DNA of 64,000 bases, from positions 124,001 through 188,000 of IMG/VR virus record IMGVR_UViG_3300029267_004162; one strand, given 5' to 3'. The stretch comes from a virus. Position 1 is the first letter of the stretch, and each line of letters begins with the position of its first letter. Under the pieces are notes generated by a model. The model had not been told where the DNA came from and did no database searches. It worked only from the letters and a program-made list of their open reading frames with translations. A program made the position numbers and the translations under genes. Positions 1 through 64,000 of this stretch are shown here, piece by piece.

Positions 1-510
1 TTTACCCTTTACGCCTTCTCTGATTAACTGCGTTTTCTCAACTTCACTAGGACAAAAATGGTGGGTGGCTATATCTGCCATCAGAACCCGGTTCAGTTCT
101 TCAGGAAAGGGATTGTGCTGATAAGTTCGTAAACCAGCTTCAACGTGTCCAACAACTTCGATCCCGGCCAACTTAGCAGCAAGCCCCATTGCTAGTACAG
201 TTAGTGTGTCACCTTGAACCAGAACCGCATCGATGGTGCCAATGAGTGAAGCTAAGAAATTGGAGCACAAGCGAAGCATTTCACCAAACTGGTGAGCAAG
301 AGTCGGGCTATTCTGATATTGTCTATTCGCTCGGGCATTCAGATAAAAACTTTTAGGTGACTGAATACTGAATTCCTTCAGGAAACTATCCAAATCATCA
401 TGCTGGCCAGTATTCACAAAAGCAACATCGGCACCCCGTTCTTGCAAGGCCAAGTAAACCGGAATCATCTTGATTGCTTCTGGTCTTGTCCCAATAGTAA
501 CTAGAATCAT
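1..510 (-). CDS. wecB: UDP-N-acetylglucosamine 2-epimerase, N-terminal part (cut by window edge)
   Basis: The enzyme interconverts UDP-GlcNAc and UDP-ManNAc for surface glycan synthesis. The first 170 residues are present and the gene runs off the left edge. Family motifs are clear: GTRPEA at residues 7-12, QGDT at 99-102, HVEAGLRT at 122-129 and PFPEE at 134-138. The ATG at 508-510 has GAGG seven bases upstream. It lies downstream of a double glycosyltransferase gene in the same direction, so the two probably serve one glycan pathway, either modifying the host surface or decorating virion or DNA. Family assignment is firm; the pathway is inferred. Confidence 0.9.
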   Translation of the reverse strand, partial: MILVTIGTRPEAIKMIPVYLALQERGADVAFVNTGQHDDLDSFLKEFSIQSPKSFYLNARANRQYQNSPTLAHQFGEMLRLCSNFLASLIGTIDAVLVQGDTLTVLAMGLAAKLAGIEVVGHVEAGLRTYQHNPFPEELNRVLMADIATHHFCPSEVEKTQLIREGVKGK

Positions 511-519
511 CGAACTTCC

Positions 520-762
520 TCAATACACACATACCGTTTTGGGGGAATGGATGGGAACAAGGATAGATGTAGCTCGTTCAGCCGAAGTCAAGGCAGTCTC
601 TTGATGCTGAACCAGTTTCTCGGGGTCTCTCGATGCCACAATTTGGATTTTTTGGCCATTCCAATAAGCTAAGGCGGCACCACCAGGAACTCGTTTTTCC
701 AACTCATCCCGTTGAAACTCAATTACCTCAAGTCCGTAATTGGCATATTCTAAATCATTCAT
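520..762 (-). CDS. hypothetical protein, 80 aa
   Basis: This is a small soluble protein that I do not recognise. A longer frame upstream overlaps the glycosyltransferase gene. The ATG at 762 leaves a 7 bp gap after that gene and has an AGG-type ribosome site, so it is preferred. The sequence is mixed alpha/beta with no membrane segment, cysteine cluster or P-loop. It sits between the glycosyltransferase and the wecB homologue in one transcription unit, which is the only hint of function. Confidence 0.6.
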   Translation of the reverse strand: MNDLEYANYGLEVIEFQRDELEKRVPGGAALAYWNGQKIQIVASRDPEKLVQHQETALTSAERATSILVPIHSPKTVCVY

Positions 763-769
763 ACAACAC

Positions 770-2947
770 CTATTGATGCCATTTAATGGCTTGCAATACG
801 GCTTCAGATAAATCCTGATCAAAGGTGGGGTTCAAGTCCACCGATTCTCGGACGGTCATATGCATGTTAGTATGACATCGTTCCATAGCCTCAGCAATCG
901 ATTCCACTGACACAACAACTTCGGGAAAGATAATACCATCTTCACGAGTAACCAGTTTGTCCACTTTGATCAACTCCCCATACTTGGGGGTGATGAATTC
1001 GTTCATAGGAGGATGGTCTGTTGTCACCGTAGGAATACCGGCGAATATAGCTTCAGGTAAACACAGTCCCAAACCATCTAATTTAGAGGGGTATACGTGA
1101 ATAGCACCTAAGTTATATGGAAGCAAAAGGTCATCTTCCGTACTCTCTTCTATCCAGGTGATGGAGGAATCGCGTTCGTTCAATACTCGTTGACACTCCA
1201 AAGGTAGTTTGTCTCTGCTGGTCTGACACCAAATTCCCAATGTCCATTCGGGGTGTTCCTGGAGCAGTTTATCAAAAGCTAAGATCAGTTTATCTGTTCC
1301 CTTGCGGTAATTGATTCCTAACCAACCAGCATTGTGAACAAAAGTAAACCTCCTATTACGAGTCACACGTTCGAGGGGTGTGTAATAGCCCTCAAGGCCC
1401 TGGGCATCAAACCGCCAGTCCAGTTTGACATAATTGCACAGTCCTTTGATTTGAGCGGAAGCCCATTCAGTGGAGGTCAACACCAGATCATAGATGTTGA
1501 GAGCGGGCTTCCAATCCTCCTTGAAATAATCCAAGTAGGTCATAACCAAACAGTGGCCACGAAGCACAAACGGCAAGGAGAAATCATACTCCTCGTTGAA
1601 TATGACCACATCGAGGTTGTTTGCTTTCACCCAATTCAACAAATCCGTTGGCTTGATCTGATACTGGGGATAAGACGTAATCCTGGGATGTGCCCATTTA
1701 CCTGTGGTTATCGGTGGTTTGTCCTCACCATGCACACCTCCGGTTCTGGCCAAGATGTAGGTTTCAATCTGAGGGTGTCTCTCCAAAGCGCCCGCCATCA
1801 TCCTAGCTACATAAGATTGGCCACGTTCAAACCAGATGTTCACAAACCCTACACGATAAGGAGTGTTTCGACGCGATAAAAGAGGCTTGCGTCTCTTGTA
1901 TGAGGATACGACACGACCAGCATGAGCTAACTTGGTAATATTAGAACCCATTACCGCAGCTTGAACGATGTTCTCTACTTCAGCAGGACTCTCCGTAAAT
2001 ATCTTTGGCGGTATCTCCTGCACCTGTAACGCTACGGAGGGTTCTTCTTTTTGAGGAACAGGGAGTTTTTCTTTTCCTAGTGCGATCCTCTTTATGATGG
2101 AGAGGAATTGTTTGCACTTATTGGAATACGTATGAGTATCCCAGACTTCCGTCTGCCCAGCAGCCGCAGTTCTAGCGAAATCAATGGTCTTATTTGAGAG
2201 AGCTTCGACTACATCATCGGGAGAATGAACTACCACATGAGAAGGTAATTGTGATGCGGAGAGGGGTTCGGTCAGTAAACAAGCACCACAACCCGTAACT
2301 TCAAAAACACGAGTCTCGGTGTTGATTCGTTTCGAGCAGTGGATGTTCAAAAAGAACTGACAGTTCTTGATGAATTTGAACATCTCATCGCCCTCTGTTC
2401 GTCCTCCCTTTTTCCAATTAGCTGGCAGCATAATCTGAAAGTGCTTGCTTATCTGATCGATCCATTCAATCCGACGAGGTGTGGGGTGCCCAACGAATCC
2501 AACCTGAAAGGGTCTCTTTTCCCATTTCGGGCCTTTAACTTCTCGACCAACACTTACACCATAGCTGGGAGCACACACCACACGAGGATGGAGGGTTTGC
2601 ATGTACTCTAAGCAAGAGGGTTCGTGGACAGCAAGAATATCAAAAGCAGCAAGGTTCTGCTGGAGCTGTTTCAGTTTAAGATCGGCAAGGTCATCCTCCG
2701 ATCCATCAGGTAGTAATTCGCTGTACCAATTGATTGTAATACCAGACAGACCCTGAATCCAATTTGGGTTAACTCCATCTCCCTTAATAAACAACTGTAT
2801 ATCGGCTACTTGGGCCTGTTGTATGTAATCTTTTGACTGGCGAGTGTCAAAAGTATTAACCTCTACACCCAGACTCCGAAATCCTTCTGCCATTCCCGCT
2901 TCAGTAGACGCCGGATTAGCAAAACTACCGAACATGTTAATTTTCAA
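770..2947 (-). CDS. two-domain glycosyltransferase
   Basis: This 725-residue protein appears to be two fused glycosyltransferase modules. The first half resembles CgeB-type transferases: a GFVGHPTPRR segment near residue 145 is followed by a conserved C-terminal block with RVFEVTGCGACLLTE. The second half (about 365-725) is GT4-like, with NYRKGTDKLI and then GLGLCLPEAIFAGIPTVTTD, the usual nucleotide-sugar-binding region. The start is TTG at 2947, with AAGGGG about seven bases upstream; an ATG four codons in has no ribosome site. The acceptor is unknown. The neighbouring epimerase suggests ManNAc- or GlcNAc-containing glycan. Confidence 0.75.
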   Translation of the reverse strand: MKINMFGSFANPASTEAGMAEGFRSLGVEVNTFDTRQSKDYIQQAQVADIQLFIKGDGVNPNWIQGLSGITINWYSELLPDGSEDDLADLKLKQLQQNLAAFDILAVHEPSCLEYMQTLHPRVVCAPSYGVSVGREVKGPKWEKRPFQVGFVGHPTPRRIEWIDQISKHFQIMLPANWKKGGRTEGDEMFKFIKNCQFFLNIHCSKRINTETRVFEVTGCGACLLTEPLSASQLPSHVVVHSPDDVVEALSNKTIDFARTAAAGQTEVWDTHTYSNKCKQFLSIIKRIALGKEKLPVPQKEEPSVALQVQEIPPKIFTESPAEVENIVQAAVMGSNITKLAHAGRVVSSYKRRKPLLSRRNTPYRVGFVNIWFERGQSYVARMMAGALERHPQIETYILARTGGVHGEDKPPITTGKWAHPRITSYPQYQIKPTDLLNWVKANNLDVVIFNEEYDFSLPFVLRGHCLVMTYLDYFKEDWKPALNIYDLVLTSTEWASAQIKGLCNYVKLDWRFDAQGLEGYYTPLERVTRNRRFTFVHNAGWLGINYRKGTDKLILAFDKLLQEHPEWTLGIWCQTSRDKLPLECQRVLNERDSSITWIEESTEDDLLLPYNLGAIHVYPSKLDGLGLCLPEAIFAGIPTVTTDHPPMNEFITPKYGELIKVDKLVTREDGIIFPEVVVSVESIAEAMERCHTNMHMTVRESVDLNPTFDQDLSEAVLQAIKWHQ

Positions 2948-2949
2948 CG

Positions 2950-3639
2950 TTATGCCCCTTCCGGTTGAGAATTAGCACTAGAGGAAACTACAATCAGGTT
3001 AGCTCCATCTGGATTGATCTGGACGAAGTTAGAAATGGCAATGTTGTTGGAGAAACCAGTAACGATGAAACCTACGGTTGCTAAAGCGTGATCTATTGCC
3101 AGGTGATCTAGTAAAACGACAGTTTCTGCTCGATTCTGATAGGCTCCAAACGCAATCAAAGCCTGATCATGGGTACCGCTAATTAGGAGAACATCGCTAG
3201 AGGGGACTTCTTCTGGGAATGGAAGGGTTCGCAGGAGACTAAGTTCTGGGCTACAGTGATTTGACGTCCCCTCCAAAACAGGACGATATTTATCGATACT
3301 ATCCTGATCGGTCGTTAGTATCACAACCTCAGCAGCTATTTGAGCTAGATACAAAGACCATTTGTCAAAGCCAATTTGAACGACGTGTTTTTTTGCACAC
3401 AAACTAGCTAAAAACACCACGTCTTTACGGGTACTCCCCTCAACCACAGCGCACGAAAAAGGGTCAAAGCTGTTTGTGGGCTGCTTAGTTGTAGTCACGG
3501 CTCCCTCTACTGCTGGAGCAGCGGTTATCATGTCCTGTGAATTAGTGCCTACTCTTTCCAGAGATAAGCCCAGATTCTCTTCCGGGGATTTACTAGATTG
3601 GATAACTTTAGCCATAGGACCAGTACCAATTCGCGGCAA
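2950..3639 (-). CDS. putative methyltransferase-fold protein
   Basis: The 229-residue product has a low-complexity N-terminus and then a Rossmann-like core. HVVQIGFDKWSLYLAQIA near residue 85 resembles the SAM-binding motif I of class I methyltransferases, and VVILTTDQDSID follows like an acidic motif II. The usual glycine-rich loop is weak, so catalysis is doubtful. Translation probably starts at TTG 3639, with GGAG seven bases upstream. It is packed 2 bp from the glycosyltransferase and may take part in the same glycan or virion modification. The call is an inference from fold-like motifs only. Confidence 0.4.
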   Translation of the reverse strand: MPRIGTGPMAKVIQSSKSPEENLGLSLERVGTNSQDMITAAPAVEGAVTTTKQPTNSFDPFSCAVVEGSTRKDVVFLASLCAKKHVVQIGFDKWSLYLAQIAAEVVILTTDQDSIDKYRPVLEGTSNHCSPELSLLRTLPFPEEVPSSDVLLISGTHDQALIAFGAYQNRAETVVLLDHLAIDHALATVGFIVTGFSNNIAISNFVQINPDGANLIVVSSSANSQPEGA

Positions 3640-3640
3640 T

Positions 3641-4438
3641 TTACATCTCCCTAAACCAGCCCGTTAAAACGGGTTCCAAGATTGCGTTCTTTGCAGACAG
3701 ATCCATACCGTTATTATCGATTACCAGATCAAACTCTTCATCTTTCATTTCCTCAACTGCCGTTTCGGACAAATGAGTGTCGGAGAACAAAGATCTCATG
3801 AGCCTAATCTTTTTATGGTTGGGATGACAACAAACTTCATTTGGAAAACGAGCATCAGTGACCAAAGCTAACTTGGTCCCTTTCTTCTCATCTCGTTGAA
3901 TATCCGTCAGAAGAGCGTTGATAAAAGATTCACTGAGCAAAGCTCGAACCATGTCGGTTCCAAATACCTGCATCAGTCTCCTATTAGACATTGACCCGAT
4001 TCGCAGACCGTTGGGGTGTCCGGCCCGTGGGGTAACGAAGAAGGATTCTTGATCATGAAGTGAACACTTTGACAAGTCAGCGTATTGGGCGCGAATTGAA
4101 GTCGGCAGATTATCCCATACACAATTACTGGGGGCGTTCTTCTCTTCATCAGTCCCCCACAGCCCCCCGCGAGTAGTCATTTGTGTTCGCTCAAGAAATT
4201 CCTTCAGGGCCGTGGCATAACTATACGTCTTGACCACTCCAGAGAATAACCCCTCTCTAAGTATTTGAACTTCGGAAATAGAAATGGTTCTACCCGCCCC
4301 TGTAGTTAGAGTCAAACATCCGTTCTGATCAATCTCAAAATCACGGATTAGTTGCTGTTGTTTTAGATAAAGACCTGCCGCCAAATTGGCGGAACTATTT
4401 TTACCACTCTGCTTTTTACCAGCGAAAACAATTACCAT
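3641..4438 (-). CDS. deoxynucleoside monophosphate kinase
   Basis: It would phosphorylate dNMPs for the phage dNTP pool, as T4 gp1 does. The P-loop GKKQSGKN is at residues 7-14. A later RRLMQVFGTDMVR block and LVTDARFPNEV fit the phage dNMP-kinase family (265 aa here). The ATG at 4438 sits behind AGGAG with five bases between; a TTG one codon earlier is less well placed. It sits among glycan genes rather than with the main nucleotide genes at 36-49 kb. Base specificity cannot be read, but a broad kinase would suit a phage with modified bases. Confidence 0.8.
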   Translation of the reverse strand: MVIVFAGKKQSGKNSSANLAAGLYLKQQQLIRDFEIDQNGCLTLTTGAGRTISISEVQILREGLFSGVVKTYSYATALKEFLERTQMTTRGGLWGTDEEKNAPSNCVWDNLPTSIRAQYADLSKCSLHDQESFFVTPRAGHPNGLRIGSMSNRRLMQVFGTDMVRALLSESFINALLTDIQRDEKKGTKLALVTDARFPNEVCCHPNHKKIRLMRSLFSDTHLSETAVEEMKDEEFDLVIDNNGMDLSAKNAILEPVLTGWFREM

Positions 4439-4446
4439 CAAGGCTC

Positions 4447-4866
4447 CTACATCACAGGACGCGAAGTTACTGGAATGGAATTGATTCTGTCCTGATCAAA
4501 ACTGAAATTGGAGCAATGGTCATTGTTCGGGGGTTGACGGCCATCAGATAACTGTGCTCTTCCATCTAGAGCTTCAACCGTTGGCCAACCAACTAAACCA
4601 CCGGATCGCTGCAGGATAGTGGGAGGATAGGCACTGGAAAGATTACCCTGACTGCCAAGGTTTTGAGTCGGCGCCTCATGGACACACCTACCAAAAGTTC
4701 CTTGCACCCTCTTAAAATAACGACAATTCCCACAATCCCTTTGAATTTCTTGACCTTTCATGGTAGTGGTGAATTGAGGAGCGGGAGCGACACTACTCGC
4801 AAGCTCCTTGGTAAACTTGAATCGAAAGGTATCTTTTGATGGTAGTTGGTTATCATCGATACTCAT
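4447..4866 (-). CDS. small Cys-motif protein, 139 aa
   Basis: The central region contains CGNCRYF, then GRCVHEAP, a YPP stretch, a GWP motif and a final CSNF. This four-cysteine pattern matches an uncharacterised family seen in phages and bacteria that probably binds a metal. No enzymatic motif is visible. ATG 4866 follows GGAG by seven bases. It lies between the dNMP kinase and the first virion-like gene. Confidence 0.6.
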   Translation of the reverse strand: MSIDDNQLPSKDTFRFKFTKELASSVAPAPQFTTTMKGQEIQRDCGNCRYFKRVQGTFGRCVHEAPTQNLGSQGNLSSAYPPTILQRSGGLVGWPTVEALDGRAQLSDGRQPPNNDHCSNFSFDQDRINSIPVTSRPVM

Positions 4867-4869
4867 GAG

Positions 4870-6147
4870 TTATCTCCGAAGCCGAAGGGCTTTTTTGACT
4901 TGTGGTGGTAGCACTACACCGGTTTCTCTAACTGCTTTAGCGGTTGCTGGTTTCCACTTCTCAGGAGAAACGTGGAGTTTGATTACCCGACGAGAAGCGT
5001 TAATTCTCTTGGTTTGCGAATTTTTCCAAACCTCTATGGTGTCCATTCGGCCAACAAATGCAGTATCCTGTAAGGGTTTTATCAAAAACGCACTAGCAGT
5101 TGGACGAAGATCAAACTGACGATTGAGATACCATTTGCCCTTCTCTAGTTCCGAGTATGAAACAGTGGTGGATTCCTTTTGCGTCTTTACTTTCTTCTTT
5201 GCTTGCTCAATTACTTCATTCAGTTGTTTGGGAGTTGCAAGCACCCATTCATGTCGATGTTCCAACAGGAATTTTCGAATGACTGACTTCCTCTTACCAC
5301 CCTCCATCGTTACCACTCTGGCCCTAATTCGATCTCCGGTCGGGTTTCCTGTATTCCCGTTTTCACGAGGTTGGATGGCGAATAGACCAGATACCGTGGG
5401 ACTAACATACCATTTCCCCTTTAGTAATTCACGGCTTTCCTCAGCAATTAGGAATTCCTTGGGAACCCATTGCGTGGAATTATCGTAGAATTTAACAAGA
5501 CATTTCTGCTTTCCTACTTTCTTTACCGCCACATCCCAGGGGTGAGATTTGGAAGTGCCCTTTTTCACGGGCGTGAGAACAACACTTTTTTCTATTTTTG
5601 AGGTGAAAAATACAAAGACCGTTTGACCAACTTCAAACTGCTTCCATTCCTCTACATCAATAGGGTCGGGACCCGTGTGAGCATAAATCAATTCCTGACG
5701 GAGTAATTCTGGGGCTCCTTTTTTAAACTGAACCAGAAAACCTTTACCACTGACGATCTTGGTTATTTTTCCTTCCCAGGCATGAGCACCCTGGTCTCCC
5801 TTACTGGCGTAGTAGTATTCCTTATTCTTTGTTTCTTCTCGGACAACATATAGTACGGCCTTGCTACCAACTTTCCATTCATCCCCCGAACTAAGAATGG
5901 GACCGGCAGGAGGTCTTACAAGAGGAAAATGAGCAGGAGGTTCATGATCCCAACGACTATCATAAGGAGATATTCTACGACGAGCCCATCTAGCCACAGG
6001 CGCCTCCTTTCTAACATGACGACGAAGCTGATAGGAAGGAATCCATAGATTCGACTTCCAGTAATCGGTTTGGTAATTCCCCTCTTGCTCCAAACCCGCA
6101 GGAGAATCAGGAGCCAATAATTTTAGCAAAGCAGGTAAAAATTGCAT
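4870..6147 (-). CDS. basic virion-region protein with repeated KGKWY modules
   Basis: This 425-residue lysine-rich protein is not one I recognise. Two related segments, KGKWYVSPTVSGLF (about residue 245) and KGKWYLNRQFDLRPTASAF (about 340), suggest an internal repeat of small beta-rich modules; SH3-like folds are possible. Its start ATG overlaps the stop of the upstream beta-helix gene (TAATG), so the two are translationally coupled. By position it is probably a structural or virion-associated protein. Confidence 0.6.
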   Translation of the reverse strand: MQFLPALLKLLAPDSPAGLEQEGNYQTDYWKSNLWIPSYQLRRHVRKEAPVARWARRRISPYDSRWDHEPPAHFPLVRPPAGPILSSGDEWKVGSKAVLYVVREETKNKEYYYASKGDQGAHAWEGKITKIVSGKGFLVQFKKGAPELLRQELIYAHTGPDPIDVEEWKQFEVGQTVFVFFTSKIEKSVVLTPVKKGTSKSHPWDVAVKKVGKQKCLVKFYDNSTQWVPKEFLIAEESRELLKGKWYVSPTVSGLFAIQPRENGNTGNPTGDRIRARVVTMEGGKRKSVIRKFLLEHRHEWVLATPKQLNEVIEQAKKKVKTQKESTTVSYSELEKGKWYLNRQFDLRPTASAFLIKPLQDTAFVGRMDTIEVWKNSQTKRINASRRVIKLHVSPEKWKPATAKAVRETGVVLPPQVKKALRLRR

Positions 6148-8066
6148 TATGGTACCAGAACTTGGTTGTTGGTAGGAACGGGAATGATCCCCGCCCCACC
6201 GGAGATAGTGTTTTGAACATCCATACTGGCCCCACCTAAAAGATAATTTACACCAGTGACCATGCCAATTCCCTTGACATTGTATTTACCTGCGACTACT
6301 CTCAATACCGCATTCAACAAGTTCAGAGTACCAGTTACATCGAAGCCATCTCCACTGACTGAGCTAGCATCAGACAACCCCAAGGCCAGGACACCACCCG
6401 GCTGAACAATTCCGATATCCCCGGTTTGAGATTCCAGGATACTCAGACTAACATTGGCAGTGCCGATTACTGAAAGTGCACGAGCAGAGCCGGCTGCAAT
6501 AATCCGACCATTAGCCAAACTAAAGTTAGTACCAGAGGCCACTTCAACTGTGTCCTGATTTCCTCGTGCTTGGAATTGGACATTACCCCCAAGGGCAACC
6601 GTACCCATCTGTAAATCAAGGGCCTTGTTATCCCCGAAGTGAATAATAATAGAATCAGTACCCTCATATATTTGAGCACTAGCGTTGACCACCGAAATAC
6701 AGGGATAAGCATTGTGGGTGCTCTGAATGTTCACTCGGCGAGGGTAAAGACGACAAGGAGCAGACCCAGAAGCGGTGATAACCGGCCCACCCGAACTAGC
6801 AAACAGGATCAGGTTTTCCAGATACACGGTGTTGTCAGAAAGAGTACCCCCGACTGGTGCCCATGTGTGGTACCCAGTCAACTCCACAGCTCGGGTAGTA
6901 GGTCCCATCAGGTTAATGCCTGGTTGCAGGGTCAGGTTCTCGGCATACTGACCAGGTAGGATGTAAACGGTAGCAGGCTTACTGCCACCATAACCGTCTA
7001 AACCAGCCTTTGTAATGGCTTCCTGAATCAAACCAAAGGTATCGTTTATTCGACCTGTTGCGCCCTGAGCAGCTAATCTGCCCATTGTAGAAACAAAATA
7101 CAGCCCCTCTGTGGCATGCGAATCCAAATCAATGAGCGTTCCAGCTATGTTGGAAACAGGCAAACTCCCCGACAGGGGATAGAGGCTGCCGATCACCAAA
7201 GCACCGGTGCTGGTTTTAGTGATGATAGGATTAGACCCAGAATCAATCTGGGATCCCTTCATAATACCCCCAGATGTCCCGATCATCAAAATTTGACCAA
7301 GGCAGGAGTGGTTTGTCAAATCAAATTCGCAGGTTCCCTGCACATCAATGGAGGTACCTGAATTACTGGCCGCGTTGGTTTGACTGTTAGAGCCATTCAA
7401 CTTACATCCATTTTGTAACAGCACAGCCGGACCAGAGGAGGTGTTATTCCAACTCACATTTTCATGAACTACGAGACTACCCGTTCCAGAATTGGTGGCC
7501 AAGAGAGCCGGGTTAACACTGGCAGACGTAACCTCGCAATTGAACATGTGAAATTGTTGGACGTTGGTTCCGATGAACTGAACAGGAGCACCTATCCCAT
7601 AGTTGATGTCTATGCCAGACCAAGCTGTCACATTAGTTGCACCAGCAAGATCAATTGTAAGGAACCCTGATAGTCTGGTTAGGTTGACTTTTTGTCCAAC
7701 CGTAGCAACGACCGAAATTCCAGGGTGCATGGTGATGTTTTCGGCGTAGTTCCCTGGCTTAACCAGAACGGTGGCTGGGCTATTAAAGTTATGCCCATCG
7801 GTGACCGCTTGATCGATAGCTGCCTGAATGGTGACAAAAGGATCACCTAGGTCTAAACCAACCACATAACGAGCCAAACCAGTTAGCTTGGTTCTTTCGG
7901 CAGATGTAAGAACATTGCCCGATCCTGCATCGGCGAGAGCATCCAGAACAGTTTGATTGGCGTGAAGGTGTTGATCGGTAAGAAGATCACCGAAAGTAGT
8001 CTCGTTAAGGTCACTACTTAAAGTCCCGATCTTTAATGCATCGACTTGAAAAGGTTGCGCTGCCAA
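6147..8066 (-). CDS. beta-helix tail fibre/spike protein with duplicated pectin-lyase-like repeats
   Basis: This is a 639-residue fibre-type protein. Two copies of a pectin-lyase-like segment are visible: PATVLVKPGNYAENITMHPG near residue 100 and PATVYILPGQYAENLTLQPG near 365. Each is followed by a Gly/Ser/Asn/Thr-rich right-handed beta-helix pattern. Such proteins usually form trimeric receptor-binding fibres or depolymerising spikes. The N-terminal about 70 residues may be the virion anchor. It starts at TTG 8066, with AGGAG seven bases upstream. No catalytic residues can be assigned. Confidence 0.7.
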   Translation of the reverse strand: MAAQPFQVDALKIGTLSSDLNETTFGDLLTDQHLHANQTVLDALADAGSGNVLTSAERTKLTGLARYVVGLDLGDPFVTIQAAIDQAVTDGHNFNSPATVLVKPGNYAENITMHPGISVVATVGQKVNLTRLSGFLTIDLAGATNVTAWSGIDINYGIGAPVQFIGTNVQQFHMFNCEVTSASVNPALLATNSGTGSLVVHENVSWNNTSSGPAVLLQNGCKLNGSNSQTNAASNSGTSIDVQGTCEFDLTNHSCLGQILMIGTSGGIMKGSQIDSGSNPIITKTSTGALVIGSLYPLSGSLPVSNIAGTLIDLDSHATEGLYFVSTMGRLAAQGATGRINDTFGLIQEAITKAGLDGYGGSKPATVYILPGQYAENLTLQPGINLMGPTTRAVELTGYHTWAPVGGTLSDNTVYLENLILFASSGGPVITASGSAPCRLYPRRVNIQSTHNAYPCISVVNASAQIYEGTDSIIIHFGDNKALDLQMGTVALGGNVQFQARGNQDTVEVASGTNFSLANGRIIAAGSARALSVIGTANVSLSILESQTGDIGIVQPGGVLALGLSDASSVSGDGFDVTGTLNLLNAVLRVVAGKYNVKGIGMVTGVNYLLGGASMDVQNTISGGAGIIPVPTNNQVLVP

Positions 8067-8076
8067 GGGCGATCTC

Positions 8077-9042
8077 CTAAGTAAGGGCCTGCATTCCCTT
8101 AGTGAATGTGCTACTGGATTTCTTCATAATCGTTTTGAGAGCTTTATTGGGTGGTCTGGTAGGTGGTCGTTTAACCTGAGGTAAATTAGACCGCTTAATT
8201 CGTTTCAGCCGACGAGCCACTTTCTTTAGGATTTCTTCTTTTTTTGTTCTAGCCTCGCCCTTCCGTTGTTGGGCAGTCTTTGGAACGGGGGGCTTGGGCT
8301 GTTTCGCGTATTGTTCCCCTCGGCGTTTCCACCAAGTACGATTATAGACGCGATGACGACGTTTATGGCGTCTGTAGTCCTGCCTTCTCTTTCTATTTCG
8401 TTTCAATTCTTCCGATGTCTGGGGAGTGGTCCTGGCTCGCATCATCTTGCGATACCATTTTAGTCTCTCTGACCTAGTTTTCTTTTTGCGGAACCACGCC
8501 TTGCTAGACAACTCTGTTTTCCCCGTCTCTTCCATTTCATCGAGACGAGTGTAGTAATCAGGCAACTCGCGTAAATGTGCCCAAGCTATCTTCCCGATTA
8601 CCTTTAGATCGGTGGAAACATCAAAGTGTTCTGTTTCTACTTCCAACCCACGTCTAAATTCGGAAAGAGAAATTCCTGCCTTAGCTAGGTTAAACCCAAT
8701 TTTATGGGCAATGTCCGCAGCTTCTTGTGGAGTAATTTCTAACTCGGCTGTGACTGATACACGGAGAAGACCTTGAATTTTGCCAATGTTTTCCTTTACC
8801 TGGTCATCCTTACTACGTAAACGCAACAGGACTTTTTTATAACCTTCTAACCCATCTCGATCAGCCTGCTTCAAGTAGTATTTGTCAGAATGTTTGTCGA
8901 ATTCGATCAACATGATTTCGTCTTGAAGACGAAATATCTCCATGGCATCTCGTGGAGAATACAACCGTTTGATGGCCGTATACGCATTGGGCATCAAAGC
9001 AGGAAATTTGTTGTTCGAAACCAGGTCTTGAAAAGTTTGCAA
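8077..9042 (-). CDS. DUF5661-like protein with highly basic C-terminus
   Basis: The 321-residue product has an N-terminal helical part and a DUF5661-like block at about 120-180: VETEHFDVSTDLKVIGKIA followed by HLRELPDYYTRLDEME. A long Arg/Lys-rich tail of about 120 residues follows and could bind DNA. The start is TTG 9042 with AGGG seven bases upstream. DUF5661 is of unknown function and common in phage structural regions. A virion or internal DNA-associated role is likely by context. Confidence 0.55.
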   Translation of the reverse strand: MQTFQDLVSNNKFPALMPNAYTAIKRLYSPRDAMEIFRLQDEIMLIEFDKHSDKYYLKQADRDGLEGYKKVLLRLRSKDDQVKENIGKIQGLLRVSVTAELEITPQEAADIAHKIGFNLAKAGISLSEFRRGLEVETEHFDVSTDLKVIGKIAWAHLRELPDYYTRLDEMEETGKTELSSKAWFRKKKTRSERLKWYRKMMRARTTPQTSEELKRNRKRRQDYRRHKRRHRVYNRTWWKRRGEQYAKQPKPPVPKTAQQRKGEARTKKEEILKKVARRLKRIKRSNLPQVKRPPTRPPNKALKTIMKKSSSTFTKGMQALT

Positions 9043-9051
9043 GAGACTGCC

Positions 9052-9252
9052 CTACCTACCTCTTAGCTTTCGAGCCGCGGAAAGAAGGGTCTGGGCTTTG
9101 TGTTCTAAAGCCGCAGCTACGGTTAGTCTTCTGGGTCGTTTCTTAGCGGCTGCTGCTTCTCGATTCCTCTTCACCTGTTTCAGTCGTTTCTGAATCTTTC
9201 TTCGGGTAGGACTTATTGCCCTTTTCAGCCTTTTGAATACGCTACTTTCCAT
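9052..9252 (-). CDS. very basic small protein, 66 aa
   Basis: Roughly a third of the residues are Arg or Lys, in an almost wholly helical-looking chain with no cysteines. It may bind nucleic acid or be an internal virion peptide. It is followed directly by the DUF5661-like gene, whose C-terminus has the same basic composition. No family is recognised. Confidence 0.5.
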   Translation of the reverse strand: MESSVFKRLKRAISPTRRKIQKRLKQVKRNREAAAAKKRPRRLTVAAALEHKAQTLLSAARKLRGR

Positions 9253-9261
9253 CGTATTTAC

Positions 9262-10089
9262 CTACTTTCTAAACCAAGGACAAATTGATTTGGGACGAGG
9301 GGTCGGAGATGGAATGGGTTCTGATCCATCCTCTATCTTACGACAAACCCAAAAATCATCAGCGTAGCAGCTATCGTCTACCATCGCAAAAGGAATGTAG
9401 CAATAGCCATCAGCGCCCCAGTTAAGCCCCCAAGAATTCCTGACGATGTACAATTTTGATACCATGTCGTACCCCACCAATAACATGGCGTGCCCTCCAT
9501 GGGCACTCTCGTCTGAACCAGGAACAGCAACTACACCATCAGAACCGGTTCGATAAAAGGATTCATACAGCATAATCCCAAAACTGACAGGAAATCCCTC
9601 CGCCAAAACAGTAAGCAGATCACGCCCAGTACGAACTCGCGTGTATTCCAAAGCCTGATACCTCTGGGCTTGGGTATAACACTTTTTAAGGGGCTTATTC
9701 TTCCACTTATCCGACTGATAAGGCCACATGCGTTCATCGCACGCCCCATCAGTAGCTAGGCTCTTGAATACGTCCCGTAGATGAGCACCACTGTCCACAT
9801 TCTTATGAGTTCGAGAGTTGTAATAGACGAATAGCCTACTAAAATCGTCTATCTCAGACGCAGTTTCAGTGATAACATCCAAATATTCCAGGGCTGCCGT
9901 TACCGCCTGAGCAGTACAAGACCCAATTCGTCCCTGATCGTCTGGAGAAGAGAAGTGTTGTCTGAGATCAACCTGCTTGGGCAAACGAATAGAGCGAAGG
10001 CCGTATTGTTGATGATACCATTTGTCCCGTGCATCGGGTACATCAGGTATCCAGCCAAGAGGAATTTCCATTAGTTCTTCGGGGGTCAT
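9262..10089 (-). CDS. papain-like cysteine protease (C1 family)
   Basis: This 275-residue protein has the C1A catalytic set: Gln52 and Cys58 in DQGRIGSCTA, His200 in GGHAMLLVGYD, and Asn218 in RNSWG. No signal peptide is seen. It has a short N-terminal region and a Pro-rich tail instead of a long pro-domain. It lies within the structural genes, so it may mature virion proteins or travel in the particle, although most phage head proteases belong to other families. ATG 10089 follows AGGAG. Confidence 0.85.
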   Translation of the reverse strand: MTPEELMEIPLGWIPDVPDARDKWYHQQYGLRSIRLPKQVDLRQHFSSPDDQGRIGSCTAQAVTAALEYLDVITETASEIDDFSRLFVYYNSRTHKNVDSGAHLRDVFKSLATDGACDERMWPYQSDKWKNKPLKKCYTQAQRYQALEYTRVRTGRDLLTVLAEGFPVSFGIMLYESFYRTGSDGVVAVPGSDESAHGGHAMLLVGYDMVSKLYIVRNSWGLNWGADGYCYIPFAMVDDSCYADDFWVCRKIEDGSEPIPSPTPRPKSICPWFRK

Positions 10090-10098
10090 GCCGGACTC

Positions 10099-10428
10099 CT
10101 AGGCAGCACCACCAGCAGCATCTATCCAACCACTACCGTCCCAGTAATTGGGGATTCCGGTGCTGGTATTAAAGAAAGAATAACCCACGGGTGGAGTAGC
10201 GGGACGGGTAGCGGGAAGGCCACTAGGATACAATTCTTCTTGGGCAACGCCACTAAGAGCACTGGTATCAAAACTGATAACCGCCAGTACACCATTAGTA
10301 ATCAGTCCATCCACTTCTGGATCAGACCGCAGAGCATCAAGAATGGTGGCTTGTTGACCTATGGCAATCTCGGTGGGATGGGCTTTTGAACAAAAAATGG
10401 GAATCGTACTAATGTTCTCTACGATCAT
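10099..10428 (-). CDS. fibre-motif structural protein, 109 aa
   Basis: The C-terminal third, RPATPPVGYSFFNTSTGIPN then YWDGSGWIDAAG, matches the short aromatic motif often found at the ends of phage fibre and head-decoration proteins. The N-terminal part carries a KAHPTEIAIGQ segment without a known match. It is probably a small virion decoration or fibre-tip protein. ATG 10428 has AGGA upstream. Confidence 0.6.
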   Translation of the reverse strand: MIVENISTIPIFCSKAHPTEIAIGQQATILDALRSDPEVDGLITNGVLAVISFDTSALSGVAQEELYPSGLPATRPATPPVGYSFFNTSTGIPNYWDGSGWIDAAGGAA

Positions 10429-10438
10429 GGGAATTTTC

Positions 10439-10675
10439 CTATAAGGTAAAGTTGGTGGCTATCAATACCGCCTCTTGTATGAGAGAACTAATCTCGGATT
10501 GGGTTAATTTGTAGTCATAATCAGTAGCAATAATACCACTAGACGTTTGATTCATTGCCCGTGATTCACCTGTATCAGGATCGGCATAGTAAAAGGTTAC
10601 CGTACCCCCAGACACATGAGAATTGACATCACACCAGGTGCGAACTGGGATTTCAAAATCAATATCAATTGGCAT
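10439..10675 (-). CDS. hypothetical protein, 78 aa (structural region)
   Basis: A small acidic protein with GGTVTFYYADPDTGESRAM in the middle and a helical C-terminus. No family is recognised. Its start overlaps the end of the upstream 118-aa gene by 11 bp, so the two are probably co-translated. By position it is likely a minor virion component. Confidence 0.5.
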   Translation of the reverse strand: MPIDIDFEIPVRTWCDVNSHVSGGTVTFYYADPDTGESRAMNQTSSGIIATDYDYKLTQSEISSLIQEAVLIATNFTL

Positions 10676-11021
10676 CTCGAATCTCAGCTTGTTTAGTGGT
10701 TTGTTTAGTGAAGATATTTTCCCGACCTAACTCACCCAGCCTTCGAAGGGATTGAATGTACGCAGCTTCAAGTGGGGTATACAAATCCCTAATCTCGGAA
10801 AACCTACCAGTTACCGAAGAGAGCAGTTTTCTCTCTTTGTTCTCAAAGGACTGGTATGTCTCAATGCGAAAACTCCCCACTTCTGGTAAATACAGTACCA
10901 CATCGATTCGACCGATATACCATTCCCACCGTTCCTTGGTATCAGCATCGATGTATACGGATAGACTCCCTCTGAGAATCATATTTCGTAATTCGGATGA
11001 ATAGTTTAATCGGGCTCGCAA
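10665..11021 (-). CDS. hypothetical protein, 118 aa (structural region)
   Basis: The sequence has a beta-rich first half and a helical second half, with no recognised motif. It starts with TTG at 11021, well placed six bases after GGAGG. It sits in a run of four short genes typical of minor virion proteins. Confidence 0.5.
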   Translation of the reverse strand: MRARLNYSSELRNMILRGSLSVYIDADTKERWEWYIGRIDVVLYLPEVGSFRIETYQSFENKERKLLSSVTGRFSEIRDLYTPLEAAYIQSLRRLGELGRENIFTKQTTKQAEIRDAN

Positions 11022-11031
11022 GGGGTACCTC

Positions 11032-11304
11032 CTACGGAAGAGATTTAGATACGGTCAAATCTAATCCACTAAGTTGAGCTGGAGTGATTGTTATCTGTGG
11101 TCTCAAAACGGTAGGAACAAACCTGACCGGAACCATGGTTTCGTTTGCTATGTTGGCCCCCACCTCAGCGGTGTATTCTAGCACAGCATCAGCCAGTTCC
11201 ACTTCTGTATCAAAAGACCCTTGTAGAATATACTGAGGATCTTCGTCCGTGGCGTTATCTTCTTTTATGAAAAGAAGGTATGGTTTTATGTCGTCGAGAG
11301 CCAA
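11032..11304 (-). CDS. hypothetical protein, 90 aa (structural region)
   Basis: This is an acidic protein with no recognised domain. It starts at TTG 11304, immediately after the TAG stop of a 20-codon open frame, so translation is probably coupled. The C-terminal half contains PQITITPAQLSGLDLTVS, a beta-strand-like stretch common in small virion proteins. Confidence 0.5.
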   Translation of the reverse strand: MALDDIKPYLLFIKEDNATDEDPQYILQGSFDTEVELADAVLEYTAEVGANIANETMVPVRFVPTVLRPQITITPAQLSGLDLTVSKSLP

Positions 11305-11367
11305 CTAACACCCACCTTTGCAATGAGCCACCCGAGGAATAGTAAATCTAGGGAAAGAGAGAACCAT
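11305..11367 (-). CDS. possible 20-residue leader peptide
   Basis: ATG 11367 is preceded by AGGAGG six bases upstream, one of the strongest ribosome sites in the window. The frame (MVLSFPRFTIPR...) ends in TAG directly abutting the TTG start of the next gene. It may be a coupling peptide that delivers ribosomes to that weak start rather than a functional protein. Confidence 0.35.
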   Translation of the reverse strand: MVLSFPRFTIPRVAHCKGGC

Positions 11368-11418
11368 AACACGCCTCCTAATCTTCTTCTTTATACGGGC
11401 AGAAGAGTTCTCTCTTCT

Positions 11419-11949
11419 CTATACTCCTATCGCAGCAGAAGCAAGAGTGAAGGCAGTAAAAATACTAATGGGTTTGAAGTTGTGGCAGTCTACCCCCACG
11501 TCAAGCCGATGAGTCTGAAAAGGGCTTTTCCCGTGGGAGTGTCCATGAAAGTGAAAACTCCCGTGTATTCGGCGATCCCAAGATTCCAAAGGATAATGAT
11601 CAAGGACAAAAATCCCATAATCCAAAGACAAGGTTAGACGCTGAAAAACAGACGTGAAAACTTCAGAGAGCCGCTGCTTAGGAAGACCCTGCTTAGTTTT
11701 AGGATCGTGATTACCATGAATCAGAATTACATGGCGACATTGGATTTGATTTCGCCAAAAAAGAAGTCGTCCCTTGGAATAATTTTTACAGAAGTCCCCA
11801 AGAATGAATAACTGATCTTTTTCGTCTACCGCGGAATTGATCCCCCCGATCATGGTCTCGTTCATTTCATGAGTAGAAACAAAAGGACGATCACAATGAG
11901 AAATGATTTTCTCATGATCTAAATGAAGATCAGCTGTTAACCAAATCAT
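11419..11949 (-). CDS. calcineurin-like metallophosphoesterase, 176 aa
   Basis: The full metal-binding signature is present: TADLHLDH at the N-terminus, GDF, GNHD, and HGHSHG near residue 135. The short length fits the small phosphoesterase type. The substrate (phosphodiester, nucleotide or phosphoprotein) cannot be read. It overlaps the end of a second phosphoesterase gene by 20 bp, forming a pair. Confidence 0.8.
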   Translation of the reverse strand: MIWLTADLHLDHEKIISHCDRPFVSTHEMNETMIGGINSAVDEKDQLFILGDFCKNYSKGRLLFWRNQIQCRHVILIHGNHDPKTKQGLPKQRLSEVFTSVFQRLTLSLDYGIFVLDHYPLESWDRRIHGSFHFHGHSHGKSPFQTHRLDVGVDCHNFKPISIFTAFTLASAAIGV

Positions 11950-12766
11950 CTTGATACCGCTCCATCTTCATTTCCGGCAATTCAATTAGCACATAGGAGA
12001 GTCGCTTCATCTGTCCCGGCTGTACACACCAGGTCTGACCAAGTTCAGTGCGCCAAGTACCACTCACGTCTGGGGACTCGTGAATATGTCCGTGGAGTGT
12101 CATTAGTGGCTGATGGTGCTTGATAAATTGGTGTATCGCTTCCGATCCGACGGTATCCCCAGACCCACACATATCCAAACGAAGGCCCGCTGGAGGCATA
12201 TGAATGACATAGATAGCAGTTTCTGGATTTCGTGGTAGTGGTAGACAATTAAGTTCTTCTTCGATGGTTGGCCAAGCACGCATCTGGGCGGGCCAATCAG
12301 GGACATCTTCAAAGCCATCAGGCTGAGAAAGTAAGCCAGTCCCAAGTTGCCAGTCAGGGCGATAATTCTCTGTGTCCCTACGGCAACGGTCCTTCAAGCG
12401 GAAGGGGTAGTCTACTACCCAGTTCATACCGATTAGATCAAATTCATCAACTTCCAATCGCGATTGTGCTAAGTTCGTCACCAATGGATAATGGGAACAC
12501 ATCTTATCAAATTGCTCATTGTAAATACGAAGATCATCATTGCCTAGCATCGCTGCGTAACGAATCCTGGCCTCCTGATATTCTCCCAAATGTGGATCAA
12601 GGAAGTCGAAAAACTTAGCTTGCACCGTGTGTAAGTCACCACCAGACTTGGGCAATATATCACCACCGTTGACGACGATATCGACACCCAGGTCGCGGGC
12701 AATGCGGAAAATCTGCCGATACTTGGCATGGTGTCCATGAAGATCAGTAACGTAAAGCAGTTTCAT
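11930..12766 (-). CDS. calcineurin-like metallophosphoesterase, 278 aa
   Basis: Motifs are TDLHGHH at the N-terminus, NGGDI, LGNDD and LHGHIHES. The frame stays open upstream to 12853 but there it would run through a tRNA-like element. ATG 12766, with AAGGA close upstream and TDLHG right at the start, is the better start. It may act on cyclic nucleotides or other phosphodiesters; the two adjacent phosphoesterases differ strongly in sequence. Confidence 0.8.
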   Translation of the reverse strand: MKLLYVTDLHGHHAKYRQIFRIARDLGVDIVVNGGDILPKSGGDLHTVQAKFFDFLDPHLGEYQEARIRYAAMLGNDDLRIYNEQFDKMCSHYPLVTNLAQSRLEVDEFDLIGMNWVVDYPFRLKDRCRRDTENYRPDWQLGTGLLSQPDGFEDVPDWPAQMRAWPTIEEELNCLPLPRNPETAIYVIHMPPAGLRLDMCGSGDTVGSEAIHQFIKHHQPLMTLHGHIHESPDVSGTWRTELGQTWCVQPGQMKRLSYVLIELPEMKMERYQDDLVNS

Positions 12767-12801
12767 ATTTTTCCTTGTGGGAATCCCATCAGTGTCTTTA
12801 T

Positions 12802-12868
12802 TAAATCGTGTGGGACTCGAACCCACATTCTCGATCGAGCGAGGCTTATCCAATTAGCTGAACGATTT
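12802..12868 (-). tRNA. tRNA-like element with a shortened anticodon arm
   Basis: A 7-bp acceptor (AAATCGT with ACGATTT), a D arm containing AGCTAATTGGATAAGC and a perfect T arm (GTGGG, TTCGAGT, CCCAC) are present. Only 16 nt separate the D and T stems where about 22 are expected. The anticodon arm folds only as CTCG/CGAG with a 6-nt loop, so no anticodon can be assigned. The 67-nt total is about six bases short. It is either a decayed tRNA, an unusual minimal tRNA, or a tRNA-like processing element. Confidence 0.5.
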
Positions 12869-12882
12869 ACTTACGAACAACG

Positions 12883-14841
12883 CTACTTCTTCTCTCGTAG
12901 AATGGCAATCACTTCTGTAGCAGATGAAACCCAATCTGATGATCCTGGATACATAATCAAATAAGGACGGTCCTTACCACGTTCCAGAATTTCACGAATC
13001 TGAGTATTACGCCAGTAAAGAGTGCTCCCAAAATACTCCAAGTAAATCATAGGAGCGGCTACATAATCGTTGGACAGATCCACCAGTGCTGCCTGAGCCG
13101 TTTTGTTATCTCGGCGGTTTGGTGGTTCACAAATGGTGATATCGGCTAACTGGCAATCAATAGTGTCCTGCACCATCTTCATCAGAGGGACATAAACCGA
13201 TCGCTGATCATTGTTTGCCAATAACACGGGGTACCAGATGTATTTCACACCCTGCGGTAAATACTCCAGACCCTTCTTCACTTGTTCAAGGTCCAGGGGA
13301 TCCCCGCCTCTCCATAGATCACCCAAGCATGATTCATGTTCAAAAACCAGGGTTCGTTGACCAGAAGTTTTTAATACAGCATTCACTTCTACAGCGAACG
13401 CTTTCCAAGCATCGGGAGAATCAAACTTCCCCTTCAGCATGTCGTTGGTTTTGAGCCCAGGAATGATGGTCATATTGGGTAGACGTTCGCGAAGTTCCAT
13501 ATACAAGTCGGCGTGACCAGTATTGGTGGAAACAATAATCGTATCGGTAACCCCAGCCCAAATTTTTGCTCCAGCTACACAAGTATCTCGCTCAACCTTT
13601 CTGTCTTCTTCCCTAGAAGAACCTTGGTTCACTTCCAACCAAGGAATTAGAGGCGGGTTTGTGGTAATTGGGTCAATGACTGGTGGATCAACCGGGGGTG
13701 GATCAACAGGAGGCAGAGGTGGTTTCTCAGGATCCTCCGGTTCTGTAGCGATAGCCTTAGCGATAGCGAGAGCAGATTCAGCCCAGAGCGTTGACCCAGG
13801 ATACGGAATAATGGTCTGGGCTGAAGTATGTCTCAGTATTTCTTCTATTTGATCTGGTCGCCAATATTGCGTGTAAAAATACACAATAGGAAGAGTGGGC
13901 TTCTCAGCAACCTTAGCGATGCCTTCTGCGTTCGTCTTACGTTGGGGCGCGTACCAACTTCTCGTAGCCGCCTCACAACTGATATCGAAATCAACGAAAC
14001 GAACATCGAGAACTTCTTCTACTGCCTCGATAATTCGACTGCCTCTTTCCTTACCAGGAGACACCACTGGATACCAGATGTATCTTACACTCTTCGGGAG
14101 TAGTTGTAGACCCGCTCGAAATTTGTCGATGTCAATCTCAACTTCACCATCCCAATAAGCCTTAAGGGCGGATTCATTCTCCAAAACAACAGTTCGTTCT
14201 CCGGACGTTTCCAGAATCTCACTCACATCTTTTGCAACCAGTGCCCAACCTTCTAATGAGTCCGGGGTTGCCTTCAGTCTTTTGTAAGTTTTCATACCTG
14301 GAATAACACGAATGTCTGGACCGAAAGCTTGAAGAAGAGCATACAGACCACTTGCCCCCGGTGCAGTAGATACTATTACGGTGTCGGTTAACTCACTCCA
14401 AGTCTCTAATCCAGCAATGATACCTTTGATTCGAGTTGAATTCATATCATTGCATTCAACCCAGGGGACAAACCCTTTTGGCAGGGGTACCGGAGGTTCA
14501 AAATGAACCACCCCATTACGTCGGTCACACTCTATTTGTCCCAAAACTGCAGTTGTTACTAGATCGCCTTCTAAGAATGGCCCTTCCTTAGTCATATAGG
14601 TGGTGACAGTTCCACTAGCTGAGATGCAGACTTGAATCTCGATGACACCTAGGGGAGTAGAACTACACACCCATGCCGAGGCCATTTCATGGGTTTGCTT
14701 ACACTGAGGACAAGTCACCACCTCTTTGGTTTCTTGTAACACGAAAACAGGGTCGCCGATAGAATGAATGGGAGTGATCTGTCCATACGCGGAAAAAACG
14801 AAGAACAGACTCAAGAAAATTAACAACAGATTACGTAACAA
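12883..14841 (-). CDS. secreted protein with two tandem repeats
   Basis: The 652-residue product begins with a Sec signal peptide (hydrophobic residues about 2-18, likely cut after AYG). A short cysteine-containing region follows, then two copies of a domain of about 240 residues (about 123-385 and 405-652) joined by a PPVDPPPVDPP linker. Both copies share IVST, IPG-KT, LK, TSG-RT, E-ES and YIWYPV in the same order. I recognise no family; the pattern could be a TIM-barrel-like hydrolase, but catalytic residues are not identifiable. It starts at TTG 14841 after GGAG. An exported protein in a phage implies action in the host envelope or outside the cell. Confidence 0.6.
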   Translation of the reverse strand: MLRNLLLIFLSLFFVFSAYGQITPIHSIGDPVFVLQETKEVVTCPQCKQTHEMASAWVCSSTPLGVIEIQVCISASGTVTTYMTKEGPFLEGDLVTTAVLGQIECDRRNGVVHFEPPVPLPKGFVPWVECNDMNSTRIKGIIAGLETWSELTDTVIVSTAPGASGLYALLQAFGPDIRVIPGMKTYKRLKATPDSLEGWALVAKDVSEILETSGERTVVLENESALKAYWDGEVEIDIDKFRAGLQLLPKSVRYIWYPVVSPGKERGSRIIEAVEEVLDVRFVDFDISCEAATRSWYAPQRKTNAEGIAKVAEKPTLPIVYFYTQYWRPDQIEEILRHTSAQTIIPYPGSTLWAESALAIAKAIATEPEDPEKPPLPPVDPPPVDPPVIDPITTNPPLIPWLEVNQGSSREEDRKVERDTCVAGAKIWAGVTDTIIVSTNTGHADLYMELRERLPNMTIIPGLKTNDMLKGKFDSPDAWKAFAVEVNAVLKTSGQRTLVFEHESCLGDLWRGGDPLDLEQVKKGLEYLPQGVKYIWYPVLLANNDQRSVYVPLMKMVQDTIDCQLADITICEPPNRRDNKTAQAALVDLSNDYVAAPMIYLEYFGSTLYWRNTQIREILERGKDRPYLIMYPGSSDWVSSATEVIAILREKK

Positions 14842-14862
14842 AACGAGTCTCCTAAAATATGA

Positions 14863-15030
14863 TTATTTTTTCTGCGACCCATTGTCACAGGATTGTTTTT
14901 CATCACATAAGTCTTCATCGTCATCACAAGGAGGCGATTTCTCTACTACTGGAGGGAAGGCAAGTTCCCAACGGTCTTTCATCTCCTTTTCGCTACAAAA
15001 TTGGGGACGGCGTACCGATCCTTTACTCAC
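14863..15030 (-). CDS. small Cys/Asp-rich protein, 55 aa
   Basis: GTG 15030 is chosen because GAAGGAGG lies six bases upstream; an earlier TTG at 15063 has no site. The C-terminus is acidic with several cysteines (PPCDDDEDLCDEK, then SCDNG), suggesting metal binding. It overlaps the acyl carrier protein gene by 8 bp, so the two are co-translated. No family is recognised. Confidence 0.5.
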   Translation of the reverse strand: MSKGSVRRPQFCSEKEMKDRWELAFPPVVEKSPPCDDDEDLCDEKQSCDNGSQKK

Positions 15031-15286
15031 TGGACGCCTCCTTCGTAGTGATGCTTTGTTCAATCAGATTTATAAGGTCGGTCATTGTTTCTATTCCATC
15101 GATTTTTTCATCAGGAATAGTAATATCGAAGGTGTCTTCAATATCCATTACTACTTCCATGATCCCCAAAGAATCGGCATCCAACTCCTTAAACGTGAGT
15201 AAGACCGTGAAGTCATCCTTGTGAACACCGAAGTATTCTTCTGCTAGAGATTGGACTTTTGCTTCAATTTCATTACGTTTCATCAT
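15023..15286 (-). CDS. acpP: acyl carrier protein
   Basis: The 87-residue protein has the classic four-helix ACP layout. The phosphopantetheine site DADSLG places the modified Ser at residue 39, followed by MEVVMDIEDTFDI and IPDEKI. After host transfer of the 4'-phosphopantetheine arm it could carry acyl chains in fatty-acid, lipid A or surface-modification reactions. No ketosynthase or acyltransferase is near it, so it presumably works with host enzymes or elsewhere in the genome. ATG 15286 follows AGGG. Confidence 0.9.
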   Translation of the reverse strand: MMKRNEIEAKVQSLAEEYFGVHKDDFTVLLTFKELDADSLGIMEVVMDIEDTFDITIPDEKIDGIETMTDLINLIEQSITTKEASSE

Positions 15287-15489
15287 AACAAATCCCTTTG
15301 TTTCGCTTCTACCAATTCATGAAGATACTGAGCTAAAGGAATACCGAGTGCTTGGGATTTTTCCAAGGCGGAACCCAACTCCTCATCAGTTACTTTACCC
15401 CGCATTCCCCTTTTGCCAGAAGAATACCGCCCCTTTTTAGGTGCTACCCGAGCAACTCTCCGACAATTCCTTCTCTTCATTGATTCCAT
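15283..15489 (-). CDS. small basic protein, 68 aa
   Basis: It has a basic N-terminus (RRNCRRVARVAPKKGR) and a helical C-terminus. ATG 15489 lies six bases after AGGAG. It overlaps the acyl carrier protein start by 4 bp. No family is recognised. Confidence 0.5.
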   Translation of the reverse strand: MESMKRRNCRRVARVAPKKGRYSSGKRGMRGKVTDEELGSALEKSQALGIPLAQYLHELVEAKQRDLL

Positions 15490-15637
15490 AGTGGTCTCCT
15501 ATGACGTTAAGGAAGCCGACGACAATATACAGAGGTGCTAAGAGAGAAGCAGTTCGCCATTAACGGGAATCCCCCACCCAACAACCCCAACAACAGTAAT
15601 TGGCTTGGTCTTTTATTCAGCATGTATAAATAACGAA

Positions 15638-15730
15638 CTATGAGAGCCCATGAAAGAACGCCCGTCCCCGCTGGTCAGGTGTGTCAATCAAGGTGCATCC
15701 ATCCTGGTCGGCCAGCCAGTCGCGGCCCAT
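15638..15730 (-). CDS. possible 30-residue protein in a 257-bp gap
   Basis: A short frame (MGRDWLADQDGC...) begins at ATG 15730 with AAAAGGAAA just upstream and ends in TAG. It is the only candidate gene between 15490 and 15746. The rest of that gap shows no clear promoter or terminator. The spacing of the ribosome site is short, so this remains tentative. Confidence 0.3.
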   Translation of the reverse strand: MGRDWLADQDGCTLIDTPDQRGRAFFHGLS

Positions 15731-15746
15731 TTTCCTTTTCTTTATA

Positions 15747-16331
15747 CTATTTGGCTCGACGGCATTGGCTTTGACCCCAACAGCCACACCATTTGGCACG
15801 ATGAACGTATTTGCGTTCCAATTTCTTCATTTCGACCAGATTGGTGCTACAGATATTGTTCCAAATATCAAACCACGCAACTGAGTATCGCTGGTCACGT
15901 GGAGGTTTCCACTCGAAAACGTCGGCTTTATGAATTGTTAACCGTGCTGGGTGCCGCGAGAGCATATGTGGCCCAACAAGACTTATTACATCGGAAGATT
16001 TCTCGATAACAGTGACGTGCTCAATATTATCACACACCAAAACCAAATCTATCACTACACCCAGACCAAGACCCGCAACTAATACATTCCCACCGTATTG
16101 TTGTGCCTGAGACAAAACTCCATAGTGGTCTCGGATTTCATCTGGCGTATCTGACATAACAAGACGTGCGCCCCGCTTAAGCATAGTGTACCTTCCGGCC
16201 GGAACGAATCGGCCACCATCATTACCTATAGAAGCACGCAGACGACCCAAATTGGCTTCTGCCTCGGTTACTTCGTATCGTTCTACCGCCCATTCACCAG
16301 CACATCCAGTAGGAACGGTACTCTTATACAT
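15747..16331 (-). CDS. spermidine-synthase-like SAM-binding protein
   Basis: VLVAGLGLGVVIDLVL is a clear nucleotide-binding loop. HVTVIEKSSDVISLVGPH then ADVFEW and YSVAWFDIWNNIC match a phage family with the spermidine synthase/methyltransferase fold. The cysteine-rich end (CGCWGQSQC) is also typical of that family. ATG 16331 (MYKSTVPTG) is preferred over upstream starts because AAGG is six bases away and it leaves the histidine kinase end free. The substrate is unknown. Confidence 0.65.
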   Translation of the reverse strand: MYKSTVPTGCAGEWAVERYEVTEAEANLGRLRASIGNDGGRFVPAGRYTMLKRGARLVMSDTPDEIRDHYGVLSQAQQYGGNVLVAGLGLGVVIDLVLVCDNIEHVTVIEKSSDVISLVGPHMLSRHPARLTIHKADVFEWKPPRDQRYSVAWFDIWNNICSTNLVEMKKLERKYVHRAKWCGCWGQSQCRRAK

Positions 16332-16347
16332 AACCACCTTCCGGTTC

Positions 16348-17844
16348 TCAATGAGGGAGCCTGATGCAAAACGCAGCACCATTTTCCTCTTGTTCCAGTA
16401 GTTCAATTGTGCCGTCATGCCGTTCGATGATCTGTCGGCAGATTGCCAACCCTAATCCTGTGCCTTTCGCCTTGGTGGTGAACAGGGGCTCAAACAGGTG
16501 TTCGCAGTCCTCAGGCGTGATACCAGGGCCAGTGTCCTGAATCTTAATGGTATCATAATCCTCACCCTGTTGGGCAACTATCGTAACATCCCCCTGACCG
16601 TCCATCACTTGAATGGCATTAAGCAAGATGTTGCTGATGACCTGCTGTAATTGCCCAGCATCGGCGTTTATTGAAAACGGACCCGGCTTCAGCGATATGT
16701 CACATTGAATGATCCCCGAATAAAGTTGTTCCCAACAATCTCGGAGTAACGAACCTAAATCCACCGGCTTCTTCACAGGTTCTTTAGAACGAGCCATTTC
16801 CATCATGTCACAGATAACGCGGTTGGCAGCGTTAATTTGCTGATCGATAATGTCAAGATATTCCTGTAGCCTTGGATTCTCCGTAGGCACATGCCGTTTC
16901 AGGTAATAAGCAGCGTTACGTACAGATCCCAAAGGATTGCGAAGTTCGTGTGCGATGCTCGCGGCGATCTGGCCAATAGTTGCTAGCCGAGCGTTGCGAA
17001 CCAGTTCCCCACGGGCCTTGGCCAGTTCTGCCTCGACTAGCTCCTTCTCTCTTTCTTGGCGGTCAAGTAATTCCTCCTGTGCCTTCTGTGCCACTTCCTC
17101 GGCCTGTTTGCGTTCAGTGATGTCCTGGAAGGTTCCGCACAGCTTGACTGTCTTGCCGTTCTTGACCAGGGGCTTACAGATGGCGTGAGTCCAGAGTTGC
17201 TTCCCTTTGGCCGTAGTGAAGCGCATTTCCATGTCAAATGAATCGCAATGTTCGAGGGCCTGTTCGATGGCATCTGTCAGACGTTGGCGATCATCAGGGT
17301 GGAAGAAGTTGATGGCCTCATCCAGCGGCGGCTGGTAGTTCAGGGGGACTTCGTGAATACGATAGACTTCCTCAGTCCAACTCATCTTTCTTGTGGTTGC
17401 ATCGAGTTTCCAACCGCCCACCTTCGCCATTCGCCCAGTCACATGAAGGAACTGTTGGGTTTCTCTCAGCGTCTGCTCCACTAACTTAAGATTGGTAATG
17501 TCTAGCCCCAGACCGACGAGATGTGGTTTCCCGTTGAACTCCCGACGTAAGCCGGTGAAGTAGTACGGAATTCGCTGACCATCTTTCGTCACCAAATCCG
17601 CCTCAGCATCCGCAGCACCCTCGCGGAAGACCTTCATCATTTGCTTTTCCATCATCTTTTTGACTGGGTCTTCAAAGAAATCCGGACCATACATCTCACC
17701 CAGTTCTTCATCGCTGTAGCCAGTCACCTCTCCCCATACCTTGTTCCACTTGACGAACTGCCGTTGCTCATCGAACACATAAAACAAGCCAGGCAAGCTA
17801 TTGATGTATTCCTCGGAAAGCAGTGCATCCTCCGACCACTTCAT
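16348..17844 (-). CDS. PAS-PAS sensor histidine kinase
   Basis: This is a complete soluble kinase of 498 residues. It has PAS 1 (about 10-118), PAS 2 (about 135-245), a coiled-coil linker (245-285), a HisKA domain with phospho-acceptor His299 in IAHELRNPLGS, and an ATPase domain with the N box (NILLNAIQVM), DTGPGI and TKAKGTGLGLAI. No membrane segment is present, so it senses a cytoplasmic signal, probably redox, a small ligand or a partner. ATG 17844 lies seven bases after GAGG. A 14-bp palindrome (AATTGG-GT-CCAATT) sits about 20-35 bp upstream. No response regulator is adjacent; a receiver-domain gene lies at 35.4 kb. Full histidine kinases are rare in phages, and its bacterial-looking architecture suggests acquisition from a host. 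Confidence 0.93.
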   Translation of the reverse strand: MKWSEDALLSEEYINSLPGLFYVFDEQRQFVKWNKVWGEVTGYSDEELGEMYGPDFFEDPVKKMMEKQMMKVFREGAADAEADLVTKDGQRIPYYFTGLRREFNGKPHLVGLGLDITNLKLVEQTLRETQQFLHVTGRMAKVGGWKLDATTRKMSWTEEVYRIHEVPLNYQPPLDEAINFFHPDDRQRLTDAIEQALEHCDSFDMEMRFTTAKGKQLWTHAICKPLVKNGKTVKLCGTFQDITERKQAEEVAQKAQEELLDRQEREKELVEAELAKARGELVRNARLATIGQIAASIAHELRNPLGSVRNAAYYLKRHVPTENPRLQEYLDIIDQQINAANRVICDMMEMARSKEPVKKPVDLGSLLRDCWEQLYSGIIQCDISLKPGPFSINADAGQLQQVISNILLNAIQVMDGQGDVTIVAQQGEDYDTIKIQDTGPGITPEDCEHLFEPLFTTKAKGTGLGLAICRQIIERHDGTIELLEQEENGAAFCIRLPH

Positions 17845-17926
17845 GTTCAATCCTCATAGACGAAAATTGGGTCCAATTGTCCAAACTTTCCATCCACCCC
17901 CGCCTCAGGAGCGTCCCACGAACCCT

Positions 17927-18088
17927 CTAACACCATTCAATGCGAGCACCCTCACCCAAGTTTCGGATAGCACGAGCATAATTACGTACATACGTTTTCG
18001 TGTAATGACGACGGCTAAACCGAACCGGGACTGGCCACTCACCACCAACACCGCTAATAGGCGTTATCCAAACTTTAGCTAAGATCAT
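17927..18088 (-). CDS. small basic protein, 53 aa
   Basis: MILAKVWITP... runs from ATG 18088 to TAG, with GGAG six bases upstream. The C-terminal half is basic and aromatic (RFSRRHYTKTYVRNYARA), suggesting nucleic-acid contact. It fills the stretch between the histidine kinase and the next gene and is too short for common gene-finding cut-offs. No family is recognised. Confidence 0.55.
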   Translation of the reverse strand: MILAKVWITPISGVGGEWPVPVRFSRRHYTKTYVRNYARAIRNLGEGARIEWC

Positions 18089-18176
18089 TCATTTCTCCAT
18101 ACCGCGTGGCGCGTTTACTCGAAGACGACTTTCCCCTCCACTTCGGCGTATTTTACGATAACCCGTTTACATCCTG

Positions 18177-18638
18177 CTAGTGCAACACAACGTCAATCGG
18201 CCGAAGAACTTTGATTTCATCTCTTGGCGCAAGAATACAACTACCGTCTTGTAGAATAACTTCTATTCTACTTCGTCCCTCTCTTATATCACCAATCTTA
18301 GCCAGAATTGGATGATTTTCAATTGTGCAAGGCGAATTCCCCACTTCACCTGAAAGGAAAACGACACAGATGTCACCCTTGTGAGGGGCCGGAAAAAACT
18401 CACAGACCTTTTCTCTTAGGCAATCAAAGATTACCTTCGGAAGTAGATTAACACTGTTGACCGGACACACGTAAAAACATTTCATATTGTTGGTTATATG
18501 ATCCGGAAACGCTTCCCAAAGCCTAACCAAGTTCCCCTGATCTACCTGGATTTCTGCCTTCTTTGTCTGCTCCGCACTAGAGGCAAAGTAGAAGCCATGA
18601 TTTGACACCCACTCCATAACCGATTCACGTTCTCGCAT
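18177..18638 (-). CDS. hypothetical protein, 153 aa
   Basis: ATG 18638 is chosen because AGGAG lies five bases upstream; it overlaps the thyX end by 14 bp. The sequence is mixed, ending in a beta-rich segment (ILQDGSCILAPRDEIKVL). No motif or family is recognised. Confidence 0.55.
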   Translation of the reverse strand: MRERESVMEWVSNHGFYFASSAEQTKKAEIQVDQGNLVRLWEAFPDHITNNMKCFYVCPVNSVNLLPKVIFDCLREKVCEFFPAPHKGDICVVFLSGEVGNSPCTIENHPILAKIGDIREGRSRIEVILQDGSCILAPRDEIKVLRPIDVVLH

Positions 18639-19254
18639 AATTGCTCCTAACTTCTGGATCGCCAAATACCGCCGGTGCTTCCTGACGTAATAATTGCCGA
18701 GCCTGGATCATAAGACCGCGTATTTGGGGATGAGCGGCCGGGGCACACCTCAAATCAAAAATGTGCAACCACTCCCGGAAGTTAGCCGTACAAACGATCT
18801 CGGTTTTGAGACAGATAGGCAATGCGGCTCGCGCTATTTGAGGCTTAGCTCCAGCTTCTCTCAATTGCTCATAAGCGTGAACTGAGGCTTTTACGCCTTC
18901 CAACCAGATCGCGTGCTGTGTATCATCCAACCCAGGCGGCTCGATAACTCTCACACCACTAGAACGGCCATCACCGGCATAATCGCAGTACCGCGTAGAC
19001 TCTTGAGAATACGCTGCAAGACGATGGCGCACCAACTCATGAGTTACGCCGCGATCACAGATGAATCTCATGCCAGCTACAGCGTGTTCAAGCACAGACA
19101 TGTGCCCCCGCTTCTTAATCATCAGCACAAACTTGCCGGGGTCTCCCTGTGATTCCGATTTATAACACGTCCTACCGGCCTTCTCGATTACCTGGAGTGC
19201 ATTTGGGGTGATGCTCTCCAGTGTTACTGACGGTTTTATGATTTCATATGACAT
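18625..19254 (-). CDS. thyX: flavin-dependent thymidylate synthase
   Basis: It makes dTMP from dUMP using FAD, NADPH and methylene-tetrahydrofolate. The 209-residue protein has the ThyX signature region RHRLAAYSQESTRY at about 76-89; the first Ser of the textbook motif is Ala and the Asn is Ser, a variant seen in other ThyX proteins. ATG 19254 follows GAGG by six bases. Presence of thyX together with dUTPase implies thymine (or a thymine derivative) in the DNA. Confidence 0.92.
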   Translation of the reverse strand: MSYEIIKPSVTLESITPNALQVIEKAGRTCYKSESQGDPGKFVLMIKKRGHMSVLEHAVAGMRFICDRGVTHELVRHRLAAYSQESTRYCDYAGDGRSSGVRVIEPPGLDDTQHAIWLEGVKASVHAYEQLREAGAKPQIARAALPICLKTEIVCTANFREWLHIFDLRCAPAAHPQIRGLMIQARQLLRQEAPAVFGDPEVRSNYART

Positions 19255-19274
19255 AAATGTCCTCTTATGGATTG

Positions 19275-19493
19275 TCAATTGAACCCCTTGATAAACTCAC
19301 GCATTTTAGCTTCAGTGTTGAGGTGGCCGCCTACGAGTAATCGTGAACCCAGTTGCATCCCAGTGTGCCCTTGAGTTTCGGGATGTTTGCCTAGATCGGA
19401 GAACATAGATGTAAATGCTTGTTCCAAGTCTCCGTCATCAACCAATGCTAAGGCTCGCTCTTTGCACCACGTCACGTGTTCATTTCTAGTCAT
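19275..19493 (-). CDS. conserved phage protein of unknown function, 72 aa
   Basis: The sequence (TWCKERALALVDDGDLEQAF, SDLGKHPETQGH, LLVGGHLNTEAKMREFI) matches a small family I know from many phages, with no assigned role. It is all-helical. ATG 19493 lies six bases after GAGG. Confidence 0.65.
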   Translation of the reverse strand: MTRNEHVTWCKERALALVDDGDLEQAFTSMFSDLGKHPETQGHTGMQLGSRLLVGGHLNTEAKMREFIKGFN

Positions 19494-19501
19494 CTCATCC
19501 C

Positions 19502-19810
19502 TCACTCGATTATTTCTTCGCCAACACTGGCGAATGCTTCATCAAACACTGCCCTAGCAATCTCCATCGCTTCATCATCGGACAAGTCCAAGTTGGACCA
19601 CAGAGTAGCATTGGCTAATGTGGTCCGACCCTTCCCAACAGAATAACCATCGAACAGCAAGTCCCCTTGATTGCCACCAATGCAACGATAATGACCTCGC
19701 ATACAAGAAGAGAGCGCCTCTGCCCTCCTGATCTCGGTGATAGAGGGATCGGCGAACCGTGATTTTGCTGCAAAATTCAGTACAAACGGTTGCTTCAATG
19801 GGTATAGCAT
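19502..19810 (-). CDS. hypothetical protein, 102 aa
   Basis: A short acidic-ended protein with a Cys/Gly-rich middle (SSCMRGHYRCIGGNQGD). No family is recognised. It is closely followed by the 72-aa conserved phage gene in the same direction. Confidence 0.5.
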   Translation of the reverse strand: MLYPLKQPFVLNFAAKSRFADPSITEIRRAEALSSCMRGHYRCIGGNQGDLLFDGYSVGKGRTTLANATLWSNLDLSDDEAMEIARAVFDEAFASVGEEIIE

Positions 19811-19815
19811 GGTAG

Positions 19816-20376
19816 TTATTCCCTCCCCTTCAATGGGTAGTATGGTGGTTGTTCCCTCCCGAAGGCTCTGCTCAGAGCCTCTTCTAGGTCTTTCATAGGA
19901 CCAGCAAGACGGGTACCCGCCCAGTGACCAGCAGTATACGTACTACCGGTGTCTGGGTCCATGACGTGTTTGGCTCCATCGGTTTGCATGAGAGTTTCAT
20001 ACGCCGCAAGGACTTTACTCATAGCGGTAAGTAAGTCTGGCGTAGTGGTAGCAAAGGCGTCAAGCACAGAAACGGCTTCTCCCTGAGACAGATCGAACAG
20101 GTGCCGAAGATGACTAAGCGTAGCTGCCCTAAGAAACCCTCCGGCTTCGGTGGTCTTCGCCTGGAAATCAACGATTTCTCCGGTTACTACTACCTCGGTT
20201 AAGAAGCGTAAAGCCTGAACGCTAGCCGGGACGATGCCTCCGCTATCACTCGCGGCGTTTTCGGCACCGGCGTCTTTGTAGCACTCCAAGCAAAGCTGGA
20301 CATCAGCCTCACCTTCCCCAGTGTCGCGGGTTATCTTATTACAAGCACGGCACTGGTAGCTTTTTATTGCCTTCAT
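19816..20376 (-). CDS. zinc-ribbon protein, 186 aa
   Basis: The N-terminus has CRACNKI and then CLECY, a CxxC...CxxC zinc ribbon, followed by a helical domain of about 140 residues without a known match. It lies directly downstream of the CAU tRNA. A nucleic-acid-binding or protein-binding role is possible but not shown. Confidence 0.5.
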   Translation of the reverse strand: MKAIKSYQCRACNKITRDTGEGEADVQLCLECYKDAGAENAASDSGGIVPASVQALRFLTEVVVTGEIVDFQAKTTEAGGFLRAATLSHLRHLFDLSQGEAVSVLDAFATTTPDLLTAMSKVLAAYETLMQTDGAKHVMDPDTGSTYTAGHWAGTRLAGPMKDLEEALSRAFGREQPPYYPLKGRE

Positions 20377-20391
20377 GGTCGTCTCCGTGTA

Positions 20392-20465
20392 TGGGCCTGA
20401 CTGGATTTGAACCAGTGACCGGTAGATTATGAGTCCACTGCTCTAACCAACTGAGCTACAGGCCC
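20392..20465 (-). tRNA. tRNA with CAU anticodon (Met or Ile2)
   Basis: A full cloverleaf can be drawn: acceptor GGGCCTG/CAGGCCC, D arm GCTC/GAGC, anticodon stem GTGGA/TCTAC with loop CTCATAA, and T arm ACTGG/CCAGT around TTCAAAT. The discriminator is A and no CCA is encoded. The anticodon CAU could be elongator Met, or Ile2 after lysidine modification by the host. The overall sequence looks closer to bacterial tRNA-Ile2. Confidence 0.95.
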
Positions 20466-20471
20466 TCTTGG

Positions 20472-20705
20472 TTAATAACGAATCCAAAAACCGCCTTGAT
20501 AGTAGACATATCCCCACCATGACATCTGTTGTCGGACACTGCGATTGGGTCGAATATTCTGGTTGGGACGGGGACGAGGCCGGACCAAAACTGCCCCATT
20601 ACTGAGAGTTTGACTTGATCGTTTTTCGAGCAACTTCAAACCTTCGATGATCTGACCAGACCGGTTTAAGCGACACCGTCCCGTTTTACCTTTCCCAATC
20701 GACAT
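20472..20705 (-). CDS. hypothetical protein, 77 aa
   Basis: The C-terminus is rich in Arg, Pro and aromatic residues (VRPRPRPNQNIRPNRSV, then SWWGYVYYQGGFWIRY). ATG 20705 follows AGGAG by five bases. No family is recognised; it ends just upstream of the tRNA. Confidence 0.5.
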   Translation of the reverse strand: MSIGKGKTGRCRLNRSGQIIEGLKLLEKRSSQTLSNGAVLVRPRPRPNQNIRPNRSVRQQMSWWGYVYYQGGFWIRY

Positions 20706-20713
20706 AATCTCTC

Positions 20714-21238
20714 CTACCAATCAATCCCCGATTGAAGCGTCAAGGACGTACCCACACAGCCGGATCGTCCGCAGTGCTTACAACTCACGTCCAAAAACAA
20801 CCTGCCGTGGTCCCAAGTAGGTGTAACGGAATCCCAATCAGGTTCATGGAGTTTGCCTGTTGTACAGATGCCCGTCGTTTCCCCCAGTTGGTTCCAACCC
20901 ATATCCGTACAGACATGAACTACGCCATTAATTACGAGGGCATCGCCCACACTCATGCTGGTGTGCTTGAGACCTTTGCCACGAATCAGATTGTTTGCCT
21001 CACCCCTGGGCGACCAAACCTCACCTTGCAACTGATGGAATACAAGGTCCCGGTCTTGGCTCTTTACCTTGCCCAATAGGATATGAGTCTGACGAAAATT
21101 AGGCCCCGTCGCATCAGCATCAAAAGTGGGGTTTTTGGCGTACCAAATCTCGGTGTCACCTCCGGCTAAATCTCCAAGGGCGTGGGTGTTTGCCGCATCA
21201 TTGAGGGTGGTGTACTGCTTCGATTTTCCATCACACAT
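20714..21238 (-). CDS. hypothetical protein with C-terminal Cys pair, 174 aa
   Basis: The tail SCKHCGRSGCVGTS looks like a partial metal site and resembles uncharacterised phage proteins. ATG 21238, seven bases after GGAG, is preferred over an earlier start that lies inside the upstream gene. Function is unknown. Confidence 0.5.
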   Translation of the reverse strand: MCDGKSKQYTTLNDAANTHALGDLAGGDTEIWYAKNPTFDADATGPNFRQTHILLGKVKSQDRDLVFHQLQGEVWSPRGEANNLIRGKGLKHTSMSVGDALVINGVVHVCTDMGWNQLGETTGICTTGKLHEPDWDSVTPTWDHGRLFLDVSCKHCGRSGCVGTSLTLQSGIDW

Positions 21239-21470
21239 TATCGTTCTCCGAACCAACGTTGCTTTGCTTTTTACACTCAATAATTGGTCGCGGTACTCCT
21301 TCTAATCCAGGTTTGATCTCGTCTTCGTACCGAGGAACAGGGGCGGGGTGGCCATCAAGAAGTACCCAATACGTGTTGGTAATTGTCGCCTGACCTACTT
21401 CTGTGATTATTCCAGGACACCACGAGTTATCCTGTTTCTTTACAAGAACTCTTTGATCGACCTCATACAT
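21231..21470 (-). CDS. hypothetical protein, 79 aa (SH3/Tudor-like)
   Basis: The N-terminal part (VDQRVLVKKQDNSWCPGIIT) has the spacing of small SH3- or Tudor-like domains that bind nucleic acid or peptides. ATG 21470 lies six bases after GGAGG. It sits just downstream of the NAD-dependent ligase gene, overlapping the next gene by 8 bp. Confidence 0.5.
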   Translation of the reverse strand: MYEVDQRVLVKKQDNSWCPGIITEVGQATITNTYWVLLDGHPAPVPRYEDEIKPGLEGVPRPIIECKKQSNVGSENDNV

Positions 21471-21481
21471 ATTTCTCCTCC

Positions 21482-23356
21482 TCACTCTACTGATCGGAGA
21501 AAATCTTCTTCTCCGATTACGGTCGTACCCAATTTTCGAGCTTTTTGAGCTTTGGTGCTGGTACTGTTGGGGTCAGCCATTACCAAGTAATCAAGACCCT
21601 TTGACACGCTGCCCTTGACTTCTCCACCATTCTGCTCCACCAGAGCTTGTAATTCCTTTCGAGGACGACTAGCGGCACCAGTGAAACAATAAGATTTCCC
21701 AGCCAAGGAACCACCCACGACTTCTTCCTTCTCAGCTTCTACCACCGTTACGGTCAACAGCCTTGATAGGTTGGTAAGCGTGTTCTTTCGACCCTGAATC
21801 CCTCGTGCAATGGTTTTAGCCTTAGTTTCTTGGAAACCAGGAAACTCCAGTAATTGTTCCTCAGTCAGAGCGAGAAATTTATCCACCGTGTCTACACCAA
21901 GGGATACGAGATTAGCCGCTTCAGTACGACCTAACATATGAATAGACACTGAACCCACCAAGTCGTGCAAATCACACTTCCGAGATTTATCTAGTTCTCG
22001 CATGATCTTCGCGGCCATCTTTTTTCCAACGCCTGCGTCAACCAAATCAGAAGTAGACATTTTGTACAACTTCGTAACCGTTCTGATGCCGGCTCCCCAC
22101 AGTTGAGCCAAAGTCTTATCCCCGATGTAGAGGATATTCCTAGCCTTAATCCATCTGTGTAACCTAGCCATTAAAACATCTTCGCATTTCCCCGGACGGG
22201 CACATTTTAATAATGGCCCGACTTGTTTGATAGGCCCGCCACAGCTTGGGCATTTTTTACAGGTGATGACCTTTCTGGTTTTACCCTTCCTGACTCGACG
22301 AACACAATAGGGAATCACATCCCCAGATCGGATCACTTCAATGGTATCCCCTATCTGCACATCCAACCGTTTGATCTCGGCTTGATTGTGAAGAGTCACG
22401 CTGGTTATGGTAGTACCCCCAACTGCCACCGGCTGAACCTTCCCAACCGGGGTTAAGCGACCCTGAGAACCCACCTGCCAATCGACTCGGTCCAAAACCG
22501 TATGACCACCTTGTGGAGGAAATTTCCACGCCCTAGCCCAGTACGGACGGCCATGCCTCTCACCAAGATGCTCTTGTTGAGTTAGAGAATCGACCTTCAC
22601 CACCGCCCCATCGATCTCAAAACGATTGGAGTCCCGCGAAGCCAGGATTTTAGCATATGCCTTCTTGGCACCTGCAAAGTCACAGGACACGGTGGATACC
22701 GCATCGAATCCATGATCCTGCAACCACTTGATCTTCCGAGTTTCAGTGGGAAGATCAACCCCCACAAGATCGAACGCAACGCATCGAATGCTAGCAGCCC
22801 CCACAGCGTCTAGCCTTCTGACCAGACCAGCCGCAGCATTCCTGGGGTTGGATTTCCCAGAAAAATTCTGCTTCCATTCTTTGATCGGCAGCAACGCCTC
22901 ACACCTAACCGATACAGACAGGGACGATGACAACTTCTTAGGGAGACCTTTTGCCTTCCGGATCGTGTGAGTGACGTTTTCTCCGATTGCCCCATCCCCT
23001 CGCGTGACGGCACGTACGAATTTGCCCCGTTCATAGATCAACTCAATACTGATACCATCCAGTTTATCCTGAACAACCAGAGCGGGAGTTTTCATCGCCA
23101 GCAACCGGTACCACTTGATGAATTCCCCTTCCGAGTGAAGATTGTTCAATGAACCCATTGGGATCTGATGCTGGGTCTTCTCCAGCGGGGAGTCCACGCT
23201 CGGCGTGGCCCCAATCTCCTTTAGAAAGGGGTTTCCAGGGTCTTCTTTCTGCAGGGACGCCCGGAGTTCATCGAAACGCGCATCGGACATGACGGGAGAG
23301 CCATCATAATAGGCCTGTGAGGCTGAACGCAATAGCCGCTCTAGTTTCGCTTCCAT
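21482..23356 (-). CDS. ligA: NAD-dependent DNA ligase
   Basis: It seals nicks using NAD. The 624-residue protein has all usual parts: a short Ia-like N-terminus, an adenylation domain with Lys98 in DKLDG, RGDG, EIDGAVVKVD and WKFPP, an OB fold, a four-Cys zinc finger (CKKCPSCG...C...C), helix-hairpin-helix repeats and a C-terminal BRCT domain (YCFTGAASRPRKEL). It is slightly shorter than host LigA (about 670). A second, ATP-type ligase is encoded at 34.0 kb. Confidence 0.96.
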   Translation of the reverse strand: MEAKLERLLRSASQAYYDGSPVMSDARFDELRASLQKEDPGNPFLKEIGATPSVDSPLEKTQHQIPMGSLNNLHSEGEFIKWYRLLAMKTPALVVQDKLDGISIELIYERGKFVRAVTRGDGAIGENVTHTIRKAKGLPKKLSSSLSVSVRCEALLPIKEWKQNFSGKSNPRNAAAGLVRRLDAVGAASIRCVAFDLVGVDLPTETRKIKWLQDHGFDAVSTVSCDFAGAKKAYAKILASRDSNRFEIDGAVVKVDSLTQQEHLGERHGRPYWARAWKFPPQGGHTVLDRVDWQVGSQGRLTPVGKVQPVAVGGTTITSVTLHNQAEIKRLDVQIGDTIEVIRSGDVIPYCVRRVRKGKTRKVITCKKCPSCGGPIKQVGPLLKCARPGKCEDVLMARLHRWIKARNILYIGDKTLAQLWGAGIRTVTKLYKMSTSDLVDAGVGKKMAAKIMRELDKSRKCDLHDLVGSVSIHMLGRTEAANLVSLGVDTVDKFLALTEEQLLEFPGFQETKAKTIARGIQGRKNTLTNLSRLLTVTVVEAEKEEVVGGSLAGKSYCFTGAASRPRKELQALVEQNGGEVKGSVSKGLDYLVMADPNSTSTKAQKARKLGTTVIGEEDFLRSVE

Positions 23357-23403
23357 TTCTTTCTCCTACCCCATTAACCACAAGAGGGGCTTTTTGTCAA
23401 GTA

Positions 23404-23637
23404 TCAGCCACCCATTTCTAGGTTAAGTAACCCCAGGTCGACCCCGGCGTCGAGTGCCTCGATCCAATGATACATTTGAGTCGTGGTCAAACGCGGCCCA
23501 ATATCGCGAAGCCCACCTTCAGGACTCTGTAGGACAATGCGTGGACGGTTGGCCGTCCAATCAAACCGCAGGTCAAGGCCAGTTTTGTTGCATACAACGT
23601 TTAGTGCTTGTTCAATGTCGGCTCTGGTTCTTCTCAT
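23404..23637 (-). CDS. hypothetical protein, 77 aa
   Basis: ATG 23637, seven bases after GAGG, overlaps the upstream stop. The sequence (LDLRFDWTANRPRIVLQSPE) is alpha/beta and resembles small phage proteins of unknown role. Nothing more can be said. Confidence 0.5.
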   Translation of the reverse strand: MRRTRADIEQALNVVCNKTGLDLRFDWTANRPRIVLQSPEGGLRDIGPRLTTTQMYHWIEALDAGVDLGLLNLEMGG

Positions 23638-23921
23638 CTTGATTCCTCCTCGGTTGGCACGGTGTCTCGATCTGAACCACAATCGGGATCAAACTTTGCC
23701 CAGTGCGTCACTTTGTCTTGCGTTCTCTGATCTAACCGCTGCCATGCGTTAGACAATTGATTAGGACCACCGAACGAACCATCGGGCGTTTCTGGCATGG
23801 GGCTATCATCACGTACCATTGCAGCCCACAACGCACGATACGTTGTATCATCTGTACCTGCTTTGGTACACTCGGCGATTTGGTCCAACGTCCAATCAGC
23901 CCAATTCTCAGGATAACTCAT
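23634..23921 (-). CDS. hypothetical protein, 95 aa
   Basis: An acidic, Trp-rich helical protein (WADWTLDQIAEC). It is coupled to both neighbours by 4-bp overlaps. No family is recognised. Confidence 0.5.
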   Translation of the reverse strand: MSYPENWADWTLDQIAECTKAGTDDTTYRALWAAMVRDDSPMPETPDGSFGGPNQLSNAWQRLDQRTQDKVTHWAKFDPDCGSDRDTVPTEEESR

Positions 23922-24538
23922 GCCGATCCCTCTTTATCGTACTCCCGTTTCCGCCATTCCTCAACCAAATCAATCACGGCCTCGCCCAACTCGCGGTCTG
24001 CGTATCTCAGCGAGATAGATAAGGTTCCCTCCCCGTGACACTGCACTTCATGGTATGGAAAAGGCGTGCGCAACATCTCCGAAGAACGAGACAACTCAGC
24101 CCCGGCGATGCGATTCCTGGTAGCGTTGACGAGTTCCTCAAGATCAGAGGTATACGCGTTATGTGCAGTAACACGATTGGTAACGGTTTCCCAAGCGGAA
24201 TCGAAATCAGGCAGAAACCGGCGGGAAACATCTCTGGATATGGCTTCTGGAGAACGAGTAGCTGCGACAGTAATAGAAACGTTGATGTCCATGTGATGGT
24301 GGGAATTACCGGTTCCCGTTGGCCAATCTCCATCGATCACGAGACGGCTTGGCTTTCTCCACTCAGGACGGATGATAAAGTGTCGTTCAGCGAGATCGAC
24401 AAAAACTGCTCCCCACATAGAACCCACGCTTTTCACGAGGATCTTTAGTGCGAAACATCCACCAGAAGCCTTGGCGATGGCCGCGTAAAACTTACGACAG
24501 GCTGCCTTGTTGTGACCCACGTCGAACATGCTGCTCAT
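23918..24538 (-). CDS. hypothetical protein, 206 aa
   Basis: ATG 24538 with AGAGG six bases upstream overlaps the previous stop (ATGA); a longer frame would overlap that gene by 130 bp. The protein has a Cys/Ala-rich start, an HHHMDINVSITVAA stretch and a charged helical end. No family is recognised. Confidence 0.5.
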   Translation of the reverse strand: MSSMFDVGHNKAACRKFYAAIAKASGGCFALKILVKSVGSMWGAVFVDLAERHFIIRPEWRKPSRLVIDGDWPTGTGNSHHHMDINVSITVAATRSPEAISRDVSRRFLPDFDSAWETVTNRVTAHNAYTSDLEELVNATRNRIAGAELSRSSEMLRTPFPYHEVQCHGEGTLSISLRYADRELGEAVIDLVEEWRKREYDKEGSA

Positions 24539-25068
24539 CTCAATCCTCTCAGTACCGTTGATGCCCCGAATTTGAAAGGCCGGCCATCTTGGCGAACGGC
24601 CAGTATTGGATAGCGTCTGGCTTTTATCGACAAACCAGTAATGGTGTACGTGTTTCCACGACACGTGAAAGAACGTCCCAGCATCTCAGGTTCCAGTCCG
24701 TGGGATTTGGCGTGTGCCCGGAAGTACCCTGCTTCTGGAGTCAGGACCGTACCATCCGACTCTACCACAGATATATCGAGTTTGAATGAACACGATGTTG
24801 GGCTGAAACGGGCGGAGCCCAATACCACTGATACTCCCCAGCAGTGTTCGAATTCAGCAAGAGCCTCCTGCAAAGCGGGCCGCATCAACTGTACTACGCT
24901 ACGATCCAAATGTTCCAGCGCTCGTGCTCGAATTTCACTCCCTGAAAAGAGAGCGACATAACCGTCCTCGAATTCGACGCGGTACTGCTTCCCTACTACC
25001 GCAGTAATCACGCCCGGAAAGAACTGGCCCTCATACGGAGCCTTCACCAGTTGTCCTGTTTTAAACAC
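24535..25068 (-). CDS. conserved phage protein with KOW/Tudor-like N-terminus, 177 aa
   Basis: Residues 1-50 (QLVKAPYEGQFFPGVITAVV) look like an SH3-type barrel. The end (GLEPEMLGRSFTCRGNTYTI, PILAVRQDGRPFKF) matches a small domain found in many phage proteins of unknown role. It starts at GTG 25068. Confidence 0.55.
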   Translation of the reverse strand: MFKTGQLVKAPYEGQFFPGVITAVVGKQYRVEFEDGYVALFSGSEIRARALEHLDRSVVQLMRPALQEALAEFEHCWGVSVVLGSARFSPTSCSFKLDISVVESDGTVLTPEAGYFRAHAKSHGLEPEMLGRSFTCRGNTYTITGLSIKARRYPILAVRQDGRPFKFGASTVLRGLR

Positions 25069-25246
25069 ATTCCTTCTCCTGATTCGCCATAGCAGCAGAA
25101 AGGAGCGGACTCAGGGTTATTCCTCTTCTATGGCAGTGCTGCGCAAAGAAGAACAACGCTCCTCGGAAATCAGCTCGCTCTACTGCTCGCCTAAAACGGC
25201 GGTTCACTCTGCCATAGTAATGCTCGACAATGACTCCAATTTGCAT
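25061..25246 (-). CDS. small basic protein, 61 aa
   Basis: ATG 25246 follows GAGG by six bases. It is Arg/His-rich and helical. It overlaps the next gene by 8 bp. No family is recognised. Confidence 0.45.
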   Translation of the reverse strand: MQIGVIVEHYYGRVNRRFRRAVERADFRGALFFFAQHCHRRGITLSPLLSAAMANQEKECV

Positions 25247-25257
25247 GCGATTCCTCA

Positions 25258-25524
25258 CTAAAAAGCACCCTTGCTCTGAACGACTGTAATCTGGAATTCA
25301 CTGCCATCAGCCAACGTGAGAACGAAACCAGCGTCTTTCGTCAAGACCACAGCCGCCTCGAACGATCTGGCGTGCAAAATTTGGCTGAACCGATTGTCAT
25401 CACAGATGGCATCCATTGCATCCTCAATGTCTATCGGATCGGTATTGAGGTCCACATCGACCATTTGCTCAAACACTTGTTCCATCGTCTCAGCGACGTG
25501 TGTTGCTGTTATACCCAACACCAT
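25258..25524 (-). CDS. hypothetical acidic protein, 88 aa
   Basis: The open frame extends far upstream through a terminator and another gene, but only the part from ATG 25524 is likely real: GGAGGAG lies just before it and composition changes to a normal acidic protein (MEQVFEQMVDVDLNTD). No family is recognised. Confidence 0.6.
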   Translation of the reverse strand: MVLGITATHVAETMEQVFEQMVDVDLNTDPIDIEDAMDAICDDNRFSQILHARSFEAAVVLTKDAGFVLTLADGSEFQITVVQSKGAF

Positions 25525-25532
25525 TCTCCTCC

Positions 25533-25561
25533 AAAAGGGGCGGGGTACTTCACCCCGCCCC
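25533..25561 (-). terminator. intrinsic terminator after the F5/8C lipoprotein gene
   Basis: On the minus strand a perfect 9-bp GGGGCGGGG/CCCCGCCCC stem with a 7-nt loop is followed by TTTT. It begins 12 bp after the lipoprotein stop at 25574 and precedes the next gene, so it separates two transcription units. Confidence 0.85.
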
Positions 25562-25573
25562 ACGAACAATACA

Positions 25574-26803
25574 CTAGCGAGTGAACACGAACTCGTCCAG
25601 GAGCAACCAGCGACCCTTGGGGCCAGCAGTAAACTCCACCTGACAGTAACGGCCACGCCCATCAACTGCGATTTGAGTGAAGGACGAGCCCGTAACGGCT
25701 CGTTCATCAGCAGTGGGCTCATACGACAGACCATCTGACCAATTCTGGCCATCATCACTGAAACTAACCACGGCTGAGCCGAACAACTCAACGCCACCAG
25801 CGGCCTGATTGTTGCAGTGAACCGCGACCTCGGACAGGGTGATTTCCTCACCAAAATCAAAAACGACTGCCATGGTACCGAACTTATCCCAGCCAACCCA
25901 GATGAGGGCGTCATCAGCGGTTTCGGTAAATTCACCAGGAGCCATCTCGTCCCAGATACCATCGATCAACTGACCCGTGCCACCACTGAGGTAGGCCCTG
26001 GCGACAGTGTTATCACCATCACCATCATAAGACGAATCAGCATGAGGCAGATTGGGCCACCAGCCCTGATCTCCATTGTGCATGGCGTAGCTGATTGGGA
26101 CAGCAGCAATAACTTCTTCGGCGGCAGCTTCACGAGCAATCGCGTTGTCCCACGTTACCTGAAACTCCACCAGGAGCGGACCAGCTTCATCCCAAATCAC
26201 CATAGGGTGAGATACGAACAGGTACTGCTCACGCGTAAACGTCATCTCATAGCGATACTGAGAATGCTCATCATCCCAGCCGATCAGTTGAGGCTGCGTA
26301 AACTTGCACTCCTCAGTTGAGTCATCAGGGTAAACGCCGATTACCGCGACTGCGATTTCCTCCTGGTACTCAGGTTCAAAGACCAACTGCGTCGGACACC
26401 AGATCGTGAAAGTCTGGTCATCACCCGGCGAGAACAATCCTTCTTCCTTCGAAGAAGAAATGTACTGCTTGGTGATGTACCCTTCATATTCCACATCCTT
26501 CACCCAGTTCCCGGATTCCGTTCCAGCGGGCGGCTCAACAAACACGGTACTGCGAATACCGGGCTCAGGGCCAAACGGGTTCCCAATGATCTCCTCGGGC
26601 TCAGCCTCGTCCTTCCCCCTCATCAAAGGTGCGGCAGGGGGTTCAGCAGCGGGGGGTTCAGCTACCAGTGCAGTAACACCGGCTACGGTTGAATCTATCC
26701 CCAGGGTGTTGAGCAAACCTTTCATGCTCTCCACGTCCTCAGGAAGACAACCAGTGAGACAAATTCCCAATACGACGACGACGGCGGCAAATTGCTTCTT
26801 CAT
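25574..26803 (-). CDS. predicted lipoprotein with C-terminal F5/8-type-C-like domain
   Basis: The N-terminus has a type II signal peptide ending in the lipobox LTGC, so the mature protein should be lipid-anchored at Cys. A Pro/Ala-rich linker follows. The last about 160 residues (AVVFDFGEEITLSEVAVHCN, VSFSDDGQNWS, GRYCQVEF) look like a discoidin/F5-8C sugar-binding fold. ATG 26803 lies six bases after GGAG. The CLPED sequence after the lipobox recurs in the lipoprotein at 28.4 kb. A surface or periplasmic role, for example in superinfection exclusion or adhesion, is inferred. Confidence 0.8.
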   Translation of the reverse strand: MKKQFAAVVVVLGICLTGCLPEDVESMKGLLNTLGIDSTVAGVTALVAEPPAAEPPAAPLMRGKDEAEPEEIIGNPFGPEPGIRSTVFVEPPAGTESGNWVKDVEYEGYITKQYISSSKEEGLFSPGDDQTFTIWCPTQLVFEPEYQEEIAVAVIGVYPDDSTEECKFTQPQLIGWDDEHSQYRYEMTFTREQYLFVSHPMVIWDEAGPLLVEFQVTWDNAIAREAAAEEVIAAVPISYAMHNGDQGWWPNLPHADSSYDGDGDNTVARAYLSGGTGQLIDGIWDEMAPGEFTETADDALIWVGWDKFGTMAVVFDFGEEITLSEVAVHCNNQAAGGVELFGSAVVSFSDDGQNWSDGLSYEPTADERAVTGSSFTQIAVDGRGRYCQVEFTAGPKGRWLLLDEFVFTR

Positions 26804-26919
26804 CTTACGCTCCATTCAGGTCCACGAAACAGAATCACGACAGGGCCTGTCCTCCAGGGGAGCATATAGTGGCGATTGTTTCTCCTCTCTTTCTCTGTCA
26901 GTGTGAAAGGCTACCCGAC

Positions 26920-27195
26920 CTAGGCCGGACACGCATAGCGGTCTCCATCAACTCTCCATGTGCTCTTCCCATCACCCACTCGGACCATAGGTCCATCCTC
27001 CGCTCGAATGTCATCATGTTTGATAGACGTAATCTTCACTTTGACGTACTGACCGTCAATGTAAGTGATGGCCTCCTGCCCTCGCTTCAAAGTAGCGAAC
27101 TTCTTAAAAACTTGTTCCCAAAATGCGAAATCCCCCTCCGCGAACTTCACGTAGGCAGGAGAAATTGCAAGGGCTTGCTCTCTCGTGATAACCAT
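26920..27195 (-). CDS. hypothetical protein, 91 aa
   Basis: ATG 27195 follows GGAG by six bases. The second half (EAITYIDGQYVKVKITSIKH) is a beta-rich segment, the first half helical. No family is recognised. The 115 bp between this gene and the next lipoprotein gene hold no clear signal. Confidence 0.5.
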   Translation of the reverse strand: MVITREQALAISPAYVKFAEGDFAFWEQVFKKFATLKRGQEAITYIDGQYVKVKITSIKHDDIRAEDGPMVRVGDGKSTWRVDGDRYACPA

Positions 27196-27212
27196 ATCAG
27201 TCTCCACACCTC

Positions 27213-27431
27213 CTAGTCGAACAGATTGAACAGAAAACCTAAACCCCCATCGTTCCCACGATCATCATAGTAGTAGTCATCATAACGATGACCACGGTCA
27301 CGGTTGTCATAGTCAATATCAACCCAATAACCCCCGCGATCCTCCCCGAAGTTGATGGCCACATCATCACATCCACAGCAGCCGAATGCGACAACGACGA
27401 GCAACGACAGACAGCACAAAGTCTTCTTCAT
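27213..27431 (-). CDS. small predicted lipoprotein, 72 aa
   Basis: The signal peptide (MKKTLCCLSLLVVVAFG) leads to a CCGC lipobox region. The mature part is tiny and rich in Asp, Tyr, Arg and Gly (DYDNRDRGHRYDDYYYDDRG), probably disordered, ending in hydrophobic GFLFNLFD. It is one of four lipoprotein genes in this accessory region. Confidence 0.7.
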   Translation of the reverse strand: MKKTLCCLSLLVVVAFGCCGCDDVAINFGEDRGGYWVDIDYDNRDRGHRYDDYYYDDRGNDGGLGFLFNLFD

Positions 27432-27447
27432 GGTAATCCCTTTCGGT

Positions 27448-27615
27448 TCACATTTGGTCGGTGTCTTCTTCTGATTCTTGGCAGTCAGGACACAAGTCCC
27501 GATCTGGGGTACAAGACCACCCGAACACCTCAGCCTGTAGAGGCTCGGTTACATCTTCTGGGAACAAGGTACGACAGTGTTCGCCATCACACCTCAGTTG
27601 TCGGTCTTCGATCAT
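27448..27615 (-). CDS. zinc-ribbon miniprotein, 55 aa
   Basis: ATG 27615 sits after GGAGGAG. Four cysteines in CDGEHC...CTPDRDLCPDC form a likely zinc site. The longer open frame upstream overlaps another gene and has an artefactual composition, so it is not used. Confidence 0.6.
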   Translation of the reverse strand: MIEDRQLRCDGEHCRTLFPEDVTEPLQAEVFGWSCTPDRDLCPDCQESEEDTDQM

Positions 27616-27649
27616 GATGCTCCTCCACCCAAGTGAATCATAGGCGAAA

Positions 27650-27928
27650 TCATTTGATTTCCTCCTCCACCATAGGACCAATATTGGCCCATTCAGCGGC
27701 AAACGCCGCACGAGCCTCCACCGGACAAGCAGCGAAGATCGACTTGCTCTGCTCCCACGAGATGCTCCAGTCACTGGGTTGAGCCTTCTCGGGCAGCAGC
27801 GACAAATCATCCACCTCCAGAATTGTCTGCCACAGCAGGAACAGACCTTCCATCGGGGACTTGGTGATCTGCTTGGTAATCGCTCGCAAATCTTTAGCGG
27901 AAAACTCAACGTGTTGTGCAATCTTCAT
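27650..27928 (-). CDS. hypothetical protein, 92 aa
   Basis: ATG 27928 directly follows the previous gene and has an AGGTG-type site. The protein is helical with a Trp-rich centre (SDWSISWEQSKSIF). No family is recognised. Confidence 0.5.
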   Translation of the reverse strand: MKIAQHVEFSAKDLRAITKQITKSPMEGLFLLWQTILEVDDLSLLPEKAQPSDWSISWEQSKSIFAACPVEARAAFAAEWANIGPMVEEEIK

Positions 27929-27929
27929 T

Positions 27930-28220
27930 CTATTCACCTCCGAATAGGTCAGAGAGTTTCTCCAAGTACCCCGCCGTACAGCACTCCCGGCTGATGACAA
28001 AATCCTCGAAAGCCTGCTCGGCCATCGGACTCGTTTGAACCTCAACCACGAGGTTGGCATCTTCCCCTAGGCGGGTAATGAGCTTTATATGTTCCATCAC
28101 CTTCGCGATAGAAGAAGAGACGAACCCATCCGTGTCTAGTTGTGGCCACTCTACCAGACACTCCCATAGACCGTCCCGGTAGTAATCCACTACGATTTTT
28201 ATAGTGTTGTCATCGGACAT
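27930..28220 (-). CDS. hypothetical acidic protein, 96 aa
   Basis: ATG 28220 follows GGAG by six bases; a longer frame would run into the tRNA-Leu. The sequence begins like a small beta-alpha domain (IKIVVDYYRDGLWECLVEWP), similar in feel to HicB-type antitoxin folds, but no partner toxin is seen. Function is unknown. Confidence 0.5.
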   Translation of the reverse strand: MSDDNTIKIVVDYYRDGLWECLVEWPQLDTDGFVSSSIAKVMEHIKLITRLGEDANLVVEVQTSPMAEQAFEDFVISRECCTAGYLEKLSDLFGGE

Positions 28221-28255
28221 CACATTCTCCATTTGGCGATCCATGGTTAGGACAC

Positions 28256-28330
28256 TGGCCACGATGGGACTTGAACCCACACTGGACGGATTTTAAATCC
28301 GTTGCCTCTGCCGAATTGGGCTACGTGGCC
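28256..28330 (-). tRNA. tRNA-Leu (UAA anticodon), short variable loop
   Basis: Acceptor GGCCACG/CGTGGCC, D arm with GCCCAATTCGGCAGAGGC, anticodon stem ACGGA/TCCGT around TTTAAAA (anticodon TAA), and T arm GTGGG/CCCAT. The discriminator is A and no CCA is encoded. Bacterial tRNA-Leu normally has a long variable arm; here it is only 5 nt (CCAGT), which is odd for leucine. Confidence 0.9.
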
Positions 28331-28377
28331 TCCCCGATGCCCCAACAAGGGGCATCGGTTTTTCTAGTCAGCGACGA

Positions 28378-29139
28378 TCACATCCCCTTGTTCCAAGCCA
28401 TGGCGAACACATCAGCGTAATCAGCATCACGGGGATCAGACATTTCAATGAACTGATACTCCAGGTACGTGGCAGCACGATCTTCCATGGTCAGCTCATA
28501 GTAGAGCAGTCCATTCTCTGACCAGCTCTCGATCTTGATATCCAATGCTTCGATCTTGGTGATGTTCATGTCTTCGTCCATGACGGCTCCAAAACCACCA
28601 TCCCAACACTGGGAGTATTGGAATTCCAGCGGAACATTGGATTCAATCACTACCACCGAACTCTCATGGTTATTGCCCGCGAAACCAAGGAACCAATCAT
28701 CGGGCTCACCATCATCATCACAGTCGTTCCAATAGTCGTTCAGGTCGAAGATCACGACCTCACGCTCCACATTTGAGTAATCCACCGGAGCGTTCTCAGC
28801 CTCAGCCTCAGCGTTGTTCTCAGCCTCAGCCTCAGCGTTGTTCTCAGCCTCAGCCTCAGCGTTCTCAGCCTCAGCGTTCTCAGCCTCGAAACCATCGGAC
28901 GACTCAATCGTGGGGACTACGCCCGACTCGCCAGCATCAGCAAAACGGACACCCGGTTCAGCAACAGTAGCAGGACCCTCGGTGATGTACGTGTTGGTCA
29001 CGTTGTTAATAACGTTGGTCGTCACGTTGGCGTCGGCGTGAACATCAACCAGGCCATCCAGACTGCCATCCTCGGGCAGACAACCTACGACACAGAGAGC
29101 AGAAACAGCAACAGCAACAGCACAGTAATTGCGAAACAT
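28378..29139 (-). CDS. predicted lipoprotein with AEAEN repeats
   Basis: The signal peptide ends in VVGC followed by LPEDG, as in the 25.6 kb lipoprotein. A Thr/Asn-rich stretch (NVTTNVINNVTNTYI) and a low-complexity acidic linker of AEAEN repeats lead to a C-terminal domain of about 120 residues (VFDLNDYWNDCDDDGEPDDW...). ATG 29139 follows GGAG by six bases. The linker suggests a folded domain held away from the membrane. Its function is not recognised. Confidence 0.75.
   Translation of the reverse strand: MFRNYCAVAVAVSALCVVGCLPEDGSLDGLVDVHADANVTTNVINNVTNTYITEGPATVAEPGVRFADAGESGVVPTIESSDGFEAENAEAENAEAEAENNAEAEAENNAEAEAENAPVDYSNVEREVVIFDLNDYWNDCDDDGEPDDWFLGFAGNNHESSVVVIESNVPLEFQYSQCWDGGFGAVMDEDMNITKIEALDIKIESWSENGLLYYELTMEDRAATYLEYQFIEMSDPRDADYADVFAMAWNKGM
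28791..28888. repeat. in-gene tandem repeat (AEAEN linker)
   Basis: Units built from ttctcagcctcagcctcag recur about every 24-27 bp inside the lipoprotein gene. They are multiples of three, so the reading frame is kept and copy number could vary by slippage, changing the length of the acidic linker. Confidence 0.8.
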
Positions 29140-29213
29140 GTCATTCTCCACTCGGCGATAAACCTATTTTGTTACGACCCAACACAAACGTGATTCAGTT
29201 GGCTTTGGCTGCC

Positions 29214-29495
29214 CTACTTGGGCTTCACGGCCTCAGGATTCTTCCCTCTCACATATCGCGTAGCGGTGTACTGCTCAGGTCGAACCTCGACACATCTTAG
29301 TTTGAGATCACCCACAAACTGCCTGTGATAGTCAACCCAGGTCAACCTGTAGTACCGATCCGAGGCGATGTGCCGCACGACCTTTGCATAGGTCGTTGCA
29401 TAACGGTCCTCATCAGTAGCGTACGCTTGCAAAACTACTTCATATCCCTTGACATCCTCATCATCGATTAGGGCGTTCTTTTCAGCGAGTCTCAT
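29214..29495 (-). CDS. hypothetical protein, 93 aa
   Basis: ATG 29495 lies behind GAGG. The sequence is charged and alpha/beta with no known motif. It is the second gene after the promoter at 29770-29798. Confidence 0.5.
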   Translation of the reverse strand: MRLAEKNALIDDEDVKGYEVVLQAYATDEDRYATTYAKVVRHIASDRYYRLTWVDYHRQFVGDLKLRCVEVRPEQYTATRYVRGKNPEAVKPK

Positions 29496-29523
29496 GTTTT
29501 CATCCTCTCTCAGTTACCCCGGA

Positions 29524-29551
29524 AAACGCGCCCGGAGCTACAGCTCCCGGA
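29524..29551 (-). terminator. weak terminator-like hairpin
   Basis: GGAGC-TGTA-GCTCC on the minus strand overlaps the end of the 53-aa gene and is followed after a few bases by TTTT. The stem is short, so it may attenuate rather than stop transcription. Confidence 0.3.
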
Positions 29552-29699
29552 TGGATACCAAATCTCGACCGACCACGCGATAAAGCGTACAACTGCCACC
29601 TTCGGCTTGATGTTGCCAGTTCCGCACGCAACCCGCGACAACAACCACGTCACGGTGAGCGGCAACACACACTCCCTCGGAGTTCAGAGCAAAAAACAT
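29538..29699 (-). CDS. small protein, 53 aa
   Basis: MFFALNSEGVCVAAHRD... runs from ATG 29699, with AAGGAA five bases upstream, to TAG. It is the first gene after the promoter at 29770-29798. The sequence is beta-rich with two Cys in the second half; no family is recognised. It is too short for usual gene-finding limits. Confidence 0.6.
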   Translation of the reverse strand: MFFALNSEGVCVAAHRDVVVVAGCVRNWQHQAEGGSCTLYRVVGRDLVSIREL

Positions 29700-29769
29700 A
29701 GCGGTTCCTTATCGGCGACTGTCTCTCAAACCTGGACGCAGGGTGGGGTACTGAACCCTACCCACTAGT

Positions 29770-29798
29770 AGTATAGCAATCAGGAGAGGTTCTGTCAA
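29770..29798 (-). promoter_or_regulatory. sigma-70-type promoter P1 (leftward)
   Basis: On the minus strand TTGACA (29793-29798) and TATACT (29770-29775) are separated by exactly 17 bp. Transcription would begin near 29763, so the first RNA bases can form the GGGTA/TACCC hairpin. It would drive the 53-aa gene and the lipoprotein region to its left. Confidence 0.85.
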
Positions 29799-29840
29799 GT
29801 CCTTTTTTGACCTCCTTGACCCCCCAGGAGAGGCCAGAAA

Positions 29841-29894
29841 GGGCCACGTTATAGGACGTTCCAGGACGTTCCAGAACGTCCTATAACGTGGCCC
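29841..29894. repeat. perfect 21-bp inverted repeat with 12-nt loop
   Basis: Arms at 29841-29861 and 29874-29894 (GGGCCACGTTATAGGACGTTC and its complement) match perfectly. It lies upstream of P1. It could be a transcription stop for the right-hand unit, a protein operator, or a hairpin origin element. The related copy B keeps pairing through compensating changes. Confidence 0.9.
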
Positions 29895-29954
29895 AGAGAA
29901 GCCCAGAAAGGGGGTATCCAGAGAAGCCCAGAAAAGGGGTATCCAGAGAAACCC
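29895..29954. repeat. 25-bp tandem repeat, 2.4 copies
   Basis: Two units of agagaagcccagaaag plus ggggtatcc, differing at one base, and a partial third follow the inverted repeat directly. They are absent from copy B. Their role is unknown; iterons or slippage products are possible. Confidence 0.75.
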
Positions 29955-29964
29955 ATGGAAAATG

Positions 29965-29981
29965 GTGGGAATCGAACCCAC
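29965..29981 (-). other. orphan tRNA T-arm-like hairpin
   Basis: GTGGG-TTCGATT-CCCAC is a perfect T arm followed by CATTTTCC, but no matching acceptor, D or anticodon arm lies upstream. It may be a tRNA remnant or serve as a terminator hairpin after the gene ending at 30008. Confidence 0.4.
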
Positions 29982-30007
29982 ACCCCCCCAGCCGAGGCCA
30001 GTGACAG

Positions 30008-30388
30008 TCAGATCCTGGCAATGTCACCTGGGTACTCACCGGTTTCTTCACCCCAAAGACGACGAGGCGCCAGTTGAGTCCCATTCCAGTTGTAGTCAGC
30101 CCCACATTCGCAGGTAGAGGTGAAGCCCGCACAACATACGGTTTCACCACAATCACACTTGACTTCTACCCACCCCGGAACCCTCTGGTCGAAGTCTCGA
30201 ACCTCGTGCTCAAGAATACCTCCACACTCACACTTCATACCGATTTGCTTGCGATTATCGGGAAATTCTAGTTCCACCTTGTCATCAACCGTGTGGATGA
30301 TGGTCACGCCACAGCCACAATCCTCGCACATGGCACTTTCACTATGATGTTGGCGATACTGGTCATCAACGATACGTATTTCAGACAT
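30008..30388 (-). CDS. zinc-binding phage protein, 126 aa
   Basis: Several Cys pairs (CEDCGC, KCECGG, KCDCGETVCC, STCECG) indicate two small metal sites. The end LAPRRLWGEETGE is a motif I recognise from uncharacterised phage proteins. ATG 30388 lies six bases after GAGGAGG. Its function is unknown. Confidence 0.6.
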   Translation of the reverse strand: MSEIRIVDDQYRQHHSESAMCEDCGCGVTIIHTVDDKVELEFPDNRKQIGMKCECGGILEHEVRDFDQRVPGWVEVKCDCGETVCCAGFTSTCECGADYNWNGTQLAPRRLWGEETGEYPGDIARI

Positions 30389-30399
30389 CAACAACCTCC

Positions 30400-30678
30400 T
30401 CAAACTCTGTCTTGCTCTGCGAGATAGGCGGCGTAGCAGTCAGGACACGCATCACTAATCGTCTGATCCAGCGGAACCAACCGCCTACAACGAACACAGT
30501 TGATTCTGAGAGAAGAGCCAACTGCTTTTTCCCAACGAGGGATATGAAGGATTGTTTTCTCTCCTCCAAACGTGGTGACTGTAACATGAGCGGCAGGCCC
30601 TTCCCGTTCCACTTCGATGGACTGGATTCCTTGATCCTGCAAGAAGGCCAGGACGGCATCAAGTTGGGTGGCTGACAT
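30400..30678 (-). CDS. zinc-ribbon protein, 92 aa
   Basis: The N-terminal helix-strand part is followed by CVRCRR...CPDC, a four-Cys ribbon. GGAG lies upstream of ATG 30678. It lies between two other accessory genes; its function is not recognised. Confidence 0.55.
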   Translation of the reverse strand: MSATQLDAVLAFLQDQGIQSIEVEREGPAAHVTVTTFGGEKTILHIPRWEKAVGSSLRINCVRCRRLVPLDQTISDACPDCYAAYLAEQDRV

Positions 30679-30681
30679 GGA

Positions 30682-31245
30682 TCAGTTCTCCTGGTATTCC
30701 ACAAAGTCCCGGTACATGCCACCATCTCGGATAGACACGGTGTCTTCGGTCAGCAGAGCACCATTCATGTAGATGCTCACAGTAACCTCGGTGTACCCGA
30801 TTTCATCCTCGAAAGGATAACCAGCAGACAACTGAAACTGGTACAGCGATTCGTCTTCGCAGTATCCCTGCCGGAAACCAAACGCCACCTTCCCAGATTC
30901 ACCATCGCGGGGGTAGGGCGTTCCATCGGAGTCCATCACCCAAAGTTGCATGGGAACGATCTCGTCCCACTCAAACGCGAAGTAGAGGTCATATCCCTCA
31001 GATGGATGCCCCTCCTCATCGTCGGCCAGGGTGTCATCGACATCACCGGCAACCGCTCCCGTATCGGCGGTTACGTTACCGATTGACACGTTAGAGTTAT
31101 CTCCAACCTCGATATTGAAGACATTCGTCGCCACGTCGGTGTCCACGGTCGTATCAAGGCCCAGTTCAACTGGAACGTCTCCAGCGATCGGACAGCCACC
31201 AAGAACGACACACAGCATCAGATTTAGCAGAACGATTGCTCTCAT
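30682..31245 (-). CDS. predicted lipoprotein, 187 aa
   Basis: The signal peptide ends in LGGC, a lipobox. The mature start has a Thr/Val/Asp/Asn-rich linker (DTTVDTDVATNVFNIEVG) resembling that of the 28.4 kb lipoprotein. A C-terminal beta-rich domain follows (WDEIVPMQLWVMDSDGTPYP). It belongs to the lipoprotein cluster. Confidence 0.75.
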   Translation of the reverse strand: MRAIVLLNLMLCVVLGGCPIAGDVPVELGLDTTVDTDVATNVFNIEVGDNSNVSIGNVTADTGAVAGDVDDTLADDEEGHPSEGYDLYFAFEWDEIVPMQLWVMDSDGTPYPRDGESGKVAFGFRQGYCEDESLYQFQLSAGYPFEDEIGYTEVTVSIYMNGALLTEDTVSIRDGGMYRDFVEYQEN

Positions 31246-31248
31246 CGG

Positions 31249-31464
31249 TTACTCTCCTCTCAATTCCCAGCCTTTTTGGAACCCCTCGCAGTACGCTTGG
31301 AACCAAATTTCCGCCTTCGAAGTTGCGTGATCGTAACTCATCTCATAATCCACAACCCAACCCCATTGTGGGTCTTTCCGGCATTGCGGATTAAGCGAGG
31401 CGGAGTTTGGGTGCATCGCGATATGCTTTGCGACCGCTTCACTTGCACATGACAGGGTTCTCAT
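31249..31464 (-). CDS. hypothetical protein, 71 aa
   Basis: A helical protein with an aromatic end (EIWFQAYCEGFQKGWELRG). Its ATG overlaps the stop of the upstream zinc-ribbon gene by 4 bp. No family is recognised. Confidence 0.5.
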   Translation of the reverse strand: MRTLSCASEAVAKHIAMHPNSASLNPQCRKDPQWGWVVDYEMSYDHATSKAEIWFQAYCEGFQKGWELRGE

Positions 31465-31628
31465 GCTTTATCCTCTCGCCCCGGTTCCGGTTTCACTTCG
31501 GGCTCTTCTTTGGGGGAGTTGCAATTCGGACAATGCGTAGTCTCAGGTGCTGCGAAGAACTGAAAGTAGCACCCACTGCATCGCACTAATGGCGAATTGC
31601 GACATGGTAAAAACTTAACGGTCTGCAT
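31461..31628 (-). CDS. zinc-ribbon miniprotein, 55 aa
   Basis: ATG 31628 is preceded by AAAGGA. Two Cys pairs, CSGC and CPNC, form a zinc ribbon, followed by a charged Pro/Glu tail. It is coupled to the next gene by ATGA. It is below common length cut-offs and easily missed. Confidence 0.65.
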   Translation of the reverse strand: MQTVKFLPCRNSPLVRCSGCYFQFFAAPETTHCPNCNSPKEEPEVKPEPGREDKA

Positions 31629-31670
31629 AGTGATCCTTTCTGGTCGTTAACATTCATCATCTGCTCCGAT

Positions 31671-32009
31671 TCATTCCCAAGGGAACTTCCCGCAGCGTTC
31701 CACACAATCTTGTAACTCCCGTCTAATCTGACGGACACGTTCTCGGGACAAGCCATGCTTCTTGGCGAGAGTGGCACCCTGGCCCTGCTCCATTCCCAGG
31801 ATATCGGCTACGATTCCAGGGTGGTTCCGTTCGATTTTGCCAAACGGGGTGGTTATACCACGTTGAGGTAGTAAATCCCGATAAAGAACTGCCAACTTCT
31901 TCACGACCTCAGCCATGCCTTGGGATACGTCCCATTGCTCGGCGATCTCCCTGCATGAGAGGGAAAGGATGCCCGGCTCGCGGGCCAGTTTATCTACGGT
32001 TGTAGTCAT
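31671..32009 (-). CDS. sigma region-4-like helix-turn-helix protein, 112 aa
   Basis: The end LAKKHGLSRERVRQIRREL is the DNA-binding helix-turn-helix of sigma-70 region 4.2, which normally reads the -35 box. An earlier helical segment (CREIAEQWDVSQGMAEVV) may be a second HTH. There is no region 2, so it is not a full sigma factor. It could be an anti- or co-sigma regulator or a repressor acting on the -35 boxes of the promoters nearby. ATG 32009 is used (GGAGG lies 11 bases upstream, rather far). Confidence 0.65.
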   Translation of the reverse strand: MTTTVDKLAREPGILSLSCREIAEQWDVSQGMAEVVKKLAVLYRDLLPQRGITTPFGKIERNHPGIVADILGMEQGQGATLAKKHGLSRERVRQIRRELQDCVERCGKFPWE

Positions 32010-32050
32010 CTGTTTGCACACCTCCTATACTCCTGACGGGTGAGCCTGAA

Positions 32051-32083
32051 AACGAACCTCGTTCGAGCGGGGTTTTGTTCGTT
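32051..32083. terminator. possible bidirectional terminator
   Basis: AACGAAC (32051-32057) pairs with GTTCGTT (32077-32083), enclosing CTCG-TT-CGAG and a T-rich tail. It follows the gene ending at 32127 and precedes the sigma-like gene. Confidence 0.4.
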
Positions 32084-32126
32084 TGGCTCCAACGTTACGA
32101 AAATTAGGGGTTGGCGACCCGTCCAC

Positions 32127-32489
32127 TCAATCAGTTCTCAGTGGCGTCCATTCACCACTCAGAAGGAGCATTAGACACCCTTCATCACCTTCGAGGTTTA
32201 AGATACCATCGAGTTGGCGAACCCATCCATCTTCTAACCATTGTTCTTGGCTGGTGGGCGGCGTTTCAGAGTCGGGGTCATACTCACTACAAACTGGGTA
32301 GATTCTCGTAGGGTCAAACTCTACCGTTTCTGCCGTTGCCAACGCTTCTTGTGCTTTCTTCGCCGATAGTTTCTCTTGTGCTTGTGCACTAACACTTCGA
32401 AGATGTACTAGTAAATTGGCAGCGCTGGCTCCCAGCTGCCTTCGCAAGCGGGGCCGACCGGCAGGATCATTCTTATCGTTGTGCTTCAT
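32127..32489 (-). CDS. hypothetical protein, 120 aa
   Basis: It is the first gene after promoter P2. It has a basic, Ala/Lys-rich N-terminal half and an acidic second half ending in a beta-strand stretch (EGCLMLLLSGEWTPLR). No family is recognised. An early role is inferred from the strong promoter. Confidence 0.55.
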   Translation of the reverse strand: MKHNDKNDPAGRPRLRRQLGASAANLLVHLRSVSAQAQEKLSAKKAQEALATAETVEFDPTRIYPVCSEYDPDSETPPTSQEQWLEDGWVRQLDGILNLEGDEGCLMLLLSGEWTPLRTD

Positions 32490-32600
32490 TGTGATTCTCC
32501 TCGGCGAGGTAGAGCGAATGGAAAACGCCCGGCCCCGACCGGACTGGGACTACCACGGACGGGACGACGCGAGGTGGGGTACTGAACCCTACCCACTAGT

Positions 32601-32629
32601 AGTATAGCAATCAGGAAGGCTCGTGTCAA
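32601..32629 (-). promoter_or_regulatory. sigma-70-type promoter P2 (leftward)
   Basis: TTGACA-type box (tgtcaa at 32624-32629) and TATACT (32601-32606) with a 17-bp spacer on the minus strand. It would drive the 120-aa gene at 32127. It is divergent from the plus-strand promoter 150 bp away. Confidence 0.85.
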
Positions 32630-32671
32630 GTCCTTTTTTGACCTCCTTGACCCCCAGGAGAAGGTCAGAAA

Positions 32672-32725
32672 GGGACACGTTATCGGACGTTCTAGAACTT
32701 CTAGGAACGTCCGATAACATGCCCC
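32672..32725. repeat. 21-bp inverted repeat, copy B (19 of 21 pair)
   Basis: Arms are 32672-32692 and 32705-32725 around a 12-nt loop that is itself near-palindromic (TAGAACTTCTAG). Compared with copy A, one arm position and its partner have both changed so that pairing is kept. Confidence 0.85.
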
Positions 32726-32777
32726 TTGGGGGGCTCCCCTTGGGGGTATATTCAAGACCAGCCTGGAAACCCGAGGG

Positions 32778-32807
32778 TTGACAGATACCCCCCTCTTGTG
32801 GTATAAT
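32778..32807 (+). promoter_or_regulatory. consensus sigma-70 promoter for the plus-strand operon
   Basis: TTGACA at 32778-32783 and TATAAT at 32802-32807, both perfect consensus, with an 18-bp spacer. It drives the only rightward genes in the window (32902-34601). Confidence 0.9.
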
Positions 32808-32845
32808 GGAAATAGGATCAACATAGGAAAACGGCCCGATACCCA

Positions 32846-32861
32846 GTGGGTGCTCACCCAC
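32846..32861 (+). promoter_or_regulatory. hairpin in the 5' leader of the plus operon
   Basis: GTGGGT-GCTC-ACCCAC forms a perfect 6-bp stem in the leader of about 90 nt, 40 bp before the start codon. It may stabilise the RNA or modulate translation. Confidence 0.5.
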
Positions 32862-32901
32862 CGACCGCAGTCCATGATGATCCGTGAGGAAGGAAGTACC
32901 C

Positions 32902-33741
32902 ATGCCTAAGAAGAAATCCGCCCCGAAATCCAAATCCGTAAAGAAGAAACCCACCCCTGGATCCATACTTGATCAACTAGAGGAGGCCGCACCCGCTCCC
33001 AAGAAGAAGATGCCCTCCAAACGGACTGCGCCAATCAAGACCCTCACCGAGGAACAGACCGTCGCAATAGCCAACCTCGCTCTGCTCACGAGTCGTGCCA
33101 AAGACTTAGACGCCCAGATTAAAGCTCTAAGGGCCGACCTGCATGAGGACATCCTAGAATGGTTCAACCAACGGTGTGAAGAAGACGGGGCGGCCCATTC
33201 CTCCGCTGATTTGGCCCCTCACCTAGAAACGAGTATGGCTTACGTTTTGAGCGTTCGTCCAGGATTCGACAGGAAAAGTCTGCGTGAATTCGTCAAGTCT
33301 ACCTTTGGGAAGGGGGCATCCAAGACCTGGAAAGCTTTAACCGAAGATGGGGGTCCGATTCAAATCACCGCTCTCCCACTAAAGCTAGACCAAGACCATG
33401 TTGCTCAAGTTATTTCCCAGCACCGGGGTGGAAGTGTGCTGAGTAAAAACAGTGGTCTGAGTGCTTCACAAATCAAACTCATGGGTGGCCGTCGAGTGAT
33501 TCTTGCCCTCAAACCACAGTTTGCGACCGGTGACAAAGTAGAACAGGTCGTAAAGGATCTGAAAGAGGCACTCGGGGATAAATTCGCCCAGTTTTTCGAA
33601 ATTGAGGTTGTTGTTGACGTTAGTGGAGATTTCCTCAAGAACAGAATCTCTTCCCAATCCGCATTAAGGGATGCCGCAAAACAGGCCATTGAAGTGGGCT
33701 GTGGTAAAGTTGTCCAGTACATCCGACCAGTGTCCAAATAA
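32902..33741 (+). CDS. basic N-terminal-tail protein, 279 aa
   Basis: The first about 45 residues are Lys/Pro/Ser-rich (MPKKKSAPKSKSVKKKPT), like a histone-type DNA-binding tail. A helical region (NLALLTSRAKDLDAQIKALR) and an alpha/beta C-terminal domain follow. ATG 32902 has AGGAAGG upstream. No family is recognised. A consensus promoter and first position suggest an early, abundant protein, perhaps nucleoid- or DNA-associated. Confidence 0.6.
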   Translation: MPKKKSAPKSKSVKKKPTPGSILDQLEEAAPAPKKKMPSKRTAPIKTLTEEQTVAIANLALLTSRAKDLDAQIKALRADLHEDILEWFNQRCEEDGAAHSSADLAPHLETSMAYVLSVRPGFDRKSLREFVKSTFGKGASKTWKALTEDGGPIQITALPLKLDQDHVAQVISQHRGGSVLSKNSGLSASQIKLMGGRRVILALKPQFATGDKVEQVVKDLKEALGDKFAQFFEIEVVVDVSGDFLKNRISSQSALRDAAKQAIEVGCGKVVQYIRPVSK

Positions 33742-33753
33742 GGGAGTGATCAC

Positions 33754-34026
33754 ATGGCTGCTAAGATATCGGATATGATCAAAGAAATGGACTTTTTTGA
33801 CTTGCGATCCTTAATGAACGCCGTCAAGGAAGAGATCAGTTTGCGAAAGAGCGCTGACCGCTTCGTAATCGGTCAGAACGTAATAGTAAGACTGGGGGAT
33901 GAAATCGAATACCTCGCTGTAGTCGTCGATCACCAGTCAACCCAAAAGATCAAGCTGGAATTCCCAGACGGAACAACCAAAATCGTCTTGGCACACCGCG
34001 CTAGACCAAATGTGGGAAAATCATGA
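33754..34026 (+). CDS. hypothetical protein, 90 aa
   Basis: Second gene of the plus operon. It has a helical N-terminus (MIKEMDFFDLRSLMNAVKEE) and an SH3-like C-terminus (IGQNVIVRLGDEIEYLAVVV). It overlaps the ligase start by 4 bp. Function is unknown. Confidence 0.6.
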   Translation: MAAKISDMIKEMDFFDLRSLMNAVKEEISLRKSADRFVIGQNVIVRLGDEIEYLAVVVDHQSTQKIKLEFPDGTTKIVLAHRARPNVGKS

Positions 34027-34601
34027 TCGCAATAACAGCCCTGCGACTCCCAGACAAACCTCAACGATGTACGACTGATGCTCTACATCGTTTGGATGAT
34101 GGGAGGCACGTAGCCCAGAAGAAATGGAATGGATGGCGGTGCGTTATCGTCTGGCAAAAACCCACATTACAAATCCTGTCCCGCTACAAGACCAGAACGA
34201 TCCCAATTTCTAAGTCGGCAAAGCAAGCAATCACCGCTATGTGTTTGCGTGCCAAGACCAAGGGACTTGTTCTGGATGCGGAGTACATGGGAATGAGGAG
34301 TGGAGCCCGTCGAGAAAGCGTGGTTCTGCTAGACGTGTTGTATCTCGAAGGGGTATGGCAAGGCAGCAAGCCATGGAATGAACGAGATGCCATGTTGCAA
34401 AGTCTACCGGTGTCTGCCCCCATACAACTGGTGGAGAATTTCTACACCGACTTCGCTGAAACGTATGCTCATCAACAACAAGATTCAGAAAGCGAGGGTC
34501 TCGTGATAAAGAGACTCAAGAGCAAACTGATCGGAGGAATCGATGGTTGCAAGAGGAATCCTCACTGGTTCAAGGTTAGGTACCGGGAGGATCAAGTATG
34601 A
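34023..34601 (+). CDS. ATP-type DNA ligase, adenylation-domain only
   Basis: The nucleotidyltransferase motifs are in order: motif I KWNG with Lys34, motif III VLDAEYMG, motif IV SEGLVIK and motif V WFKVR. At 192 residues it lacks a clear OB domain and is much smaller than known minimal ligases. Motif I has Asn where Asp is usual. It might seal nicks with a partner, or adenylylate RNA or DNA ends. The last 26 bp overlap the convergent FeoA-like gene. Confidence 0.75.
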   Translation: MIAITALRLPDKPQRCTTDALHRLDDGRHVAQKKWNGWRCVIVWQKPTLQILSRYKTRTIPISKSAKQAITAMCLRAKTKGLVLDAEYMGMRSGARRESVVLLDVLYLEGVWQGSKPWNERDAMLQSLPVSAPIQLVENFYTDFAETYAHQQQDSESEGLVIKRLKSKLIGGIDGCKRNPHWFKVRYREDQV

Positions 34602-34830
34602 TGACATCAACCAGATGAGCTTCGCTCAATCTCAGGGACAGATCATAGTCCCCAACTCGAAGTTGTAAAGGGTCACCCAAGGGTGCGCGTCGCAGTACCC
34701 GAACCCCCGCCCCCTCAATGAGTCCCATCTCCATCATACGGAGTGACCAGGGACCAGGACGCACACCAACGATACGGCAACTCGCACCCTTGGGCACAGC
34801 ACTAAGTTCCTCCTCATTTCTCCCGGTCAA
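34576..34830 (-). CDS. FeoA-domain protein, 84 aa
   Basis: The sequence (LSAVPKGASCRIVGV, MMEMGLIEGAGVRVL, RAPLGDPLQLRVGDYDLSLR) follows the whole FeoA SH3-like pattern, normally the small cytoplasmic partner of the FeoB iron transporter or the C-terminal domain of DtxR-type regulators. The start is uncertain: TTG 34830 fits the family length, while the frame is open to TTG 34881. No FeoB is present. It lies in a cluster of small membrane and signalling genes. Confidence 0.7.
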   Translation of the reverse strand: MTGRNEEELSAVPKGASCRIVGVRPGPWSLRMMEMGLIEGAGVRVLRRAPLGDPLQLRVGDYDLSLRLSEAHLVDVIILDPPGT

Positions 34831-35047
34831 ACTTATTCCAAACCTGAAAAATCTTGAGCAGGTTGTCTTCCATATGGTCAAGACGATCTGCCCATTCTCT
34901 TAGGGCTTTACGAAGCTGTGCTTTCATTTTCTGTCGTTTAACGTCCTTCTCCACACCAAAGGAATTAGCTAGACCTTCCACATCTTCTATAAGATTAGAT
35001 ATCTGCTTGATAATTTGATTTTTCTTCGATTCGTAATCAGCTCGCTC
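34814..35047 (-). CDS. coiled-coil frame after an in-frame TAG (start unclear)
   Basis: After the TAG that ends the gene at 35048, the same frame stays open for 77 more codons with a convincing charged, helical sequence (KKNQIIKQISNLIEDVEG, LRKALREWADRLDHMEDN). No ATG, GTG or TTG lies near the ribosome-like AGGAG at its beginning. The first possible start is GTG 34981, giving 55 residues, with no clear ribosome site. Either TAG is read through, making a 207-residue protein, or the short form is made, or the gene is split by mutation. Confidence 0.45.
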   Translation of the reverse strand, partial: ERADYESKKNQIIKQISNLIEDVEGLANSFGVEKDVKRQKMKAQLRKALREWADRLDHMEDNLLKIFQVWNKFDREK

Positions 35048-35437
35048 CTATTCGCACAACAAATCTTTCTGAGAATGACAGGGAACCACCTGATGCCACT
35101 GAGCCATGTTTTCTTCTATCGTTTTGAGACGTTGGTCTTGTGTGGCGTCTATAGCGGGTACTGTCTGGTTCCACGCTTCTAACCAATCCTCTATCCGCGC
35201 AAGTCTTGCTTCCGTATCCTCGGAAGCAGTTTTCAATGAGGCTAACTCAGCAGCTATATGGCCTTGATGTTTTACACCTGCATCGACCACCTTCCTCATT
35301 TCTGACACTTCTTTTTGTTGATAATCAATTTGCATACGCATAGGCTGAACCATTGCGTATACACCAGCAATGATCGCCAATATCGCTACTACACCCCCGA
35401 ATGCTTTGGCGTTGCCACCACTACTGTCTTCTGGCAT
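35048..35437 (-). CDS. membrane-anchored coiled-coil protein, 129 aa
   Basis: One transmembrane helix (VVAILAIIAGVYAMV, about 15-30) is followed by a long coiled coil (YQQKEVSEMRKVV, ARLARIEDWLEAWN). It ends in TAG, but the same frame continues. It overlaps the receiver gene by 17 bp. It may be a membrane scaffold or spanin-like factor; no exact family is recognised. Confidence 0.6.
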   Translation of the reverse strand: MPEDSSGGNAKAFGGVVAILAIIAGVYAMVQPMRMQIDYQQKEVSEMRKVVDAGVKHQGHIAAELASLKTASEDTEARLARIEDWLEAWNQTVPAIDATQDQRLKTIEENMAQWHQVVPCHSQKDLLCE

Positions 35438-35873
35438 TTTTTATCCCTGCGTGTACTTGTTGGATTAGTTCACCTGGATCGCCGGCTTTCTCCACGTACG
35501 CGAATGCACCCAGGTTCAGAGCTTCCTTGGCAGAAGCAAGAGTCCCATGGGCTGTGTTGATTATGACGCGAACCTTGCCATTCATGTTCTTGATCTTCGC
35601 CAAGAGTTGGGTGCCATCTAAATCAGGTAAGCGTTGGTCCACTACCGCTACGTCAAAATCCTCATGCTGAACTTGTTCTAAAGCTTCAGTCGCATTCGGA
35701 CAGCCAACAACTTGAAAACCTTCACCCTCCATGAGACCAGTGAGTGTGAATAGTTGTGACTCCTCATCTTCAACGATGAGCAGACGAGCGCGTTTGTTTG
35801 GTGATACCGTAGAATCTGCGAAGAGGAGAATCCACGCTAGACCAGCGAGCCCTATTAGTATAGCTCCCATCAT
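35421..35873 (-). CDS. membrane-anchored response-regulator receiver
   Basis: Residues 1-18 form a transmembrane helix. Residues 30-148 are a full receiver domain: acidic pocket Glu35/Asp36, phospho-acceptor Asp79 in VVDQRLPDLDG, Thr107 and Lys129 (YVEK). No output domain is present. ATG 35873 lies five bases after AAGGA. As a stand-alone membrane receiver it could take phosphate from the phage kinase at 16.3 kb or from host kinases, acting as a phosphate sink or a switch at the membrane. Confidence 0.88.
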   Translation of the reverse strand: MMGAILIGLAGLAWILLFADSTVSPNKRARLLIVEDEESQLFTLTGLMEGEGFQVVGCPNATEALEQVQHEDFDVAVVDQRLPDLDGTQLLAKIKNMNGKVRVIINTAHGTLASAKEALNLGAFAYVEKAGDPGELIQQVHAGIKNARRQ

Positions 35874-35874
35874 T

Positions 35875-35982
35875 TCAATCCTTCGGCCAGAACAACCAGT
35901 GATACCAGTGATTAGTAATCCAAGTCGGTTCAAAAAGTAGAATCCACGCCAGACCAGAGAGAGCTATTAGGATAATCCCCAT
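35875..35982 (-). CDS. 35-residue membrane peptide, paralogue of the receiver N-terminus
   Basis: MGIILIALSGLAWILLF closely matches the receiver start MGAILIGLAGLAWILLF, implying duplication of the membrane segment. The peptide ends in WPKD then TGA two bases before the receiver ATG. GGAG lies about ten bases upstream. It may be a regulator of the receiver or a remnant. Confidence 0.5.
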   Translation of the reverse strand: MGIILIALSGLAWILLFEPTWITNHWYHWLFWPKD

Positions 35983-36055
35983 AGCATTCGTACTCCATAA
36001 CCATGACAGCGTTACACTGGGCTATTTCCCCCTCTTTGTAGTGACAGAACCCCGG

Positions 36056-36496
36056 TTACCCTGTACTACCAAATCCAGTAGCCCCTCGCTCAGTAACAGG
36101 TAACTCTTGAACTGATTCTATTTCCATTTGCGGGACGGGAAATACCATCATTTGACTGAGCCTTTCCCAGGGATCAACTGTAACTGATAAAAGACCCGAA
36201 TTCCAAACCACACTATAAAGGGGTCCGGTGTATCCGGAATCAATCAACCCCGTTATAATTGTTAAGCCCTTTTTCACAAAAGCAGAGGACCGAGGGATAA
36301 TCAGCCCGCAGTATCCCTCTGGAATTTTGACTTGGATTCCTGCCGGTATTAATTCTTTTGCATTGGGGAGTAAGAGGATTTGTTTACCGGATGCGTTGGC
36401 CAAATCCAGTCCACAATCCCCCGATTTGGCGTATTTAAGAGGTGCTTGTGCTTCTATTTCTGGACTAGCATACTTTACCATTAGCTTGGGAATCAT
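36056..36496 (-). CDS. dut: dUTPase
   Basis: It converts dUTP to dUMP, supplying ThyX and keeping uracil out of DNA. Five trimeric-dUTPase motifs are visible: SGDCGLDL, PRSS, GLIDSGYTGPL, RLSQMMV and RGATGFGSTG. ATG 36496 lies six bases after GGAG, giving 146 aa, the family norm. It overlaps the topoisomerase gene end by 32 bp. Confidence 0.93.
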   Translation of the reverse strand: MIPKLMVKYASPEIEAQAPLKYAKSGDCGLDLANASGKQILLLPNAKELIPAGIQVKIPEGYCGLIIPRSSAFVKKGLTIITGLIDSGYTGPLYSVVWNSGLLSVTVDPWERLSQMMVFPVPQMEIESVQELPVTERGATGFGSTG

Positions 36497-38351
36497 CAGA
36501 GTCTCCGAACAACAACTTTTTGCGGTGGGAAGAATCACTCCCCATCAGTTGATCTACTCTGATATCGTCCTGATCTAACGCTCCAGGTTTAATCTGACTG
36601 ATAACCCTGGTCGCGGGGTCTAAAGCTACATACTGAAGTTGGTCCGCATTCATCTCACCCAGTCCCTTAAAACGGGTGACCCTCCAACCCTGCGGGTTCT
36701 TTCCTATCGCTCGTTTCAATTCTTTTCTGGTGTTTCCATAAATTCGTTTCTTACCCTTGCTAGCACCAAACAAAGGGGGTTCAGCAACATAGACACACCC
36801 GGCTTCAAGTAAAGGACGGAACCACTGGTGGAAAAGCACTAGTAATAAACATGCGATGTGATGACCATCACTATCAGCATCAGCTAAGATGATGATTTTC
36901 CCGTACCGAGTTTTCTCTACCACACACTTATCAATGATGTTGGTGCCAATGGTATCGGCTATGGCTCGCAGGGTACCATTATCTAGTGCCCGTGTTGGGT
37001 TGAACCTGAGTACATTCAGGATCTTACCCCGCATGGCCAGAATAGCCTGCGTATGGGGATCCCGGCCCATCTTAGCAGTTCCTGCCGCAGACTCACCCTC
37101 AACAATGAACAATTCTCGCTCGGCGGGATTGGGATTGCTACACTCAGATAAACCCCCAACCATCAAGAAATCGTTTTTCCTACGACCCTGTTTTCTGAGT
37201 TTCTTAGCAATCTCTTTCCAGTCCTGAGCTTCGGTCTTGGCTTGATATGAAGCGGAGAGTTTCTCAAAAAGCTGAGTTAGGTCTTCCTTACCCACAAGTT
37301 TAGTCAACGTGCGAGTAACACACTTCTTCACCAATGCTCGGGCTGTCTTTGTAACCAACCGTTCTTTTGATTGCGAGCTATAGCTGGGTTCTTTTAGTAG
37401 AACATGGATTACCCCCGATAATCCTTCCATTAACTCATTGCGGGTAAATTCGAATCCTTCTTTCTTCCCTAGAGGAACCAAGGTTTCTTCTAGCCCGTCC
37501 AAAAACCCCTCGTAATGCCGGCCGTGTTGGGGAGTTTCTACCACGTTACAATAGGAATAAACTGACCGCTCGCTACTGTCTACAAATAAAATGGCAGCTT
37601 CAATACGGTCTTTCCCCTCTTTGTCAGACACATGAAGCGGACCGAGCAGACTTTCTCCCTTGGGTGCCCAATCAGTTACGAATTGGGTTAAACCAGTGCT
37701 GGAGTATGTGGTTGTTTTCTTTCCGCATTGGAAGACCAGGGTTAATCCTGGACAAAGGTACCCAACCTCTTCCAGCCTCTCCGAAATCAACTGAGGATCG
37801 AACTGAATTTCCTCGAACTGTTTTTCTAGGGACGTATCTGGGGTAAAGGTAACTTCGGTTCCGGATTGTTTCTTAGTCGCCTTCCCCACCTTTCTCAATT
37901 TAGTCGTTTCTGTTCCCCGACTAAACTCCTGCTGCCATTCATGACCATCTCGCCACACCCGAACCTTGAGATGGCTGGAAAGGGCGTTAACAACGACTGA
38001 CCCAACACCATGCAACCCACCAGCAGTGGCATACACCTTATCGTCAAATTTACCCCCACTGAACAAGGTCGTGAACACGGTAGTAAGGGCAGGCTTACCG
38101 GTTTTCTTGTGGAGCCCAGTAGGAATTCCCCTACCATAGTCACGGATCGAAATCGTTGTCTTGTCCTCAGACAAGACGACCTCGATTTGGTTTCCTTCTT
38201 GCGCTAGGTGTTCGTCAACAGCGTTGTCGAGGATTTCCCGAAATAATTTGTAAGCAGTAACTTCACCAACCCACATCCCAGGCCGATGACGGATCTGTTC
38301 GACCCCCTCCATCGCTGTAATGTTGTCAGCGGTGTACTTCTTCTTAGCCAT
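36465..38351 (-). CDS. type IIA DNA topoisomerase B subunit (GyrB/ParE-like)
   Basis: The 628-residue protein has the GHKL ATPase (EILDNAVDEH, YGRGIPTG, GGLHGVGSVVVNALS), the transducer domain and the Toprim domain with VEGESAAG and DADSDGHHI. It would relieve supercoils or unlink daughter DNA together with an A subunit, which is not in this window. Its length matches ParE more than E. coli GyrB. Confidence 0.95.
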   Translation of the reverse strand: MAKKKYTADNITAMEGVEQIRHRPGMWVGEVTAYKLFREILDNAVDEHLAQEGNQIEVVLSEDKTTISIRDYGRGIPTGLHKKTGKPALTTVFTTLFSGGKFDDKVYATAGGLHGVGSVVVNALSSHLKVRVWRDGHEWQQEFSRGTETTKLRKVGKATKKQSGTEVTFTPDTSLEKQFEEIQFDPQLISERLEEVGYLCPGLTLVFQCGKKTTTYSSTGLTQFVTDWAPKGESLLGPLHVSDKEGKDRIEAAILFVDSSERSVYSYCNVVETPQHGRHYEGFLDGLEETLVPLGKKEGFEFTRNELMEGLSGVIHVLLKEPSYSSQSKERLVTKTARALVKKCVTRTLTKLVGKEDLTQLFEKLSASYQAKTEAQDWKEIAKKLRKQGRRKNDFLMVGGLSECSNPNPAERELFIVEGESAAGTAKMGRDPHTQAILAMRGKILNVLRFNPTRALDNGTLRAIADTIGTNIIDKCVVEKTRYGKIIILADADSDGHHIACLLLVLFHQWFRPLLEAGCVYVAEPPLFGASKGKKRIYGNTRKELKRAIGKNPQGWRVTRFKGLGEMNADQLQYVALDPATRVISQIKPGALDQDDIRVDQLMGSDSSHRKKLLFGDSDDSQANGKVC

Positions 38352-38356
38352 GGCAC

Positions 38357-38914
38357 CTACTCGCGATCTTTGTACATTTCTTCAAGAGCCTCATTGTAGT
38401 TTCCTTGGGCTACTTTGTCAATCCATTCTTTGGCTACGTTTTGTCGCTCTTGCCAATTTGCCAGACCCACAAAATCAATTACTTCGTGAGCGGCTTGACG
38501 CATTCTCTCTATACTATCTTCCTCTACTAAAGGACTGAGGTCCCCTTCAACTACGATCATGGACCGACTTCCGTCCAAATGAGGGCATAGTTGAAAATAA
38601 TACTCCGCATCACCATGAGATTTAAAACAGAATTCAGTGACTATCTGTGATGGGGTCGTATGCTTATGATCGGTTCCACACTCGATGTAATAAAACCAGA
38701 TTCCTGGTGCAAAGGCAGTCCGATAGCAATAAGAAACACGCCATTCTTTGTCCTTGAAATAAACTTTCTTTCCTGGCGGGTATTTCGGGGGTGGAAGAGG
38801 TGGAAAATGACTGCTCTGAATTACGGGTATCGAACCCCCATTCCTACCGCCCAATGTTTTAGTGGACTTAGTACGAGGTAAAGGAACTCTTATTTCCGGT
38901 AATTCTGAAATCAC
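38357..38914 (-). CDS. hypothetical protein, 185 aa
   Basis: Starts at GTG 38914 behind AGGAG. A Pro-rich stretch (FPPLPPPKYPPGKKVYFKD) follows a basic N-terminus, then a domain with several aromatic residues and Cys, and a helical acidic end. No family is recognised. It is coupled closely to the topoisomerase gene. Confidence 0.55.
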   Translation of the reverse strand: MISELPEIRVPLPRTKSTKTLGGRNGGSIPVIQSSHFPPLPPPKYPPGKKVYFKDKEWRVSYCYRTAFAPGIWFYYIECGTDHKHTTPSQIVTEFCFKSHGDAEYYFQLCPHLDGSRSMIVVEGDLSPLVEEDSIERMRQAAHEVIDFVGLANWQERQNVAKEWIDKVAQGNYNEALEEMYKDRE

Positions 38915-38926
38915 GTGACCACACTC

Positions 38927-39160
38927 CTATACACATAGTCGCAGAACATCAGTCTTGCCCAACATCCCAGTAGTCAACAAAGCCTGAACTTCTTTCCGAA
39001 GCTTGATCAACACAGTGTCTCTTCCAAGGAGCTTCTCGGAGAAAACCAACTCACCTTCTTTTAAGCAAAAGACACCGGCTGGCTCTCCCGCAGCGAACTT
39101 GACGGAATACAGGAATTCAACGCCTTCAGGAAGCAGACCCATTTTTCGAGCAATAAACAT
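38927..39160 (-). CDS. hypothetical protein, 77 aa
   Basis: A small alpha/beta protein, start-stop coupled (TGATG) to the upstream gene. No motif is recognised. Confidence 0.5.
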   Translation of the reverse strand: MFIARKMGLLPEGVEFLYSVKFAAGEPAGVFCLKEGELVFSEKLLGRDTVLIKLRKEVQALLTTGMLGKTDVLRLCV

Positions 39161-39474
39161 CAGCGGGGCTTTTCCGGGCGATAAGTATCAGGACTCAACT
39201 TCTGACTACTGAATACCAGCGAGGCAGCAAAATCAGGTAACCCAACGCCACGGACACCATTCACGAACATCGTTAATACTTCGACGATACGTTGACTCGG
39301 AATCTCATTGAGGGCTGCGGCAGTTAAGAATGTCCTTAACCCGTCCAGGGATACAACATCCTTACGATGACAAGGAGGCGGTAATTCTTTGCGCGTCTTC
39401 ATATTCCTCTCATGCGATAAGCGGGTGTCACGTGATCCCCAAGGGGGACGAGCTAACCAAGTTCCAGGCGCCAT
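39160..39474 (-). CDS. hypothetical protein, 104 aa
   Basis: ATG 39474 has AAGGAAG six bases upstream; an internal ATG 39402 would give 80 aa. The sequence is helical in the centre (LRTFLTAAALNEIPSQRIVE). Function is unknown. Confidence 0.5.
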   Translation of the reverse strand: MAPGTWLARPPWGSRDTRLSHERNMKTRKELPPPCHRKDVVSLDGLRTFLTAAALNEIPSQRIVEVLTMFVNGVRGVGLPDFAASLVFSSQKLSPDTYRPEKPR

Positions 39475-39514
39475 ACTTTTCTTCCTTTCCTGTTATTTTA
39501 ATAACGAAAGGAGG

Positions 39515-40453
39515 TTACTCGGAAAGAAGAAGAAAAAGACCATTACGAAGGCTATCTAGATCGGGCTGAAACCGCTCTTTGACTTCTTCATCAACCCAGT
39601 TCAAAGCGCGGTGAAGCCCGTGGGAACCAGGCAGGAGATTAGCTCGACAGCGGCTGGCCAATACTCTGGCATAACCAGACGTAATATTGCTACCATCGGG
39701 CTTGGTAATGGTATCTTCGATATGCTTGGAATTACCCCCAGATAAGACAATGCTAAACGCCATTAATTGACTTCTGTTTAAACTGGCCAACGCTTTGGCG
39801 ATTTGAAGGGGGTGTGCTTCGGGCTCAGAAAGTGCCCAATCAAAATGCTTCCCCAAATGGTGTACTCGGCTAGCGAGCAGAGTTTCGAACAATTTGAAGA
39901 CGGGGACTGATTCGGATCGCCTTTGTAAAATTTGTGCCAAACCTCTTTTTTGAAGTCGGCCTTCATTCATAAAGGCGAGATAGTCCAATGCGGCCACTGC
40001 TTCAGGATATTCCCTTATCTCTGTGATAGCTTCAATAACACCATCTTCAATTTCGCAACCTAGAGCAATATACCGTTTTCGCAATCGCCGGATTAAAACA
40101 CCCCCCGATTCTCCGGTTAATTGAAAACAGGTGTACTCCGCATCCTGAGCTTCTTTAATTTTTTCCTCAGGCAACCGCATTAACAGACAGTATCCTAGTT
40201 TCGCTTCCTTTTTTGCCCATCTATCAATTTTCTTTAGGTCAAAACCAGCGAGAACGACGTGGTGATCATGAAAAATACTGGGACCATATTTACCCTCACC
40301 ATGAGTTTGGAGAGCAAAACCGTCCTCTTCTAACCCAGCCAGAAGACGAGCCCAAACGTAATCAGATACTGGGGAGATGAGGTAATAGGGTAATTCCCTC
40401 TCAGTCAAATGACGAATAAGGGCTTTTTGGCTAACCGTCTGTGGTTTAGCCAT
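39515..40453 (-). CDS. possible clamp-loader delta-like protein, 312 aa
   Basis: The order of features loosely fits DNA polymerase III delta: an N-terminal alpha/beta part without an intact P-loop, a middle helical part (EAVAALDYLAFMNEGRL) and a C-terminal collar-like helical domain (FKLFETLLASRVHHLGKHFD). A delta-prime-like protein and a sliding clamp are encoded at 50 and 46 kb, so a third loader part would make sense. ATG 40453 overlaps the upstream kinase end. The call is tentative. Confidence 0.35.
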   Translation of the reverse strand: MAKPQTVSQKALIRHLTERELPYYLISPVSDYVWARLLAGLEEDGFALQTHGEGKYGPSIFHDHHVVLAGFDLKKIDRWAKKEAKLGYCLLMRLPEEKIKEAQDAEYTCFQLTGESGGVLIRRLRKRYIALGCEIEDGVIEAITEIREYPEAVAALDYLAFMNEGRLQKRGLAQILQRRSESVPVFKLFETLLASRVHHLGKHFDWALSEPEAHPLQIAKALASLNRSQLMAFSIVLSGGNSKHIEDTITKPDGSNITSGYARVLASRCRANLLPGSHGLHRALNWVDEEVKERFQPDLDSLRNGLFLLLSE

Positions 40454-40976
40454 CCCCAGATTCCTCGCCTGTGTAGTATTGGACCCGCCAATACCCATAA
40501 TCTGCGGCTACTTCACATGCTTTAAATATGGGTTGGATTTTTTCACGCTCAGTGGTAAGTATCCGAGTCGTTAACACCCCGTTGGTACCCCTTCTCCGGT
40601 TCTTACGAGCTTGTAACACTTTGGACGTAGGGTCTAGCATCTCTATCTCAACTGCTGAGTTATCAACCAACCAAGTCCCGAGGTTAGAGGCAAGCCACCA
40701 TACTTGATCCACACTCCGGGGGAACCCGTCTACTGCCAAAGGTTTTTCAAGAGCAACGGCTAGTAGAACGGATTCTTTTACCAGGGAACGAACCATGTTT
40801 TCTACCTGGGGATTAGCTAGGTGTGATCCATGTTTGACGAAGAAGTCTTCTCCTAAAAGCACTCGCATCAGCTTTCCACATGACAGAACAATCGTTTCAG
40901 AATTATCGCTTTTGTGGTGATCACACCGATACGATTTTCCGCTACAGGGTAAACCAGTTATGAAGGTTAGCTGCAT
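40446..40976 (-). CDS. adenylate-kinase-like NMP kinase
   Basis: The P-loop GLPCSGKS (about 8-15) and DGFPRSVDQ with a later Arg-rich region (ARKNRRRGTNG) are adenylate-kinase features. At 176 residues it is a short form. Directly next to the PurA/PurZ homologue, it could phosphorylate the resulting (d)NMP. Confidence 0.75.
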   Translation of the reverse strand: MQLTFITGLPCSGKSYRCDHHKSDNSETIVLSCGKLMRVLLGEDFFVKHGSHLANPQVENMVRSLVKESVLLAVALEKPLAVDGFPRSVDQVWWLASNLGTWLVDNSAVEIEMLDPTSKVLQARKNRRRGTNGVLTTRILTTEREKIQPIFKACEVAADYGYWRVQYYTGEESGDG

Positions 40977-40986
40977 CCGTCATTCC

Positions 40987-42048
40987 TTAATCCGGGAGTT
41001 GCCTAAGTTCCACTTCATCATTTTTGGGGCCTGTTCCCAGCATCCACAGTTTACACCCGTGAGCATTTAGACACTGCTGCAGTTTTTCGTAAAAAGGCTC
41101 TGGGTCTGTTAGATAATTAACGAAATTCAAAAACATGTAATTTGGACGAACGTGTTGTAGGAATCTTTCTAGTTGCAAAAAGCTGAAATCAAAGACTCTC
41201 CGTACTCGACCTGTGACGGTCGTGTACTCTTCTATTTGTTGACCAATCTTTTCACTAAGGTGCGCCCAGGTTGTTTCTTCATGGTCTGAGTAATAGGGGC
41301 CTGAGGTCGATCCTTCCAGACTACCGACTCGAATGGGATAGGTTCGAATAATTCCTACTATGTCACCATAGTAATCTGGATGGGGTGGAATACCAGCGTT
41401 ATCAAAAGCACGTCCTACCAAACAATCCCGACTGGTGGTGTAGGGGTATTGATGCCCAAAGTTAATGCCGAGATCAAATCCTTGAGCAGTTTCAGAAATC
41501 ACCGCGGCCCCTGCCAACAAAGATTCTCTGACCAGTGTGCCAGTATCAGCAACAAATTTGGCAACACGCAGATCATGTTTAGCAATATTGCTATCTTTGG
41601 GGTCGCGCCGCATCTTACGTATCACGGCTTCAGCACTACCCTGCATGGTGGAACTGATACCAGTCAGTCTTTGTTTCTCAACGTCAGCATCAGCTTGTGA
41701 CAAGACACACGCACGAGGGTGAATAGCCAGGGTGAAATCTCCCCGTTCTTTTTGGGCCGCTGCAACTTCCATTAGTAGGCGATCCACGTCAAATACAGCA
41801 TGAGGTCCAATTATCACGGTGTGGACAGTGGGGAACCATGCGCCTACTGGCAAGGCTTTAGACACATGTTTTTCGCCGGAAACTGGGCCATAAAAAGAAT
41901 GGCCTGCATTGGGCATGTTGTCCCCAACTACTACAGAAACTTGGGGATTCTGCTCGAAGATAAAGGCCAGCAATTTGCCTTTACCGGTTGATCCCCATTG
42001 CCCGTCAATAACTATTGAAAACTTGCCTGTGGGAAACATACTCATCAT
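40987..42048 (-). CDS. purZ: PurZ-like adenylosuccinate synthetase homologue
   Basis: PurA joins IMP and Asp; phage PurZ uses dGMP to make the precursor of 2-aminoadenine (base Z). Residues 16-25 read GQWGSTGKGK, where PurA has GQWGDEGKGK: the catalytic Asp is Ser20, the substitution described for PurZ. Other family marks remain (NAGHS with His50, SSTMQGSAEAVIRKM, SETAQGFDLGINFGHQYPY). The 353-residue length is shorter than PurA (about 430) and close to PurZ. DatZ, MazZ and DpoZ partners are not visible here. Confidence 0.8.
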   Translation of the reverse strand: MMSMFPTGKFSIVIDGQWGSTGKGKLLAFIFEQNPQVSVVVGDNMPNAGHSFYGPVSGEKHVSKALPVGAWFPTVHTVIIGPHAVFDVDRLLMEVAAAQKERGDFTLAIHPRACVLSQADADVEKQRLTGISSTMQGSAEAVIRKMRRDPKDSNIAKHDLRVAKFVADTGTLVRESLLAGAAVISETAQGFDLGINFGHQYPYTTSRDCLVGRAFDNAGIPPHPDYYGDIVGIIRTYPIRVGSLEGSTSGPYYSDHEETTWAHLSEKIGQQIEEYTTVTGRVRRVFDFSFLQLERFLQHVRPNYMFLNFVNYLTDPEPFYEKLQQCLNAHGCKLWMLGTGPKNDEVELRQLPD

Positions 42049-42699
42049 TCACCAACCTTCCTGGTCTTCTTCCGAAAAAGAATCCCCTACCCCAACATCA
42101 AAATGAATAAACGACCGGCGATGATACTCGGTCATTCCATACAAACGAAGAGCCTCAACATGACTACTGTCGTAATACCCATGATTCACATCCCACCCAT
42201 ACACGGGATGACAGGTGTGTAATGCATCCATAAAACTGTCTCTGGCGGTCTTGGCCATAATTGAGGCACAAGCAACAGCAAATTCAGATGAATCTCCTTT
42301 AATAACGCACTTATCAACCGGTGCATCACACAGGGGCCTATTGCCATCGAACACCACCAGAGTTTGATTTCCCAGTGGTGAAAGAGAAAACAATTGCCTC
42401 AAACACCGCTCGGCTGCTTTTGATATGGCGGGGTTAATCCCCTCTTTGTCAATATAGCTGGCGTCCACCATTTCAACAGAATAAGGTAGTTTATCAGCGA
42501 TCCATTGCGCTGCGTGTTGTCGTTCAGTTAGGGTCAATTCTTTGCTGTCATTTATTTGTGGAACAGATACCCCGACTTGATCCATTTTTAACAGAGTGGC
42601 TCCCACCGCCACCGGACCAGCGATAGACCCCCGGCCCGTTTCATCGACCCCAATCACAACCTCGTGGCCATCAAGCGTTTCAGTGGTAATACTCAACAC
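42049..42699 (-). CDS. rnhB: ribonuclease HII
   Basis: It cuts RNA in RNA-DNA hybrids, for primer or ribonucleotide removal. Catalytic acids are in GVDETGRGSIAGP (Asp19, Glu20), with DSKELTLTER and a later CASIMAKTARD block. The frame is open upstream, but GTG 42699 lies just after the previous stop and a G-rich site; 216 aa is the family size. Confidence 0.9.
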   Translation of the reverse strand: MLSITTETLDGHEVVIGVDETGRGSIAGPVAVGATLLKMDQVGVSVPQINDSKELTLTERQHAAQWIADKLPYSVEMVDASYIDKEGINPAISKAAERCLRQLFSLSPLGNQTLVVFDGNRPLCDAPVDKCVIKGDSSEFAVACASIMAKTARDSFMDALHTCHPVYGWDVNHGYYDSSHVEALRLYGMTEYHRRSFIHFDVGVGDSFSEEDQEGW

Positions 42700-42703
42700 G
42701 TGA

Positions 42704-43003
42704 CTACCACCCTTTAGGATACTCGTATGTGCGAAACGTACCACCGTCCAGATCGTCACCCAGATCGTCGGATGAACATCGCGGGTAAACGGCCACATAT
42801 GTGTCGCCACTAGCAATCAGTCGGGTAAGCACGTCTGTGGTTACAACCGCGAAGGTGTTATCGTCGAAGCCAATCCCAAGCTCCACTACTCGCCCACCAA
42901 CACGATTCGCATGGCGATGAGCGTTATCGATGTCCTCGAAACCCACTGTCTTGAACGTGTCGTTTTTCGTCTTCGTCGTCATTTTCTTGTTATCTTGGTT
43001 CAT
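42704..43003 (-). CDS. hypothetical protein, 99 aa
   Basis: ATG 43003 overlaps the region of the SbcD stop (TAATATG). The core (VVELGIGFDDNTFAVVTTDV) is an alpha/beta fold of unknown role; an acidic segment follows. Confidence 0.5.
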   Translation of the reverse strand: MNQDNKKMTTKTKNDTFKTVGFEDIDNAHRHANRVGGRVVELGIGFDDNTFAVVTTDVLTRLIASGDTYVAVYPRCSSDDLGDDLDGGTFRTYEYPKGW

Positions 43004-43004
43004 A

Positions 43005-44027
43005 TTACCCATCCACCGCCGTAACAATTTTTCTGGCCTCATCTTTAACCACTTGAGTTTTCTCTTCGGAAAGGTCGTACCCACCCTGTTTAAGTATGTC
43101 TTCTATCCCACTCAAAGGGTCTTCTACAGTCGCCGATTGGATTTCAATGTCTGTTTTAACAGCGGTGGTTTCCACTTTTGTGACCCTCTTATCTTCACCT
43201 AGGTCAATTGTTACGCCTTGTTTGACCTTGACTTTCACGGTGTAAGAAGGGGGAATTTCGGCCAAGCGACTATTTAGTTGATCTTGAGTCTCTACCTCTA
43301 TGGTTATAAGTGGATAGTCCTGGGGAATGTTAACTGGTTTTGCTTTAGGACCGGATTTCGTCCACTTGACCAGTAAGTAACCCCGCTTAAGAGACTTCTC
43401 TCCAAATTTGGTTTGATAGGCAGACCCCGGATAAGCAGCATTGTTTATTCGCTGTCTAGAGTGGAAATCTCCCAACGCGATATAGGGAATAGAAGAATAG
43501 GGGGATAAATCCAGCCCCCGGTAGGATTTCACCCCATTGTCATACGCCCCACCTTTTACATCAGCATGAATCACCAAGATATCGGGGTCTTCACCCACCA
43601 AATCCGAGACACATTCATTGCGGTGCCCCGGAACGACCGCGACCTTTAACCCCCACAAATCATACACCTTGGGGTCATTTACGAGTATGACATTCGAAAG
43701 CTTACCCTGAAGAGGACGCAAATGATCCAAAACCGTCGTAGTGGGGTTCTGTTGATCATGGTTTCCCGGAATAATGATGCAAGGCACACCAAGAGTGTCT
43801 AATTCCAGAAGAAAACGAATTACCGCCCCGATTTCTTCTGGAGTGGGGTTTTTAGTGTGCCACAGATCCCCAGCAGAAATTACTCCGTCAACTCCTTTTG
43901 AACGAAAGGATTCTACTAGCCTATCGCAAGCGGATACTGTCCGATCCAGATAAGAGAATTCGCCCCCCATTGAGAATAAACCTTTCCCGGATCCGAAATG
44001 CTGGTCAGCACAGTGAGCTATTAACAT
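43005..44027 (-). CDS. sbcD: SbcD/Mre11-type nuclease
   Basis: The metallophosphoesterase motifs are ADQHFG, GDLWH, PGNHD, IHADVKGG and GDFHSRQ, followed by the capping domain. It should pair with the SbcC/Rad50-like protein encoded at 59.6 kb to process DNA ends and hairpins, as T4 gp47 does with gp46. ATG 44027 is preferred over a start ten codons earlier because the nuclease fold begins directly there. Confidence 0.92.
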   Translation of the reverse strand: MLIAHCADQHFGSGKGLFSMGGEFSYLDRTVSACDRLVESFRSKGVDGVISAGDLWHTKNPTPEEIGAVIRFLLELDTLGVPCIIIPGNHDQQNPTTTVLDHLRPLQGKLSNVILVNDPKVYDLWGLKVAVVPGHRNECVSDLVGEDPDILVIHADVKGGAYDNGVKSYRGLDLSPYSSIPYIALGDFHSRQRINNAAYPGSAYQTKFGEKSLKRGYLLVKWTKSGPKAKPVNIPQDYPLITIEVETQDQLNSRLAEIPPSYTVKVKVKQGVTIDLGEDKRVTKVETTAVKTDIEIQSATVEDPLSGIEDILKQGGYDLSEEKTQVVKDEARKIVTAVDG

Positions 44028-44410
44028 TGTTCCGGAACCCACTTCATGTCTTGCCATCGATATACAACCAAACTGGATTCACCTTCTAATTTCAAGATGA
44101 CCGAATTTGGCTGGGTTTCTATGGGGGTGACCTCCAACATATGCTGCAAGGAGGGGTTGGGCCCGTGCCACATACCAAATTCTCCTGGCTTATGCTCGCA
44201 CCCTATCGCGTACACACATTCGTGAGGAGGATCACTAGTACGAAAACTAACCGCTTGTTCAAACTCTTGAACCGCCCTAAGAGGAACTCTATTTATAACA
44301 GTTCTCGCTAAACAGGCATCAACAGTTTGACCCCCAGCACCTGATTGGCTACGAGGACATTTGGCAAGAATGGTGAGAAATTTAGTTGCTGCTTCTAAGA
44401 GATTGGACAT
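44021..44410 (-). CDS. hypothetical protein, 129 aa
   Basis: No family is recognised. It has a helical start (NLLEAATKFLTILAKC) and a beta-rich end (SVILKLEGESSLVVYRW). Its start is uncertain by three codons (44410 or 44419). It overlaps sbcD by 7 bp. Confidence 0.5.
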   Translation of the reverse strand: MSNLLEAATKFLTILAKCPRSQSGAGGQTVDACLARTVINRVPLRAVQEFEQAVSFRTSDPPHECVYAIGCEHKPGEFGMWHGPNPSLQHMLEVTPIETQPNSVILKLEGESSLVVYRWQDMKWVPEQC

Positions 44411-44415
44411 GATCA

Positions 44416-44691
44416 TCACTTTTTGGAGAGCGTTCGACTACGAATAATACAAGTCTGAGATACTTTCCGACCAACTGGTGTTATACGATATTTGATTCTA
44501 GGGACTGACTTAAGATGGCATATGCGAATCAGACCACGTGATACCAGAGAGCGTACACTTCTGCCATCGGCTTTGACGTGCGTATCGCTCCAAACAATAA
44601 CACCATCGTTGCTCTTCTTGAATAAATAACTTCCTTTAACATGAACCAAACGATCTAGAATGAGAGTTTGTTGTCTGGACAACACAATCAC
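44416..44691 (-). CDS. winged-helix-like protein, 91 aa
   Basis: The pattern LSRQQTLILDRLVHVKGSYL, SVRSLVSRGLIRI and YRITPVGRKV resembles a winged-helix DNA-binding domain. It may be a transcription regulator; its target is unknown. It starts at GTG 44691. Confidence 0.5.
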   Translation of the reverse strand: MIVLSRQQTLILDRLVHVKGSYLFKKSNDGVIVWSDTHVKADGRSVRSLVSRGLIRICHLKSVPRIKYRITPVGRKVSQTCIIRSRTLSKK

Positions 44692-44885
44692 TTCTGAACT
44701 CCTAAATCGACTCCCCGATCTTGAAACAGTTTTAACAACCTTTGCTCCGTTGCGTCAATCAACTCCCTGGCCTTACCCAACTCCAATAAGCTCCAGTGTT
44801 CGACGTATTCTTCTCTCGAATACTCTTCCAAAGCCTTTAACACTTCAGGCAGTGTAACGGAAACTCTGATAGTCACTGCTGCCAT
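44688..44885 (-). CDS. small helical protein, 65 aa
   Basis: The chain begins VTIRVSVTLPEVLKALEEYS and continues as one long helix; the start resembles ribbon-helix-helix proteins but is not conclusive. It overlaps the winged-helix gene by 4 bp. Confidence 0.5.
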   Translation of the reverse strand: MAAVTIRVSVTLPEVLKALEEYSREEYVEHWSLLELGKARELIDATEQRLLKLFQDRGVDLGVQK

Positions 44886-44898
44886 ACTAATCTCCGAT

Positions 44899-45669
44899 TC
44901 ACTTTATCATTCGAACGATGGGGTAATCATCATGGATTATTGATGATGTAATTTGACAAAGAGAAGACCAAGATAAAACATGCGACTCACTGAACCCAGC
45001 GTGTTTAGCCATTTTTACCAATTCCCCCGGACTAAAAACACCCAGCTTAATTGCCTCGGATGTCTTGTGCAGGTTTTTCCCAACCCGAGTGTTATCAGAG
45101 GCAATACTCATGAAAGCAGAAGTAGCATTGGATACCCAGTCTATATCTAACCCTGACAATTTAATGGACGCTTTGATATCTTTCCGCGACCTACTCCAGG
45201 AATAATTCTGAAGCGCGTGTAAACGAAGGTACCCATCGTAGATATGACCAAAATATACCAGATACGATCCTCCCTTACGTAAAGCGGCGTGCACTTTACG
45301 TAAATGTTTAACCATAGCGGATACGGTGGGGAGTTTGTATTGCATCAACAGGATATTCGTCGTAATGGCTAAATTTATCCCTTGTGGACTTTCCCCTGGT
45401 TCCAATATTTCAACAGAAAAATGGTCAAAGATGCCCTCTTCTGCCCACTTATAATGCACATATTCGGAAGCCTGTAAACAAGAGGGAGTTAAACTAGCCT
45501 TACCCAATTCCCGGTAAAGAACATCTTTAGTATAATCCCCAGTAACCGATATAACTTCCCAGACACTACTCGGGGTTAAACTAGATGCCGCCAAAAGTTT
45601 ATCAGTCACCTCAGGAATGGAAGCGTGATCGACAAACAACAATTCGTAAGTGTCGGGGCACCGATCCAT
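44899..45669 (-). CDS. putative SAM-dependent methyltransferase-like protein, 256 aa
   Basis: VKHLRKVHAALRKGGSYLVY matches the post-motif III region of class I methyltransferases, and FSPGELVKMAKHAGFSES the usual C-terminal helix. Motif I is not clearly recognisable. It is adjacent to the GTP cyclohydrolase I gene, so a nucleotide- or base-modifying role is possible. Confidence 0.45.
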   Translation of the reverse strand: MDRCPDTYELLFVDHASIPEVTDKLLAASSLTPSSVWEVISVTGDYTKDVLYRELGKASLTPSCLQASEYVHYKWAEEGIFDHFSVEILEPGESPQGINLAITTNILLMQYKLPTVSAMVKHLRKVHAALRKGGSYLVYFGHIYDGYLRLHALQNYSWSRSRKDIKASIKLSGLDIDWVSNATSAFMSIASDNTRVGKNLHKTSEAIKLGVFSPGELVKMAKHAGFSESHVLSWSSLCQITSSIIHDDYPIVRMIK

Positions 45670-46283
45670 TAAAGCAATGACCCCCTAGTCGAACTAACTC
45701 GTTCGATAAATTCCGCTTTAACATGACCCTCTACGAAAGCCCCCAAAACAGTAGTGGTGGTTATTCGAGACGTGGGACTTTGCACTCCTCGACAACTCAT
45801 GCAATTATGCATTGCCTCTACCATCACAGCGGTTCCCCTTGCATGAACACTATTGTGTAAGGTCGTGGCTAGCTCATAGGTGTAGGATTCTTGCAGGATG
45901 GGCTGCTTAGCCATAGTAGTCGCGAGGCGAGTTAGTTTACTAATACCCAGTATTCGGAATTCTTGCCTTTCTGCGGCTGGAACGTAGGCTATGTGAACCA
46001 AAGCCATAACCGGAAGAAGGTGGTGGGGACACATAAAATTCACGATATTTTGCGTACTGCAAATCATTGCATCATACACCCCGTTTCCTTGATCTGGGAA
46101 TGAACAAGAAAGAATTTTGGCGACTTCTTTATTGATCTGATCTTTCGACCACACCATTTCATGCAGGGCTTTAGCAGCTCGCGAATCAGTACCTTTGAAG
46201 TTATATCCGGAGTGGCCCATCTCGGCTAAACCTTCTAGGATTAGCGCGTACCCCGTTTGAAATTTGTCTTCGTTTGATGACAT
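45669..46283 (-). CDS. folE: GTP cyclohydrolase I
   Basis: It opens GTP to dihydroneopterin triphosphate, the first step to folate and to 7-deazaguanine bases. Zinc ligands are Cys85 and His88 in CPHHLLPV and Cys161 in HNCMSCRGV. The 204-residue length is normal. In phages folE usually serves preQ0-type DNA modification or folate for thymidylate synthesis. No queC, queD or queE is in view, so which applies here is open. Confidence 0.92.
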   Translation of the reverse strand: MSSNEDKFQTGYALILEGLAEMGHSGYNFKGTDSRAAKALHEMVWSKDQINKEVAKILSCSFPDQGNGVYDAMICSTQNIVNFMCPHHLLPVMALVHIAYVPAAERQEFRILGISKLTRLATTMAKQPILQESYTYELATTLHNSVHARGTAVMVEAMHNCMSCRGVQSPTSRITTTTVLGAFVEGHVKAEFIERVSSTRGSLL

Positions 46284-46285
46284 AA

Positions 46286-47557
46286 TTATCCTTTAACCTC
46301 AGTCGTGGCCACGATTAAATTGGCAGAGCCATCTTCAGCAAACACCATTCTACCGTCAGAACGAAGTCGAAGAGTCTTGTCTACTACCAACGTTGAACCC
46401 GCCTTTAGCACGAGATCCCACGCTGTACGATTAGTCCGCATCGTTTCTCTGTAGTTTTTACACCCCTTAACTACAGTGTCGGCAGCTTTTTTCTTGGGTT
46501 CTTCTTTTTCCGTCTTTTTGCCAGGCTTCTTAATGGGTTCCTTGTCTATTTCCACCTTTTCAGTAGCGGCAAAGCTTTCCCCAACCTTTCCCAAATTCAG
46601 GCTAGACCTAGCCTGGGAATCTTCGGCAAAGAGAGAAAACACTTTTTCTTCTCGACGCAGTTCAATGGCTGGGTCCCCCGGTAAACAACTACACGCCATG
46701 TTGATAGCAGTGGCCATACTGGGGCAGAATACTACCAGATCATTTTTGCCTTTAAACTTCTTATCATTACGACGCTTCATGATTGATTGCACGTCTTTGA
46801 ACCGATCCGATTCAGGAAGAGCGTGCACAATTTTCCACCGATCAGTGTGGATAGCCACGCAAGAATCTTCTTCTTCACTGGAAAGAAGCAGTTTGATTTT
46901 TGACCCCTTCCCACCACGAATCAAATGAGGCCACGTTGCTAACCAATCAGCCGGAACCAAAATTTGACCCTTGCCAAGGGTCTTTGATAAATGAACCCGG
47001 CGGAAAAAGGCACTATGAGAATCAGTTGCCTCGATAGTGATTTCCTTGCCGTTTATGCTGATTCTAACTAATGAATCAGGGCTAAACGTAGTGATAGATT
47101 CAGCGAATGTACACGCTGATGGAATTGATCCAATTAACTCAGTGGCCGATTCAATTGGAATCACCAATTCTTGTGGCTCAGAAACCTTTAACCTATTCCA
47201 ACTTTCATCGCCGCCTTGACCTACCTCTCGCGTGTACTGCTTATTGCGAATGGTAAGTGTTGTATCATCAGTGGCTCGGAATTCGTAATTCCCCGCCATA
47301 TCAGGCAAGGACTGAATAAAGGACCCGTCGATTACGATAGGGGTCATGTCTTTTGATAACCAGTCGACTTCATTCGGCTTTAGGACTGTCTTTCCATAAG
47401 CCTTCTCTCCAACCATTTCGATTACCAACCATCTGCCATCTTTCTTTTTCAAGACAGAGAACCGAGTATTAATAGTGACGGTACCAGCCACCGAGACGGT
47501 TCGAGAAAGGATCGACATGATTGACTTGATCAGTGCAGTTTCTACTGTAAATTCCAC
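46286..47557 (-). CDS. dnaN: sliding clamp (DnaN-like)
   Basis: The 423-residue product follows the beta-clamp pattern, with three repeats of similar fold. Visible marks are the N-terminal MSILSRTVSVAG and ATDSHSAFFRRVHL in the middle repeat. A Lys/Glu-rich insertion (KKPGKKTEKEEPKKKAAD) sits in the last third, unlike bacterial clamps. It starts at GTG 47557. The clamp loader is encoded separately. Confidence 0.65.
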   Translation of the reverse strand: MEFTVETALIKSIMSILSRTVSVAGTVTINTRFSVLKKKDGRWLVIEMVGEKAYGKTVLKPNEVDWLSKDMTPIVIDGSFIQSLPDMAGNYEFRATDDTTLTIRNKQYTREVGQGGDESWNRLKVSEPQELVIPIESATELIGSIPSACTFAESITTFSPDSLVRISINGKEITIEATDSHSAFFRRVHLSKTLGKGQILVPADWLATWPHLIRGGKGSKIKLLLSSEEEDSCVAIHTDRWKIVHALPESDRFKDVQSIMKRRNDKKFKGKNDLVVFCPSMATAINMACSCLPGDPAIELRREEKVFSLFAEDSQARSSLNLGKVGESFAATEKVEIDKEPIKKPGKKTEKEEPKKKAADTVVKGCKNYRETMRTNRTAWDLVLKAGSTLVVDKTLRLRSDGRMVFAEDGSANLIVATTEVKG

Positions 47558-47563
47558 GGTTTC

Positions 47564-47725
47564 TTATCCTATATCGCTTGACGTGTCTTTCTCAGATGTT
47601 GGGACCGGAGTTTCTCCAGCGGCTTTTTCACTGTCTGGTCTACCCTCCGCGGTACCAACAGGACCGAGCGAATCAAAAGTCCAAATTTGAAGAGGGGGTG
47701 GCTGTCTATTGATAATTTTACCCAC
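47564..47725 (-). CDS. small Pro/Ser-rich protein, 53 aa
   Basis: GTG 47725 lies seven bases after GGAG. The sequence (MGKIINRQPPPLQIWTFDSL) has an aromatic core and then a disordered acidic tail. It sits between greA and the clamp gene; both borders share the string ATAGGATAAGAAACC, so the spacers may be duplicated. No family is recognised. Confidence 0.5.
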   Translation of the reverse strand: MGKIINRQPPPLQIWTFDSLGPVGTAEGRPDSEKAAGETPVPTSEKDTSSDIG

Positions 47726-47744
47726 ACCTTTACTCCGTGGTTTC

Positions 47745-48266
47745 TTATCCTATCAACTGGGAAAACCCAAATTCATCATCGGGCTCGGACTCATCAGATT
47801 TACCTAACTCATAATCCATCAGGCCATTTTCTATTGATGTGATTTCACAGTGCTCTCCCTGGTAAATAACGACATCCCCCCTCTTCTTCCCCAAAAGCGT
47901 TTGACCAAAGGGAGATTCATAACTTATCACGCCCCCATCGGGGTTGGAGTCAAACGGCCCCAGTACCCTAAAGACAATCGTTTTTGATCCCTTGAAAGTG
48001 ACCTTTGAACCAACCCCCACAACATCGGTTGGAACCTCTGCTTCATCAAGAGGCACAGCCGCAGACAACGATGTTTGTAAATCCTGGAGTCTCTTGGAAA
48101 GAAAATCTCGTTCTTCTATGGCGAATTTCCATTCAGAGTTTTCACTCAGATCTCCGTGTTCAGCCGCTTCACCAATCCTTTTAATCACCGCAGGAAGATC
48201 AACCATTTGCATCTTCTCAGCAAGCAATAACTTGGCATCGATTGCTTGCGTACTATGATAACTCAT
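47745..48266 (-). CDS. greA: GreA/GreB-type transcript cleavage factor
   Basis: Gre factors enter the RNA polymerase channel and rescue backtracked complexes. The coiled-coil tip has the required acidic pair (EHGDLSENSEW), followed by FAIEERDFLSKRLQDL and the C-terminal FKBP-like domain (SPFGQTLLGKKRGDVV). ATG 48266 follows GGAG; the first coiled-coil helix is slightly short. A phage Gre factor could tune host or phage RNA polymerase. Confidence 0.85.
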   Translation of the reverse strand: MSYHSTQAIDAKLLLAEKMQMVDLPAVIKRIGEAAEHGDLSENSEWKFAIEERDFLSKRLQDLQTSLSAAVPLDEAEVPTDVVGVGSKVTFKGSKTIVFRVLGPFDSNPDGGVISYESPFGQTLLGKKRGDVVIYQGEHCEITSIENGLMDYELGKSDESEPDDEFGFSQLIG

Positions 48267-48853
48267 TTGGACTCCGTCACTTGAGGAGACAAAGTGAGTT
48301 TCCAATCTCCAAGAGGGAGTTCTACTTGACCATCGTAATCAGGAAAACCTGGGGAAGGGCCATCACCACATTCCCATATATCTGATAACCCCCGATATTT
48401 GCCTTTCAGGTCCATCCCAAACCCAATCACGAACTTGCCCGAAACATCAAGACTAGAGTAATTACCAACATGCCCTGACTTCTTCGTGTCCAGTAAGAAA
48501 CACGCGTCTGCATCTCGAAATCCAAAATCCGCTAGCATGGTCAGAATCTTATCATAAGTCTCGCCTGTGTTTATGATGGCATCAATTACTAGCACAGAAT
48601 AATCGGCTGGGTTGCTTGGCGGTTCCCAATCGTGTGCAATGGTTACCCCACGATCAGCAGAATAAGTAGCCGTCCAAACCGGACGAATTATCATGTCAAT
48701 TCGCAAAGTCCTGAATAGTTCCATTACAAAGAGACTGGCGCCCCACAAGACCGGAACTACAACCACCTTTTCTCCACGGTAGGCATCGTTTATTTGATTG
48801 GCGATTGTATCGATGTGAGTGACAATGTCTCTATGTTCTAGAAATTTTTTCAT
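48263..48853 (-). CDS. phosphoribosyltransferase-like protein, copy 1
   Basis: Similar throughout to the next gene. The PRPP loop reads VLVIDAIINTGETYDKI: the first of the two acidic residues is kept but the second is Ala. This may lower or abolish activity. It could be a regulatory partner of copy 2. The frames overlap by 4 bp. Confidence 0.7.
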   Translation of the reverse strand: MKKFLEHRDIVTHIDTIANQINDAYRGEKVVVVPVLWGASLFVMELFRTLRIDMIIRPVWTATYSADRGVTIAHDWEPPSNPADYSVLVIDAIINTGETYDKILTMLADFGFRDADACFLLDTKKSGHVGNYSSLDVSGKFVIGFGMDLKGKYRGLSDIWECGDGPSPGFPDYDGQVELPLGDWKLTLSPQVTESK

Positions 48854-49377
48854 GACCTTTCATCCTGACCCTTACATTCTTCGATTATGCATATGTCTGG
48901 TAAGCCCCGATATCTACCACCCATGTCCAATCCAAACCCTACTACAAATTTATCCGGGATAACAAATCCAGTATAATTTGGGCAACGGCTAGATTTCTCT
49001 TTGTCCAACAAAAAACACGTTCTTGTGTCGTGAAACCCGGAACCTTTCAACAAAGACACTACGCCATTGATGGTTTTACCAGAGTCCAAAATGTCGTCTA
49101 CTATTAACGCCGAACAGGCGGCGGGATCTATTTGGGATAAATCCCAATCATGTTTGATAGATAAATTACCCTGAGAAGTCCCAGAATAAGAAGTAGCCCA
49201 TATTGGAAGAATAGTCACGGTAGTTTTTAAACGATTAAATAGCTCCATCGAAAAAGTGCAAGCACCCCACAAAACGGGAACAACTATTAGTCTTCGGCCC
49301 TCAAAGTCTGAGTCAATCTGACTAGCTAATTGATCGATACGAACAAGAATCTGCTGGTGTTCCAATAGTTTTTTCAA
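48850..49377 (-). CDS. hpt: hypoxanthine-type phosphoribosyltransferase, copy 2
   Basis: The PRPP motif ALIVDDILDSGKT is complete with both acidic residues, and the C-terminal GFGLDMGGRYRGLPDI matches HPRT. It would salvage hypoxanthine or guanine into IMP or GMP. It starts at TTG 49377 with GAGGG upstream. Supply of purine monophosphates would support the PurZ-like enzyme. Confidence 0.82.
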   Translation of the reverse strand: MKKLLEHQQILVRIDQLASQIDSDFEGRRLIVVPVLWGACTFSMELFNRLKTTVTILPIWATSYSGTSQGNLSIKHDWDLSQIDPAACSALIVDDILDSGKTINGVVSLLKGSGFHDTRTCFLLDKEKSSRCPNYTGFVIPDKFVVGFGLDMGGRYRGLPDICIIEECKGQDERS

Positions 49378-49389
49378 TTTTACCCTCGG

Positions 49390-50334
49390 TTATTTATGAA
49401 ACCCAATCTGAGGGGCTTCATCTCCTGGAGCTATATCCAATAGAGTGTCTCTACAAGCGGTTAAATTCTGCCAAGCCAAATGAAACACTTCTCGGCCAAC
49501 TGATTGAGCATTCTCAGTTGTATCCACATGAGCCATGAACCGATCAAAATCACCCAGCAAAGAGTATTGTTTTATCGGTGATTTAAAATCTTTCTTACTT
49601 AGTTTAACCAATTTCCAGTTGGTTTTTGCCCGAGGGACAAAAGCAAGTAGAGCCTCTCTGGCTTTGGCTGTCATGGCCCCTTTCGATTCCTCAGATTTCA
49701 ACCAAGCAATTGATTCCTTCATCTTCTTAAATGGGGCGATCAACAAAGGAGCGATCTTCTTACGGTGTAAACGGGGTACACCCGGTATGCCATCACTAGA
49801 ATCCCCGAACCAAGATTTGTACATGGCGATTTGGCGAGCTTTTACTCCAAACGTGTCTTGACAATCCTTACGAGAGACCAGCCCTGACGATCGCAAGTCC
49901 CAGATTCGAATCCAACGATTGTCTAACAATTGCCACAAATCTCGATCACCCGTTAGGATGTTGACTTCCCAATCAGGTAAAGACAGTGCCATCCAAGCCA
50001 ACACATCATCGGCTTCTTCGCCCTCTGCCCACAGATAAGACTGTGGAACCCATTGTAACAGGGGATCCAGCGCCGTCCAAACTTCTGGGGCTTCCTCTTT
50101 AGCACGATCAGCCTTGTATGTTGCATCGATAGATCTTTTCCTATCAGGTCGAGTATCCAAAACAAAGAAGATATTGGTTCTGTCAGTGTATATCTTCTTG
50201 AGCAACCGGAGTAAGATCCATTTCCAGTTTACGTAGTTTTCACCCGGAGGCCCTGCCTGACATTTGTATACCACTGGACTCATATCCACTAAAGTGATGA
50301 TTTGTTCATCAAATAGAGAAGGCTGGTTAGTCAT
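49390..50334 (-). CDS. 5'-3' exonuclease (FEN/T4 RNase H type)
   Basis: It has ITLVDMSPVVYKC at the N-terminus, EGEEADDVLAWMA and ILTGDRDLWQLL with metal-binding acids, and an arch/H3TH region (GVKARQIAMYKSWFGDSSDG). It would remove primers and flaps. No polymerase domain is attached. ATG 50334 overlaps the clamp-loader stop; the frame upstream is overlap only. Confidence 0.88.
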   Translation of the reverse strand: MTNQPSLFDEQIITLVDMSPVVYKCQAGPPGENYVNWKWILLRLLKKIYTDRTNIFFVLDTRPDRKRSIDATYKADRAKEEAPEVWTALDPLLQWVPQSYLWAEGEEADDVLAWMALSLPDWEVNILTGDRDLWQLLDNRWIRIWDLRSSGLVSRKDCQDTFGVKARQIAMYKSWFGDSSDGIPGVPRLHRKKIAPLLIAPFKKMKESIAWLKSEESKGAMTAKAREALLAFVPRAKTNWKLVKLSKKDFKSPIKQYSLLGDFDRFMAHVDTTENAQSVGREVFHLAWQNLTACRDTLLDIAPGDEAPQIGFHK

Positions 50335-51295
50335 CAGTCGATTCCTCCGCCTTGGTAAATACTTCCTCTGAAACAGCGATAAAGGCACTTTCCATGAACA
50401 GTTGAAGGTTCCTATGGGGACATCGGCTGAGTTGAATTTCACGAGCCTCCAGTATGATCTGGATGATCCGAGCTATGCCATAGGTTCCCCACTGTTCGAA
50501 GACGGCTGGAGCCCATTTTCCCTTGATCCTAAACTGATTAAGAATCATGGATAGGTGTTCAACGCAAATAGCGGTGGTAAGATTGAATTCCTCTTGCAGG
50601 GCGGTGCAGAATTGACTTTGTTCCCAAAATCCAGCAGGACGGATCTGCCATAAGAATTTCAGGATGTTCTCCCCCATCTGGTATAGCTCATCTGGTTCAG
50701 TAGATAAAACCGCCCCCATGTTGTTACCCACCAACTTTAGACACTTGGCGATAACATCTTCTTCTGCGTCTGGGTAACGGAGCTTAACCAAGGCGGTTAA
50801 ATCATCATGACTGGGCGTGTTGAATCGAACTGTTACAGAGCGGGATAGAATAGTTCCCAGCAGATAGTCTAAATCCGGTACTATCAGAATGATAGTCAAA
50901 CGCCCAGGGGGTTCTTCCAGAGTCTTGAGCAGGCCCGGTAGGATTGAGTTATTGCCCTTGCTGGGGGCACTAAGAAAATCCACGACATGGAATTTGTGAT
51001 TTGAAATGATGGGCCTGAAATTATCGCCCTTGACGAAAGCCGAAACCTCCCGAGGAAGCATCGAACCAATTTCATACTCCAACCATTTTACATCTGGGTG
51101 TTCTTTCCCCGTTTCTAACAGCCATCGAGATTTGGGGTCTCCCAGAACCTCCCACATGTATTCTAGGGCGGCAGTAGCTTTCCCCACCTTCCGAGGACCA
51201 ACCAGGATTAGGCAATTAGGTGGTTTTTTAGTAAGAGCCATCAATTGTTTGATAGCCCGTGAATTACCTATGAAATCAGAAAAGGCTTTAACCAT
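50327..51295 (-). CDS. clamp-loader AAA+ subunit (delta-prime-like)
   Basis: The P-loop region GPRKVGKA (33-40) lacks the final Ser/Thr, and GLLKTLEEPP and the LSRS segment are as in DNA polymerase III delta-prime. ATP hydrolysis is doubtful, as in bacterial delta-prime. The C-terminus is a helical collar. ATG 51295 follows AAGG by six bases. Confidence 0.8.
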   Translation of the reverse strand: MVKAFSDFIGNSRAIKQLMALTKKPPNCLILVGPRKVGKATAALEYMWEVLGDPKSRWLLETGKEHPDVKWLEYEIGSMLPREVSAFVKGDNFRPIISNHKFHVVDFLSAPSKGNNSILPGLLKTLEEPPGRLTIILIVPDLDYLLGTILSRSVTVRFNTPSHDDLTALVKLRYPDAEEDVIAKCLKLVGNNMGAVLSTEPDELYQMGENILKFLWQIRPAGFWEQSQFCTALQEEFNLTTAICVEHLSMILNQFRIKGKWAPAVFEQWGTYGIARIIQIILEAREIQLSRCPHRNLQLFMESAFIAVSEEVFTKAEESTDD

Positions 51296-51341
51296 AACAC
51301 GCCTTAATTACCTGGTGTTTACCATGTCTAAATATAATAAC

Positions 51342-51372
51342 GAGGCCCAAGGAGAGTATCCTTGAGCCTCGC
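51342..51372 (-). terminator. intrinsic terminator after the 51.4 kb lipoprotein gene
   Basis: On the minus strand CGAGGCTCAAGGA and TCCTTGGGCCTCG pair over 13 positions (one G-U) around a 5-nt loop, followed by TTATTATATTT. It would stop transcription before the clamp-loader gene. Confidence 0.88.
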
Positions 51373-51397
51373 AGGAGGGGGAGGGGAAGGGGTTTGG

Positions 51398-51847
51398 TTA
51401 GGGCTTATTGGCGGCTGCCTCATCAACCGCCTCAAGCACCTTTTTAGTCGCTTCGCTAAATTTGCCCCCCAGATAGTTAAGGATACCAATGTCGCTGTAT
51501 AACTTCATATCAACAGTGACATACTTGTATGCATTTGCTCTTTCAAAATCCTGAGACCATTCTAGTTGCCGGTCTCTCTTCGTAGCCAGTTCCACCAGAA
51601 TCGCCTCAGCGGCTGGTTGATCCTGAGCTTCAACTGCTTTCTGAAGTTTCAGGCGTGCGGTTTCGAAATTTTCTCTAGACAAAGCATTGAAAGTGTCATA
51701 GAAGACGCCGTCCTTCACAGCTTGAGTACGCAAACTGGCTTTTTGAGCCACCAGGGTACTAGTGGAAGTACAACCAACCATAACGAACAAACACAAACAA
51801 CCGGTTAACAGAAGGAAGAAAACGCTGAACCACTTCGTTGATCTCAT
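51398..51847 (-). CDS. predicted lipoprotein, 149 aa
   Basis: A signal peptide with lipobox VMVGC is followed by Ser/Thr and a helical domain (about 30-145; ENFETARLKLQKAVEAQDQP). It may be a TPR-like periplasmic or outer-membrane anchored protein. It is separated from the lipoprotein cluster at 25-31 kb and not similar to it. A strong terminator follows. Confidence 0.75.
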   Translation of the reverse strand: MRSTKWFSVFFLLLTGCLCLFVMVGCTSTSTLVAQKASLRTQAVKDGVFYDTFNALSRENFETARLKLQKAVEAQDQPAAEAILVELATKRDRQLEWSQDFERANAYKYVTVDMKLYSDIGILNYLGGKFSEATKKVLEAVDEAAANKP

Positions 51848-51850
51848 CGC

Positions 51851-52168
51851 TTACCCCAATCTCGAAAGAAGTTGAACAGCCATAAAGAACCCCGCAATCC
51901 AGTTCTCACCAGCAATACTCTCAGCCATTTTTTTGTTGGCCTCTATGATTTCTTGTTTGGTAATCGGGGTGTAGGTCTTCTTGTAACTGTCAATTGCTGG
52001 AGCCCCATAGTCGGGGCCAGAAGAGGGCTGCTCAGGTAGCTGAACTTCAATGTCGTTCCTAGCCATCACCTCAACAAAGATACTGGCCTTTTCCACGAAC
52101 TCGCGGACAGCCTTAGCTACTTCCGCATTGGACTTTAGTGTTGCTTCAGACAACGGTTGGGGCATCAT
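51851..52168 (-). CDS. hypothetical protein, 105 aa
   Basis: Helical with a Pro-rich centre and a hydrophobic end (NWIAGFFMAVQLLSRLG) that might be one membrane-associated helix. It overlaps the NYN-domain gene by 4 bp. No family is recognised. Confidence 0.5.
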   Translation of the reverse strand: MMPQPLSEATLKSNAEVAKAVREFVEKASIFVEVMARNDIEVQLPEQPSSGPDYGAPAIDSYKKTYTPITKQEIIEANKKMAESIAGENWIAGFFMAVQLLSRLG

Positions 52169-52674
52169 ACACCTCTCGTTTCAATCATAGGATCATCCCC
52201 TCGAATAAAAGGATCAACCGAATAACAATACGAGGCAGTATCCCGGAACAAGCTGAGTTTTTCTTCGAAGCTCCAGACCTCTACTTCTTTTCCTCTAGCT
52301 CGAACCCGTGCAAACAGATCGGAAAAAGTTGTCAAACCAGTCACTATCGCCAGGACATCGAACATAGGTAACGATTCAATTACATCAAGAACTATACTCA
52401 CGTTCCACGCCGTGTAATCTCTTGTGGTTTTAGTTTGAACGTCAAACCCGGATTGATTCAGCATAAAGGCGAACTTCTTTATGTTCTTTCCTGGCTCCTC
52501 TACGGCGTAGTAAGAGGCCCTCTGTAAGGTTCTAGCACCACGAATATGAGACAATAGAGCTTCATAATCCAAAAGCTTCTGACCGTTAAATATGCCAGAC
52601 CCATCCACGATTACCAGAAGCTTTTTACTATCATTCAAACGACCTTGAATAATTTGCGAAATTTGCTTATCCAT
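52165..52674 (-). CDS. NYN/LabA-like (PIN-fold) protein
   Basis: LLVIVDGSGIFNG, SIVLDVIESLPMFDVLAIVT and ARVRARGKEVEVW follow the NYN/PIN-like nuclease pattern, with acidic residues at the expected positions. It may be an RNase acting on host or phage RNA. A related role in defence or host shut-off is possible but not shown. Confidence 0.65.
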   Translation of the reverse strand: MDKQISQIIQGRLNDSKKLLVIVDGSGIFNGQKLLDYEALLSHIRGARTLQRASYYAVEEPGKNIKKFAFMLNQSGFDVQTKTTRDYTAWNVSIVLDVIESLPMFDVLAIVTGLTTFSDLFARVRARGKEVEVWSFEEKLSLFRDTASYCYSVDPFIRGDDPMIETRGV

Positions 52675-52733
52675 TTATTGTTCTCCAGTTAAAACTTTAT
52701 ACCTCTTTGTAGAGCCCCGATCCAAATAGGCAT

Positions 52734-54143
52734 TTAGTCTATTTCTGGAAAAACCACCCCTTCTGTGTCTCCTTCTTTTCGTTTCCCTTTTTGGCCACCA
52801 TATCTGGCCAAAGGAGATCTAGTAGTCACCTTTTCATCAGCATCCCCCAGACGGCTTTCACCACAATCAGTAACGCGCATAATACTAAAATCAGCCCGTA
52901 GTGGAAACTGAAACTTCTCTATATTCCTGCCCTTATCGATCTGACAATCAAAGGTCTGAATCGGATCATATATCCCTTCCTCTTCATCCGTTGCGTCACC
53001 TTCACTCTGAAGAACCCAGGTCAACATAATGTCACAGTGTTCACGAACTGCCCGACTATAACGAATCTGTTGCTGCTTTTCATCATATTGTGCCGCGACA
53101 ACAACCACGATCTTCTGGTCCATGGCCAGGATTTTCAATTCTCGGGCTATATCGCCTAGCTGCTGCCATAAGGATTCATCTGCCCCGCCTCCGGTCATCA
53201 TATTCAGGTAGTCAATAAACACAACCTTGTACCCGCCCACCATCACATCAGATAGAATGTCGATCACTTTTAGATTTGGGGTGTTTTTAACCCAGAAGAT
53301 AGAATCCTTCCTGCTCCTATCCTCCGATGCTCCCTTGATGGTCTCAACTATCGTTTCCCTAATCTCATCATCCCATTTCTTTGACGACCGCAACTGACTG
53401 AAGGGGACTTGAGCTAGATTAGCCAAACACCTGCGATAAACTTGACCCTTGTCCAATTCCAGGGATTGAAACAACACCGGTACTTTCTTAGACATATTCA
53501 GGGCCATCTGGATCATGACGGTGGTCTTCCCCTGATTAGATGGAGCAGCAATCACCACCATATCTCCGGGTTGAAAACCCCCGACTCTTTCATCAAACCC
53601 AGTGAAACCAGTTGGCACCAATAAAGTTTCTTCTGAATGTAGAAACCTCATTATCTCTTCATGGGAAATGCCTTTACCAAAACCAATCCCATCATCTCTC
53701 CGGTTCATCATTGTGGAGAGTTCTTGACACGCCAAATAAGACTGGCCCAAAGCCTCATCGGGGGTGGATTGTTCCTCAGCTAAATCCCGCCAAATGTCTT
53801 TGAAACGATTAGCTATTTCAGATCGGTGATAATCCGACAAGATGGCAGTTGTGATATCCTTTACCACCCCATCAGAATCAATGATAGTGAAGTTGGCTAA
53901 CGATTCTAAATAAGCCGCCTGATCATCTGGGAGATTTCTTCCTGCTGTCGCTGGGATGATACTGATATCAATGTCCCGATCACCCAAGACCATTTTTGAC
54001 AGAATGTCCCACACCGGTCTGATGTGGATTATGGCTTCCGAAGGAACCATCTTCAGCACATAAGCCTTGTGCGCTTTACTCCCAAAGGCTAGCACTCCCG
54101 CTAACCTCAATTCCCTTTCCATCGCTTTTAGATCAGCAGACAT
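52734..54143 (-). CDS. dnaB: replicative DNA helicase (DnaB/gp41-like)
   Basis: The RecA-type core has Walker A APSNQGKTT (about 205-213), IDYLNMMTGG as Walker B region, and VVAAQYDEKQQQIRYSRAVR. The N-terminal part is a DnaB-like primase-interaction domain. A primase is not in the window. The C-terminus is basic and probably flexible. Confidence 0.9.
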   Translation of the reverse strand: MSADLKAMERELRLAGVLAFGSKAHKAYVLKMVPSEAIIHIRPVWDILSKMVLGDRDIDISIIPATAGRNLPDDQAAYLESLANFTIIDSDGVVKDITTAILSDYHRSEIANRFKDIWRDLAEEQSTPDEALGQSYLACQELSTMMNRRDDGIGFGKGISHEEIMRFLHSEETLLVPTGFTGFDERVGGFQPGDMVVIAAPSNQGKTTVMIQMALNMSKKVPVLFQSLELDKGQVYRRCLANLAQVPFSQLRSSKKWDDEIRETIVETIKGASEDRSRKDSIFWVKNTPNLKVIDILSDVMVGGYKVVFIDYLNMMTGGGADESLWQQLGDIARELKILAMDQKIVVVVAAQYDEKQQQIRYSRAVREHCDIMLTWVLQSEGDATDEEEGIYDPIQTFDCQIDKGRNIEKFQFPLRADFSIMRVTDCGESRLGDADEKVTTRSPLARYGGQKGKRKEGDTEGVVFPEID

Positions 54144-54617
54144 CTAGAACACCCTCTTGTCAACAGAAACAAAATACTCGGGTGTATATCGAAACGTAGT
54201 CATCCACTCTCTCTTACTTCCAGCGAATGTGACCAACAAAGTGTGCCTACTGAACATACCCCGAATTCGAGTCAGAATGTGTTTAGGTACCATAGCAGAG
54301 ACCGCATACACCACCACTCTTTGTTTTTTGGCAAGGGACTCAGGCGTAACTTCTATAACACGATCTGCTGAAATGGCTAGCGAGGCTGGTTTGTTTACGG
54401 CCACCAATGCCTTGAAAGCTTCCAAAATGGCCCCGTTCTCAGGATTGGACAAGAAAACCACGCTGGTTCTATCACCGGTGATCTTCGCTATAATCTCTGG
54501 TTTAGTGAACTTAGGCCCTTCTTTTATCCAAGACCAATAAAACTTCGGTATGCCCCACTGCCATAAAACTCGGTTGTAATCATCATGATGTTGAAATGCA
54601 TGATCCGCGATTATCAA
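54144..54617 (-). CDS. hypothetical protein, 157 aa (replication region)
   Basis: TTG 54617 lies seven bases after GGAGG. The alpha/beta sequence (TSVVFLSNPENGAILEAFKA, QRVVVYAVSAMVP) is reminiscent of clamp-loader delta N-terminal folds, but the match is weak. Its place between dnaB and the SF2 helicase suggests replication. Confidence 0.5.
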   Translation of the reverse strand: MIIADHAFQHHDDYNRVLWQWGIPKFYWSWIKEGPKFTKPEIIAKITGDRTSVVFLSNPENGAILEAFKALVAVNKPASLAISADRVIEVTPESLAKKQRVVVYAVSAMVPKHILTRIRGMFSRHTLLVTFAGSKREWMTTFRYTPEYFVSVDKRVF

Positions 54618-55039
54618 TCGAAAACCTCCGCTTCACTCAGATCGAAAGGGTCTAAGGTACTTTTCCGCCCTAGAATGAGTTTGCTCTGTTGTGGCAGTCC
54701 AAACAAAGATTCCATATTAGCACATGTTTCTAGATCATTGCCTACATAGATGGCCGGTTGACCGGTTTGCAAAGTCAGGATTGAATGTGGACCCCACCAA
54801 GTGGTAATCTGACTTATCAACCCTTTCTCATTTATTAACGGAGGGGTGTTGTTAGAAAACACCCCAACCACTTTGTCATCATATGTGGAGACGAAAGTGT
54901 GAAACCGATTAAGCAGAGCAAGGTCTGTGTCTTCTCCTACCAAAATACAGAAACCGGTAGGGGAAGTCTGTGTCTCTACCCCCGAACAAGAATCTCTACT
55001 AAGAAGAGTATACACCATACGTAAAACATCGTTTGTCAT
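54614..55039 (-). CDS. hypothetical protein, 141 aa
   Basis: No recognised motif. A Gly/Asp-rich centre lies between alpha/beta segments (KVVGVFSNNTPPLINEKG). It is coupled by 4 bp to the next gene and sits directly after the SF2 helicase gene. Confidence 0.5.
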   Translation of the reverse strand: MTNDVLRMVYTLLSRDSCSGVETQTSPTGFCILVGEDTDLALLNRFHTFVSTYDDKVVGVFSNNTPPLINEKGLISQITTWWGPHSILTLQTGQPAIYVGNDLETCANMESLFGLPQQSKLILGRKSTLDPFDLSEAEVFD

Positions 55040-56560
55040 TCAATCAAAATCCCTGATGTTTTTATTGGCCCAATCGATAGACCGCTTTTTCTTCCAAGTC
55101 CCCAGCCTTTTAGTGACTGCACCGACCTCACTATCAATATCCGAATAAGTGGTGTCTATTGTTACAGGGATGCTGAGATTCTTAAACGCTTTTTTAACGG
55201 TGTTAACACAACCGTAGATTACATTAGGTCCAGAATCTGCCAAATACACCACTACGGGGGTTTGCTTGCCTGGTACCCGGCGTTCAACTCGACCGGTCCA
55301 TTGTTCAATGTTAGCTGGATTAGCACTCGGAATGGTAATACACAACAGCGATAAAGCGGGGAGATTGAACCCCTTTCCAAACAGTTTCTCAGTAGCTACT
55401 AAACAGGTGAGTTCCCCACTAGTGATTCTCTGCTTGAAATCGTCTATCTGCCACTTGTTATCACCATTCAAACTCTCTGCCCGAATCTTGTATTTCTTTC
55501 GCATCAATTCAGCTAAATCACGGCAATGAGCTTTTCTGCTGACCAAAACAATTACTTTATGACCGGCCAGTATTGCTTTCTTGACTTCTTTAGCGATAAC
55601 GTTGTTACGAGATTCATCCACCATCAAGTAATTCAAGATGTTGTTGAAATTCCGCATGTTGGCACTGAGTTTACATCCAGTGTAAACTATACGGGCTATC
55701 GTACCAACATTGCGTTCTGCTTCGTGGCGAACCGGACCAATTAGATCATCGAATAAGAAATGCAACCCATCTTTTCTGTATGGGGTAGCAGTCATGCCGG
55801 CTCGAACAAGGGGGTTCAAACTGGTAGCAGCACGAGAGAAATATTTAGCACCAACAACATGAACCTCATCAAATATCGCCACCCCGAATTGGTTTTTTAT
55901 CATTCTCAGGTACTTAGGGTTGGCGAAGAAATACTGGTAAGGTGCGTAACTGATAGGACAAACATTATCGCCCAGTCTCTTGTTCACTGGACCCAGGAGT
56001 CTGCGACCTAAAGCATCTTCCAATTCGTCTATGTTGGTGAACGCCCGAAATTCCTTCTCGAATTGGTCTAATAGATTAGTTTGATCAGCAATGAACACTG
56101 CCCTTTGACCTTGAGCAACTATATAAGCTACGGCAACCACCGTTTTACCAAACGCAGGCGGAGCCTTTAAGATACCACCCAAATTGGGGTCTAACCAGTC
56201 TCGCAGAGCTTCAGTTTGGCCCTCCCTGTATGAAAATTTTGCCCCTTCTTCCCCACCACGCATACGAAGATGAAAACCTAAAGGCACATTGGCCCGTTCA
56301 TCTTTTATGCGAAAATCATCCCCAAAAAGATGCTCGATCTTTTCCAAGTCCCCTCGATTAAAGCCGTACCAGTCCCCATCAGGCGAAATTTGGTAAGTTT
56401 GGATTAGTTGAAAATCATACCCCAAATCATCGCCGAATGCCTTGGTCGGATCGTAGTCCTTAAACTCGTAGGGGTATTCAAAGGGCTTTGTGTGTTCCGG
56501 TTTTACGTGTTTGGCGGGAACAAAAAGCCTATTTCGGAGAATTGCTTGCGGTCGGGCCAT
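55040..56560 (-). CDS. SF2 helicase (UvsW/XPB-like)
   Basis: Motifs: Q-like N-terminal region, motif I APPAFGKT, motif II DEVH, motif III AGMTATP, and motif VI QWTGRVERR. It resembles T4 UvsW, which remodels forks, unwinds R-loops and helps repair. ATG 56560 overlaps the upstream gene end by 32 bp. Confidence 0.88.
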   Translation of the reverse strand: MARPQAILRNRLFVPAKHVKPEHTKPFEYPYEFKDYDPTKAFGDDLGYDFQLIQTYQISPDGDWYGFNRGDLEKIEHLFGDDFRIKDERANVPLGFHLRMRGGEEGAKFSYREGQTEALRDWLDPNLGGILKAPPAFGKTVVAVAYIVAQGQRAVFIADQTNLLDQFEKEFRAFTNIDELEDALGRRLLGPVNKRLGDNVCPISYAPYQYFFANPKYLRMIKNQFGVAIFDEVHVVGAKYFSRAATSLNPLVRAGMTATPYRKDGLHFLFDDLIGPVRHEAERNVGTIARIVYTGCKLSANMRNFNNILNYLMVDESRNNVIAKEVKKAILAGHKVIVLVSRKAHCRDLAELMRKKYKIRAESLNGDNKWQIDDFKQRITSGELTCLVATEKLFGKGFNLPALSLLCITIPSANPANIEQWTGRVERRVPGKQTPVVVYLADSGPNVIYGCVNTVKKAFKNLSIPVTIDTTYSDIDSEVGAVTKRLGTWKKKRSIDWANKNIRDFD

Positions 56561-56954
56561 GGTCCAGCTCAATGAAATAAGGAAGTTCTCTCAAACCTTT
56601 CTCTTGAATTAACGAATATAGTTTGTGAGAAGCCCCTTTCATCACAGAACTGGCTACCACGGCTGTGAAAATGGGTTTACTCTGAGGCGTCATCCGCACC
56701 CTGGAATATGTCTTCTGAATAGTCAGGGTAAGTTTGACTGCTTCGCCCATTATTTCTAACTGAACCCGCTCCCCCACTTCAAATTGAGTAGAAGTTTCCC
56801 TGAGCCATAAAATTAGGGGATCGGCAAAGGGGGATTTCTCTGGAATGCGCAAAGCTTCAACGAGTAGGGAGAAGTCCGACTTCTTGAAAAGTTCTACAGA
56901 CCTGTTCCCTCCAGTGTTTTTTATGTGAACAACAACACCATCAAGAATAATCAT
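56529..56954 (-). CDS. hypothetical protein, 141 aa
   Basis: ATG 56954 overlaps the stop of the small membrane gene upstream (ATGA), which fixes the start. The sequence is beta-rich (GERVQLEIMGEAVKLTLTIQ). No family is recognised. Confidence 0.55.
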   Translation of the reverse strand: MIILDGVVVHIKNTGGNRSVELFKKSDFSLLVEALRIPEKSPFADPLILWLRETSTQFEVGERVQLEIMGEAVKLTLTIQKTYSRVRMTPQSKPIFTAVVASSVMKGASHKLYSLIQEKGLRELPYFIELDHGPTASNSPK

Positions 56955-57115
56955 CGGAATACCCACAAAGCGAATGCCAGCATACTAAATAATAAGGGCA
57001 CAAGTAAGGTTGGCCTGTTGCTAAACCTTATACGCCATATGAACGCTGGTAAGTTCATCAAGATAGCGCACACCAGAATCGCTATAATCATTGCTTGTAG
57101 CATCAATGGCTGCAT
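56951..57115 (-). CDS. two-helix membrane protein, 54 aa
   Basis: ATG 57115 lies five bases after AGGA. Two hydrophobic helices (LQAMIIAILVCAIL and LLVPLLFSMLAFALWVF) flank a basic loop (WRIRFSNRP). It is too short for usual gene finders. It could be a holin-like or membrane-stress protein; no family match is claimed. Confidence 0.6.
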   Translation of the reverse strand: MQPLMLQAMIIAILVCAILMNLPAFIWRIRFSNRPTLLVPLLFSMLAFALWVFR

Positions 57116-57126
57116 TTCTTTCCTCG

Positions 57127-57942
57127 CTAATTTGATTGCTCCGGAGAATCTGGGGGAGATTCAGGCCCGTTCCGAAGTCCAATCTCAACGCTCTTCTTGA
57201 CCGATTCAACGAAGGAAGAATAGCGTTGCATCATTTCTTCATCGAACGTCCCAGAATTGGCCAAGAATTCCTTACATACACGACGACACAAAACCTGTGT
57301 AACAATGCCAATTACCGCACTGGTTATTTCCCAAGGGCAATCTGATACCGTAAGAGAGTATGCTTTCCATAAATCCTGATCTGGATCACTAGGTCTAGAC
57401 CGGACAGCGCAGATGGTAACCATGTCTAAGTTAAGAATAGTCCCGATGAGGTTGATCAATTGCCCCAATTTTCCTCCACTAGGACCAACGGTCAATTTTT
57501 GAGCGAGTTCTCGAGTGAAAGCATCGCTAAATCCCCCAGAAAGATTCTCCTCATCTATGTCGTCCCCCACAGTGGAAAGCCCCACCCGCTCACTGAGAAC
57601 AACTTCCCTACGTCGCTCCCAAATCAAGTCGTTACACGCCGAATCAAGATCCTTGATCACCTTTTGGCATTTTTGCTTGAAACTTTTGTCGAATTTGGCC
57701 CTCTCCTGTTCAGACAAACTAGAGAGTTTTCTCCCCTTGAATGAACCGTCTAAAACTTCTAGCTTAACCGCCTCCCGAACAGATTTTTTAGCTCGTGAAT
57801 GCGTGGTTTTGAGGTCATATTCTATAGCGGTTAGAGCCAATAAAACTTCCGGAGGTAACAAATTAATGCACCTCTTCCACTCAGTTTTACTTTTATGTTC
57901 AAGGGCGTGAAGAACCGGCTTATCCCTGTTGTTACTTGCCAT
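57127..57942 (-). CDS. hypothetical protein, 271 aa
   Basis: Mostly helical and charged, with a hydrophobic stretch (LGQLINLIGTILNLDMVTIC) that could be buried or membrane-peripheral. ATG 57942 overlaps the upstream stop (TGATG). No family is recognised. Confidence 0.5.
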   Translation of the reverse strand: MASNNRDKPVLHALEHKSKTEWKRCINLLPPEVLLALTAIEYDLKTTHSRAKKSVREAVKLEVLDGSFKGRKLSSLSEQERAKFDKSFKQKCQKVIKDLDSACNDLIWERRREVVLSERVGLSTVGDDIDEENLSGGFSDAFTRELAQKLTVGPSGGKLGQLINLIGTILNLDMVTICAVRSRPSDPDQDLWKAYSLTVSDCPWEITSAVIGIVTQVLCRRVCKEFLANSGTFDEEMMQRYSSFVESVKKSVEIGLRNGPESPPDSPEQSN

Positions 57943-58610
57943 CAAACCCTCTCCTGAGCAAGACGATAGATGGCGTCATAGTCAAACTTGGAAACCAAAT
58001 CTCTATTGACTAATTTCAGAATGATTCTGATTATATCCGGAGTCAAATCATCTAAGTAACGGTGTTGGAGATAATACGAAGGATCAAATGGCTTTCTGGT
58101 CTCCTGACTACCTTTATTCATTATCTTTTGGGCCAGGACAAACGCTTTGGTGGTAGTTCGGGTGAGTTGAAGTTTCTTAGCTAATCGACTGAGAACCCGA
58201 TGCGAAGACCCGAGGAGGGCTTCATATCGAACAAACCCACAATTAGCTTTGTGGGCTTCAAAGTATTGCAGATAGTGGGCGTTCCTTTGGTTCCACATCT
58301 GCATAGCCTCTGTCAGAGATGCCCCCTGTCGATACGCACGAAAGCTACGGTACCAAGCAAAGGGGTTTTTCACGCAAAAACACCACTTCAGTTCCCCCTG
58401 CTGATAAGCAGCTTGAAGAGCGGGTACTTTCCCTCTCAGTTTGGGGACAGTTGCCAGTTGAGTCCAATCGGGGTCATTGGTGTTTATCGAGCCGTGTTTC
58501 CACCCCATCTCATTAACCAGTACGGTCACATCAAAATTAGCGGCTAAGATCCACTCCATCCAATTGGTGTGAGTCCGTTGAAGGCCATACATTTTTATAA
58601 ATCGCATCAT
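57942..58610 (-). CDS. sulfotransferase-like protein
   Basis: YGLQRTHTNWMEW resembles the PAPS-binding loop of sulfotransferases (R-x-G-T-N/T-W type, with His for Gly), and KNPFAWYRSFRAY matches their second motif. The 222-residue length is compatible. It could sulfate a glycan or small molecule; its target is unknown. No PAPS-synthesis genes are near. Confidence 0.55.
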   Translation of the reverse strand: MMRFIKMYGLQRTHTNWMEWILAANFDVTVLVNEMGWKHGSINTNDPDWTQLATVPKLRGKVPALQAAYQQGELKWCFCVKNPFAWYRSFRAYRQGASLTEAMQMWNQRNAHYLQYFEAHKANCGFVRYEALLGSSHRVLSRLAKKLQLTRTTTKAFVLAQKIMNKGSQETRKPFDPSYYLQHRYLDDLTPDIIRIILKLVNRDLVSKFDYDAIYRLAQERV

Positions 58611-59047
58611 TCATGACTCTCCCAATAAGCAAGAGGATTAAGATGGTCGGGGAAGTGTGATATCAACCACCCAATAGCTGTTTTACGGACTTCCCGTTCT
58701 ACTTCAGGAAAATCAGGCAGATAACAATCCACCTTATCGGTTTGATACAATGAGGTGTTCCCACCTCTTGTATCATATACTACGGCCCGAACTTGTTTAG
58801 CAGATTGTTGATCCAGACGGATGTCCAACGTTTCTACCTGGATAATATAACGGGTTTGTGGGAAGATCGCTTTCTTGGTGTACAGGATTCGAACATTTCT
58901 ATCCATATCCAATACAACGCGCCAATGCTTCACACCTCGTTCAGTATCCACCCACCCTTTAGGCGGGGTGTTCCCGTCAAACCCCATTTTGTCTAACACG
59001 TCTCGTATGGCTTCAAGTAGAGGCGGGAAATCACACTCGGTAGTCAT
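58607..59047 (-). CDS. hypothetical protein, 146 aa
   Basis: ATG 59047 is chosen because the upstream part overlaps another gene. The chain is alpha/beta (RYIIQVETLDIRLDQQSAKQ). No family is recognised. It overlaps the sulfotransferase-like gene by 4 bp. Confidence 0.5.
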   Translation of the reverse strand: MTTECDFPPLLEAIRDVLDKMGFDGNTPPKGWVDTERGVKHWRVVLDMDRNVRILYTKKAIFPQTRYIIQVETLDIRLDQQSAKQVRAVVYDTRGGNTSLYQTDKVDCYLPDFPEVEREVRKTAIGWLISHFPDHLNPLAYWESHE

Positions 59048-59624
59048 AATGAAATATCCACTCCCAAATAAACTTGGACTTAACAGGAACCAGCAACACT
59101 GGCCTCCCTTTCTTGGTACTGATTCTGATCCCCTCCATTCCTTTGAATTCTTCAGGACCAAACAACATCCCTGTATTAGTCAACGGAATTTGAAATACAG
59201 TTTTTCCCTTGGGGGGCCGGGACAAGACAATGGAATCCAATAGCTGAATCTTAAACCGAGGCATTTGTTGTAAACACCACACACAAAATGCTCGGCATTC
59301 CCCCTTGAGAAAGTTAAAGACGGGGTTAACTAGAGCCTGGGAAGAAGACACTCTCTTAACAAAAACAGAGGAGAGTACCCTCCCGAATAAAAGGTATTCA
59401 TCCAGGGTAAGAACCAGGTCGTTTTTTCCGGGGCTCGATTTGGGCAAAAAAGGCAATTTGAAATACCCCGATTCTGACAGAGTTAGACGAAGCTGGATCG
59501 CCTCCTTGTCCAAAGCTATCCTGTGTATTCTGCATTCAAAATCCCCCACCACCCCCTGGAGAAGATCCGTCCAAGTCTTAGTAGACACTGAATGAGGGTC
59601 AACTCGTAATTTACCAAATTTCAT
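59031..59624 (-). CDS. hypothetical protein, 197 aa
   Basis: A beta-rich basic protein with a Cys/Trp patch (CRAFCVWCLQQMPRF). It overlaps the SbcC end by 4 bp. No known family is recognised. Confidence 0.5.
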   Translation of the reverse strand: MKFGKLRVDPHSVSTKTWTDLLQGVVGDFECRIHRIALDKEAIQLRLTLSESGYFKLPFLPKSSPGKNDLVLTLDEYLLFGRVLSSVFVKRVSSSQALVNPVFNFLKGECRAFCVWCLQQMPRFKIQLLDSIVLSRPPKGKTVFQIPLTNTGMLFGPEEFKGMEGIRISTKKGRPVLLVPVKSKFIWEWIFHYDYRV

Positions 59625-61984
59625 CCAACCACCGTCTCCAAAGAGCTAGACCCCTTTTTCTTATTAACTCTGATAACCCTATTCCAACAGTCCCGAGTCT
59701 GAACCCCCTCTGAATGGGTAATAACCCAAATAGCGGTCTCGGGGTTTTGAGACCGGTGGTCTTCTAAAGCATCGATGATTCGATGACGGTTGTCCTCAGT
59801 ACAATGCTGGTCAAACTCATCGAGGACCAGTAAATTAGACTGCTTGTGGTGAGGGGTGTAATCCCGAAGCGAGAGCATGGCTGCTATGGCTACCTTTCTT
59901 CTCTCGCCTCCACTAAGGCTAGCCATGGTAGCTTCATACCCCTGACTGCTTTCACAATCTAAGTATATCTCTTCCTCTGAACTAGCGATTCGACAACGAA
60001 ATCCATTGCGGTATTCTGGAAATAGAATACTGATGTATCGTTCAAACCGTTCATTCAACTGCTTGACTATCCCCCCGATGCGAAGTGAAAAGCCTTTAGG
60101 ACCAAACAAGTAAGAGAGGATTTCATAAGTCGAAATCTTCTCCCTTTTAGCATCAAGTCCCTGCCTTCGTTTTTTCAAATCTCGGACAAGCTTGTTCAAT
60201 TCCTTGACCCGAGCGATTTTCTGTTTTAGACGAGCCCGCTCTTCTAAGATAGAATCTATCACAGCCTGGAGAGCTTTCGTGTCCTCGCTAGATACCTCTG
60301 TTACCTTTCCCATTTCCTTTAGTTGTGACTTGAGATCTGCGATTCGTTTTTGAGTGGCTATTTTAGTCGTTTCATAATCGACCCACAATCCATTCTGTTC
60401 TCTAGCCTTAGCGAGTTTTCCCTTCAGTTTAGCAATTTGATCAGATACATCTTCTGGACATCCGTCTTCGACTTCCCCTATATCCCCTAAGGATTCTTGA
60501 AGTTCGGTGATTCGTCCAAAGGTCCGCTGTAACTTCTCAAGCCGTCTAATCTTCTTCTGTAGAAGCTTAACCCGTTCTTCAGCTTCAATCAGTCCAGTGA
60601 AAAAAGTGGAAAGAGAAGTCGTCGGTAACTTCCCGAACAACTTGTCCACGACTGCGTTTGTTTCTTGGTTACCAACTTCATTCTTTATCCGTTGACAATC
60701 AGTCTTACACTGCGATATGGCCGCATCCAAAGTTTCTACTGTTTGATCATCATGAATGTCCTGGCCACACTCTGAACACTTCCCGGCCTCGACAAGTTTT
60801 CTTCGGTGGGAAAGCTCTTTCCCCTCGACCTTCAGATTAGCTACCTGGGTTTTCAACTGATCCAGATGTTCCTGTCCAGAGAATTTGAATTCAGAAGCAT
60901 CCCTCTCCCCGATCAATTCTTTCAATTCATGTGCGATCCCCAGGGATCGGTTAAGCTCCAGATAAAGTCCTGCGTTTTTCTTGAGCTTTTTGGTAAGACG
61001 AACTATCTCTGGTCCCAGCGCTTCTGGCTCATCTACGTCTTGAACTTTCTCTTCCAACGTCCCCAATTCTTCCGTTATACGTGACCTTCTCTTTAACAGA
61101 GGCAGAGCCGATTCCAACCCCGAGATCGAGTCGACCCAATCAGTTATCATTGCTTGGGGAGTTTTTTTGGCGGAAGGTTTAGTGGTGGTGTCTTCTAAGG
61201 CAGTCTCTGCTTTGTCAATGGACGCCCGCAGTTTAGAAAACTCCTTGAATCGAGTAGCCTGGACCTCTTTGTGCTTCTTCTCTTCCCTCTTAGCGAGCAA
61301 CTCAACAGCTACCGATTCTAACTTCTCGACAGTTTCATCGAGATCAATCTCTTTCCTTTCTTCCTCGGCCTGTTCAAACCTACCCTGAATATTTGATTCG
61401 GATTCGGTCAAATCATTCTGTAGTTGTTTGAGTTGATCCTTGGTCTCTCTGAGATAATCCCCGAATCTCAGAGAATAAATCTGGCTGAGCAAATCCCGAC
61501 GACTTTTCCCGCCACGAGTGTTATCGAGGAAGGGGTGAGCATAACCCTGCATGAGATAACACAAGCAAGTCCATTCGTGGGGAGTCATACCCAGTATTTG
61601 CTGGGGTAGTGTTTGAGTCGTATTCAAATCAGAACTGAGATCTTCCCCAGCTAAAACCACCCGCATTCCGTTCCCCGATTTGGGAACGCCCCGCCACTGT
61701 TCGATTTGGAGGTCTTTACCGCCTATACTAACGCACAGAGACCCCCTGTACCCAGAGTCACTGGACCAACGAATGATAGAATCTTTTTTAATAGTCTTGC
61801 CAGTGTTCCCGAATAGGATGTGATTGACTATCTCAAAAATGTTGCTCTTTCCAGACCCATTGCTTTGACCATCCTCGGAGTTATGCCCCAGAATCAAATT
61901 CAGACCGGGGGTACCTAGGTCAATCTTCAGGTGTTGGAAAGTAGTCGCATTTTTGGCTTCTAAAAGACCAAATTGAATGTGCAT
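59621..61984 (-). CDS. sbcC: SbcC/Rad50-type ATPase
   Basis: The N-terminal Walker A (GQSNGSGKSN, Lys46), long coiled coils with the zinc-hook CSECG near the middle, the signature SLSGGERRKVAIAAM and Walker B NLLVLDEFDQH are all present in 787 residues. It is shorter than bacterial SbcC (about 1050) and closer to phage gp46. It should pair with the SbcD-like protein from 43.0 kb, although the genes are 16 kb apart. The 109 bp upstream hold no clear signal. Confidence 0.93.
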   Translation of the reverse strand: MHIQFGLLEAKNATTFQHLKIDLGTPGLNLILGHNSEDGQSNGSGKSNIFEIVNHILFGNTGKTIKKDSIIRWSSDSGYRGSLCVSIGGKDLQIEQWRGVPKSGNGMRVVLAGEDLSSDLNTTQTLPQQILGMTPHEWTCLCYLMQGYAHPFLDNTRGGKSRRDLLSQIYSLRFGDYLRETKDQLKQLQNDLTESESNIQGRFEQAEEERKEIDLDETVEKLESVAVELLAKREEKKHKEVQATRFKEFSKLRASIDKAETALEDTTTKPSAKKTPQAMITDWVDSISGLESALPLLKRRSRITEELGTLEEKVQDVDEPEALGPEIVRLTKKLKKNAGLYLELNRSLGIAHELKELIGERDASEFKFSGQEHLDQLKTQVANLKVEGKELSHRRKLVEAGKCSECGQDIHDDQTVETLDAAISQCKTDCQRIKNEVGNQETNAVVDKLFGKLPTTSLSTFFTGLIEAEERVKLLQKKIRRLEKLQRTFGRITELQESLGDIGEVEDGCPEDVSDQIAKLKGKLAKAREQNGLWVDYETTKIATQKRIADLKSQLKEMGKVTEVSSEDTKALQAVIDSILEERARLKQKIARVKELNKLVRDLKKRRQGLDAKREKISTYEILSYLFGPKGFSLRIGGIVKQLNERFERYISILFPEYRNGFRCRIASSEEEIYLDCESSQGYEATMASLSGGERRKVAIAAMLSLRDYTPHHKQSNLLVLDEFDQHCTEDNRHRIIDALEDHRSQNPETAIWVITHSEGVQTRDCWNRVIRVNKKKGSSSLETVVG

Positions 61985-62093
61985 ATTTTCATCGGTTAAA
62001 AGAACCGGTGAAACGCTCTAAAAAGATCCTAATTCTGATTTCTTAATCTGGACAACCGCGTATCAAGTTCAGCAATTTCGCTTTAACAGGCGG

Positions 62094-62522
62094 TTATTCC
62101 AAAGTGGTAGGCCGATAAGAAGGATTACTAGAATAAGGCAATCGCGAAGGAACCGTGTGGAGTAGAGTTAAGGAAAAGAAAGGGTCCTTTTCCAAATCAG
62201 TATACTCATATACGTTGATACCGATTTGCCAAGCAACCAATACCTCAGTATTAGCGCCGGTTGACTCCCGCCAATTAGGAAGGATAATCACACACCCGCT
62301 CTGTCCATGACCCTCCGATTTGTTTAAATTCAAAACATGTTGTACATCTCGAAGCATGCATTCTCGTCTACCCCCTCCCAGAGCCTTGGTCATTTCAGCG
62401 GGGCACACAACTTTAAACCGGTTTTTACGCAGGATTTCCCTAACCCTTTTGAATTCAGGGAAATTGGCCTCGGGTAGTCCAGACATAGGACCAGCTAAAT
62501 ACACTCTTTTTTCGGGAACCAT
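62094..62522 (-). CDS. DUF4406/nucleoside deoxyribosyltransferase-like protein
   Basis: RVYLAGPMSGLPEANFPEF is the conserved start of this family, and ADTEVL-like region NTEVLVAWQIGINVYEY follows. It may cleave or exchange nucleoside bases in nucleotide salvage. The function of DUF4406 is not established. Confidence 0.72.
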   Translation of the reverse strand: MVPEKRVYLAGPMSGLPEANFPEFKRVREILRKNRFKVVCPAEMTKALGGGRRECMLRDVQHVLNLNKSEGHGQSGCVIILPNWRESTGANTEVLVAWQIGINVYEYTDLEKDPFFSLTLLHTVPSRLPYSSNPSYRPTTLE

Positions 62523-63244
62523 TACACTTGCCTCATTTTGTTACCAACCGTTATAGCGTTATCAAACCCCTCTGATTCTGCATCAGCGAAATCGGATTGA
62601 TATGCCCTTTCTTTAATAACCCCCGTCCAGTGCTCTCTGCTAAACCCTCTGGCGTTTTCCATTCGACGATCGATTAGTTCTTCGGGACTCGAAGCAGTGG
62701 CGAATAAAACCAGTGTAGTTCGGGCGTGTAGTTGTTGAGCGAGTTCCCGAAAACGAACTCGCGTACTCCTGAGGTGACACACTTTATCAACAATCACGTC
62801 TCGACCATTTAAGAGGGCGTTTTTAATGCAGTCCCATTCTATGGCCTTGTACAAAGGTTGGAATTTTCGCTGGTAATCAGTGTACACCCCACCGTGCAAC
62901 ATTGCAGTAATACAATCAATATCAATAACGACTGTATCTGGGTGGTCTTTCAGGTGTTCTTTTGCCCACTTGGTTTTCCCCACACCCGGTAGACCACACA
63001 AGACATGCAAAGTAGGTGGGTGTTCTTTTTCTGTGTGCACCTCTGTTGCCCTCTTAAGTTGAACTAAGGCTTGGTCTAAAACTGTGGCACGCTTTTGTTG
63101 ATCTTTATTCGCTTGAACACAAGAAGGTCCAGTGGTATTCCATCTGACATCACAACTACGGCGATAGGCCTCCAGTATCCGAACCGGGTACTCTTCATCT
63201 GGAGTAACATCTATAGTCATTGGAAAACTGATTTCAGGATTCAT
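62522..63244 (-). CDS. P-loop kinase, polynucleotide-kinase-like
   Basis: GLPGVGKTKWAKEHL is a strong P-loop, followed by VVIDIDCITAM and RGFSREHWTGVIKERA, fitting the AAA_33/T4 Pnk kinase group. No 3'-phosphatase domain is visible. It could prepare 5' ends for the ligases. ATG 63244 follows GGAGG by six bases. Confidence 0.75.
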   Translation of the reverse strand: MNPEISFPMTIDVTPDEEYPVRILEAYRRSCDVRWNTTGPSCVQANKDQQKRATVLDQALVQLKRATEVHTEKEHPPTLHVLCGLPGVGKTKWAKEHLKDHPDTVVIDIDCITAMLHGGVYTDYQRKFQPLYKAIEWDCIKNALLNGRDVIVDKVCHLRSTRVRFRELAQQLHARTTLVLFATASSPEELIDRRMENARGFSREHWTGVIKERAYQSDFADAESEGFDNAITVGNKMRQV

Positions 63245-63803
63245 CAACTGCCTCCTCGGTTAATTCTGGCACCCATTTACGCAACCACGCCTCGGTAAAG
63301 GGGGCCAAATCTGAACCAGATAAAAGATCCCGATTAGTATAGACAGTATCGAACTCGATTATTGGTTTACTCAGTACCCTATCGATGTTCTGCTCGATCC
63401 AGGCCCACAACTCCACACGGTCTTTAGTAAGAACCTCTTGAAAACCATGAAAGTATACAGCTGTACGAACGTCTTCAATAGCTAGTGATAGGAAACATTC
63501 CTTTACTTCGATAGTAAAAACCCAACGATTTGACCAGCCCCACCAACGATTTGGTAGCCACAGGTAGACATCCCACCACCCAAATTTGTCTCGTGGTTTG
63601 TATTGCACACTGAAGAGAGGAAAGCTGGCTTTTCCTGCTCGATGACACCGACAAAGACGACGCAACCTCTGAGCCGTTAGTTTATGCCATTGTCGAGCGT
63701 GCTTGGCATCACGAAATCGAATTTTAGAATCTCGGTATTCATCCGCTGGAGTTCGCGAACAAACTCGATCCATTTGTTCTAAAACACTCCGCGTTTTATT
63801 CAT
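63234..63803 (-). CDS. hypothetical Trp-rich protein, 189 aa
   Basis: A Trp-rich beta region (FGWWDVYLWLPNRWWGWSNR) lies after a basic N-terminus. ATG 63803 follows GGAG by five bases. No family is recognised. It overlaps the kinase gene by 11 bp. Confidence 0.55.
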   Translation of the reverse strand: MNKTRSVLEQMDRVCSRTPADEYRDSKIRFRDAKHARQWHKLTAQRLRRLCRCHRAGKASFPLFSVQYKPRDKFGWWDVYLWLPNRWWGWSNRWVFTIEVKECFLSLAIEDVRTAVYFHGFQEVLTKDRVELWAWIEQNIDRVLSKPIIEFDTVYTNRDLLSGSDLAPFTEAWLRKWVPELTEEAVDES

Positions 63804-63804
63804 A

Positions 63805-64000
63805 TTATCTCCACCCACACCGAGGACACTCGTGTTGAATTAGCCCTTCTCGCAGCCGTGACAATGTTCTACGTTTCTCAGGAACAGTGAACTGCTGAAT
63901 AGTTTGAACTCTAATGTTCCCTCGTTTAACGTAGTTCTCACTGATTTCGAGACCCACACCCCTCCGACCCACCAATTCACAAACAGCCAAAGTGGTGGCC
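63805..64000 (-). CDS. DNA methyltransferase, C-terminal part (cut by window edge)
   Basis: The visible 64 residues include TTLAVCELVGRRGVGLEISE and NYVKRGNIRV, the motif I region found near the C-terminus of beta-class N4-cytosine/N6-adenine methylases. A short Cys-containing end (CPRCGW) follows. The start lies beyond the window. It may protect phage DNA from host restriction. Confidence 0.7.
   Translation of the reverse strand, partial: ATTLAVCELVGRRGVGLEISENYVKRGNIRVQTIQQFTVPEKRRTLSRLREGLIQHECPRCGWR

Follow-up and report, generated by a model that had tools for sequence, protein, structure and literature searches.

We analysed a window of 64,000 nt, corresponding to positions 124001–188000 of a virus record of 262,650 nt, in which two copies of a module of about 153 bp are located at 29742–29894 (copy 1) and 32573–32725 (copy 2). 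Both are oriented on the minus strand, as are nearly all genes in the region. One minus-strand operon ends at 30008 and the next starts at 29699, with copy 1 in the gap between them; the operon directly before copy 1 is the one downstream of copy 2. The first open reading frame after copy 1 (29538–29699, minus strand) encodes 53 aa and is followed by 29214–29495 and 28378–29151. The genes running from copy 2 toward copy 1 (30008–32489, minus strand) include 32127–32489 and a sigma-region-4-like helix-turn-helix (HTH) protein at 31671–32021, among others; the C-terminal helix of this protein resembles sigma region 4.2 (SRERVRQI), with a weak score below the Pfam cut-off. Immediately upstream of copy 2 there is no gene on the minus strand; this copy is located between its own promoter and a divergent consensus promoter on the plus strand (32778–32807, TTGACA-18-TATAAT) for the genes at 32884–34601, and minus-strand genes resume above 34.6 kb. 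The divergent promoter has a near-identical copy at genome positions 223363–223392 (plus strand), both reading TTGACAGATACCCCCCTCTTrTGGTATAATGGAAATAG, and this phage uses promoter cassettes repeatedly. The GC content of 16001–34000 is mostly higher (0.48–0.53) than that of its flanks (about 0.44–0.48).

Read on the minus strand, both modules contain, in the same order, a long inverted repeat (h3), the tract UUUCU, a second inverted repeat (h2), AAAAAAGGAC, a sigma-70 promoter (TTGACA-17-TATACT) whose -10 is preceded by TG, and an inverted repeat at the start site; all are minus-strand features except h2, which was assigned to neither strand. In copy 1, h3 (29841–29894) is directly followed by UUUCU (29836–29840), the imperfect repeat h2 (29799–29840; CTCCT at 29830–29826, AGGAGG at 29816–29811), the A-tract AAAAAAGGA (29800–29808), the promoter (29770–29798; extended -10 TGC, expected start near 29763) and the start-site repeat (29742–29764). 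The counterparts in copy 2 are h3 at 32670–32727, with a 21-bp core at 32672–32725, UUUCU after this core (32667–32671), h2 at 32630–32671 (CTCCT at 32660–32656, AGGAGG at 32647–32642), the UP-like A-tract AAAAAAGGA at 32631–32639, the promoter at 32601–32629 and the start-site repeat at 32573–32595. A 25-nt direct repeat (CCAGAGAAGCCCAGAAAGGGGGTAT) occurs two to three times immediately upstream of copy 1 (29893–29960) and is absent at copy 2.

The two copies, spaced 2831 nt apart, are 84% identical over 160 nt without gaps and 89% identical by BLAST, so that the pair of inverted-repeat modules described in the initial annotation is real. Positions 29742–29785 and 29793–29824, which contain the start-site hairpin, -10, -35 and A-tract, are unchanged between the copies, in agreement with the identical core promoter and start-site hairpin described there. 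On the transcribed strand that hairpin, identical in both copies, is a weak one (-8.3 kcal/mol, z -0.88); the opposite strand gives a stronger fold. The duplicated unit is bounded by the outer edge of h3 and by the start-site hairpin, which makes h3 part of the unit. The initial annotation had also proposed looking for further copies in the genome; when the module DNA was used to search the complete record, no third copy was found, and a covariance model of h3 recovered from the record only the two copies, each matched in reverse as well.

No relatives of the module were found in the phage, plasmid, viral-contig or genome-contig collections. The topoisomerase search returned one contig, which is identical over the 12.3 kb compared and ends at window position 36056; in IMG/VR, the topoisomerase alignment search gave nothing between 37% and 100% identity, the next topoisomerase being 37% identical. 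Searches with the ligase and the plus-strand gene found no relatives. The pattern CTCCT...AGGAGGTC...TTGACA had nine matches in viral contigs, of which eight lacked a -10 and the ninth was the identical contig. The comparison of the arms among relatives, as had been suggested, came down to an alignment of the two copies, the searched collections containing no usable relative. The locus is a real duplicated hairpin-promoter module in a large isolated phage.

The module promoters, which are of host type and predicted to be very strong, match the consensus at 11 of 12 positions, with a 17-nt spacer (within the 16–18 nt range), an extended -10 and a UP-like A-tract, and the promoter assignment of the initial annotation is supported. 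TTGACA-N15-19-TATAMT occurred seven times in the whole record, two of these being the modules, versus none in the reversed control. As in UP-element promoters of the rrnB P1 type, AAAAAAGGA adjoins a consensus -35; at about -45 to -37, it fits AAAAAARNR, the proximal alpha-CTD site (UP subsite) of rrnB P1 quoted in PMC2801614, but its register is off by about one base.

Upstream of the -35 lies the inverted repeat CTCCT...AGGAG (h2), which is absent from the initial annotation and folds better on the plus strand. A third promoter, at genome position 205931 (repeat region 205909–205959), also has a CTCCT...AGGAGG element; here CTCCT-N9-AGGAGGTC immediately precedes TTGACA and is nearer to it by exactly 10 bp (one turn) than in the modules. 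This promoter also carries a GGGTTGAACCC start-site repeat but has no h3, and the CTCCT/AGGAG spacing at the three promoters is 9, 8 and 9. Among the arguments for a putative protein-binding site upstream of the -35, this recurrence is the strongest.

The inverted repeat h3 is perfect over 21 bp in copy 1, with a 12-nt loop, and extends over 23 bp in copy 2, with two mismatches under Watson-Crick rules. When inverted repeats were scored (match +1, mismatch -2, loop up to 25) across the window and a further 60 kb of this genome, only the two h3 scored at least 12 in the window, and the best repeat in the additional 60 kb scored 12. In 1.52 Mb of DNA from distant phages, there were 11 inverted repeats of score at least 16 (loop up to 15), or one per 138 kb. 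Given this rate, two such repeats within 2.8 kb, each with an 11/12 promoter beside it (about 42 nt after h3), are far beyond chance. Rfam gave no match above the cut-off at the modules, and its low-score matches are attributable to chance.

For both h3 the more stable fold is that of the minus-strand RNA, in the direction of the promoter, with -44.7 kcal/mol versus -42.2 on the plus strand in copy 1 and -42.3 versus -33.8 in copy 2 (z about -12 for each minus-strand fold). The 12-nt loops do differ, as described in the initial annotation, but are not simply unpaired, since the minus-strand folds add three pairs in copy 1 and four in copy 2, giving duplexes of 24 and 27 pairs. These reach the length of about two turns or more expected of an RNase III site, and the folding energies are those of a stable hairpin, as expected of an intrinsic terminator.

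Five bases, in three pairs, differ between the h3 arms of the two copies. From copy 1 to copy 2, A-U became C-G, a fully compensated Watson-Crick swap, C-G became G.U with both sides altered, and C-G became U.G with one side altered, so that two pairs are altered on both sides in this comparison of two sequences. The initial annotation reported a single compensated change, but three pairs differ rather than one. All three stay paired on the minus strand only, and two break on the plus strand. The probability that all 21 pairs survive five random substitutions of copy 1 is 0.0008–0.008 on the minus strand (0.0008 with no transition bias and 0.008 with a fourfold bias; about double for either strand). 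A within-column shuffle gave 123/500, which is not exceptional and again compares two sequences only. Selection on h3 pairing, asserted in the initial annotation, is therefore suggestive only, because there are two copies and no usable relative, and because palindrome correction gives matched changes too; shared inheritance or such correction could explain the matched arm changes without selection.

We favour, with a probability of about 0.5, the reading that the module is a duplicated insulator, either a terminator or an RNA-processing hairpin, combined with an early promoter. Polymerase arriving from upstream would transcribe h3 into a 24- to 27-bp RNA hairpin, which would halt transcription at UUUCU or be cut by an RNase III-type activity, leaving a 3' end for the upstream message. 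Just downstream, the host sigma-70 polymerase would begin a new message at the near-consensus promoter, helped by the A-tract as a UP element and by the extended -10. At copy 1, the message from copy 2 would have its end at h3 and the next would begin at the promoter, and duplication of the cassette would give a pair of neighbouring operons, both of small unknown genes, the same kind of start. The anatomy of the module, its duplication and rarity, the quality of its promoter and the strand-specific pairing are directly observed, whereas transcription from the module sites, its early timing, and termination or cleavage at h3 are what we infer from the sequence.

This reading is supported by the minus-strand folding of h3 and the pairs kept there, the boundaries of the duplicated unit, the position of copy 1 between two operons, the seven promoters versus none in the control, and the T-rich tail, which in each copy is confined to the minus side. 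A terminator discriminant of the d'Aubenton Carafa type was positive at five sites in the window, two of which are the h3 hairpins, each on the minus strand, with values of 16.0 (copy 1) and 7.8 (copy 2); over 124 kb there were six positives in the real sequence versus four in the reversed one. The tail UUUCU has 4 T in 8, below the 5-T rule, and the positive discriminant comes mainly from stem energy. With this weak tail and six positives versus four, it is uncertain whether the tail could terminate transcription by itself; RNA cleavage at h3 would be an equal option. Because copy 2 lies between divergent promoters, its h3 could meet only antisense read-through or be an operator; as an insulator, it would have to block antisense transcription coming from minus-strand genes located above 34.6 kb. 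The weak U-tract and the position of copy 2 argue against a simple terminator, and the plus-strand preference of h2 and the third CTCCT...AGGAG promoter, without h3, also count against the insulator reading. It is quite doubtful that h3 is a dedicated phage insulator without a proper U-tract, relying for example on cleavage or on a phage factor and forming with strong promoters a unit that can be copied, in a large phage with probable 2-aminoadenine DNA. If the insulator reading is right, the early transcription map would be built from a duplicated cassette closing one message and opening the next, which would give a simple rule for operon borders in a large phage. Promoter, UP-like tract and hairpin are individually familiar, and the surprise is moderate.

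Several known systems share parts of this design. Terminator-promoter junctions separate tandem phage operons; as at such junctions, the module has a hairpin with a short T-rich tail and, within about 45 nt, a presumably strong sigma-70 promoter, between same-strand operons at copy 1, but its hairpin is much longer (24–27 bp), its T-tract is weak, the unit is duplicated and copy 2 is located between divergent promoters. The hairpins that RNase III processes in T7-type early messages resemble h3 as long RNA stems between transcription units, with cleavage of h3 being putative, whereas the T7 sites have internal loops and occur inside one long message. The put sites of HK022 are likewise two similar structured elements, each tied to an early promoter, but they lie downstream of the promoter that transcribes them, whereas h3 is upstream of its own. 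Within the literature collection searched, nothing was found on phage early promoters preceded by a hairpin.

Among the three functions proposed in the initial annotation, the terminator-promoter cassette fits best, and an operator is possible, though on the unlikely side. A phage or host protein would bind h3 or CTCCT...AGGAG in the DNA and control both operons together, with the HTH protein encoded in the copy 2 operon as a candidate regulator. The sharing of these elements by two promoters, the recurrence of CTCCT...AGGAGG one turn closer to the -35 at the third promoter, the sigma-4.2-like helix of the HTH protein and the location of copy 2 between divergent promoters, a usual operator position, are all consistent with this. 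However, the CTCCT/AGGAG spacing varies, 21-bp arms are long for an operator, the HTH match falls under the Pfam cut-off, and changes that keep G.U pairs are sensible for RNA, not for DNA half-sites.

We consider it improbable that h3 is functionless and that a palindromic promoter region was passively copied once, its matched arm changes arising by template switching (palindrome correction). The loops do change in concert, with two TTCCAG in copy 1 and two TTCTAG in copy 2, which looks like template switching, and there are only two copies and no relatives, but other parts of the module are strongly conserved; moreover, the window is otherwise almost devoid of long inverted repeats and encodes SbcC- and SbcD-like homologues of palindrome nucleases, so that two unselected palindromes would be unlikely to persist. 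Long palindromes also occur at some origins and recombination sites, yet a hairpin origin, attachment site or resolution site is very improbable here, as the modules show no sign change in GC skew and no iterons, each copy contains a consensus promoter, and the differing loops mean that the copies cannot recombine as identical cores. The hairpin origin was the one proposed function to find no support. Integron attC sites (no attC core) and type III toxin-antitoxin repeats (no repeats at copy 2) were dropped from sequence alone.

Elsewhere in the phage, the minus-strand gene at 40987–42048 encodes a PurZ-like protein with GSTGKGK, 37.7% identical to phiVC8 PurZ; its best solved-structure matches are 6fm1/6fko 'adenylosuccinate synthetase' (2e-59) and PurZ 7odx (3e-40), canonical PurA being far weaker. 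A family A DNA polymerase is encoded at genome positions 217034–218155, and because of these two proteins this 262-kb phage may have 2-aminoadenine DNA. GTP cyclohydrolase I and a phosphoribosyltransferase are encoded at 45669–46283 and 48263–48853 (both minus strand), and a 7-deazaguanine-type DNA modification is possible as well. The phage also carries a homologue of the transcription elongation factors GreA/GreB (47745–48305, minus strand). Beyond the final gene of the copy 2 operon, a tRNA T-arm-like hairpin, GTGGGTTCGATTCCCAC followed by CATTTTCC, is located at 29965–29981 (minus strand); no whole tRNA was found. At 25537–25561 (minus strand), a strong GC hairpin with TTTT directly precedes GGAGGAGAATG, placing a hairpin at a ribosome-binding site.
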